Assembly: GCA_022702125.1 (NCBI GenBank)
Contig: JAKOND010000127.1
Coordinates: forward strand, 1 to 36,727
Reading direction: 5' to 3'
DNA: 36,727 nucleotides
From: Burkholderiaceae bacterium
Lineage (GTDB): Bacteria > Pseudomonadota > Gammaproteobacteria > Burkholderiales > Burkholderiaceae_C
Shown in pieces: positions 1 through 36,727 of this stretch. How positions within the stretch are numbered: position 1 is the first letter of the stretch; the number at the start of each line of letters is the position of its first letter. A program made the position numbers and the translations under genes. The notes beneath the pieces were generated by a model that worked only from the letters and a program-made list of their open reading frames with translations, ran no database searches and had not been told where the DNA came from.

Positions 1-1318
1 TGACCATGCCGATGTGCGCGCGCAGGCTGTCCTGGCTGACCTGCGAGATGTCCTGTCCGTCGATCAGGATGCGGCCGCTGCCCACGTCGTAGAAGCGCAG
101 CAGCAGGTTGACCAGCGTCGACTTGCCCGCGCCCGAGCGGCCGATCAGGCCGATCTTCTCGCCGGGCCGGATGACCAGGGACAGGTCGTCGATCACCTTG
201 CGGCCCCCGCCATAGTCGAAGCCGACCCGGTCGAAGCGGATCTCGCCGTGCGGCACCTGCAGCGGCCGTGCCTCGGGGACGTCGCGCTGGGCGCGCGGCT
301 GGCTGAGGGTGGCCATGCCGTCCTGCGCGGTGCCGATGTGCTCGAAGAGCTGCGCCATCTGCCACATCAGCCACTGCGAGATGCCGTTGAGGCGCAGCGC
401 CATCGCGGTGGCGGCCGCCACCGCCCCGATGCCGATGGCGCCCAGCGTCCAGAGCCACAGCGACATGCCGGCGACGGCGGCGATCAGCATCATGCTGAGC
501 GTGTGGTTGACGATCTCGAAGGCGCTCACCAGCCGCATCTGTCCGTGCGCGCTGACCAGGAATTCCTTCATCGCCGAGCGGGCGAAATCGGCCTCGCGCC
601 GGTTGTGCGAGAAGAGCTTGACGGTCGCGATGTTGGTGTAGGCGTCGGTGATGCGGCCGGTCATCAGCGAGCGGGCGTCGGCCTGCTCCTTGCCGACCTT
701 GCCCAGCTTGGGGACGAACCAGAGGCAGGCCGCCAGGTAGAGCGCCAGCCAGGCCAGGAAGGGCCAGATCAGTTTCGTGTCGAAGCTCGCCGCCAGCACC
801 ACCATGGTGGCGAAGTAGACCGCCATCGACACCATCACGTCGGTGACGGTGAACACCATGTCGCGCACCGCCAGCGCGGTCTGCATGACCTTCGCGGTGA
901 TGCGGCCGGCGAACTCGTCCTGGTAGAAGGTCATGCTCTGGCCGAGCATCAGCCGGTGGAAGTTCCAGCGCAGCCGCATCGGCAGGTTGGCCGCCAGGGT
1001 CTGGTGCTTCAGGATGGTCTGCAGCGCCACCACCAGGATGCTGGCCGCCAGCACGCCGGCGAGCACCAGCAGCGTGGTGCGGTTCTCGGGCCAGAGCCGT
1101 TCGGGCGTGGTGGTGCCCAGCCAGTCGACGATGCGGCCGAGCATGGCGAAGAACAGCGCCTCGAACACGCCGATGATCGCGGTCAGGAGCGTGATCGCCG
1201 CGATGTATCCGCGGGTGCCCCGGGTGCAGGCCCATACGAAGGCGGCGAAGCTCCGGGGCGGCCGCTCGGGCGGTTCGTCGGGATAGGGCGAGATGAGGTT
1301 TTCGAAAGCGCGGAACAA
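1..1318 (-). CDS. ABC transporter, fused permease/ATPase (3' end beyond window)
   Basis: An inner-membrane exporter half-transporter of the MsbA/LmrA type (ABC transmembrane domain followed by an ATPase domain on one chain); the substrate cannot be told. The reading frame is open from a TTG at 1318 to base 1, about 439 residues. The N-terminal two thirds carries hydrophobic membrane segments (for example the stretch starting IAAITLLTAIIGVFEALFF, about residues 38-56) and the typical coupling region. The ATPase domain begins near residue 360 and shows Walker A (GRSGAGKST). The signature motif, Walker B and H-loop lie outside the window. TTG was chosen because GGAGA sits six bases upstream and no ATG precedes it; a different start is possible. 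The gene follows the helicase on the same strand after a 319-bp gap, so it probably has its own promoter. Family assignment is firm, role unknown. Confidence 0.88.
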   Translation of the reverse strand, partial: MFRAFENLISPYPDEPPERPPRSFAAFVWACTRGTRGYIAAITLLTAIIGVFEALFFAMLGRIVDWLGTTTPERLWPENRTTLLVLAGVLAASILVVALQTILKHQTLAANLPMRLRWNFHRLMLGQSMTFYQDEFAGRITAKVMQTALAVRDMVFTVTDVMVSMAVYFATMVVLAASFDTKLIWPFLAWLALYLAACLWFVPKLGKVGKEQADARSLMTGRITDAYTNIATVKLFSHNRREADFARSAMKEFLVSAHGQMRLVSAFEIVNHTLSMMLIAAVAGMSLWLWTLGAIGIGAVAAATAMALRLNGISQWLMWQMAQLFEHIGTAQDGMATLSQPRAQRDVPEARPLQVPHGEIRFDRVGFDYGGGRKVIDDLSLVIRPGEKIGLIGRSGAGKSTLVNLLLRFYDVGSGRILIDGQDISQVSQDSLRAHIGMV

Positions 1319-1637
1319 GCGAAGTCTCCGGAAGGGAACGGGAGGTACCGGGCGGGCCTGCGACCGGACGGACGGCCAGGACCCGAAGGGGGCGGTGAAC
1401 GGCGCGGCGGCGGAGCGGTGCCGCGACGAGGCGGGCAGGCGAGGGCTGTCGGGTCGATCGATTGGAATGCCATGCGGCTCGCGGCCGGTAGGCAATCGTA
1501 AGGATGACCGCATCGGATTGCAGCCCGGTGGCAGCCACCGATGCCAGATGCGGCCATCGCGCCGGAAAACCAGCCTCCTGCGCAGGGGCGCGGGCCCGGA
1601 CCGGCGCCGTTGCCTGGCCCGTCGCCGAGGCGTGGCG
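1319..1637. other. Intergenic region between helicase and ABC exporter
   Basis: These 319 bp lie downstream of the helicase stop and upstream of the ABC exporter start, both on the minus strand. I find no gene, no convincing -35/-10 pair and no hairpin followed by a T-run. A 10-bp perfect palindrome (CCTGCGCAGG) is present near 1566-1575. The exporter's promoter should lie here but I cannot point to it. Confidence 0.5.
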
Positions 1638-2960
1638 CTAGCGTCCGGGGCCGGTGCGTCCGGAAACGGGCGCGGCGGCCGCGGCGCGCAGCTTGTCCTT
1701 CTTGCTCGGGCGGCGGCCCTTGACGCCGCCGTTGGCCGGGTCGGCCGGATCGCGGGAAGCCCCGGAGGCCGGACCCGGCGCGGACGGGGCGGGCGGCTCC
1801 GGTGCCGTCTCCGCGGGCTCGAAGCCGGCGATCCGCTCGCGCGGCACCTGCAGGCCCTGGCGCTTCTCGATCAGCCGGAAGTGCGCCTCCTCGGCCGGCG
1901 CGACGAAGCTCACCGCCAGGCCGTCCTCGCCCGCGCGGCCGGTGCGGCCGATGCGGTGCACATGGTCCACCGCCGAGCGCGGAAGGTCGTAGTTGACCAC
2001 CACCGGCAGCCCGGCGATGTCGATCCCGCGCGCGGCGACGTCGGTGGCCACCACCACCTCCCAGCGGCTGTCCTTGAATTCCTGCAGCACCTCGGTGCGC
2101 CGGCCCTGGCTCAGGCCGCCGTGGAAGGGCGTGGCGAAGACCTTGGCGCGGTAGAGCTTCTCGGCCACGTGCTCGGCCGCGTACTGGCTGGCGACGAAGA
2201 CCAGCACCCGGTCCCAGCCGTGCGCCTGGATCAGGTGGCGCAGCAGCGCGGTGCGCCGGGCCGGATCGACCGCGATGGCGCGCTGCCGGATGGCGGGGGC
2301 GTCCACCGCGGCGTCGTCCTCCACCGCGATGCGTTCGGGCGACTGCAGCAGGCCGTCGGCCAGGGCCTGCACCTGCGCGGGGAAGGTGGCCGAGAAGAGC
2401 AGGGTCTGCCGCCGCTCCGGCAGCAGCGCGACGATGCGCGCCAGCTCGTCGGCGAAGCCCAGGTCCAGCAGCCGGTCGGCCTCGTCCAGGACCAGGACGG
2501 CCACGTCCGACAGCCGCAGCGCATTCTGGTCGACCAGGTCCAGCAGCCGGCCGGGCGTCGCGACCACGATGTCGGCGCCGCCGCGCAGGGCCATCATCTG
2601 CGGATTGACCGATACGCCGCCGAACACCACCGCCACCACCGGCGGCACCGGCAGGCCCTGCGCCAGCAGGCGGACCGTCTCGCCGACCTGCGCCGCGAGT
2701 TCGCGGGTGGGCGCCAAGACCAGGGCGCGCGCCGGGCGGCGGCCGGCGCCGTCGCGGACCCGGTCGGCGCCGAGCCTCTGCAGCAGCGGCAGCACGAAGG
2801 CGGCGGTCTTGCCCGATCCGGTCCGGGCTTCGCCCTGCACGTCGGCGCCGCGCAGGATGGGAGGGATGGCCGCGGCCTGGATCGGCGTGGGCGCGAGGAA
2901 GCCCTGGTCGGCGGCAGCGGAGGCCAGGGCGGGCATCAGGCCCAGGGAAGCGAATGGCAT
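1638..2960 (-). CDS. DEAD-box ATP-dependent RNA helicase, RhlE type
   Basis: A cytoplasmic ATP-dependent RNA helicase of 440 residues. Motifs in order: Q motif around PTPIQ (24-28), Walker A ARTGSGKT (45-52, with Arg where most members have Gln), PTRELA (84-89), TPGRLLDL (135-142), DEAD (159-162), SATFP (190-194), then the second RecA domain with ATDVAARGID and HRIGRTGRAG. The C-terminal tail is rich in Pro/Ala and then basic (KGRRPSKKDK), as in RhlE-like helicases that bind rRNA or help RNA turnover. The frame is open further upstream, but the ATG at 2960 gives the usual MPFASLGL-type N-terminus; the extra upstream residues look like untranslated leader. The neighbour on the right is divergent. 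Which of the several DEAD-box paralogues this is cannot be settled by eye. Confidence 0.93.
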   Translation of the reverse strand: MPFASLGLMPALASAAADQGFLAPTPIQAAAIPPILRGADVQGEARTGSGKTAAFVLPLLQRLGADRVRDGAGRRPARALVLAPTRELAAQVGETVRLLAQGLPVPPVVAVVFGGVSVNPQMMALRGGADIVVATPGRLLDLVDQNALRLSDVAVLVLDEADRLLDLGFADELARIVALLPERRQTLLFSATFPAQVQALADGLLQSPERIAVEDDAAVDAPAIRQRAIAVDPARRTALLRHLIQAHGWDRVLVFVASQYAAEHVAEKLYRAKVFATPFHGGLSQGRRTEVLQEFKDSRWEVVVATDVAARGIDIAGLPVVVNYDLPRSAVDHVHRIGRTGRAGEDGLAVSFVAPAEEAHFRLIEKRQGLQVPRERIAGFEPAETAPEPPAPSAPGPASGASRDPADPANGGVKGRRPSKKDKLRAAAAAPVSGRTGPGR

Positions 2961-3040
2961 GGGAAGGCGCGGTGCGCGGTCGGGGGTCGTGGAACAACAT
3001 CGGGGCCGGGGGCCCGGCAAGGCTCCGATTGTCCGCTGCC

Positions 3041-3046
3041 TACAAT
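3041..3046 (+). promoter_or_regulatory. Candidate -10 element for the pseudouridine synthase gene
   Basis: TACAAT lies nine bases upstream of the GTG at 3055 in otherwise GC-rich DNA. No good -35 is found at 16-18 bp. If used, transcription would begin around 3053, almost at the GTG. Confidence 0.35.
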
Positions 3047-3054
3047 CCCGCCCC

Positions 3055-3999
3055 GTGCCCAAGTCCTTCCGCCAGATCCGCATGCTGCCCACCCGCGACG
3101 GGGTCAGCGCCAGCTGCGTCGCGCTGCCGTCCGGCCCGTGGCCGACGATCCTGGATTTCCTGGTGCGGCGCCTGCCGGCCGTCACCCGCGCGGACTGGCT
3201 GCGCCGCATGGCCGGCGGCGAGGTGGTGGACGGCGAGGGCGCTCCGGTCGGGCCCGACGACGCCTACCGGCCCCAGAGCCGCGTCTTCTACTACCGCGAC
3301 CTCGCGGACGAGCCGGCGCTGCCCTTCGAGGCCGAGGTGCTGTTTCAGGACGACCACCTCGTCGTCGCCGACAAGCCGCATTTCATGCCGGTGATCCCGA
3401 CCGGGCCCTACCTGCAGCGCAGCCTGCTGGTGCGGCTCAAGCGCCGGCTGGGCATCGACACCCTGGCGCCGCTGCACCGCATCGACCGCGACACCGCCGG
3501 ACTGGTGCTGTTCTCGGTGCAGCCCTCGCGGCGCGGCGCCTACCAGACGCTGTTCGGCGACCGGTCGGTGGACAAGGTCTACGAGGCGGTCGCGCCCTGG
3601 CGCGCCGAACTGGCGCGGCCCGCGACCCACCGGCTGCGCATGGCGCCGGCGGCCGAGTTCTTCCGCGAGCAGGTGGTGCCCGGCGAGCCCAACACCGAGA
3701 CCCGCATCGAGATGCTGGCCCGCCACGGCGCGCTGGCCCACTACCGGCTGCGGCCGGTGACCGGGCGCAAGCACCAGCTGCGGGTGCACCTGGCCGCGCT
3801 CGGCGCGCCGATCCTCCACGACGCGTTCTACCCGGTGGTGGACGACCCGCCGCCGGGCGACTTCTCCCGACCGTTGCAGCTGCTGGCCCGCGCCATCGGC
3901 TTCACCGACCCGTTCACCGGCGAGCCGCGCCGCTTCGAGAGCCGGCGCCGGCTCGCCGCCCTGCCTTCCTCCGACCCCGAACCCTCCGATGCCCCCTGA
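3055..3999 (+). CDS. RluA-family RNA pseudouridine synthase
   Basis: Isomerises uridine to pseudouridine in rRNA or tRNA; 314 residues from GTG at 3055. The catalytic motif is HRIDRDTAG (141-149), with Asp144 the expected catalytic aspartate. It is followed by the conserved KVYEA strand, and by TGRKHQLRVH near residue 240, both typical of the RluA/RluC/RluD catalytic fold. No S4 domain is obvious; the N-terminal 90 residues are family-specific. An ATG at 3082 (MLPTRDGV) is an equally possible start and would give 305 residues. The gene overlaps the start of the asparaginase gene by 11 bp, so the two are probably co-transcribed. The exact target uridine cannot be predicted. Confidence 0.88.
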   Translation: MPKSFRQIRMLPTRDGVSASCVALPSGPWPTILDFLVRRLPAVTRADWLRRMAGGEVVDGEGAPVGPDDAYRPQSRVFYYRDLADEPALPFEAEVLFQDDHLVVADKPHFMPVIPTGPYLQRSLLVRLKRRLGIDTLAPLHRIDRDTAGLVLFSVQPSRRGAYQTLFGDRSVDKVYEAVAPWRAELARPATHRLRMAPAAEFFREQVVPGEPNTETRIEMLARHGALAHYRLRPVTGRKHQLRVHLAALGAPILHDAFYPVVDDPPPGDFSRPLQLLARAIGFTDPFTGEPRRFESRRRLAALPSSDPEPSDAP

Positions 4000-5041
4000 G
4001 TTCCCGACCCGCCCGAGCGACACCCCGCCTCCGGGCCCGGCGCCCCTGCCGCGCATCCGCCTGCTGGCGACCGGCGGCACCATCGCCGGCGCCGCCGCCT
4101 CGGCCGGCGACACCAGCCGCTACCGCGCCGCCGCGCTCGGCATCGACGCGCTGCTGCAGGCGGTACCGCAGCTCGCGGGCGTCGCCCGGATCGACGGGCG
4201 ACAGATCGCCGCCATCGACAGCAAGGACGCCGATCCGGACTTCTGGCGGATGCTCGGGCAGTCGGTGCGCGAGGCGCTGGACGATCCGGATACCGATGCG
4301 GTGGTGGTCACCCACGGCACCGACACGATGGAGGAGAGCGCCTGGTACCTGCAGCTGGTGCTGCACTCGCCCAAGCCGGTGGTGCTGACCGGCGCCATGC
4401 GGCCGGCCACCGCGCTGTCGGCCGACGGGCCGCTGAACCTGCTGCAGGCGGTGCGCGTGGCGGCCTGCCCGCGGGCGCGCGGACGGGGCGTGCTGCTGGC
4501 CTTCAACGGCCGCATCCACGGCGCCGATCGGCTGCGCAAGGTGCGCGGCACCCAGGTGGACGTCTTTTCCAGCGGCGAGGCCGGCGTATTGGGCGAGGCG
4601 CAGGACGACGGCATCGTCTGGTGGACCGCCCCGCAGCCCCGGACCGCCACGGGCTTCACGCCCGATACCCCGCTGGCGCGGGTCGACATCCTGATGGCCT
4701 ACGCCGGCGCGCCGGGCGCCCTGGCGCATGCGATGGCGGAGGGCGGGGCGCGCGGCATCGTCTGCGCGGGCACCGGGCAGGGCACCCTGCCGGCGATGCT
4801 GCAGGAGGCCCTGGCCGAGGTCCGGCGCCGCGGCGTCGCGGTGGTGCGCGCGAGCCGCACCGGCCTGGGCCCGGTGCTGCACGGCGCGGGCTGCGACGAT
4901 GCCGCTGCCGGCTTCGTGGCGGCGGGCGCGCTCGATCCCCACAAGGCGCGCATCGCGCTGATGCTGCTGCTGGGCAGCGGCCGGGAGGTCGGCGCGCTGC
5001 CGCAATGCCTCGATCCGGCGGTCCCGGCGATCGCGGACTGA
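3989..5041 (+). CDS. L-asparaginase (type II-like sequence)
   Basis: Hydrolyses L-asparagine to aspartate and ammonia; 350 residues. The nucleophile motif TGGTIAG is at 28-34, with Thr31 matching Thr12 of mature E. coli AnsB. The second motif THGTDTMEE (108-116) supplies the Thr111/Asp112 pair, and the lysine of the VTK-type site aligns with the Lys in RLRKVRG. The sequence resembles the high-affinity (type II) group, but the N-terminus is Pro-rich and lacks a signal peptide, so the enzyme is probably cytoplasmic. It starts inside the 3' end of the pseudouridine synthase gene (11-bp overlap), which suggests coupled translation. The next gene is convergent. Confidence 0.92.
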   Translation: MPPEFPTRPSDTPPPGPAPLPRIRLLATGGTIAGAAASAGDTSRYRAAALGIDALLQAVPQLAGVARIDGRQIAAIDSKDADPDFWRMLGQSVREALDDPDTDAVVVTHGTDTMEESAWYLQLVLHSPKPVVLTGAMRPATALSADGPLNLLQAVRVAACPRARGRGVLLAFNGRIHGADRLRKVRGTQVDVFSSGEAGVLGEAQDDGIVWWTAPQPRTATGFTPDTPLARVDILMAYAGAPGALAHAMAEGGARGIVCAGTGQGTLPAMLQEALAEVRRRGVAVVRASRTGLGPVLHGAGCDDAAAGFVAAGALDPHKARIALMLLLGSGREVGALPQCLDPAVPAIAD

Positions 5042-5072
5042 CGGAAACCGACGCGTCGATGCGACCCCCGCC

Positions 5073-5092
5073 GGGCCGGCGGCGGCCGGCCC
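5073..5092. terminator. GC hairpin between convergent asparaginase and SDR genes
   Basis: A perfect 8-bp inverted repeat (GGGCCGGC / GCCGGCCC) with a 4-base loop lies in the 58-bp gap between two convergent stop codons. Its position suits a shared terminator, but there is no T-run on either side. Confidence 0.35.
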
Positions 5093-5099
5093 GCGACGC

Positions 5100-6083
5100 T
5101 CAATCCGGCCCGCGCCGGCGGGTCGCCAGCCACAGGGCGAGCCCCGCGACGCCCACGGCCACCGCCGCCGCCGATGCGCCCGCGACTTTCCGGCCGGATG
5201 CGGCCCGGTAGCCGCCGTCCACCGCATGGCCGCGCGTGGCGTCGAACAGGTTGCCGTCGGTGATCGGCGCCGGGTCCGCGCGGTCGAGGGCGGCGCGCAT
5301 CATCCGCGCCGTGGCGCGCGCCAGCAGGTTCGGCGCGATCGCATGCGCCAGCCGGCCGGGCAGCGCCGGGGCGCCGACCATGGTGACCGGCTTCGGGCGG
5401 CGGATCAGCGCCGCCACCGCGTCGGCCACGCGGCGCGGGTCCAGCACCGGCGGCGGCGGACGCAGGTTGCGGCCGGTGTAGTTGGCGCCGTGCGAGACGC
5501 CCGGCGTATCGACGAAGGTCGGATAGACGTCGCACACGTGCACGTGCGGCAGGCCGTCGAGTTCGGCCCGCAGCGATTCGGAGAAGCCGCGCAGCCCGAA
5601 CTTGCTGGCGGCGTAGGCGGCCGCGTAGGGCGTCGAGACCCAGCCCCCGACCGAGATCATGTTGATCAGCGTGCCGCAGGCCCGGTTGCGGAAATGCGGC
5701 ACCACCGCGTGCGCGCCGTTCATGTGGCCGATCAGGTTGGCCTCGATCACGCGGCGGTGCGCCTCGGCCGGCACCTGGTCGAAGCGTCCGACCGCGCCGA
5801 CGCCGACGTTGTTGACCCAGACGTCGATGCCGCCGAAATGCCGGATCGCGGTGCGGGCCAGGTCGCGCACCGCGTCGGCATCGGTCACGTCGGTCGGCAC
5901 CACCATCACCCGCGCGCCGGCCTGCCGGCATTCGTCGGCGACGTCCTCCAGGGCCTCGCGCCCGCGGGCCGCCAGCACCAGGTCCGCGCCCTGGCGGGCG
6001 AATGCGTGGGCGGTGGCGCGGCCGATGCCGCTGGATGCGCCGGTCAGGACGACGACGCAGGGATCGGAGGAGGAATCGGACAT
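5100..6083 (-). CDS. Short-chain dehydrogenase/reductase with C-terminal membrane anchor
   Basis: An NAD(P)-dependent oxidoreductase of 327 residues. The cofactor motif TGASSGIG is near residues 14-21, NNVG near 92-95, and the catalytic YxxxK in AYAASKFG, preceded by the Ser-containing strand of the classical SDR active site. Past the usual 250-residue core there is an extension that ends in a hydrophobic helix rich in Ala/Val (about 300-320) and an Arg-rich tail (TRRRGPD), which suggests attachment to the inner membrane. Substrate unknown. It lies downstream of the TonB receptor on the same strand with a 115-bp gap that contains a possible -10 (TATAAA, minus strand, 6119-6114). Confidence 0.87.
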   Translation of the reverse strand: MSDSSSDPCVVVLTGASSGIGRATAHAFARQGADLVLAARGREALEDVADECRQAGARVMVVPTDVTDADAVRDLARTAIRHFGGIDVWVNNVGVGAVGRFDQVPAEAHRRVIEANLIGHMNGAHAVVPHFRNRACGTLINMISVGGWVSTPYAAAYAASKFGLRGFSESLRAELDGLPHVHVCDVYPTFVDTPGVSHGANYTGRNLRPPPPVLDPRRVADAVAALIRRPKPVTMVGAPALPGRLAHAIAPNLLARATARMMRAALDRADPAPITDGNLFDATRGHAVDGGYRAASGRKVAGASAAAVAVGVAGLALWLATRRRGPD

Positions 6084-6164
6084 GCTGGCAGCCGGAAACG
6101 GGAAGGGACCCCGTTTATAGAACGGCCCGGCCCGCCCCCGGTAAGCAGGTTTTGCGACGGTGCT

Positions 6165-6195
6165 GCCGGCGCCATGGCGCCAGCGCCGCGCCGGC
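6165..6195 (-). terminator. Hairpin just past the TonB receptor stop codon
   Basis: GCCGGCGC (6165-6172) and GCGCCGGC (6188-6195) form a perfect 8-bp stem four bases after the receptor stop codon. Nested in it is the palindrome GGCGCCATGGCGCC. No T-run follows on the minus strand, so a Rho-independent role is uncertain. Confidence 0.35.
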
Positions 6196-6198
6196 GCG

Positions 6199-8334
6199 TC
6201 ACAGCGCCGCGCGCAACCCCACGAACACCTGCCGGCCGGCGGCCGGTTCGTAGAAGCGGCCGTTGCTGTCGTTGACGATCAGCGAGCCGATGTAGCGCCG
6301 GTCGGCGATGTTGTCGATGCGGCCGAACAGGAACATCTTGTGCCCCTGCCAGTTGAAGCCGTAGCCGGTGCGCAGGTTCAGCACCGCGTGCCCGGATGCG
6401 GCGGCGGTGTTGAGGTCGTTCGCGTAGGTGCGGCTCTCCACCCGGGCCTCCAGCGCCACCGACCACGGCGTGCCGGGCTGGTAGGCGGCTTCGGCGTAGA
6501 GCGTGTGCAGCGGCACGCCCGGCAGCCGGTTGCCGGCGGCCACGGTGGTGCCGGCGTTGGAGAAGGCCTCGCCGAAGGTGGCGCGCGTCAGGGTGTAGGC
6601 GACCTGCGTGGACACCGGCTGCCAGCCCGCCTTCCAGGACATCTCCGCGCCGCGGCGCCGCACCCCGTCCACGTTCTGGAAGACGGCGCGGCCCGCCACG
6701 TTGGCCACCGGCACGATCTCGCCCCGGGTGCGGGTGTCGAACACCGCCGCCTCGACCGCATGCGCGCCCGCGCGCAGCTTGGCGCCGACCTCGGCCTGCC
6801 GGCTGCGCGCCGCGCCCAGGCCCAGGTTGGGGCCGGCGCCGGTGCGGGCGTAGGCGGCCTCGGCCAGGGTCGGCGTCTCGAAACCGCCGCCGGCGTTGGC
6901 GTACAGGTTGAGCGCGTCGGTCAGGTGCCAGACCAGTCCGGCCATGGGGCTGGTGTTGGAGTAGCGCACGCTGCCGGTGCCGTCGTTGCCGTCGATCAGG
7001 TGGCGGTCGTCGATCGACAGGCGCACCCGGCTGCTGCGCACCCCGGCCAGCAGCCGCCACTGCGGCGCGAACATCCAGTCGGCGTGGGCATAGAGGTCGG
7101 AGCTGCGGGCGCGGTCGTCCTCGTTGCGGCGCAGCGCGCCGCTCGTGCCGTTGTCGTTGACGAAGCCGGTGCGCGTCTCCTGCTGGCGGTCGGCGCTGGC
7201 GCCCACCGTCCAGCGCAGCGGCAGGCCGTTGGCGCGGGTGGCGCGGGTCCAGCTGACGCCGGCGCCGCCGTAGCTGCGGTCCAGGTCCACCACGCCGCCC
7301 GACGAATTGAGCGCCGCGCCGGAGAAGGCCAGGTACTGCGTCAGGTCGCGCTGGCCGGCGTAGAGCCGCGCGCCGAGCGTGTCCTCGTCGTTGAGGCGGT
7401 GCTCCACCACCACGCCCGCCTGCTGCTGCGACACCTTCTTACGGGTGCCGAACTGCCGGGCCGCGTCGATGGCCTGGCGCGGGTTGGCCGCGGCCTGGGC
7501 GGCGGTCAGGCCCAGCGGATCGCCGGTCCAGGGCTGGTCGAACAGGTTCAGCACGCCGGTGATGCGCGTCTGTCCGGTGGGCCGCGCCACCACCTTGGCG
7601 TTGAGCACCGTGCGCCGCGCCGCGCCGTTGTCGCGCCAGCCGTCGGTCTCGAAGCCGGAGAGGTCGATCAGGCCCGACAGCTCCCGGGTGCCGCCGCCGA
7701 GCGATGCGCCCAGCTGCCGCATGCCGAACGAGCCCGCCCCGACCGACACGGTGCCGGTCGGCCCGCCGACGGGCGGCTCGCGGGTGAAGATCTGCACCAC
7801 GCCGCCGGCCGCGTTGCCGTACTGCAGCGCCGCCGGTCCGCGCAGCACTTCCACCCGCTCGGCCGACGCCAGGCTGGCGTTGGACACCTGGCCCTGGCCG
7901 TCCGGCATGGTGGCGGGGATGCCGTCGATCAGGATGCGCACGCCGCGGATGCCGAAGGTCGACCGGGTGCCGAAGCCGCGCACCGAGAGCTGCAGGTCCT
8001 GCGAATAGTTCTGGCGGTCGCGCACCCGGATGCCGGGCACCGTGTCCAGCAGTTCGGACAGCTGCGTCAGCGGGCGGGCGGTGGTGAACGGGTCGATGCG
8101 CACCGCGTCGATGGCGGCCGGCGCGTCGAAGCGTTCCTGCTCGGTGCGGCTGGCGCTGATGACCACGTCCCGCAGGCGGGGCGCGGGCGCGGCGGCAGGC
8201 CCACCGGTGTCCGGAACGGCGGCCGGCACGGGCGATGCGTCCTGCGCCAGTGCGGCAGGCGCGTGCGCCAGGCCGGCGGCTACCAGCGCCGCGAGTGCGG
8301 CCGGGGAGAAGGGGGGACGGTGGCGCAATGGCAT
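6199..8334 (-). CDS. TonB-dependent outer-membrane receptor
   Basis: A 711-residue outer-membrane receptor that would import a bound ligand with energy from TonB/ExbB/ExbD. The N-terminus (MPLRHRPP, then an Ala/Leu-rich core ending APAALAQ) is a signal peptide. It is followed by a Pro/Ala linker and a TonB-box-like DVVISA segment, then the plug domain, including the stretches VPGIRVRDRQN, RGFGTRSTFGIRGV, LIDGIPATMPDGQG and EVLRGPAALQYGNAAGG. The rest is a beta-barrel with alternating strands ending in FVGLRAAL; the last residue is Leu rather than the more usual aromatic. The plug signature places it among siderophore/metal-type receptors, but the ligand is not readable. An upstream in-frame ATG at 8457 would destroy the signal peptide and was rejected. 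It is divergent from the OprB-like gene. Confidence 0.9.
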   Translation of the reverse strand: MPLRHRPPFSPAALAALVAAGLAHAPAALAQDASPVPAAVPDTGGPAAAPAPRLRDVVISASRTEQERFDAPAAIDAVRIDPFTTARPLTQLSELLDTVPGIRVRDRQNYSQDLQLSVRGFGTRSTFGIRGVRILIDGIPATMPDGQGQVSNASLASAERVEVLRGPAALQYGNAAGGVVQIFTREPPVGGPTGTVSVGAGSFGMRQLGASLGGGTRELSGLIDLSGFETDGWRDNGAARRTVLNAKVVARPTGQTRITGVLNLFDQPWTGDPLGLTAAQAAANPRQAIDAARQFGTRKKVSQQQAGVVVEHRLNDEDTLGARLYAGQRDLTQYLAFSGAALNSSGGVVDLDRSYGGAGVSWTRATRANGLPLRWTVGASADRQQETRTGFVNDNGTSGALRRNEDDRARSSDLYAHADWMFAPQWRLLAGVRSSRVRLSIDDRHLIDGNDGTGSVRYSNTSPMAGLVWHLTDALNLYANAGGGFETPTLAEAAYARTGAGPNLGLGAARSRQAEVGAKLRAGAHAVEAAVFDTRTRGEIVPVANVAGRAVFQNVDGVRRRGAEMSWKAGWQPVSTQVAYTLTRATFGEAFSNAGTTVAAGNRLPGVPLHTLYAEAAYQPGTPWSVALEARVESRTYANDLNTAAASGHAVLNLRTGYGFNWQGHKMFLFGRIDNIADRRYIGSLIVNDSNGRFYEPAAGRQVFVGLRAAL

Positions 8335-8507
8335 GGGAAGTTCGTGGCAAAGGAAAGCGGGCACGGCGCGCCGAAGGGGCGGGCCGCGGAGTCGGGAGCG
8401 AATCGGCGCGCGAAGGCCGGCGCCGCCGGCAGGTACGCACGCGCGAGTCTCGCGCATCCACCGGCGGCACTTGTCACCAGTTTCATCGGCAGGACAACAA
8501 CGCTACC

Positions 8508-8513
8508 TATACT
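8508..8513 (+). promoter_or_regulatory. Candidate -10 element for the OprB-like porin gene
   Basis: TATACT is found 34 bp before the ATG at 8548, in the 213-bp divergent region between the TonB receptor and porin genes. The best -35-like word (TTTCAT at 8481) is 21 bp away, so this is a half-supported promoter. Confidence 0.35.
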
Positions 8514-8547
8514 GCCGCGCTTCCCGCTTCACAATCGCTGTTTCCCC

Positions 8548-9906
8548 ATGCCCCATCCCGGCCTCGCGCTCTCCTGTCTTGCCCTGCTGTTCGCACTTCC
8601 CGCGGGCGCGCAGGAATCCGTCCCGGCCGAGGATGCGCCCGAACCGGAGGTCTGGAGCATCCACGGGCAGGCCACCTATGTGCGCCAGACCAAGCCGGCG
8701 TTCCAGGCGGCCTATTCCGGTCCCGCCAGCCTGTCGCCGCTGCGCGAGCGCAGCTACTCCTTCACCAGCACCGCCTTCCTGGGCCTGCGCGTCGCGCCCG
8801 CCACCGAGGTCTACCTGAACCCCGAGCTGGTCCAGGGCCTGCCGATGTCCAACCTCACCGGCCTGGGCGGCCTCACCAACGGCGAACTCCAGAAGACCGC
8901 CGGCACCACGCCCACGCTCTACCGGGCGCGGCTCTTCGTGCGCCACACCTGGGGCCTGGGCGGCGGCAGCGAGCGCGTCGAATCCGACCTGAACCAGCTC
9001 GCCGGCCTGCGCGACAAGCGCCGCGTCACGCTGACCGCCGGCAACCTGGCCGTATCCGATCTGTTCGACGGCAACGCGCATGCGCACGATGCCCGGTCGC
9101 AGTTCTTCAACTGGTCGCTGGTGGACCAGGGCGCCTACGATTTCGCGGCCGATTCGCGCGGCTATTCCTGGGGCGCGGCGCTGGAATACGTCGATGGCGA
9201 CTGGGCGGTGCGCGCCGGGCGCTTCCTGCAGCCGAAGGAGTCCAACGGCAAGCCGCTGGACTACCGGCCGCTGAAGCGCTACGGCGACCAGGCCGAGATC
9301 GAGAAAGCCTGGGCCGGCGCCTTCGGCCGCGACGACCTGCCCGGCAAGGCGCGGCTGCTGGTCTTCCGCAACGTGGCGACCATGGGCGGCTTCCGCGACG
9401 CGCTGGACTTCGCCGCGGCCAACGGCACCACGCCCGACGTGGCCGACGTGCGCGAGCGGCGCAGCAAGGTCGGCTGGGGCGTCAGCCTGGAGCAGCAGCT
9501 CACCGAGCACATCGGCGGCTTCACCCGCTTCGGCCGCAACGACGGCCGCTCCGAGACCTACGCCTTCGCCGAGATCGACCGCTCGATGTCCGCCGGCTTC
9601 ACCTGGTCCGGCGGGCAGTGGGGCCGGGCGCAGGACGCCTGGGGCGTGGCCCTGTCGCGCAACGGGCTGTCCCGCGACCACCGCGAGTACCTGGCCGCGG
9701 GCGGCTGCGGCTTCTTCATCTGCGACGGCCGGCTGACCTACCGGCCCGAAACCATCGCCGAAACCTACTACCGCTTCGGCTTCGACCTGCCTCGGCTGCG
9801 CCGCAGCGCGATCAGCGTGGGCGCGCAGTACATCCGCAACCCAGCCTACAACGCCGACCGCGGCCCGGTGAAGGTGGGCACGGTGCGCCTGCACACCGAA
9901 TTTTGA
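8548..9906 (+). CDS. OprB-family carbohydrate porin
   Basis: An outer-membrane porin-like protein of 452 residues. The signal peptide is residues 1-21 (ending LPAGAQ). The body reads as beta-barrel: WSIHGQATYVRQTKPAFQA near the start, the alternating strands of TAFLGLRVAPATEVYLNPEL, GNLAVSDLFDGN with the following FFNWSLVDQGAYDFAADSRGY region, and the C-terminal GAQYIRNPAYNADRGPV stretch and VRLHTEF end. These are characteristic of the carbohydrate-selective OprB porins. The ligand is unknown. The long upstream extension of this frame runs antisense through the TonB receptor and is not translated. The gene ends 39 bp before the tRNA-Gly. Confidence 0.85.
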   Translation: MPHPGLALSCLALLFALPAGAQESVPAEDAPEPEVWSIHGQATYVRQTKPAFQAAYSGPASLSPLRERSYSFTSTAFLGLRVAPATEVYLNPELVQGLPMSNLTGLGGLTNGELQKTAGTTPTLYRARLFVRHTWGLGGGSERVESDLNQLAGLRDKRRVTLTAGNLAVSDLFDGNAHAHDARSQFFNWSLVDQGAYDFAADSRGYSWGAALEYVDGDWAVRAGRFLQPKESNGKPLDYRPLKRYGDQAEIEKAWAGAFGRDDLPGKARLLVFRNVATMGGFRDALDFAAANGTTPDVADVRERRSKVGWGVSLEQQLTEHIGGFTRFGRNDGRSETYAFAEIDRSMSAGFTWSGGQWGRAQDAWGVALSRNGLSRDHREYLAAGGCGFFICDGRLTYRPETIAETYYRFGFDLPRLRRSAISVGAQYIRNPAYNADRGPVKVGTVRLHTEF

Positions 9907-9945
9907 GTGACGCCACGGTGTAGACTCGGCGCCGCGCTTCGCCGC

Positions 9946-10019
9946 GCGGGTGTAGCTCAATGGCAGAGCTGTTGCTTCCCAAGCAACTGACGAGGGTTCG
10001 ATTCCCTTCACCCGCTCCA
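9946..10019 (+). tRNA. tRNA-Gly (anticodon CCC)
   Basis: A complete cloverleaf of 74 bases including encoded CCA. The acceptor stem GCGGGTG (9946-9952) pairs with CACCCGC (10009-10015). The anticodon stem GTTGC/GCAAC encloses the loop TTCCCAA, giving anticodon CCC at 9978-9980, which reads GGG. The T-arm carries GGTTCGATTCC. The discriminator base is T. No T-run terminator follows directly. Confidence 0.97.
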
Positions 10020-10552
10020 TCCTCCTGCATGGGAGACGATCGTTCCCACAGGCGAAAACCCCGTCGATGCCGAAGGCGTCACCTCGCCGTCCCGGCTCGG
10101 TGAGGCATCGCACGATGCTGCCAGCAGAGACGAGCTGGCGAAAAAGCGCATCCACCATCTACCCGGCAAAACCATGCGGTTTCTCCCGCAGCCGATGCAC
10201 GATCCGCAGCGCATCGGTATGCCTCGAAGCTTCCCGAAATTCATGGATGGGACCCCTGCCCGATGCCTGCAGGGCAGCCGCACCCATGGCGCGTGCATCG
10301 GTGCAGAAATTTCGACGGCATTTTCATGGAAACGCAGTAGGAAACTGTAAACGTATCCGACAGGATTTTCTGCGCCGAAAATTCAGTACCGAATTAGTGA
10401 TCTTAAAGAATCCAATCGAATCAATGACTTGAAGCCTGCATGCAATTTTCGATGAACAGTCGAGCTGTTCAGGAATCGTTGTAAAAGCTGTTTTCATTGG
10501 TACGTTTTTTGCGAACCGCTGCGTATCTGACACAACTTTGTCAGCAGTTCGC
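10020..10552. other. Long intergenic leader between tRNA-Gly and the exopolysaccharide operon
   Basis: About 530 bp without a gene I can support. The first half is GC-rich; from about 10320 to 10550 the DNA is clearly AT-richer than the flanks, with A/T runs such as TTTTTT at 10505-10510. Small dyads occur: AATTC-N6-GAATT at 10380-10395 and CTGACA-N6-TGTCAG at 10527-10544. The promoter of the operon must lie here, but no clear -35/-10 pair with normal spacing was found. Short frames on both strands have no recognisable features. Confidence 0.6.
10527..10544 (+). promoter_or_regulatory. Inverted repeat directly before the glycosyltransferase start
   Basis: CTGACA-N6-TGTCAG is a perfect 6-bp dyad ending eight bases before the ATG at 10553. 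It could be a protein-binding operator, or an RNA hairpin covering the ribosome-binding region. No Shine-Dalgarno word is visible before this ATG. Confidence 0.4.
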
Positions 10553-12001
10553 ATGGCTCACTCATTTCAACGATCATTTCGATTCGCCTCGGCCCGGGGC
10601 ATCTCCCTGCTTTCATGCCTTCTGGCGGCAGCGCCCGCGGAAGCGCTCGAGACTGCGCTTTTCGCCGTCCGCGTGAAAAGCCCCCTGGGGCCGGTGTGGG
10701 CGTGGACGTTGGGCAGCCTGATGGCGGTCGTGATGGTGCTGCTGACCGTCTATACGGCCCGGCACTACGTGTTTTCGCTGAATCGGCTGTTCGGTCGACA
10801 GCGCCATCCTTACGCCAGCATCGTCAGCGCCGACTGGCCGCGCGTCACCATCTTCGTGGCCGCGCACAACGAGGAGGATGTGATCCAGGACTGCCTGGAA
10901 AACCTGATGCTGGTGGACTATCCGGCAGACCGCATGGAGGTCGTCCCGGTCAACGACCGTTCGAGCGACCGCACGCGCGAGATCATCGATGCGGTGGCCG
11001 AGCGCTTTCCCGGCCGCATCAGGCCGTTCCATCGTACCGGCGGAAAGCCCGGGAAGGCTGCGGCGCTGAAGGACGCGACGGAAACCGTCGACACCGATTT
11101 CATCATCGTGTTCGACGCGGATTACATGCCGTCGCGGGGCCTCATCCGGCGCCTGATGGCACCTTTTTTCGATCCGGAAGTGGGTGCGGTGATGGGGCGC
11201 GTCGTTCCGCTCAACGTGGGTGCCAACCTGCTGACGCGGTTGCTCGACCTGGAGCGTTCCGGCGGCTACCAGGTCGACCAGCAAGCGCGCATGAACCTCG
11301 GCCTGGTGCCGCAGTACGGCGGCACCGTGGGGGGCATCCGGATGAGCGCGCTGCGCGCCGTGGGTGGCTGGCACGACGACGTGCTGGCCGAGGACACGGA
11401 TCTGACCTACCGGCTGCTGCTGGGCCGTTGGCGCACGGTCTACCACAACCGCGCCGAATGCTACGAGGAAGTGCCCCAGAGCTGGTCCGTGCGCATGCGC
11501 CAGATCAAGCGCTGGTCGAAGGGCCACAACCAGGCGATGGTGCGCCACGCCGGAGCCCTGTACCGCAACCGCGACCTGGGCCTGATCGAGCGCCTGGACG
11601 GCCTGTTGCTGCTCGGCGTCTACATGATGTCGCCGATCCTGCTGCTGGGCTGGGTGCTGAGCGTGCTGATGTACTTCACCGTCAGCATCCAGTGGCTGGC
11701 GCCGGCGCTGCTGCTGATGGGCTTCATGGTCCACAGCGCGCTTGGCAACTTCGCCGCGTTCTTCGAGATCGCCACGGCGGTGCACCTGGACCGCTCGGAC
11801 CGCCGCATCCGGTTGCTGGCCTTCTCCTTCCTGGGCTTCATCGTGAGCGCCGTGGCGATCGCACGATCCGTCTGGGAGCAGCTGGTGGTCGACCGCATGC
11901 CCGGACGCGCCTTCCACTGGGACAAGACCGTGCGCTACCGGCGCCCCATGGCGAGCCCGGTGTCGGCCATGGCGGCCCACCTCCCGAAAGGCCGGCCTTG
12001 A
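10553..12001 (+). CDS. Processive family-2 glycosyltransferase (polysaccharide synthase)
   Basis: An inner-membrane polysaccharide synthase candidate of 482 residues. Residues 1-32 look like a signal-anchor, and a transmembrane helix follows at about 49-68. The GT2 catalytic domain carries all hallmarks of processive enzymes (BcsA, PgaC, NfrB): VND at 133-135, DAD at 188-190, the acidic AEDTD at 279-283 and QIKRW at 317-321. At least three hydrophobic segments follow (about 340-365, 370-400, 415-435). No PilZ or MshEN-type c-di-GMP domain is present on this chain. The start was set at ATG 10553; a TTG at 10538 would add five residues. Its stop overlaps the next start (TGATG). Expected role: polymerise a nucleotide sugar, probably UDP-ManNAc or UDP-GlcNAc, and push the chain across the membrane. 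The sugar is inferred only from the neighbouring wecB. Confidence 0.88.
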   Translation: MAHSFQRSFRFASARGISLLSCLLAAAPAEALETALFAVRVKSPLGPVWAWTLGSLMAVVMVLLTVYTARHYVFSLNRLFGRQRHPYASIVSADWPRVTIFVAAHNEEDVIQDCLENLMLVDYPADRMEVVPVNDRSSDRTREIIDAVAERFPGRIRPFHRTGGKPGKAAALKDATETVDTDFIIVFDADYMPSRGLIRRLMAPFFDPEVGAVMGRVVPLNVGANLLTRLLDLERSGGYQVDQQARMNLGLVPQYGGTVGGIRMSALRAVGGWHDDVLAEDTDLTYRLLLGRWRTVYHNRAECYEEVPQSWSVRMRQIKRWSKGHNQAMVRHAGALYRNRDLGLIERLDGLLLLGVYMMSPILLLGWVLSVLMYFTVSIQWLAPALLLMGFMVHSALGNFAAFFEIATAVHLDRSDRRIRLLAFSFLGFIVSAVAIARSVWEQLVVDRMPGRAFHWDKTVRYRRPMASPVSAMAAHLPKGRP

Positions 12002-13200
12002 TGTTCGCGCTGCTGGCCGGGGCGACGCTCCTGGTCGTGATCATTCCGATGTTGCCGGCGCTGGTCGAATGGCTGCGCCCGAGCGACGTGGTTCCGTTGC
12101 CGATCGACGAGACCGATGCGCTCGACCCGCCGTTCCTGGCGCACCGTTTCCACGGGATGCTGGCGCAGGCTCTGCGGTCGGGTGCCACGCACCTCGGAAA
12201 TTCCGAGCTGGCCGTCCTGCCGCGAGGCGCCGGTGCCGCGCCATGGCCGTTCTCGGTGGAAGAACGGGACAAGCGCGCCAGCCGGAGGCTGTGGCATGTG
12301 GACGGCGATGCGCAACTGCCCGAGCAGATGGCATTCCAGGTCGAGGTCGCAGCGACGGGTACGCTGCGCTCGGCCCCGTACGGGGTGTACCGCGCGCTGT
12401 GGTCCGACAGGACGTTGCACGTGTCCGCCGGCGGCATCGTGCTGCGCTGGGCCCATGGCCGCGAGGTGCTGGCGCAGGAGAAATGCGTTCTGGCAGGCCG
12501 GGTCACGGCCGCGGAATGCCTCACGCTGGCCGGTCCGGCGAGCTTCACGCTGCTGCATGCGCCGACGATCCGTTTCATGCCCTCCCCGCCACGCGCGACG
12601 CCGCGACCCATGGCTGCGCTGCCCATCGAGACCTGGCCCGCCGAACTGGCCTGGGACCCGGACCAGCGCCGCGGCTTCAGCAAAGGCTCCGTGAGCCTGC
12701 CGCCGGGGCGGGCCTGGACCGGGGATATCGTGAGCATCGGCGACCTGGCATTGGGCGATGGCTGCGATGTTTCCGGCAGTCTCAGGACGCATGGCCGCCT
12801 CTGGCTGGGACGGGATTGCCGGGTCAGCGGCAGCGTTTTCGCGGACGGGGGCATCCAGCTCGATGCCGGCTGCGCCATCGCCGGCGCCGTGGTGTCGGAA
12901 ACCGCGGTCGACCTGGGTGAGGACTGTCGCATCGGCGCGCCCGACAAGGTGACCACGCTGGCCGCGCCGCGCATTCAGGTGGCTGCCAACGTGACGGTGC
13001 ACGGCACGGTATGGGCGGGCGAGCATGGCGGGATGGCCGACGTCCGGGTTCTCGCGCAGCCCGTCGAAGCCGAACGCGTCGAAGCGCCCGGAACACCCGC
13101 GATCGCCGAGACTGCCTCGGAGGAGCGCGAGGTCGAGCCGGTCGCACCGCTACGCCCCGTGCGCAGCCCGGTCCGCGAACCCGAGCAGGCCCTCGCATGA
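12001..13200 (+). CDS. Membrane-anchored beta-helix (bactofilin-like) protein
   Basis: A 399-residue protein with one N-terminal membrane helix (about 2-22), a middle domain of unknown type (about 45-230), a beta-helix region (about 240-345) and a disordered acidic/Pro-rich tail. In the beta-helix the motif G-x-x-C or similar recurs exactly every 18 residues, with Cys at 255, 273, 291 and 309, as expected for a three-sided helix with one cysteine stacked per turn. Such polymer-forming or bactofilin-like domains make scaffolds. A role in positioning the synthase complex is inferred from its place directly behind the glycosyltransferase (1-base overlap) and before the deacetylase candidate (4-base overlap). 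The ATG at 12001 was chosen over the longer open frame because upstream sequence belongs to the glycosyltransferase. No specific family name can be given with certainty. Confidence 0.75.
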   Translation: MFALLAGATLLVVIIPMLPALVEWLRPSDVVPLPIDETDALDPPFLAHRFHGMLAQALRSGATHLGNSELAVLPRGAGAAPWPFSVEERDKRASRRLWHVDGDAQLPEQMAFQVEVAATGTLRSAPYGVYRALWSDRTLHVSAGGIVLRWAHGREVLAQEKCVLAGRVTAAECLTLAGPASFTLLHAPTIRFMPSPPRATPRPMAALPIETWPAELAWDPDQRRGFSKGSVSLPPGRAWTGDIVSIGDLALGDGCDVSGSLRTHGRLWLGRDCRVSGSVFADGGIQLDAGCAIAGAVVSETAVDLGEDCRIGAPDKVTTLAAPRIQVAANVTVHGTVWAGEHGGMADVRVLAQPVEAERVEAPGTPAIAETASEEREVEPVAPLRPVRSPVREPEQALA

Positions 13201-15185
13201 CCGCCCTCGGTCCACCGAAGCTCCTGTGGGTGCGCAGGCTGGGACTGCTCGGCCTGGCGCTGGCCGGGTTGTCGCTGCTCTGGCACTGGAGCCGCGACGC
13301 GGATACCGCGGCGACCCAGGTGACGCGGCTGGCGCTGCTGATTCCGGACGATCTCTCCGAGGACGACGTGCATGTGAAGGCGTGGCAGGACGCGGCGGCC
13401 GAAACCGGGTTCGCCCTGTCCGTGGTGCGCGCCTCCGCCTTGCTGCGGCCCGGCGGCTATTCGCCGGATGCCGCGCTGATCGTGCCGGACACGGTGCATC
13501 GCCGCATGAACGACGCCCTGGTCGCCCAGCTGGACCGGCGCGTGCGAAGCGGCGGGCAGATCATGCTGGTGGGCGATGCCGGCCTGGCCGACATGGATGG
13601 CAACTTCCATCCGGTCCAGTCGCGCTTCTCGGGCATGGCGGGCGTGCGCTACGGACTGTACGGCGAGCTCGGGGGCGACATGGCCAGCCAGCAGGTGGCC
13701 TGGGTGGACGGGGCGGCCGTGCCCATCCTGCGCCTGTCGCCCGGCAAGCTGATACGGGAAGGCAGCCAGGAACCGCTCACCAGCAATCAATCGCCGCCCG
13801 GGGCCGACGAGAAGCTCGCCGTGGTCAGCTACAACTACGGCCGGCTGCGTTACCCGGTGCTCAACACCCGGGGCCCGTTCGACGGCCGGCGGCTGATGCA
13901 CTTCGACGGCGGCGGCGTGCTCGCCGGCCTGCGCTCCCACGGCAAGGGCAAGGTGCTGTTCGTCAACCTGCCGCTGGGTTACCTGAAGCTGCGGACCGAC
14001 GGCTTCTTCCTGAGCAGCTTCCTGCACTATTTCGGCCAGGACGTGGTCGCGCTGCCCCAGCTCTCGCCGATGCCCGACGCGCGCGGCGCCTTGATCATGA
14101 ACTGGCACATCGACTCCGCGGCGGCCGTTCCGGCCATGGAGTCGCTCAACGAACTGGGGGCCTTCAGGCAGGGACCCTATTCGGTCCACCTCACCGCCGG
14201 ACCGGATGTGGATGTCGCCGGCGATGGCCAGGGCATGGACCTGCGCAACAACGCCCGCATGAAGGAGTGGGTGCGCCGTTTCGTCGAGCGCGGCGATGAG
14301 GTCGGCAGCCACGGCGGCTGGATCCACAACGAATTCGGCCGCCAGGTCGACAAGTGGGACCCGAAGGCATCGACCCCGCTGATCAGGAAAAACCTGGCGG
14401 CCATCACCGCGGCCAGCGGCCGGCCGGTGCGCGAATATTCCGCGCCCATCGGCAACCATCCGGCGTGGGTGACCGACTGGCTGCGCGCGCGCGGCATCCA
14501 CGCCTACTACTCCACCGGGGACATCGGCATGGCGCCGACGCGCAGCTACCAGGACGGCAAGCGCGGGCCTTCGGACATGTGGGCCTTCCCGGTGCTGAGC
14601 TACGGCACCTACGCGAGCTTCGAGGAAGCGCAGAGGGCCCACCTGCCCGAGCAGGACATCGAAGCCTGGCTCAAGGACGTGACCGATTTCTGCGCCGAGT
14701 ACCGCACGGTGCGGCTGGTGTATTTCCACCCGCCGGGCATCGCGATGTTCCCCGCCGCGTTCAAGGGCTGGATGCAGCACACCGCCGAACTCGTGGAGCG
14801 CCGGTCGTTGCGCTGGACCACCATGGCGCGCTACACCGAATTCGCCAACAAGCGGCTGAGGGTCCGCTGGACGCTCGAGCCCGACGGCGACCGGCCCGGT
14901 GCCCAGGTGCTCCGGGCCGGCCACCCCCGCTCGCTCGAGCACATGGCCTGGCTCCTGCCCGCCGGGCGCTATGCCAAGCCCGGCGTGCTGCAAGGCACGG
15001 CGCACATCGACCGCGACGGCGCCTACTGGCGCGTGGTCGCCGGCGCCTCGCCGAACCTGCGCTTGGGTCTCCTGCCCGCCACGGCCGATGCCGGGCCCGG
15101 CGTTCCCGCCCCGTCCGCCGCGCCCGGCCATCCGCCGGTCGCCACCGTTTCCGATTCTTCTTCTACCGCGGTTCCCGCTCCATGA
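13197..15185 (+). CDS. NodB-like polysaccharide deacetylase candidate, membrane-anchored
   Basis: A 662-residue protein. Residues about 14-30 form an N-terminal membrane anchor. A first domain (about 42-285) has alternating strands such as VTRLALLIPDD, AALIVPD and QIMLVGDAG, like a flavodoxin/amidotransferase fold. The second (about 295-580) carries motifs like the NodB/CE4 metal site: NWHIDS (302-307), SHGGWIHN (371-378) and REYSAPIGNHP (412-422). If it works as such, it removes acetyl groups from an amino-sugar polymer in the periplasm. The His-His spacing is one residue longer than in the classical HSxxH, so this is a divergent family. It overlaps the beta-helix gene and wecB by 4 bases each (ATGA). 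A larger paralogue closes the operon at 19283. Confidence 0.7.
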   Translation: MTALGPPKLLWVRRLGLLGLALAGLSLLWHWSRDADTAATQVTRLALLIPDDLSEDDVHVKAWQDAAAETGFALSVVRASALLRPGGYSPDAALIVPDTVHRRMNDALVAQLDRRVRSGGQIMLVGDAGLADMDGNFHPVQSRFSGMAGVRYGLYGELGGDMASQQVAWVDGAAVPILRLSPGKLIREGSQEPLTSNQSPPGADEKLAVVSYNYGRLRYPVLNTRGPFDGRRLMHFDGGGVLAGLRSHGKGKVLFVNLPLGYLKLRTDGFFLSSFLHYFGQDVVALPQLSPMPDARGALIMNWHIDSAAAVPAMESLNELGAFRQGPYSVHLTAGPDVDVAGDGQGMDLRNNARMKEWVRRFVERGDEVGSHGGWIHNEFGRQVDKWDPKASTPLIRKNLAAITAASGRPVREYSAPIGNHPAWVTDWLRARGIHAYYSTGDIGMAPTRSYQDGKRGPSDMWAFPVLSYGTYASFEEAQRAHLPEQDIEAWLKDVTDFCAEYRTVRLVYFHPPGIAMFPAAFKGWMQHTAELVERRSLRWTTMARYTEFANKRLRVRWTLEPDGDRPGAQVLRAGHPRSLEHMAWLLPAGRYAKPGVLQGTAHIDRDGAYWRVVAGASPNLRLGLLPATADAGPGVPAPSAAPGHPPVATVSDSSSTAVPAP

Positions 15186-16372
15186 CGACCTTCCCCATCG
15201 CGCCTGAACTTTCCACGCGCAAACCCGTCCTGATCTCCGTCGGCACGCGCCCCGAGATCATCAAGATGGCACCCGTGTACTCCGAGCTGCGCCGTCGCGG
15301 CATCCCGGTCGTCTGGGTGCACACCGGGCAGCACCGCGAGATGGCCGAGTCGCTCTACGCCTTCTTCGACATCGAACCCGAACACGAAGTCGTGCTCGAA
15401 CGCAGGAACGGCAGCCTGGCGCACCTGAACGCACTGCTGCTGGAAGGGCTGTCCGATATCTTCGAGAAGGTCCGGCCGGGCGCCGTGCTGGTGCACGGCG
15501 ACACGACCAGCACGCTGGGCTCGGCCCAGGCGGCGTTCTACCTCGACATCCCGATCGGGCATGTCGAAGCCGGCCTGCGGACCTTCAATGCGCGCGAGCC
15601 GTTCCCGGAGGAAAAGAACCGCGAGCTCACCGCGCGACTGGCGCGCTGGCATTTCGCGCCCACCGCGGGCGCCGCGGCCAACCTGGGCGCGGAGGGCCTG
15701 TCCGGCGACGGGGTGCACATGGTCGGCAACACGGCCGTCGATGCGGCGGTGGCCGGCACCGCGCGCCTCGCCGAACTGCTGGACAACGGCACGCTGGCAT
15801 TGCCGGAGCCGCTGCAGCGGCTGCGGCCGCACCTGGGACGGTGCCGCCTGATCACCGTGACCGCGCACCGGCGCGAGAACTGGGGCCCCGGCATCCGGAA
15901 CATCGCACGGGCCGTGGCACGCCTGCTGGCGCAGCACGACGATCTGGCGGTGGTCTGGCCGGTGCACGGCAACCCTGCCGTCAGCGAGGTGGTGCATGCC
16001 GAACTCGGCGCGTTGGCCGGGACGCTCGGAGGCCGGCTCTGCCTGTGCCCGCCGCTGGATTACCCGGCCCTGCTATGGTGCCTGCAGCACAGCCTGCTGG
16101 CGATGACCGACTCCGGCGGCATCCAGGAGGAGGGCGCGGCACTGTCGTGTCCGGTGCTGGTGCTGCGCAGCACCACCGAGCGGCCCGAACTGGTCGAGGC
16201 CGGCGCCGGCATGATCCTCGGCACCGACGAGGACCACATCGTCGCCACCGTGGGCCGGATGCTGTCCGGCGGCGAAGCGCTCGACCGCATGCGCTCCGCG
16301 GTGAACCCCTTCGGCGATGGCCGGACCGCGCGGCGCATCGCCGACGTGCTGGCTCGCGACCTCGGGGCGTGA
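15182..16372 (+). CDS. wecB: UDP-N-acetylglucosamine 2-epimerase (non-hydrolysing)
   Basis: Interconverts UDP-GlcNAc and UDP-ManNAc in the cytoplasm; 396 residues, the usual length is about 375. Motifs: SVGTRPEIIKMAP near the N-terminus, HTGQHREM, HGDTTSTLG, HVEAGLRT, VTAHRRENWG, PVHGNP, SGGIQEEG and RSTTERPE, all typical of the WecB/MnaA family. The operon holds no UDP-ManNAc dehydrogenase (WecC), so ManNAc itself rather than ManNAcA is the likely product used. The ATG overlaps the preceding stop by 4 bases. This gene is the best clue to the sugar in the polymer made by this operon. It could also be a second copy serving O-antigen or enterobacterial-type antigen synthesis, though no such genes lie nearby. 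Confidence 0.94.
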   Translation: MTTFPIAPELSTRKPVLISVGTRPEIIKMAPVYSELRRRGIPVVWVHTGQHREMAESLYAFFDIEPEHEVVLERRNGSLAHLNALLLEGLSDIFEKVRPGAVLVHGDTTSTLGSAQAAFYLDIPIGHVEAGLRTFNAREPFPEEKNRELTARLARWHFAPTAGAAANLGAEGLSGDGVHMVGNTAVDAAVAGTARLAELLDNGTLALPEPLQRLRPHLGRCRLITVTAHRRENWGPGIRNIARAVARLLAQHDDLAVVWPVHGNPAVSEVVHAELGALAGTLGGRLCLCPPLDYPALLWCLQHSLLAMTDSGGIQEEGAALSCPVLVLRSTTERPELVEAGAGMILGTDEDHIVATVGRMLSGGEALDRMRSAVNPFGDGRTARRIADVLARDLGA

Positions 16373-16374
16373 AC

Positions 16375-17175
16375 ATGGCGGCCTCTTCTTTCGCATCCGC
16401 GTCCCGCGCCCTGGCCCTCCTCGGAATTTTCGCGGGTCCCGCGGCCATGGCACAGGATGCCGTGCCTGCGCGCGCCACTTTCGACCTGGTGCGCACCCGC
16501 AGCACCCTGTCGGCGGGCCTCCCCGACGGCGAAGCGAACTACCTGCGCGGCACCTGGGCGCTCGCGGGCGGCGACGTGCTGCGGGCGGAACTCCTCGACG
16601 AGCGCAAGTTCGGCGACCACGGAGGCATCGCCGGCCTGTCCTACACCGCGGTGCTGTCGCCCGACTGGTACGGCACCGGCACGGTGGTGGGCGGCGTCGG
16701 CGGTCCGAACTGGGCCAACAACCGCGTCGACCTGCAGCTGTCGCGCAAATGGCTGCCGAACCGGCAGCTGGTGACATCCGCGGCGTACTACCACGCGGCC
16801 TTCGACAACCGCCGCAGCGACGCGGGAGCGCGCCTGTCCGCCGTCCTGTACCTCGATGCGCCGGTGGTGCTCGAAGCCGGGGTCATCCTGAACGTGAGCC
16901 AGCCGGGCAGCATCCATTCGCACATGCCGTACGCCAGCGCCACCCTGGGGCGGGAAGGCGTGCAGTACTTCAGCCTGCGCGCCAGCCGCGGCACCGAGGC
17001 CTACCAGGCGCTCGGCAGCCAGGCCCAGCTCGTGAACTTCAGCAGCCGCAGCCTCGGTGCCATCTGGAAGCTCTGGCTGGGGCCGCGCTGGGGCCTCAAT
17101 GCGCAGGCCGAGTACTACGAGAACCCGACCTACCACCGCAGCACGCTGGGCGCGGGCCTGTTCGTCCAGTGGTAG
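16375..17175 (+). CDS. YaiO-like outer-membrane beta-barrel protein
   Basis: A 266-residue exported protein. Residues 1-26 are a signal peptide (ending GPAAMA-Q). The mature part consists of short alternating strands (for example TFDLVRTRSTLSAG, YLRGTWALAGG, VTSAAYYHAAFDN, PYASATLGREG) and ends with an aromatic residue (LFVQW), as required for outer-membrane barrel insertion. The pattern matches the YaiO-type barrel domain, which in NfrA-like proteins is joined to TPR repeats; here no TPR part exists. It starts two bases after wecB. I infer that it forms the outer-membrane exit for the polysaccharide. It could instead be a receptor or a structural barrel. Confidence 0.72.
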   Translation: MAASSFASASRALALLGIFAGPAAMAQDAVPARATFDLVRTRSTLSAGLPDGEANYLRGTWALAGGDVLRAELLDERKFGDHGGIAGLSYTAVLSPDWYGTGTVVGGVGGPNWANNRVDLQLSRKWLPNRQLVTSAAYYHAAFDNRRSDAGARLSAVLYLDAPVVLEAGVILNVSQPGSIHSHMPYASATLGREGVQYFSLRASRGTEAYQALGSQAQLVNFSSRSLGAIWKLWLGPRWGLNAQAEYYENPTYHRSTLGAGLFVQW

Positions 17176-17182
17176 GCCCGGC

Positions 17183-17995
17183 ATGAGCAAACCCTTCCAT
17201 CTCCTCGATCGTGCCCGGGGACATCGGGGCGGCACCATTCCCCAGCACCGCGCGATCTGGAGCCTGCCGTTGCCCCTCGGGCGGATATGGGGCAGCGCGG
17301 CGCTCGCGTGCGTCCTGAGCGCGGCGCTGCTGTGGCTCCGCCCCTGGGTCAGCCTGGCCTGGGGCAGCCAGATGATCTGGTGGATGCATGCCCTGGCCTT
17401 GCCCGGCCAGTTCGACCTGGTCGGCCCGGGGACGGGCGTGGGCGAGATCTTCGCGCTGGGCGTGCCCTCGATCGAACTGGCGCTGGACGTGCCCGATACG
17501 CGGATGCCGCTCTGGCATGGCGGTGCGCTGGCGGCGCTGTGGTGGTGCACCGCCTGGCTGCCCGAGCCGGCCAAGCCGCTGGCTTTCTTCGTGCGGCTGG
17601 GCGTGCTGATCCATGCCGCGTCGGTGCTGTTCTTCGTGTTCTGGCCCGCCAGCTTCGTCCATACCGTGGGAGGCCATGTGATCAGCGGCATGCGCCAGAG
17701 CTGGTACCTGATCGTGCTGACGCCCTGGATCCACCTGGCGACCTACTACCTGTTCCCGTTCGCCATGTGGCAGCGTGCCCTGCTGACCCTGCTGACCGCC
17801 GGCTACCTGTTCGTGCTCACGCCCCTGCAGTACGCGCTGCACGTGGCGCTGGTGAACGCAGGGGGCCTGATCCTGCTGCCGCTGCTGCACCTGCTGTTCG
17901 GCGTGATGCTGGCGATCACCGGCTTCGTGGCGCTCTACGGCTGGGGCATGAGCTGGCCCGGCCAGCGCTCGGCCGACGACAGGGCACGGCCGTGA
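17183..17995 (+). CDS. Polytopic inner-membrane protein of unknown function
   Basis: Not recognised. A 270-residue integral membrane protein with about six or seven hydrophobic segments: near 36-58, 62-74, 112-127, 134-158, 173-194, 199-224 and 227-256. The N-terminus is basic (residues 1-23), which suggests it faces the cytoplasm. Trp, His and aromatic residues are frequent within the membrane segments (WWMHALAL, WIHLATYYLF, HVALVNAGG, LLHLLFG), and several His residues sit near predicted membrane faces, which may hint at an enzyme such as an acyltransferase-like or thiol-free membrane enzyme; this is only a guess. No exosortase Cys-Arg-His pattern was seen. The gene starts seven bases after the barrel gene and its stop overlaps the next start (GTGA). 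Confidence 0.8.
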   Translation: MSKPFHLLDRARGHRGGTIPQHRAIWSLPLPLGRIWGSAALACVLSAALLWLRPWVSLAWGSQMIWWMHALALPGQFDLVGPGTGVGEIFALGVPSIELALDVPDTRMPLWHGGALAALWWCTAWLPEPAKPLAFFVRLGVLIHAASVLFFVFWPASFVHTVGGHVISGMRQSWYLIVLTPWIHLATYYLFPFAMWQRALLTLLTAGYLFVLTPLQYALHVALVNAGGLILLPLLHLLFGVMLAITGFVALYGWGMSWPGQRSADDRARP

Positions 17996-19263
17996 GGCGC
18001 CTGCGGCGCACGGCGTGCGCGATCGCCCTGGCATGCGGCGCGATGACCGTCGGCTACGCCGAGGTCGCCCCGGCTCCGCAGGGGTCCGGCGCCTGCGGAT
18101 ACGGGCATCTGGTGCAGGCCGACTTCCGCGACGCGGCACTGCGCGCTTTCGAGCGCCTGATGCTCGCGGCGCCCGGCCGTCCCGCGGACGGCGCGGTGAA
18201 GACGCACCAGTCGCCGGGGCATGTCGATCCCCAGGGGCAGGCCTGGCACCACGTGTCGGCCTACCAGGCGAACCTGGCCTTCATCGGTGCGCTGCGGATC
18301 GATCCTGGCCAGGCGCCCGCAGCCGCGCGCTGGCTCCGCTGGCAGGCGCGGCACACCACGCCGACCGGCTCCGGACGGGGCGTGGTGTTCGACCACTGGG
18401 TGCGCGCCTCCGATCTGCAGGAAGCGGATTGCCCGCCGGGCCGCGATGCGCGCACCTGCCCGCAGGTCGATGCCTACGACAGCACCGCCGCCACGCTGCT
18501 GCTGATGGCCGAGGCCTACCTGCGCCACAGCGACGACGCCAGCATGCTGCGCGAACCCGCCATGCGCGCGGCCCTGGAGGCCGCGGCCGGCACGATGGCT
18601 TCCCTGGCCGAACCCGGCGGGCTGAGCTGGGCCAAGCCCGACTATCCCGTGGCCTACCTGATGGACGCGCTCGAGGTGGCGGCCGGCTGGCGTGCGTGGG
18701 CCCGTCTGCAGACCGAGGTGTACCAGGTGCCGCAGGCCGGCATCAACAGCATGGGCACGGCCGAGACACTGGACGCGGCGATCGTCAGGCAACTCTGGCA
18801 CGCGCCCAGCCACACCTGGCGCGTGCGCCTGGACGCGCCGAAGCCGAATTTCTCGACCTGGTATCCCGATACGGTGGCCCAGGCCTGGCCGCTGCTGTGG
18901 AGTCGCGACGCCGGCCCTGCGGAGCAGCAGCGCGCGCGTTCGGCCTGGCGCAAGGCGGCGTCGCAGTGGAAGGACCGTGCCGACTGGTCTCGGCGCAATG
19001 TCGATCCCGACGGTTTCTGGTGGCCCGCGATGGCCGTGGCAGCCCACTGCGTCGGCGAGGTCGACGACGCGCGCGCCTGGGTGGCCCGCGCCCGCAGCGA
19101 CTGGATGCAGCCGGCCCGGCCCTTCGGGTGGCCCTTCCAGGTGGGCGATCTGCTGTGGCTTTTCTGGCTGGCCGATCCCGCCGACGACCCGAAGACGTCG
19201 CGGGCCGCGGCGCCGCCCGGACCCGTGGCGTCCGACCCTGCTCCTGTTGTCCCTTTCCTCTAA
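17992..19263 (+). CDS. Exported glycosidase-like alpha-helical protein
   Basis: A 423-residue protein from GTG at 17992, which overlaps the previous stop by 4 bases. The N-terminus (Arg-rich then hydrophobic, ending about residue 23) is a signal peptide. The rest is helix-rich with repeated aromatic pairs: AWHHVSAYQANLAF, GVVFDHWVRASD, YDSTAATLLLMAEAYLR, MDALEVAAGW, FSTWYPDTVAQAWPLLW, DPDGFWWPAMAVAAH and FQVGDLLWLFWLAD. This pattern fits an (alpha/alpha)6 toroid as in six-hairpin glycosidases and polysaccharide lyases. A role in trimming the polymer in the periplasm is inferred from the operon, where many synthase-dependent systems carry a hydrolase. The exact family and catalytic acids could not be assigned. 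The C-terminal 25 residues are Pro/Ala-rich. Confidence 0.65.
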   Translation: MRRLRRTACAIALACGAMTVGYAEVAPAPQGSGACGYGHLVQADFRDAALRAFERLMLAAPGRPADGAVKTHQSPGHVDPQGQAWHHVSAYQANLAFIGALRIDPGQAPAAARWLRWQARHTTPTGSGRGVVFDHWVRASDLQEADCPPGRDARTCPQVDAYDSTAATLLLMAEAYLRHSDDASMLREPAMRAALEAAAGTMASLAEPGGLSWAKPDYPVAYLMDALEVAAGWRAWARLQTEVYQVPQAGINSMGTAETLDAAIVRQLWHAPSHTWRVRLDAPKPNFSTWYPDTVAQAWPLLWSRDAGPAEQQRARSAWRKAASQWKDRADWSRRNVDPDGFWWPAMAVAAHCVGEVDDARAWVARARSDWMQPARPFGWPFQVGDLLWLFWLADPADDPKTSRAAAPPGPVASDPAPVVPFL

Positions 19264-19282
19264 CTTCCATCCAAGGTGCCCC

Positions 19283-21526
19283 ATGCCTCCTACCTTCGCC
19301 CCATGGCGCTTTCTCGTCCGGCGGTCCCGCCGGTTGATGGCCGCGCTGCTCGTCCTGCCGTTGCTTCTCGCGTTCAATGCGGGCGCCCACGCCGCCGCTT
19401 CGCGTGACAGCCTGACCCTGCTGGTCCCCGACGGCGCGAGCCTGTCGAGCTGGCAGGTGCAGGTGTGGACGGATTCGGCAGCCGAAGAGGGCATCCAGCT
19501 CAAAACCATCACCGATTCGGCCTTCCTGGCGCTCGGCGCCCGGGCGGCGGGCACGATCGCCGGCCTGATCCTGCCCGACAGCGCGCACATCCAGGCCAGC
19601 GATGCCCTGGTGGCGGCGGTCAAGCAGTACGTGTCCGGCGGCGGCAAGCTGATGCTGACGTACGACGCGGGCGCACTGACGGACAACGGCTTCTACTCGC
19701 TCGGCGGCAAATCCCGCTTCTCCGATCTGGTGGGCGTGGATTACGTGCAGTACGACCTGCTGCGCGACCGCGTGGTGGGCTTCGGCCCGATCGTGGGCAA
19801 CAAGGGCCGCATGGACAACCTGTCCCTGCCGCCCGGCAAGTACGTGCCCTACGCGGCCCCGGCCGCCAACGCGCGTGCGGCCACGTCCAACGCCGTCTTC
19901 GTACCGACGAACCGCTTCGATCCGGGCGGCTCCCAGTTCATGCGCGCCATCGTCGAAGCACGCGCCAACGGCATCTCGACCAGCCTCGCGCGTCTTTCCC
20001 CGGCCACCGCCAGTGCGAGCCAGCTGCGTTACGACCTGAACGTGGGCAACGCGACGCAGGCGCTGAGCCAGCTGCTGTCGCAACTGCTCAATTTCGGCAA
20101 CACCGGCAACAGCCTGCGCCAGACCGACGACATCAGCGCGGTCGTGAACGCCAGCGGCACCGCCTGGACCGAGAACCCGCCCGCGCTCACGCCGTCCAGG
20201 CTGGCGTCGTCCGATGCCGAGATGCAGTCCGTCAGCGGCTACGGCTTCGGCGAACTGAGCTACTACCACTTCGTGACGACCGGCACCTTCCCGGGCAACG
20301 TGTTCCTGAGCTCGCCGTCGCACGGACTGGTCGCGGGCGAGCGCGCCTACGGCTCCGGCAAGGTCCTGTTCGTCAACATCCCGCTCGGCTTCTTCAAGGC
20401 CATCGGCACCGACGGCGCGCTGATGCACGGTTTCCTGAACCACTTCGCGCGCGACCAGGTGGCCATGACGCGCCTGTCCGTCCAGCCGAAGGGCATCGGC
20501 GGCCTGGTCTACAACTGGCACGTGGACGACGGCGACGACGTGGTGCCCGATTTCCGCAACATCATGGCCCAGGACTTCATGCAGAACCAGGGCCCGTTCT
20601 CCGTGCACTTCACCGCGGGCCCCGACGTGGTCACGCCGGGCGACGGCATGGGCATGAACCTGCCCAACAATCCGGCCGCCCAGGACGTCGTGCTGAAGAC
20701 CGGCAAGTTCGGCAAGTACGCGCGCGCCAGCGGCATGCAGCACGAGATCGGCTCGCACGGCGGCTGGAACCACGACCTGTACGGCCTGAACGCGACGGAA
20801 ACCAACGCCGCGACCTACCTGCCCTGGGTGCTGCTGAACTTCAACGCCCTCGAGAACGTCACCAAGACCCCGCTGCGCGAATACTCGGCGCCGGTCGGCA
20901 ACAACCCGAGCTGGGCGACCCGGTGGCTGGAGCAGCACGGCGTGGTGGGCATGTACACGGTCAGCAACACCGGCGCCGCGGCCACCCGCGAATGGCGCGC
21001 CGGCGCCCGACTGACCGACAAGCTGTGGGCCATGCCGATCGCGCCTTTCGGCAAGTCGGCCACCTTCGAGGAGTTCGACCTCAACGGCATCTCCGACGGC
21101 ACCTCCGCCCAATGGCTGGTCGACCTGCAGAGCTTCGTGTCCAACAACCGCACCAACCGCCTGTTCTACAACCATCCTCCGGGAGCGATGGCCCACCTGG
21201 GCGTGGTCAAGACCTTCGTGAAGCGCGCGGCCGCGCTCCAGGCGGTCGGCCGCTTCGACTGGTACACCCTCGCGGAGATCGCCGATTTCTCGCAGCGCCG
21301 GATCCAGACGAACTGGAGCAGCAGCACCAACGCGCTCGGCCTGACCACGTTCGTGGCGAGCAACCCCGTGTCGCTGACCGACGTGACATGGATGCTGCCG
21401 CGCAGCGCGTATTGGCTGCCGGTCGTCACGGGCGGCTCGGGCACGGTCTCGGTGACGGATTCCACGCACTGGCTGGTCACCGCCAAGTCGGGCACCAGCA
21501 TCCAGTTCGTCGCGCTGCAGCGCTGA
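19283..21526 (+). CDS. Second NodB-like deacetylase candidate, exported
   Basis: A 747-residue paralogue of the protein encoded at 13197. A signal peptide or anchor covers about 18-38 (ending AGAHAAA). The first domain starts SLTLLVPDGASLSSWQVQVW and keeps the same order of strands; compared with the shorter copy it carries an extra block of roughly 100 residues between about 195 and 330. The second domain repeats the motif set: YNWHVDDGD (410-418), SHGGWNHD (491-498) and REYSAPVGNNP (532-542), followed by FYNHPPGAM where the first copy has YFHPPGIAM. AAGG lies just before the ATG (CCAAGGTG), 19 bases after the previous stop. It should act in the periplasm on the polymer made by this operon. 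It ends the operon; next comes a short gap with a palindrome and then convergent pdxY. Confidence 0.72.
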   Translation: MPPTFAPWRFLVRRSRRLMAALLVLPLLLAFNAGAHAAASRDSLTLLVPDGASLSSWQVQVWTDSAAEEGIQLKTITDSAFLALGARAAGTIAGLILPDSAHIQASDALVAAVKQYVSGGGKLMLTYDAGALTDNGFYSLGGKSRFSDLVGVDYVQYDLLRDRVVGFGPIVGNKGRMDNLSLPPGKYVPYAAPAANARAATSNAVFVPTNRFDPGGSQFMRAIVEARANGISTSLARLSPATASASQLRYDLNVGNATQALSQLLSQLLNFGNTGNSLRQTDDISAVVNASGTAWTENPPALTPSRLASSDAEMQSVSGYGFGELSYYHFVTTGTFPGNVFLSSPSHGLVAGERAYGSGKVLFVNIPLGFFKAIGTDGALMHGFLNHFARDQVAMTRLSVQPKGIGGLVYNWHVDDGDDVVPDFRNIMAQDFMQNQGPFSVHFTAGPDVVTPGDGMGMNLPNNPAAQDVVLKTGKFGKYARASGMQHEIGSHGGWNHDLYGLNATETNAATYLPWVLLNFNALENVTKTPLREYSAPVGNNPSWATRWLEQHGVVGMYTVSNTGAAATREWRAGARLTDKLWAMPIAPFGKSATFEEFDLNGISDGTSAQWLVDLQSFVSNNRTNRLFYNHPPGAMAHLGVVKTFVKRAAALQAVGRFDWYTLAEIADFSQRRIQTNWSSSTNALGLTTFVASNPVSLTDVTWMLPRSAYWLPVVTGGSGTVSVTDSTHWLVTAKSGTSIQFVALQR

Positions 21527-21552
21527 GGACGCGGGTCGGGGATGCTTCTCTT

Positions 21553-21569
21553 GCTATCTATTCGGTAGC
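21553..21569. repeat. Short palindrome resembling a dispersed Comamonadaceae intergenic repeat
   Basis: GCTATC-TATTC-GGTAGC forms a 6-bp stem (one G-T pair) in the 79-bp gap between the deacetylase candidate and pdxY, in a short AT-rich patch. From memory, words of the type GCTATC...GATAGCTGC are frequent between genes in Comamonadaceae. It may also serve as a weak shared terminator. Confidence 0.4.
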
Positions 21570-21605
21570 TGCGAACGAAGGCGGGACGCCGGCAGTCGCA
21601 GGAAA

Positions 21606-22619
21606 TCATTCCGGAAAGGACACCGTCTCCGAACCGGTTCCTCGATCCGCATCGCCGACCCGGGCGCACTGTCCGCCGCGGTCGTCCGCCCGGACGGGGC
21701 CGACTGCGCGCGGGCAGGTCCGCCAACCGGCCAGCGCCACCGCGTCGAAGACCGGGGAGGGCGCCACGATCTGGTCGCGGCAGGCGACCAGCGGCAGGTC
21801 GCGCTGGCCGGCCGCGGTCCGGGACACCAGGGCATGGAGCGTCGAGACGGCGCGCGCCACCGCCGCGGGCGTGTCGGCGCCGTTCAGCAGATGGCCCAGC
21901 AGCACCGCCGAGAACACGTCGCCCATGCCGTTGGGCAGCGGCTGCAGCGCGATGAAGGGCGTCTGCACGATCCAGGCGCCGTCCGCCTCCACCGCCAGGG
22001 TGGCGAGCCGGTCGGACGGCAGGTCGGGCGTGCGCAGGCTGGTCACGACGATGGTGGACAGGTGGGGGCGGTCCGCGCCGCCCAGCAGCGCGCGGGCGGC
22101 GGCGACGGCCTCGTCCACCGAACCGACCGGGGCGCCGTGCAGCAATTCGAACTCGAAGTGGTTGGGCGTGACGAGGCTGGCGTGGCCCAGCGCGCGGCGG
22201 CGCAGGAATTCCGGCACGCCCGGGCGGACGAAGACGCCCCGGCCGACGTCGCCCATGACCGGGTCGCACAGGTAGCGGGCGCCGGGCCGGTGCCGGCGGA
22301 TTTCCTGCACCGCCGACAGCACCGCCTCGCCCACGCCGGCATCGCCGAGGTAGCCCGAGAGCACCGCTTCGCAGCGCGCCAGCACGCCCTGGGCGCGCAG
22401 GCCGTCGAGCACGTCCTGGACGTGCGCCGGCGCGAACACCTGGCCCTTGAATTCGCCGTAGCCGGTGTGGTTGGAGAACTGCACCGTGTGCACCGCCACC
22501 GGCTGCGCCCCCAGCAGCTGCAGCGGCAGCATCGCCGCCGCGTTGCCGACATGGCCGTAGGCGACATGGGACTGGAGGGACAGCACGAGCGGCGGGCCGG
22601 GCGGGAGGGAGGTCGGCAT
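21606..22619 (-). CDS. pdxY: Pyridoxal kinase with 41-residue C-terminal tail
   Basis: Phosphorylates pyridoxal (vitamin B6 salvage) with ATP; 337 residues against about 287 in E. coli PdxY. Key motifs: SLQSHVAYGHVGN near the N-terminus, VQFSNHTGYG, LSGYLGDAG, CDPVMGD, TPNHFEFELL and the phosphate-loop NGMGDVFSA, where the Asp is the catalytic base. The normal end of the family falls near VFDAVAL; after that comes a 41-residue tail rich in Arg, Gly and Asp with no resemblance to the family, possibly from loss of the original stop. The ATG at 22619 fits the family N-terminus; the frame upstream is leader. It converges on the exopolysaccharide operon and diverges from the small membrane-protein gene. 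Confidence 0.92.
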   Translation of the reverse strand: MPTSLPPGPPLVLSLQSHVAYGHVGNAAAMLPLQLLGAQPVAVHTVQFSNHTGYGEFKGQVFAPAHVQDVLDGLRAQGVLARCEAVLSGYLGDAGVGEAVLSAVQEIRRHRPGARYLCDPVMGDVGRGVFVRPGVPEFLRRRALGHASLVTPNHFEFELLHGAPVGSVDEAVAAARALLGGADRPHLSTIVVTSLRTPDLPSDRLATLAVEADGAWIVQTPFIALQPLPNGMGDVFSAVLLGHLLNGADTPAAVARAVSTLHALVSRTAAGQRDLPLVACRDQIVAPSPVFDAVALAGWRTCPRAVGPVRADDRGGQCARVGDADRGTGSETVSFPE

Positions 22620-22816
22620 GGCGGGGGGTATCGGGCGGAGAGGGGATCGGACGCGCGAGCGCCGGTCGGAATGCCGATTCTCTTCCGGGAACGACCGTCC
22701 GGCGGCCTTCGGCGTTGGCACGGTCCTACGTCCGGTCGCCCCGGAGGCCGACAGCGTCCGGGTCCATCCGCTGCCATGCTCCGCCCATCCATAACTCAAG
22801 GGAAAAAGGTCTCGCT

Positions 22817-22891
22817 GTGAATTCCATCATCTACATCGTCGGTCTGGTCGTGGTCGTGGTCGCCGTGCTGTCGTTCTTCGGCCTGCGCTGA
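22817..22891 (+). CDS. Small single-pass membrane protein (24 residues)
   Basis: A GTG-started frame of 24 residues: a short polar N-terminus (NS), a continuous hydrophobic stretch of Ile/Val/Leu from residue 3 to about 21, and the end FFGLR. A ribosome-binding word AAGG lies seven bases before the GTG within AAGGGAAAAAGG. The composition is that of a single membrane helix. I recall very similar tiny proteins in related betaproteobacteria, but this is memory, not a search. No function is known to me. It lies between divergent pdxY and alaS, with a hairpin 39 bases after its stop. Confidence 0.7.
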   Translation: MNSIIYIVGLVVVVVAVLSFFGLR

Positions 22892-22929
22892 AGCCATCGC
22901 ACGGCACGCATCCTTTTATTGCCAGCCAC

Positions 22930-22961
22930 GGGCCCGCACGGCGATCGCGCCATGCGGGCCC
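22930..22961 (+). terminator. Strong GC hairpin downstream of the small membrane-protein gene
   Basis: GGGCCCGCA (22930-22938) pairs perfectly with TGCGGGCCC (22953-22961). Inside, GGCG/CGCC extend the stem after one C-A mismatch and close on an ATCG tetraloop. It lies 39 bases after the 24-residue gene. No T-run follows, so it may be a Rho-assisted terminator or a leader hairpin of alaS. Confidence 0.45.
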
Positions 22962-23006
22962 TGTCGCGTGGGGCCCGGCGGTCCCGTCGGAAAGCCAAAG
23001 CCGTTC

Positions 23007-23012
23007 TAAAAT
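23007..23012 (+). promoter_or_regulatory. Candidate -10 element for alaS
   Basis: TAAAAT stands out in GC-rich DNA 142 bp before the chosen alaS start. No convincing -35 at normal spacing was found. Confidence 0.35.
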
Positions 23013-23154
23013 CCGCAACCTTCCGAACCGCTGCCGCAGGCACGACCTCTCTGCTTCCTGCCGTCGGTGACAGTCCGGCGCGGCCGGCGACCATCCCACC
23101 CGACGCGGCCCGCCCGCCCTCCGGCGCGCCTTCCTCCCGATGACGACGAAACCC

Positions 23155-25782
<2,628 letters not shown>

Positions 25783-25811
25783 CCCGCACCCGAACCCGCT
25801 CCGGACGCACC

Positions 25812-26807
25812 ATGCCTTCCATCGCGCCGAAAGGCGTCGCATCCCGCGGGTCCGAGGCGGGCGCCCGACCGGGCCGGCTCCGCTGGCGGTCCGGGGCGCT
25901 CGTGGCGGTGTGGGCATGGCTGGCGATGGCGCCGGTCCTGGCGCAGCCGGTGCCGCCGGCGGCGCCCCCCGTGGCGCAGGCGGCACCGGCAGCCGTCCGC
26001 CCGCCGGCGCCGTCCAAGGCGCAGCCCCGGGCCGTGTCTTTTTTCAACCGCGACGGCGCCCGGCTGCATGCCCTGCTGTTCCTGCCCGATGACGGCCAGG
26101 CGCGCCGCGGCACGGTGATCGCGCTGCACGGCTGCAACGGCCTGTACGACGAACAGGCGCCCAACATCGCGCTCACGCTCAATTCGCGGCACCAGGCCAT
26201 GGCCGAGATGCTCCTCGCCGAAGGCTACGCGGTGCTGTTCCCCGACAGCCTCCGGTCGCGCGGCTCGCCGCCGGCCTGTTCGCAGAAGGTCGGCGCCCGT
26301 GCCGTCACCCTGACGCAGCGCCGTCTCGATGCGCTGGCGGCGCTGTCCTGGACCGCGGCACAGCCCTGGGCCGACCCGCACCGGATCGCGCTGCTGGGCT
26401 GGTCGCACGGCGGCAACACGGTGCTGGCGGCCACCGACGCCACGCGGCCCGAGGTCAACGCGGTGCCCGACCGCTTCGCCGCCGCCATCGCCTTCTATCC
26501 CCTCTGCCGCAGCCCGCTCAAGAGCGGCTACCGGCCCAACACCCACCTGGCGATCATGATCGGCGCGCTCGACGACTGGACGCCGCCGCAGCCCTGCATC
26601 GCGCTGGGCCGGGCCACGCAATCCGAGGTGCACGTCTTCGGCGGCAGCTACCACGGCTTCGATTACCCGTCGGGCAAGGTGCAGCTGCTGCCGGAGGTGC
26701 CCACCGGCCTCGACCCCGAGCACGGGGTGCATTTCGGTCCGAATTCCGATGCCCGCGAGGAAGCCTATGCCCGGGTGCGCCGGCTGCTGGCGGCGGCCCT
26801 GCGCTAG
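25812..26807 (+). CDS. Exported dienelactone hydrolase-like alpha/beta hydrolase
   Basis: A 331-residue secreted or periplasmic hydrolase. After a basic N-terminus, a hydrophobic stretch (about 29-43, ending PVLAQ) is a signal peptide, followed by a Pro/Ala linker to about 75. The hydrolase core has the oxyanion region ALHGCNGLY, the nucleophile elbow GWSHGG, an Asp in GALDDWT and His in SYHGFD, giving a complete Ser-Asp-His triad. Two Cys pairs could form disulfides (PACSQ, PLCRS, QPCIA). The family is that of dienelactone hydrolases, in which many members act on unknown esters. It follows alaS by 29 bp and may share its transcript. Its stop overlaps the stop of the convergent dehydrogenase gene in the four bases CTAG. 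Confidence 0.85.
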   Translation: MPSIAPKGVASRGSEAGARPGRLRWRSGALVAVWAWLAMAPVLAQPVPPAAPPVAQAAPAAVRPPAPSKAQPRAVSFFNRDGARLHALLFLPDDGQARRGTVIALHGCNGLYDEQAPNIALTLNSRHQAMAEMLLAEGYAVLFPDSLRSRGSPPACSQKVGARAVTLTQRRLDALAALSWTAAQPWADPHRIALLGWSHGGNTVLAATDATRPEVNAVPDRFAAAIAFYPLCRSPLKSGYRPNTHLAIMIGALDDWTPPQPCIALGRATQSEVHVFGGSYHGFDYPSGKVQLLPEVPTGLDPEHGVHFGPNSDAREEAYARVRRLLAAALR

Positions 26808-28093
26808 GCGGGTCTTCCACGGGCCGCCATCGGCCGGGCCGGGTCGAACGGCGCCAGGGAAATCTCCGGCGGCCGTCCGGCCAGCAACTGCGCCACCAGC
26901 CGTCCGGTGCGCGCCGATCCCCCCAGGCCGACATGCCCGTGCCCGAAGGCCAGCACGATGTCGCGGCTGCGGCGGGCCGGCCCCAGCACCGGCAGACCGT
27001 CGGGCAGGCTGGGCCGGTGGCCCATCCAGGGGACGAAGGCGTCGTCGGGCAGGTCCGCGGGAAGTCCGGGAAACATGCCGCGCAGGTGGTCGCGCAGGAT
27101 CGCGGCGCGGCGCCAGTCGGGCGGGGCGTCCAGTCCGGCGATCTCCACCTGGCCGGCGGCGCGCAGGCCGGTGTCGGTCCAGTTCACGATCATCTTGCAA
27201 TCGGCCGCCATGACGGGCGTGCGCGGTCCGGCGCCGGCGCCGGGCAGCACCACGTGGTAGCCGCGCTCGGTCTCCAGCCGGACCGGGTTGCCGGCCGATG
27301 CCGACAGCGCGGCCGACCGGGCGCCGGCGCTGACCACCGCGGCGTCGCAGGCGATCTCGCTGCCGTCGTCCAGCCGCACCGCGCGCAACCGGTCGTCCTG
27401 CAGCCGGAAGCCGACGGCCCGCGCCGCCACGCGCTCCGCGCCCTGGGCCCGGGCGTGTGCCGCCAGTGCCGCCACGTAGGCGCCCGGATTGCGGCAGCTG
27501 CCGGCCTCGGCCACGTGCACGCCGAAGCGGTAGCGCGGATGCAGGTCGGGCTCGGCCTCGCGCAGCGCCGCTTCGGGCAGGGCGGTCCAGCGCACGCCGA
27601 CCCGGCGGCGGATATCCCAGGACAGCGCCTCGCCTTCGAAATCCTCCCGGCTGCGCCAGGCGTGCAGCACCCCGCGCTGCTCGATCAGGTGCGCCGCGCC
27701 GGCCTCCCGCGCCAGTTGCCGGTGCAGCGCGGGCGCGTCCGCCAGCAGGGTGCGCAGGGCCTGCGCGGTGCGCTCCAGCCGCGCGGGCGTCCAGCCCGAG
27801 GCCAGGTAGCGTGCCAGCCAGGGCGCCGCGCGGGGCAGGTGGCGCCAGCGCACCGCCAGCGGCCCCAGCGGGTCGATCAGCCAGCGCGGCACCTGCCGCC
27901 AGACCCCGGGCGTCGCGGGCGGGATCACCGAATGCGAGGACAGCCACCCGGCATTGCCGTAGCTGGTCGCATGCGCCGCGCCCGGCGGGCCGGGATCGAC
28001 GACCGTGACGCGCATCCCGGCGCGCAGGGCTTCGATGGCGCTGGCCGCGCCGACCGCGCCGGTGCCCAGGACGACGACATGGCGGCGGGTCAT
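26804..28093 (-). CDS. FAD-dependent D-amino acid dehydrogenase-like oxidoreductase (DadA type)
   Basis: A 429-residue flavoprotein of the DAO/DadA family, which oxidises D-amino acids or related amines and passes electrons to the membrane. The N-terminal dinucleotide fold is HVVVLGTGAVGAASAIEA (GxGxxG near 9-14), followed by an Asp at the end of the second strand (VVDPG). The signature near TSYGNAGWLS and the C-terminal FAD-binding GHGHVGLGGSARTGRLVA are typical; DAFVPWMGHRPSLPDGLPVLGP is the substrate-side motif. The ATG at 28093 gives the normal N-terminus (MTRRHVVVLG); an open frame upstream to 28186 is not supported. The substrate is not readable; the proline/hydroxyproline-epimer oxidases of the same family are an alternative. 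Confidence 0.88.
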   Translation of the reverse strand: MTRRHVVVLGTGAVGAASAIEALRAGMRVTVVDPGPPGAAHATSYGNAGWLSSHSVIPPATPGVWRQVPRWLIDPLGPLAVRWRHLPRAAPWLARYLASGWTPARLERTAQALRTLLADAPALHRQLAREAGAAHLIEQRGVLHAWRSREDFEGEALSWDIRRRVGVRWTALPEAALREAEPDLHPRYRFGVHVAEAGSCRNPGAYVAALAAHARAQGAERVAARAVGFRLQDDRLRAVRLDDGSEIACDAAVVSAGARSAALSASAGNPVRLETERGYHVVLPGAGAGPRTPVMAADCKMIVNWTDTGLRAAGQVEIAGLDAPPDWRRAAILRDHLRGMFPGLPADLPDDAFVPWMGHRPSLPDGLPVLGPARRSRDIVLAFGHGHVGLGGSARTGRLVAQLLAGRPPEISLAPFDPARPMAARGRPA

Positions 28094-28276
28094 GGCCGCT
28101 GCGCCGACGGCGGGGCGGGCGGAACGTCGCGGGCGGCGATGGGAGCGTGCTGCGATCGGGGGCGGGGCATCGGCCGATTGGAGCATGCCGCCGCCGGGCC
28201 CCGCCTACATGGCCTTACTCGACCGTGGCGACGGCCCGGGAGAATCCCGGGTTTCGACTCTTTCCTTCCCGCACCG

Positions 28277-30565
28277 ATGGCAGCGCAGCATTCGTGGCAA
28301 TTCTTCCGTGCCGGGGGCGTGGACCAGATCGTGATCCGCACCGGGGCCGACATCGCCCACCTGGACCAGCTCGACCAGAAGCTCTGGGTGGCGCTGGCCT
28401 GCCCGACGCGCGGCCTGGAATTCGACGCGCGCACGCTCGACCTGATCGACACCGACCGCGACGGCCGCATCCGGCCGCCGGAGCTGCTGGCCGCCTGCCG
28501 CTGGGCCTGCGAGCAGTTGCGCGACCCGGAAGAGCTGGTGCGGGGCGGCGACACCCTGGCGATCGACGCGATCGACGACCGGACCGACTCCGGGGCGGAA
28601 CTGGCCGGCGAGGCGCGGCGCATCCTCGAACTGCTGGGCAAGGACCCCGAAGGCACGATCGGCCTGGAGGACGTGACCGACCGCAGCCGCCTGCTGGCCG
28701 CGATGCGCTTCAACGGCGACGGCATCGTGACCCCCGCCACCGCCGACGATCCGGACATCTCCCGCACGCTGCAGGACATCGTCGACGTGCTCGGCGGCGT
28801 GGCCGACCGCAACGGCGAGCCGGGCGTCGACCGGGCCAAGGCGCGGGTCTTCTTCGACGACGCCAACGCGCTCGATGCCTGGCACGCCCGCGCCGTGGCC
28901 GACGGCGCGACGCTGCCCTTCGGCGCCGACACGCTGGAGGCCGCCGAGGCGATGGCCGCGGTGCGCGCCAAGGTGGACGACTTCTTCGCCCGCTGCCGGC
29001 TGGCCGACTACGACATCCGCGCCGTGACCGAGCTCAACCCGACCGCCGAGGAATACCGCCAGATCGCCACCGGCGCGCTCAGCCTGCATTCGGACGCCAT
29101 CGCCGCGCTGCCGCTGGCCCCGATCCAGCCCGGCCGCGCCCTGCCGCTGACCGCCGGCGTGAACCCGGCCTGGGCGCAGGCGCTGGCGGCCCTGCGGCGC
29201 AAGGCGGTCGGGCCGATCATCGGCCCCGGCGCGGAAGAACTCGCCGAGGGCGACTGGCTCGCGCTGCAGCTGCGGCTGGAGTCCTGCCGCGCCTGGCTGG
29301 ACGCCAAGCCCACCACCGGCCTGGGCGCGCTCGATCCCGACGACCTGCGCCGGCGCCTGGCCGCCGGCGCGGAGGCGGCCGTGCTGGCGCTGATCGACCA
29401 GGACGAGGCGGTCGAGCCGCACAACGCCCGCATCGCCGACCTGGAGAAGCTGCTGCGCCTCAAGCGCGACCTGCTGCGGCTGCTGCACAACTTCGTGTCC
29501 TTCCGCGATTTCTACCGCCGGGAGGGCGCGATCTTCCAGGCCGGCACCCTCTACCTCGACGCCCGCAGCTGCGACCTCACGGTGCAGGTGGCCGACGCCG
29601 CCCGGCACGCGGTCCTGGCCGGGCTGGCCAAGACCTGCCTGGCCTATTGCGAATGCAGCCGCCAGGGCCAGAAGATGACCATCGCCGCCGCCTTCACCGC
29701 CGGCGACGTGGATTTCCTGTTCGTGGGCCGCAACGGCATCTTCTACGACCGGCAGGGCCGGGACTGGGACGCCACCATCACCAAGCTGATCGAGAACCCG
29801 ATCAGCGTCACCCAGGCCTTCTTCTCGCCGTACAAGAAGTTCCTGCGGGTGCTGGAAGAGCAGGTCGCCAAGCGCGCCGCCGCCAGCGAGACCGCGGCCC
29901 AGGGCACGCTGGACGCGGTCGCGAGCAACCTGGCCGGCGTCAAGGGTCCGGCGGCGGGAACCGCGGGCGCCGCGCCCGCGCCCGCATCGCTGGCCGCGGC
30001 GCCCGGGCTGGCGGCCATCCGGCTGCCGGGCCGGGTGGACGTGGGCACGGTGGCGGCCATCGGCGTGGCGCTGGGCAGCATCAGCACCGTGCTGGTGGGG
30101 CTGTTCGGCAAGTTCGTCGACCTGGGGCAGTGGATTCCGATCGCGGTGCTGGGCATCGTGCTGGCGATCTCGGGGCCGAGCATGCTGATCGCCTGGCTCA
30201 AGCTGCGCCAGCGCAGCCTGGGACCGATCCTGGACGCGAGCGGGTGGGCCATCAACGGCCGCATGAAGGTCAACGTGCGGCTGGGCGCGTCGCTGTCGAA
30301 GACGGCCAGCGTGCCGAGCGTCGCTTCCGGGCTGCTGCACGATCCCTTCGCCGAGCGGCGCGGGCCGCTGGCGGCGGCGCTGCTGGCGGCCGCGGCGCTG
30401 GCCGCGGCCGGCGCGGCCTGGCGCTTCGGCTGGGCCGACGCGGTGCTGCCGCAGGCGCTGCGCTATCCGGTGGCGGGGGTCGCGCCGTCGGCCGGTCAGG
30501 ACGGGCCGGGGTCCTCGTGCGCCACGCCCGCCTGCAGCTTGCCTTCGCGCACCAGCTCCTCGTAG
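28277..30565 (+). CDS. Large membrane protein with an EF-hand calcium-binding loop
   Basis: A 762-residue protein I do not recognise by name. Near the N-terminus (58-69) is a textbook 12-residue EF-hand loop, DTDRDGRIRPPE, with ligands at positions 1, 3, 5 and 12, Gly at 6 and Ile at 8. A second, degenerate loop (FNGDGIV, about 145-151) lacks the first Asp and last Glu. The middle (about 160-560) is helical and soluble, with FVSFRDFYRREGAIFQAGTLYLDARSCDLTVQV and FVGRNGIFYDRQGRDWDATI as distinctive stretches. Hydrophobic segments lie at about 590-613, 617-640 and 695-717, so it is membrane-tethered at the C-terminus. The last about 23 residues overlap the convergent GGDEF gene by 70 bp. The start ATG has no strong ribosome-binding word. 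It may sense calcium, which is inference. Confidence 0.75.
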   Translation: MAAQHSWQFFRAGGVDQIVIRTGADIAHLDQLDQKLWVALACPTRGLEFDARTLDLIDTDRDGRIRPPELLAACRWACEQLRDPEELVRGGDTLAIDAIDDRTDSGAELAGEARRILELLGKDPEGTIGLEDVTDRSRLLAAMRFNGDGIVTPATADDPDISRTLQDIVDVLGGVADRNGEPGVDRAKARVFFDDANALDAWHARAVADGATLPFGADTLEAAEAMAAVRAKVDDFFARCRLADYDIRAVTELNPTAEEYRQIATGALSLHSDAIAALPLAPIQPGRALPLTAGVNPAWAQALAALRRKAVGPIIGPGAEELAEGDWLALQLRLESCRAWLDAKPTTGLGALDPDDLRRRLAAGAEAAVLALIDQDEAVEPHNARIADLEKLLRLKRDLLRLLHNFVSFRDFYRREGAIFQAGTLYLDARSCDLTVQVADAARHAVLAGLAKTCLAYCECSRQGQKMTIAAAFTAGDVDFLFVGRNGIFYDRQGRDWDATITKLIENPISVTQAFFSPYKKFLRVLEEQVAKRAAASETAAQGTLDAVASNLAGVKGPAAGTAGAAPAPASLAAAPGLAAIRLPGRVDVGTVAAIGVALGSISTVLVGLFGKFVDLGQWIPIAVLGIVLAISGPSMLIAWLKLRQRSLGPILDASGWAINGRMKVNVRLGASLSKTASVPSVASGLLHDPFAERRGPLAAALLAAAALAAAGAAWRFGWADAVLPQALRYPVAGVAPSAGQDGPGSSCATPACSLPSRTSSS

Positions 30566-31629
30566 TAGCAGATCCGGTTGCGGCCGTGCTCCTTGGCATG
30601 CGAGAGCGCCCGGGTGGCGCGGCCGAGGATCTCGACCGGCGTGCCGGCGTCCGTCTTGGCGAAGCCCAGGCTGATGGTGACCCGGCCGACCTGCGGGAAG
30701 GCGTACCGCTCCACGTTGTGGCGGAAGCGTTCGAAGATGGCGCGCGCCGCCTTCAGCGAGACCTGGCGCACCAGCACCACGAATTCCTCGCCGCCGAAGC
30801 GGAAGATGCGGTCGTTGCCCCGGAAGGATGCCTTCAGGATGTTCGACACCAGGACCAGCACCTCGTCGCCGTGCACATGGCCGAAGCGGTCGTTGACTTG
30901 CTTGAAGTGGTCGATGTCCACCATCGCCAGCCACTGGGCCTGCACCTCCTGCTCGGAGTCCCGGGGCACGGAACCGAATTCGCCGCCGCCGAATTCCGAG
31001 ATCGGTCGGCAGGTGTCTTCGTCCAGCGTGAACAGCCGCAGCTTGCCGCCGTCGTCGTAGGCATCGACTTCGCCGTCCGGACGCAAAGGAGCCAGCGCTT
31101 CCCGGTAGCGCGGAAACTGGTCGTCGAAGGTCTTGCGGTTGAGCAGCCCCGTCAGCGCGTCGCGCTCGCTGTATTCGAGCAGGCTCTGGTAGTTGCAGTA
31201 GACCTCGAAGATGCCCAGGATGACCGCCCGTGTGCGGTCGCCGTAGCGCCTGGGGCTGGTGATCTCGAGGCAGGTCCGGACCTCGCCGTCGAGGCGCACC
31301 GGCAGCCACAGCACGTAGCGGCCGTCGTCGTGCAGGCGCTCCGCGCTGGCATCGAGCTGCTCGATGCATTCGAGCAGTTCGGGATGGCTTTCGAGGGGTT
31401 CCGGCGCGGACGGCTGCGCCTGCAGCGCATCGCCCGCGACGACGCGGCCCTGCGCGTCCATCAGCTCGATCGGCCGCAGGAAGACCGCGTCCCCGACCGA
31501 CCCGATCTCCAGCTTGCGGACCCGGACCGCACCGACCAGGTTGGCCAGGGAGGAGGCCACCGATACCTCCAGCCGGTTCTGGTCGCGGTGCGCGGTGATT
31601 TCGAGGAGGTGCTTGAGGAGGGGGCGCAT
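30496..31629 (-). CDS. GGDEF diguanylate cyclase with N-terminal GAF-like region
   Basis: A 377-residue cytoplasmic enzyme that would make c-di-GMP from two GTP. The active site is GGEEF (279-283), preceded by an inhibitory I-site RGND (270-273) at the expected distance of five residues. The domain opens at RDALTGLLNRKTFD (156-169) and continues MVDIDHFKQVNDRFGH (236-251). Between these two blocks there are about 65 residues instead of the usual 25-30, including an odd FGGGEF (213-218). The first 150 residues resemble a small sensory domain of GAF type (LEVSVASSLANLV..., VRTCLEITS), with no membrane helix. It might supply c-di-GMP for the exopolysaccharide synthase in this window, but that is only a thought, since the genes are 10 kb apart. 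Confidence 0.9.
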   Translation of the reverse strand: MRPLLKHLLEITAHRDQNRLEVSVASSLANLVGAVRVRKLEIGSVGDAVFLRPIELMDAQGRVVAGDALQAQPSAPEPLESHPELLECIEQLDASAERLHDDGRYVLWLPVRLDGEVRTCLEITSPRRYGDRTRAVILGIFEVYCNYQSLLEYSERDALTGLLNRKTFDDQFPRYREALAPLRPDGEVDAYDDGGKLRLFTLDEDTCRPISEFGGGEFGSVPRDSEQEVQAQWLAMVDIDHFKQVNDRFGHVHGDEVLVLVSNILKASFRGNDRIFRFGGEEFVVLVRQVSLKAARAIFERFRHNVERYAFPQVGRVTISLGFAKTDAGTPVEILGRATRALSHAKEHGRNRICYYEELVREGKLQAGVAHEDPGPS

Positions 31630-31678
31630 GCGATGGAGGCGGTGTCGGCGGAGGGGGGCGTGCGGCTGCCGGCGGGAC

Positions 31679-32440
31679 TCAGATGCGCCGGAAGACCAGG
31701 TCCCAGACGCCGTGGCCCAGGCGGATGCCGCGGTTCTCGAACTTGGTCAGGGGCCGGTAGGACGGCCGTGGCGCGTAGTCGCGCGCGGTGTTGCGCAGCA
31801 GCGGCTCGGCGCCCAGCACCTCCAGCATCTGCTCGGCGTAGGGCTGCCAGTCGGTGGCGCAGTGCAGGTAGCCGCCGGGCCGCAGGCGGGCCGCGAGGCG
31901 CGCGACCAGCGGGGACTGCAGCAGGCGCCGCTTGTGGTGGCGCGTCTTGTGCCAGGGATCGGGGAAGAAGACATGGATGCCGTCGAGCGTGTCGGGCGGG
32001 ATCATTCGGTCGACCACCTCCACCGCGTCGTGCCGGACGATGCGGATGTTCTCCAGCCCCTGCTCGCCGATGCGCTTGAGCAGGGCGCCGACGCCCGGCT
32101 GGTGCACTTCGCAGCACAGGAAGTTCTTCTCGGGCAGCAGCGCGGCGATGTGCGCGGTGGCCTCGCCCATGCCGAAGCCGATCTCCAGCACCGTGGGGGC
32201 GTCGCGGCCGAAGAGCGCGGCGAGGTCGGCCGGGCCGTCCGATGCGGGCACCAGGAAGCGTTCGCCGTAGTCGGCATAGGCCTTGGCCTGGCCGGTGGTG
32301 GTGCGGCCGGCGCGCAGGACGTAGCTCTTGATGGCCTTGGGGAAGGCGACCGTCCCGGGCACGGCGTTCTCGGGCGGACGGCCCTCGGGCGATGGCGGCG
32401 CGCCGGCATCGTTTGTATCTGGTTGTATCGTATTGCTCAC
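31679..32440 (-). CDS. trmB: tRNA (guanine-N7-)-methyltransferase
   Basis: Methylates G46 of tRNA to m7G with SAM; 253 residues from GTG at 32440. Motifs: the SAM-binding [26 protein letters not shown] (acidic residue for the SAM ribose), [19 protein letters not shown], typical TrmB, and the C-terminal [17 protein letters not shown] that holds the T-F-E motif. The start is GTG because it overlaps the gluQ stop (GTGA) and the residues that follow, SNTIQPDT, make a plausible N-terminus; the in-frame sequence upstream belongs to the antisense of gluQ in another frame. It should be translated with gluQ. A possible internal promoter lies seven bases upstream (see 32447). Confidence 0.94.
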
Positions 32441-33465
32441 GTTCGCATTGTAGAGAGGGCTGCCCGGGGGGGATCGCCCGGGCCTGCCGGGTCGGTCGGG
32501 CGATACCGTGTTTTCCACTCCGCCGTCCAGGCCGACAGCGCCTCCGCGGGCTGCTGCGCGCCGGGCGCTTCCCGCAGGCCCAGTACCCGCGCGGCCTGCC
32601 GCAGCGAGGCCAGCGGCCGGGCGGCGTCGAAGGCCTGCGCGCCGTTCTGCTTCGACAGTTTCTGGCCGTCGGCGCCGGCCACCAGCGGGGTGTGCAGGTA
32701 GCGCGGGGTCGGCAGGCCGAGGGCGCGCTGCAGCAGGATCTGGCGCGGCGTGTTGTCCAGCAGGTCCAGGCCCCGGACCACGTCGGTCACGCCCTGCGCG
32801 GCGTCGTCGACCACCACCGCCAGCTGGTAGGCCCACAGGCCGTCGGCGCGGCGCAGCACGAAGTCGCCCACCTCGCGCTCCACGTCCTGCGCCTGCGCGC
32901 CGTGGTCGCGGTCGGTCCAGCGCACCGGCCCCGCCAGCGCGCGGCCTGCGGCGTCGCGGTCGGTGCGCAGCCGCCAGGCGCGGGCCGGCTTGCCGTGCAG
33001 GCCGTCGCGGCAGGTGCCGGGGTAGGGCAGCGCGGCATGCCGGCCGCGCACCAGGCCCCGCGCGGCCTGGGCTTCCTCGATGTCGCGCCGCGAGCAGCCG
33101 CAGGGGTAGGCCAGGCCCGCGTCGCGCATCCGGTCGAGGGCCGCTTGGTACAGGTCTGCGCGCTGCGATTGCCAGACCGGCGGCGCGTCCGGCCGCAGGC
33201 CGCAGGCGTCGAGCTGGGCCAGGATGGCGCGGTCCGCGCCCGGGATGCAGCGCGGCGTGTCCACGTCCTCGATGCGCACCAGCCACCGCCCGCCGTGGGC
33301 GTGCGCGTCCAGCCAGCTGGCCAGGGCCGCGACCAGCGAACCCGCATGCAGCGGTCCGGTGGGCGAGGGCGCGAAGCGGCCGACGCAGCCATGGCGCGGC
33401 GGCGCGCCCGAGGGCGAAACGACCGCCGTGCTGCCGGGTTCGCGCCCGTCGGCCGGCTCAGCCAT
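32437..33465 (-). CDS. gluQ: Glutamyl-Q tRNA(Asp) synthetase
   Basis: A truncated glutamyl-tRNA synthetase paralogue that attaches glutamate to the queuosine base in the anticodon of tRNA-Asp; 342 residues, lacking the anticodon-binding domain of GltX. The HIGH-type motif is [14 protein letters not shown] (about 31-44), and the zinc site shows CGCS with a later Tyr and Cys (YPCGCSRRD ... PGTCRDG). The KMSKS-type site is KLSKQ. The ATG at 33465 lies inside the end of the LysR gene (8-base overlap), and the stop overlaps trmB by 4 bases. This makes LysR-gluQ-trmB a same-strand series. The first 25 residues are not conserved and a later start is possible. Confidence 0.93.
32447..32452 (-). promoter_or_regulatory. 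Candidate -10 element just before trmB
   Basis: On the minus strand TACAAT (32452-32447) lies seven bases before the GTG of trmB, within the 3' end of gluQ. No good -35 is present. If active, the transcript would start on or next to the GTG. Confidence 0.3.
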
Positions 33466-34480
33466 GGGCCGGCTCCGGTCCGTCCGCCGGCAGCTGGGGG
33501 AGGCAGCCCCCGAGCAACGCGTCCCGGGTCACCGGGCTGGACAGGCGGTCCAGCCACCAGCGCAGGGCGCGCCCCTGGCCGGGGCCGTGCCCCGGCGGGC
33601 CGGCGACCGGGTCGGCCGCGGCCGGCACGGTGCCGCCCTCGCGCCAGGCGTAGCCCATGCGCAGGATGCGCGGAGGCCGCGCCAGCGGCAGCGCCACCAG
33701 CCGGCCGGCCTGCAGGTGGGGCCGCGCCAGCGGCTCGGGCAGGAAGCCGCTGCCCAGGCCGCGCAGCTGCGCGTCGAGCTTGGCATCCATGGAGCTCACC
33801 GTCAGCACGTCCTGGCCGCCCAGCAGGCCGACGGTCATGCCCGCGCCGGCCGCGACGGCCGAGTCGGCGACCGCGATCGCCCGGTGCTGCCAGATCACCC
33901 GGTCCTCCACCGGCTGCCGCGCGCCCGCCAGCGGATGGAACGGCGCGACCGCGTAGACGAAGGCCAGCTCGCCCAGCGGCCGCACCTGGACATGGCTGTG
34001 CGCCGCCAGTTGCTCCAGCACGCCGATCGCCACGTCGGCCCGGCCGGAGTCGATGGCCTCGATGGTGCCGGTCAGGATCTCCTCGCGCACCCGCAGCCGG
34101 GTGGGCGGCGCCGGCTCCAGGAACTGCTCCACCAGCTCCATGAACGGCACGCGGGCGATCACCCCGTCGGTGGCGACGGTGAATTCCGGCTCCCATCCGG
34201 TGGCGACCCGGCGCACCCGGTGCGCCACCGCGTCGATCTCCGCCAGCAGCCGGCCGCCCTCGCGCAGCAGCTCGGTGCCGGCCTCGGTCGGCCGGGCCTG
34301 GCGGGCGCTGCGGTCGAACAGCAGCACGTCGAGCGCCTCCTCCACCTGGCGCACCCGGTAGGTGAGCGCGCTGGGCACGAGGCCCATGTCGCGCGCCGCG
34401 GCGGCGAAGCTGCCGGTGACGGCGATGCGCTGCAGCATGTGCAGGGTTTCGGGGGTCAGCACGTCGCGGGGATTTTGCAT
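33458..34480 (-). CDS. LysR-family transcriptional regulator
   Basis: A 340-residue DNA-binding regulator. The N-terminal winged helix-turn-helix (about 8-67) reads [42 protein letters not shown], followed by [15 protein letters not shown], typical for LysR. The C-terminal effector-binding domain starts near residue 95 ([16 protein letters not shown]) and runs to about 300. A 35-residue Pro/Gly-rich tail ends the protein. It is divergent from the pirin gene; such pairs usually mean that the regulator controls the neighbour and itself. A 5-bp dyad lies right at its start codon (see 34483). The effector is unknown. Confidence 0.93.
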
Positions 34481-34482
34481 GG

Positions 34483-34501
34483 TCGAATTGCGATCGTTCG
34501 A
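34483..34501. promoter_or_regulatory. Dyad in the LysR-pirin divergent promoter region
   Basis: TCGAA-N9-TTCGA is a perfect 5-bp inverted repeat that starts three bases from the LysR start codon, in the 110-bp divergent region. Length and symmetry fit a LysR-type binding site used for autoregulation. Confidence 0.4.
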
Positions 34502-34590
34502 ATGGCTTGAACGGTGACGTCAAAAGGCTGCATTTTCGCCGGCATGCGGCCGGCCTACGATCCATGCTACTTCCCCACCGGAGCGATTCC

Positions 34591-35292
<702 letters not shown>

Positions 35293-35304
35293 CGGACCGC
35301 GCGC

Positions 35305-35372
35305 CCCGGGCGATGCGCCCGGGAAGTCCGTCCGCGCCGTGCCTGTCCGGCGGGCCCGGGCATGCCCGCCGG
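35305..35372. other. Two adjacent perfect GC hairpins between pirin and flavodoxin genes
   Basis: CCCGGGCG-ATG-CGCCCGGG (35305-35323) is an 8-bp stem 13 bases after the pirin stop. CCGGCGGGC-N8-GCCCGCCGG (35347-35372) is a 9-bp stem shortly after. Neither is followed by a T-run. They are candidates for a pirin terminator or transcript-stabilising structures. Confidence 0.4.
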
Positions 35373-35485
35373 GCCGCCATCCTGCGCAATACTCGGCCGG
35401 CGGCCCGGCTGCTCGACCATGCGGCCGCCGGAACGTTCTCCGTCCCGTCCCATCCTTTTCCTCCACCAAGAAGAAAGTCCGCACC

Positions 35486-36040
35486 ATGACCAAGACCGTC
35501 GTTGTCTTCCATTCCGGCTACGGCCATACCCAGCGCCTGGCGCAATCCGTGGCCGACGGCGCCGGCGCCGAGCTGCTGGCCATCGACGCCGACGGCGAGC
35601 TGCCCGAAGGCGGCTGGGAGACCCTGGCCGCGGCCGACGCCATCATCTTCGGCACCCCGACCTACATGGGCGGCCCGAGCTGGCAGTTCAAGAAATTCGC
35701 CGACGCCTCCTCCAAGCCCTGGTTCGGCCGCGCCTGGCAGGACAAGGTGTTCGGCGGCTTCACCAACAGCGCCAGCCTCAACGGCGACAAGCAGAACACC
35801 CTGCAGTCGCTGGTGACGCTGGCCGCGCAGCACGGCGGCATCTGGGTGAGCCTGGGCATGCTGCCGAGCAACGCCAAGGCGGCCCAGCGCAACGACCCCA
35901 ACAACCTCGGGGGCTCGATCGGCGCCATCGCCCAGTCGCCGTCGGACGCCAGCGTGGCGGAGATGCTGCCGGGCGACCTGGAGACCGGCCGCCGGTACGG
36001 CGAGCGGGTGGCGAAGATCGCGGCGCAGCTCAAGGGCTGA
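35486..36040 (+). CDS. Flavodoxin-type FMN-binding protein (WrbA-like)
   Basis: A 184-residue flavoprotein of the flavodoxin/NAD(P)H:quinone reductase group. The FMN phosphate loop is HSGYGHTQR (9-17); FGTPTYMGGPSWQFKKF (about 55-71) binds the isoalloxazine ring, and GGFTNSASLNGDKQNTL follows as in WrbA-like reductases. It probably reduces quinones or accepts electrons in redox defence. The start was chosen at ATG 35486, the position where the flavodoxin strand KTVVVFH begins. The following intrinsic terminator at 36076 ends its transcript. It may be functionally linked with pirin, which lies 193 bp upstream on the same strand. Confidence 0.88.
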   Translation: MTKTVVVFHSGYGHTQRLAQSVADGAGAELLAIDADGELPEGGWETLAAADAIIFGTPTYMGGPSWQFKKFADASSKPWFGRAWQDKVFGGFTNSASLNGDKQNTLQSLVTLAAQHGGIWVSLGMLPSNAKAAQRNDPNNLGGSIGAIAQSPSDASVAEMLPGDLETGRRYGERVAKIAAQLKG

Positions 36041-36075
36041 TCCGGTCCCTGCGCGCCCCGCGGCGCACCGTCCCG

Positions 36076-36103
36076 AGCGCCGCCTTCAGCGGCGCTTTTT
36101 CTT
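36076..36103 (+). terminator. Intrinsic terminator after the flavodoxin gene
   Basis: AGCGCCGC-CTTCA-GCGGCGCT forms a perfect 8-bp stem, directly followed by TTTTCTTT. It is the clearest Rho-independent terminator in the window, 35 bases after the stop. It overlaps the 3' end of the convergent RNase H gene. Confidence 0.85.
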
Positions 36104-36592
36104 TCCCCTGCCGCCGCCCGGCGCGGCCGGCGGCTTGGGCGCCATGCCCAGCGCCGCCCGGGCCAGCGCATCGGCCTCGCCGTTGCGGTGCCGGGGAATC
36201 CAGCGCAGGCGGGCCGCGCCGAACGACGCCCACAGCGCCCGCGCCTCGTCGTAGAGGGGCGCCAGCCGCCGGATCGGCGCGGCGGCCGGGTCGTTCATCT
36301 GCGCGACGAGGATGCTGCTGTCGCTGCGGACGTCGATATCGACGGCGCCGTGCGCCCGCAGCATGCGCAGCGCGGCCTGCAGGGCCCGCAGCTCCGCCTC
36401 GTTGTTGCAGCCGGTGCGGTGCGTGTCCTGCGACAGCGTGTGCCGCGTGCCGTCGGGCGCCACCAGCACCGCGCCCAGGCCCATGCGGCCGGGATTGGGC
36501 TGGGCGGTGCCGTCGCAGTGCACGGTCCAGCAAGCGGGCGGGGCCGGTGGGGCGGGGGCGTCGGAGCCGGCGATCCTTTCGGGGGCCGCCAT
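36086..36592 (-). CDS. RNase HI-family ribonuclease
   Basis: Cleaves the RNA strand of RNA-DNA hybrids; 168 residues. Catalytic acidic residues are visible in HCDGTAQPNPG (first Asp), NNEAELRAL (Glu), RSDSSILV (Asp) and PRHRNGEADALA (last Asp), with the expected order and spacing. The N-terminal about 20 residues are Pro/Ala-rich and the C-terminus ends in a basic run (GKKKRR). The start ATG at 36592 lies two bases after the stop of the upstream hydrolase gene, so the two form an operon. The basic tail is encoded by the antisense of the terminator T-run of the opposite gene. This may be an additional RNase H rather than the main rnhA. Confidence 0.9.
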   Translation of the reverse strand: MAAPERIAGSDAPAPPAPPACWTVHCDGTAQPNPGRMGLGAVLVAPDGTRHTLSQDTHRTGCNNEAELRALQAALRMLRAHGAVDIDVRSDSSILVAQMNDPAAAPIRRLAPLYDEARALWASFGAARLRWIPRHRNGEADALARAALGMAPKPPAAPGGGRGKKKRR

Positions 36593-36594
36593 GC

Positions 36595-36727
36595 TCAGGC
36601 CGGCGCCGCGCCCAGGATGCGCGCCAGCCAGTCGCACAGCGGATGCGCCGGGTCCTCGAAGCCGTGGATCGCGCTGAAGTGGTGGGCATCGGGCTGCGCC
36701 AGCAGCTCCGCGCGGTTGCCGGCCGCC
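36595..36727 (-). CDS. Alpha/beta hydrolase, C-terminal fragment (5' end beyond window)
   Basis: The last 43 residues of a protein that starts outside the window. The stretch ending AQPDAHHFSAIHGFEDPAHP, followed by LCDWLARILG, resembles the end of alpha/beta hydrolases of the kynurenine formamidase/carboxylesterase group, in which the His before FS is the catalytic histidine. This rests on one motif only. Its stop lies two bases before the RNase H start, which suggests co-transcription. Confidence 0.55.
   Translation of the reverse strand, partial: AAGNRAELLAQPDAHHFSAIHGFEDPAHPLCDWLARILGAAPA

Follow-up and report, generated by a model that had tools for sequence, protein, structure and literature searches.

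The window analysed here is a stretch of 36,727 nucleotides from a Burkholderiaceae bacterium (GCA_022702125.1, contig JAKOND010000127.1, positions 1-36,727, plus strand). At positions 10553-21526 it contains eight open reading frames, all on the plus strand. The preliminary description had given the range of their overlaps and gaps, and a base-for-base re-check of the sequence reproduced it exactly: in gene order, the first three junctions are overlaps of 1, 4 and 4 bases, followed by gaps of 2 and 7 bases, an overlap of 4 bases and a gap of 19 bases. The leader between a tRNA-Gly gene and the first gene (10020..10552) is a probable promoter region, and no promoter-like match to the sigma-70 consensus was found within it. 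Integration at the tRNA-Gly gene was considered and rejected, because the 3' end of the tRNA has no second copy in the window and thus gives no evidence of an attachment site.

The first gene (10553..12001) encodes P0001, a processive GT2 glycan synthase of 482 amino acids (PF13641, 1.2e-29) whose membrane segments fall at about residues 48-66 and 348-437. It had been credited with all catalytic motifs of such synthases, and D135, D188xD190, E280-D281 and Q317xxR320W321 are indeed invariant in 25 of 25 aligned GT2 members. The best NCBIfam model is PgaC (TIGR03937) with 128.4 bits against a cut-off of 422.3, and PgaC is also the closest named relative (27% identity); the BcsA model TIGR03030 gives 56.6 bits against a cut-off of 699. 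Neither a PilZ nor an MshEN domain was matched in the profile search. NfrB from E. coli, to which the preliminary description had turned for orientation, proved to be a poor guide to the synthase: blastp with P0001 gave no match to NfrB and the GT2 family profile scores 270 bits on PgaC versus 24 on NfrB, so that an NfrB-type synthase was rejected. The donor specificity of a GT2 enzyme is not readable from its sequence.

The fourth gene (15182..16372) encodes WecB, a non-hydrolysing UDP-GlcNAc 2-epimerase (TIGR00236, 360 bits against a cut-off of 210.15); when each protein was searched against Pfam and NCBIfam, this earlier assignment held together with those of the GT2 and YaiO proteins. The window genome has a second wecB elsewhere, 44% identical. 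That wecB nevertheless lies within the cluster in 63 of 65 homologous loci, in several positions, points to a dedicated supply of UDP-ManNAc. It is missing near L065, L063 and L130 (G362), and from the truncated contig L125. The family-wide link to WecB favours a ManNAc polymer over a GlcNAc polymer. No further sugar-nucleotide, acyltransferase or glycosyltransferase families recur in the cluster neighbourhoods.

Other gene products are also predicted to lie in the membranes. P0002 (12001..13200) was previously listed as a beta-helix membrane protein and can now be described more precisely as a membrane-anchored bactofilin-like protein. P0002 alone matches PF04519 weakly (16.1 bits, gathering cut-off 27.9), and 43 of 45 members of its family match at E-values up to 0.01, the best at 2.5e-8. 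A single transmembrane segment at residues 4-22 is followed by a K/R-rich flank, and the predicted beta-helix domain probably faces the cytoplasm. The YaiO-like barrel (16375..17175) is a genuine member of this outer-membrane family, exceeding the cut-offs of TIGR04390 (118.8 bits, cut-off 32) and PF19413 (50.7 bits). It is the sole barrel of the operon and has no TPR match in Pfam or NCBIfam. YaiO barrels are small, and we know of none that is a proven polymer exporter. The polytopic inner-membrane protein (17183..17995) had been noted as lacking a known family; in agreement with this, it has no Pfam or NCBIfam match, and none is convincing among 58 family members. H22, R23, W60, P132, R138 and Y252 are conserved.

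Two NodB-like deacetylase candidates had been proposed, and both are retained. CE4a (P0003, 13197..15185) is predicted to be periplasmic and anchored to the inner membrane, and CE4b (19283..21526), which has a predicted signal peptide, is its paralogue, with 34% identity over 432 residues and the NWHxD and HGGWxH motifs in common. P0003 alone scores 18.7 bits against Polysacc_deac_1 (cut-off 23.1), but 34 of 59 members of the deacetylase family match this profile at E-values up to 0.001. The AlphaFold2 model of CE4a (pLDDT 92.6) has an N-terminal helix at residues 6-38. Its best PDB fold is PelA (9cgy), a match with 13% identity, a TM-score of 0.35 for the query as a whole and the PelA hydrolase domain absent; ArnD and PgdA also match. 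The candidate metal triad D306/H372/H377 is conserved, as is H511. In both CE4a and CE4b, however, histidine occupies the usual position of the catalytic-base aspartate (N302-W-H304-x-D306) and the spacing is H-x4-H instead of H-x3-H, and deacetylase activity is therefore not assured. An Agd3 (CE18) identity is unsupported by sequence, and Agd3 is absent among the 50 fold matches listed; phage deacetylases gave weak and partial matches only and were rejected as fold relatives.

The exported glycosidase-like protein P0007 (17992..19263, GTG start) finds support in its predicted (alpha/alpha)6-barrel fold (AlphaFold2, pLDDT 85.5), which resembles GH100, GH8 and GH116 enzymes with E-values of about 1e-6 to 1e-5. 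D160, E228, Y91 and Y291 are invariant in 45 of 45 family members. No glycoside hydrolase profile in Pfam or NCBIfam matches P0007 itself, and MGH1-like_GH matches weakly in just 3 of the 45.

Three further genera of this family carry all eight genes in the same order, with 42-86% identity, and the core set was found at 65 loci, which belong to Beta- and Gammaproteobacteria, Acidobacteriota and one Syntrophaceae genome; the arrangement is thus not due to chance. Since it extends to several proteobacterial families and Acidobacteriota, the operon is not a peculiarity of Burkholderiales. The bactofilin-like gene is present in 65 of 65 loci and, like the YaiO and polytopic genes, goes with the GT2 gene throughout. 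The same three genes nearly always lie alongside when the searches are anchored on the GT2 and not on the deacetylase, and several clusters have no deacetylase genes. These synthase-anchored searches show a smaller core of WecB, YaiO, polytopic, GT2 and bactofilin-like genes, to which deacetylase and glycosidase genes are optional accessories. Of the expectation that the eight-gene order recurs across Burkholderiales, the conserved gene content stands, but the order is kept as a block only within one Comamonadaceae/Sphaerotilaceae clade, to which the order of the window belongs; elsewhere the gene order varies. GGDEF/EAL genes are found near several loci.

In 11 gammaproteobacterial genomes, ten of them from one genus, fapE and fapF of a Fap-like functional-amyloid operon enclose the five-gene core. 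The core is flanked by FapC, FapD, FapE and FapF at L131, L132, L146 and L148-L154, and by FapD, FapE and FapF at L147; the matches fall below the NCBIfam cut-offs where scored. Viral contigs contained no relatives of the fap-nested GT2. In two fap papers, the passages matching the terms searched do not describe the nested module. The nesting suggests joint production of the protein and sugar components of a single matrix.

The profile searches, the two AlphaFold models and the homologous loci together speak for an exopolysaccharide machine of the synthase-dependent kind. We propose that WecB converts UDP-GlcNAc to UDP-ManNAc, which the GT2 synthase would polymerise, alone or alternating with UDP-GlcNAc, and pass across the inner membrane, possibly with help from the polytopic protein. 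A scaffold role on the cytoplasmic side, to cluster or position the synthase, could fall to the membrane-tethered bactofilin-like protein. The anchored CE4a, together with CE4b, would deacetylate the chain in the periplasm, where the glycosidase-like protein would trim it, and the YaiO barrel would be its exit through the outer membrane. We infer, as did the preliminary description, a partly deacetylated ManNAc (or GlcNAc) polymer as the product. That the operon is a complete system of an undescribed type, based on ManNAc and working in this way, appears to us reasonably probable. More tentatively, we speculate that a new class of synthase complex with a tethered bactofilin-like scaffold makes a ManNAc-based glycan, which might be produced and exported jointly with functional amyloid as a glycan-amyloid composite in some lineages and modified by deacetylase and glycosidase to a cationic slime in others; we regard this wider picture as possible rather than probable.

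A PNAG- or chitin-like GlcNAc polymer, with WecB there for something else, for instance the pool of UDP-GlcNAc and UDP-ManNAc or a ManNAc decoration of minor extent, would agree with the kinship of the synthase to the GlcNAc polymerase PgaC (27% identity, 128 bits to TIGR03937) and with the few clusters without wecB. We consider it unlikely, because the PgaC model score is far under the cut-off of 422 and a side role of WecB is hard to reconcile with wecB in 63 of 65 clusters at varied positions. A little more credible, though still rather doubtful, is a glycan that coats or attaches to a surface protein or fibre, such as a functional amyloid or sheath partner, instead of forming free slime. 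The Fap-like operons of the 11 genomes speak for it, and so do the sheath formers Sphaerotilus and Leptothrix, which carry the eight-gene form. Yet no linked fap genes were found at the window or at the other loci tested, the single FapF-like gene of the window genome is distant and unlinked, and non-sheathed genera carry the operon too. Leptothrix sheath genes were considered and set aside; a 2026 study of Leptothrix and Sphaerotilus, which cites lthB as GT8, reports that the sheath genes of this group are not well understood (PMC13386937).

Very improbable, in our judgement, is a mere remodelling of the yaiO-yaiX-yaiP-yaiS kind from E. coli (GT2, beta-helix acyltransferase, deacetylase and YaiO barrel) that would not deserve a separate type. 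The parts lists are similar, with YaiO barrels and glycosyltransferases in both, and YaiP aligns over 211 residues with 27% identity. But when the family profiles were run on the tested E. coli proteins, those for the bactofilin-like, polytopic, glycosidase-like, YaiO and CE4 families found no match, and the yai cluster has no wecB; as that cluster is itself uncharacterised, the comparison would explain little.

Secreted ManNAc-based polymers are scarcely known, and the NGR of E. coli is postulated and chemically undefined. The favoured ManNAc-based system is compact and widespread, and makes the question testable in cultured Variovorax, Pseudorhodoferax, Sphaerotilus natans, Comamonas and Collimonas. 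It pairs a polysaccharide synthase with a putative bactofilin-like scaffold, in Proteobacteria as well as in Acidobacteriota. It also places a glycan synthase module within a Fap amyloid operon in some genomes, and adds apparently unnamed families: the polytopic protein, the (alpha/alpha)6 glycosidase-like protein and a PelA-like deacetylase candidate whose active site is altered.

As maintained before, the operon is no pga, bcs, pel or nfr set: the synthase scores below the PgaC and BcsA cut-offs, and no TPR porin, PilZ or MshEN was matched. Nor did we find a described system to which it corresponds, and the open-access literature searched yielded no paper on this gene combination. A Rubrivivax PEP-CTERM/Wzy-type cluster with an epimerase was set aside, as its genes differ (PMC3684757). 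The uncharacterised bacterial agd3 (CE18) operons of Bamford et al. 2020 likewise place a deacetylase beside a glycosyltransferase and a polytopic membrane protein (PMC7229062). The window operon, in contrast, has no ega3-type GH114 and no pel-like outer-membrane genes, and its deacetylase motifs are 66 residues apart, compared with more than 120 in Agd3. The E. coli yai cluster shares a glycosyltransferase, a beta-helix protein, a deacetylase and a YaiO barrel, but has no WecB, glycosidase or polytopic gene, and its deacetylase is unmatched; yaiX in K-12 is interrupted by IS2. The Fap operon hosts the five-gene core in 11 genomes, whereas the window operon has no fap genes.

The NGR/Nfr system of E. 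coli (NfrB, NfrA and WecB), for which a ManNAc-based glycan is postulated (PMC8669472, PMC8669469), is also synthase-dependent and linked to WecB; the present operon differs by having no MshEN, no NfrA-type TPR barrel, no YbcH and a GT2 without a blastp match to NfrB. From cellulose (bcs) it is separated by a GT2 far below the BcsA cut-off and without PilZ. With Pel it has in common the logic of hydrolase and deacetylase, and the predicted fold of CE4a resembles PelA in its alpha/beta, deacetylase and C-terminal beta-rich domains. Motif 1 of CE4a, however, is NxHxD in place of the HxDxD of PelA (CE21); the operon has no PelA hydrolase domain and no TPR porin PelB, and the GT2 is its sole glycosyltransferase, whereas PelF is a GT4 enzyme. 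PNAG synthesis (pgaABCD/ica) likewise combines a GT2 of the PgaC kind with periplasmic deacetylation and hydrolysis and an outer-membrane barrel. Compared with it, the operon has neither the TPR porin PgaA nor PgaD, assigns deacetylase and hydrolase to separate, unrelated proteins, and adds WecB, the bactofilin-like protein and the polytopic protein.

The eight operon genes occupy 10553-21526 on the plus strand of the window (GC content about 72%), and their junctions measure −1, −4, −4, +2, +7, −4 and +19 bases from 5' to 3'. A tRNA-Gly(CCC) gene (9946-10019) lies directly upstream, a pyridoxal-kinase-like gene on the opposing strand (21606-22799) bounds the operon downstream, and some 9 kb beyond the operon the minus strand encodes a GGDEF diguanylate cyclase (30499-31629). 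Third-position GC is 0.87-0.89 in the operon ORFs listed, lower than in the flanks, where it is mostly 0.91-0.97; this difference would be consistent with acquisition of the operon from elsewhere. Neither an attachment-site repeat nor a duplicate tRNA-Gly end was found within the window.

The deacetylase alignment, searched against 84,980 species represented by a single genome each, gave 132 relatives, and 80 loci were kept. Among these and a few others, the genes for GT2, YaiO and the polytopic membrane protein (TM) occur together in 65 loci, accompanied by the bactofilin-like gene (Bact) in 65, WecB in 63 and the glycosidase-like gene (GH) in 48; that a deacetylase candidate (CE4) is present in 65/65 is partly due to its use as bait. 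Among the main gene orders, WecB-GT2-Bact-CE4-YaiO-TM was found in 14 loci of Acidobacteriota, and WecB-GT2-Bact-GH-CE4-YaiO-TM in 13 loci of Ralstonia, Collimonas, Cupriavidus and some Acidobacteriota. GT2-Bact-GH-WecB-YaiO-TM-CE4 and GT2-Bact-GH-CE4-WecB-YaiO-TM account for 7 loci each, and the window's own order for 5, plus variants with additional CE4 or GH copies. A GT2 tree calculated with a quick method places the Acidobacteriota in a single group (support 93) and the window architecture inside an 11-row Comamonadaceae/Sphaerotilaceae clade (support 100). A possible distant variant in Bradyrhizobium diazoefficiens SZCCT0423 (L092) has a diverged GT2 on a very long branch of this tree, a weak bactofilin, WecB and a CE4 gene on the opposite strand.

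When the GT2 served as bait instead (E up to 1e-40), orthologs were found in 9 of 151 family genomes, each with at least 500 bits, and in 3 of 273 other genomes of the class draw, two with WecB-YaiO-TM-GT2-Bact and one with YaiO-TM-GT2-Bact. Genome G033 (99% complete) encodes GT2-Bact-GH-WecB-YaiO-TM, and no deacetylase of the P0003/P0008 family was found in it; G007 has the same cluster, with the deacetylase on another contig. Because GT2-anchored clusters occur without CE4 or GH, the core comprises five genes (WecB, YaiO, TM, GT2 and Bact), and CE4 and GH are accessory. A truncated contig of 3832 bases (L125, G109:C41) carries GT2-Bact-GH-TM; GH is followed by TM with neither WecB nor YaiO in between, and the GT2 match contains an in-frame TGA, a pattern that may reflect decay or an assembly fault.

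In both WecB-bearing class-draw genomes, FapC-, FapD-, FapE- and FapF-like genes of a Fap-like functional amyloid operon surround the module. In one of them (L131, G356:C55:24000-43999) these score 173, 197, 92 and 307 bits, all below the NCBIfam equivalog cut-offs, and are thus diverged. The layout FapC-FapD-FapE-WecB-YaiO-TM-GT2-Bact-FapF was found in nine further genomes, in one of which FapC is absent from the contig, so that the five genes lie between fapE and fapF in 11 genomes (L131, L132, L146-L154). The nine belong to one genus; the layout thus spans two orders but is concentrated in one genus, and does not represent eleven independent events. The passages searched in two fap papers do not describe such a nested glycan module. 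The window genome has only a distant FapF-like gene (L160, G000:C125:6696-7925), which scores below the family cut-off and is unlinked to the operon.

In the GT2 synthase (P0001), every catalytic residue is invariant in 25 aligned members, and the nearest named family is PgaC/IcaA with 128 bits versus a cut-off of 422. P0004 is a WecB (360 bits, cut-off 210), and P0005 a YaiO-family barrel. PF04519 is matched by 43/45 members of the bactofilin-like P0002 family. P0002 has a single transmembrane segment at its extreme N-terminus, followed in most relatives by a K/R-rich flank; according to the positive-inside rule, its beta-helix domain should face the cytoplasm. Profile searches assigned the polytopic P0006 to no recognised family, with isolated weak matches alone among 58 members.

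P0003 and P0008, the two deacetylase candidates, are paralogues that share 34% identity over 432 residues, and Polysacc_deac_1 is matched by 34/59 members of their alignment. AlphaFold models P0003 with a mean pLDDT of 92.6; the closest PDB fold to this model is PelA (9cgy, 7.4e-12), followed by human NDST1, ArnD and PgdA, which match the deacetylase part; matches to GH42/GH164 enzymes are expected of a GH42M-like alpha/beta domain. The PelA active site comprises H526, D528 (the base), D530, H600 and H604 (PMC12022489), to which N302, H304, D306, H372 and H377 of P0003 correspond by motif rather than by structural superposition; the predicted catalytic histidine is H511. H304, H372, H377 and H511 are kept in 59/59 members, D306 in 57/59 and N302 in 54/59. 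By this correspondence all members have histidine at the base position, and the second motif is extended by one residue. On these sequence features, the family appears related to CE4, CE18 and CE21 and an exact match to none. The glycosidase-like P0007 has no match in Pfam or NCBIfam. Its predicted model (pLDDT 85.5) adopts an (alpha/alpha)6 fold as in GH100 invertases, GH8 oligoxylanases and GH116 enzymes (TM ~0.5), and D160, E228, Y91 and Y291 are invariant across 45 members.

The window genome contains a second wecB, 44% identical (L111, G000:C268:5253-6383). As wecB is near-constant in the loci despite this copy, and as no other conserved sugar-nucleotide gene was found among neighbourhood gene clusters present in at least 7 loci, we infer that the substrate is probably ManNAc supplied via WecB. 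The polymer may be all ManNAc, or ManNAc alternating with GlcNAc. Control by c-di-GMP is hinted at by GGDEF/EAL genes in the vicinity of the Sphaerotilus, Leptothrix and other loci, although signalling genes are common in general. In L035, L036, L037, L038 and L093 (Sphaerotilus, Leptothrix), a divergent EAL-domain gene of GGDEF-EAL type adjoins the operon upstream on the minus strand (~4000-6850).

The operon as a whole passes the membership test set of none of pga, pel, bcs and nfr, and no description of it was found in the literature searched, mostly outside subscription journals. The uncharacterised yaiO-yaiX-yaiP-yaiS cluster of E. coli K-12 (L115), in which yaiX is interrupted by IS2, has a similar parts list. 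In linking a synthase with predicted periplasmic deacetylation and trimming and an outer-membrane barrel, the operon matches the logic of PNAG and Pel, and in the linkage of its synthase to WecB it resembles NGR, the NfrB-NfrA-WecB glycan system of E. coli (PMC8669472, PMC8669469).
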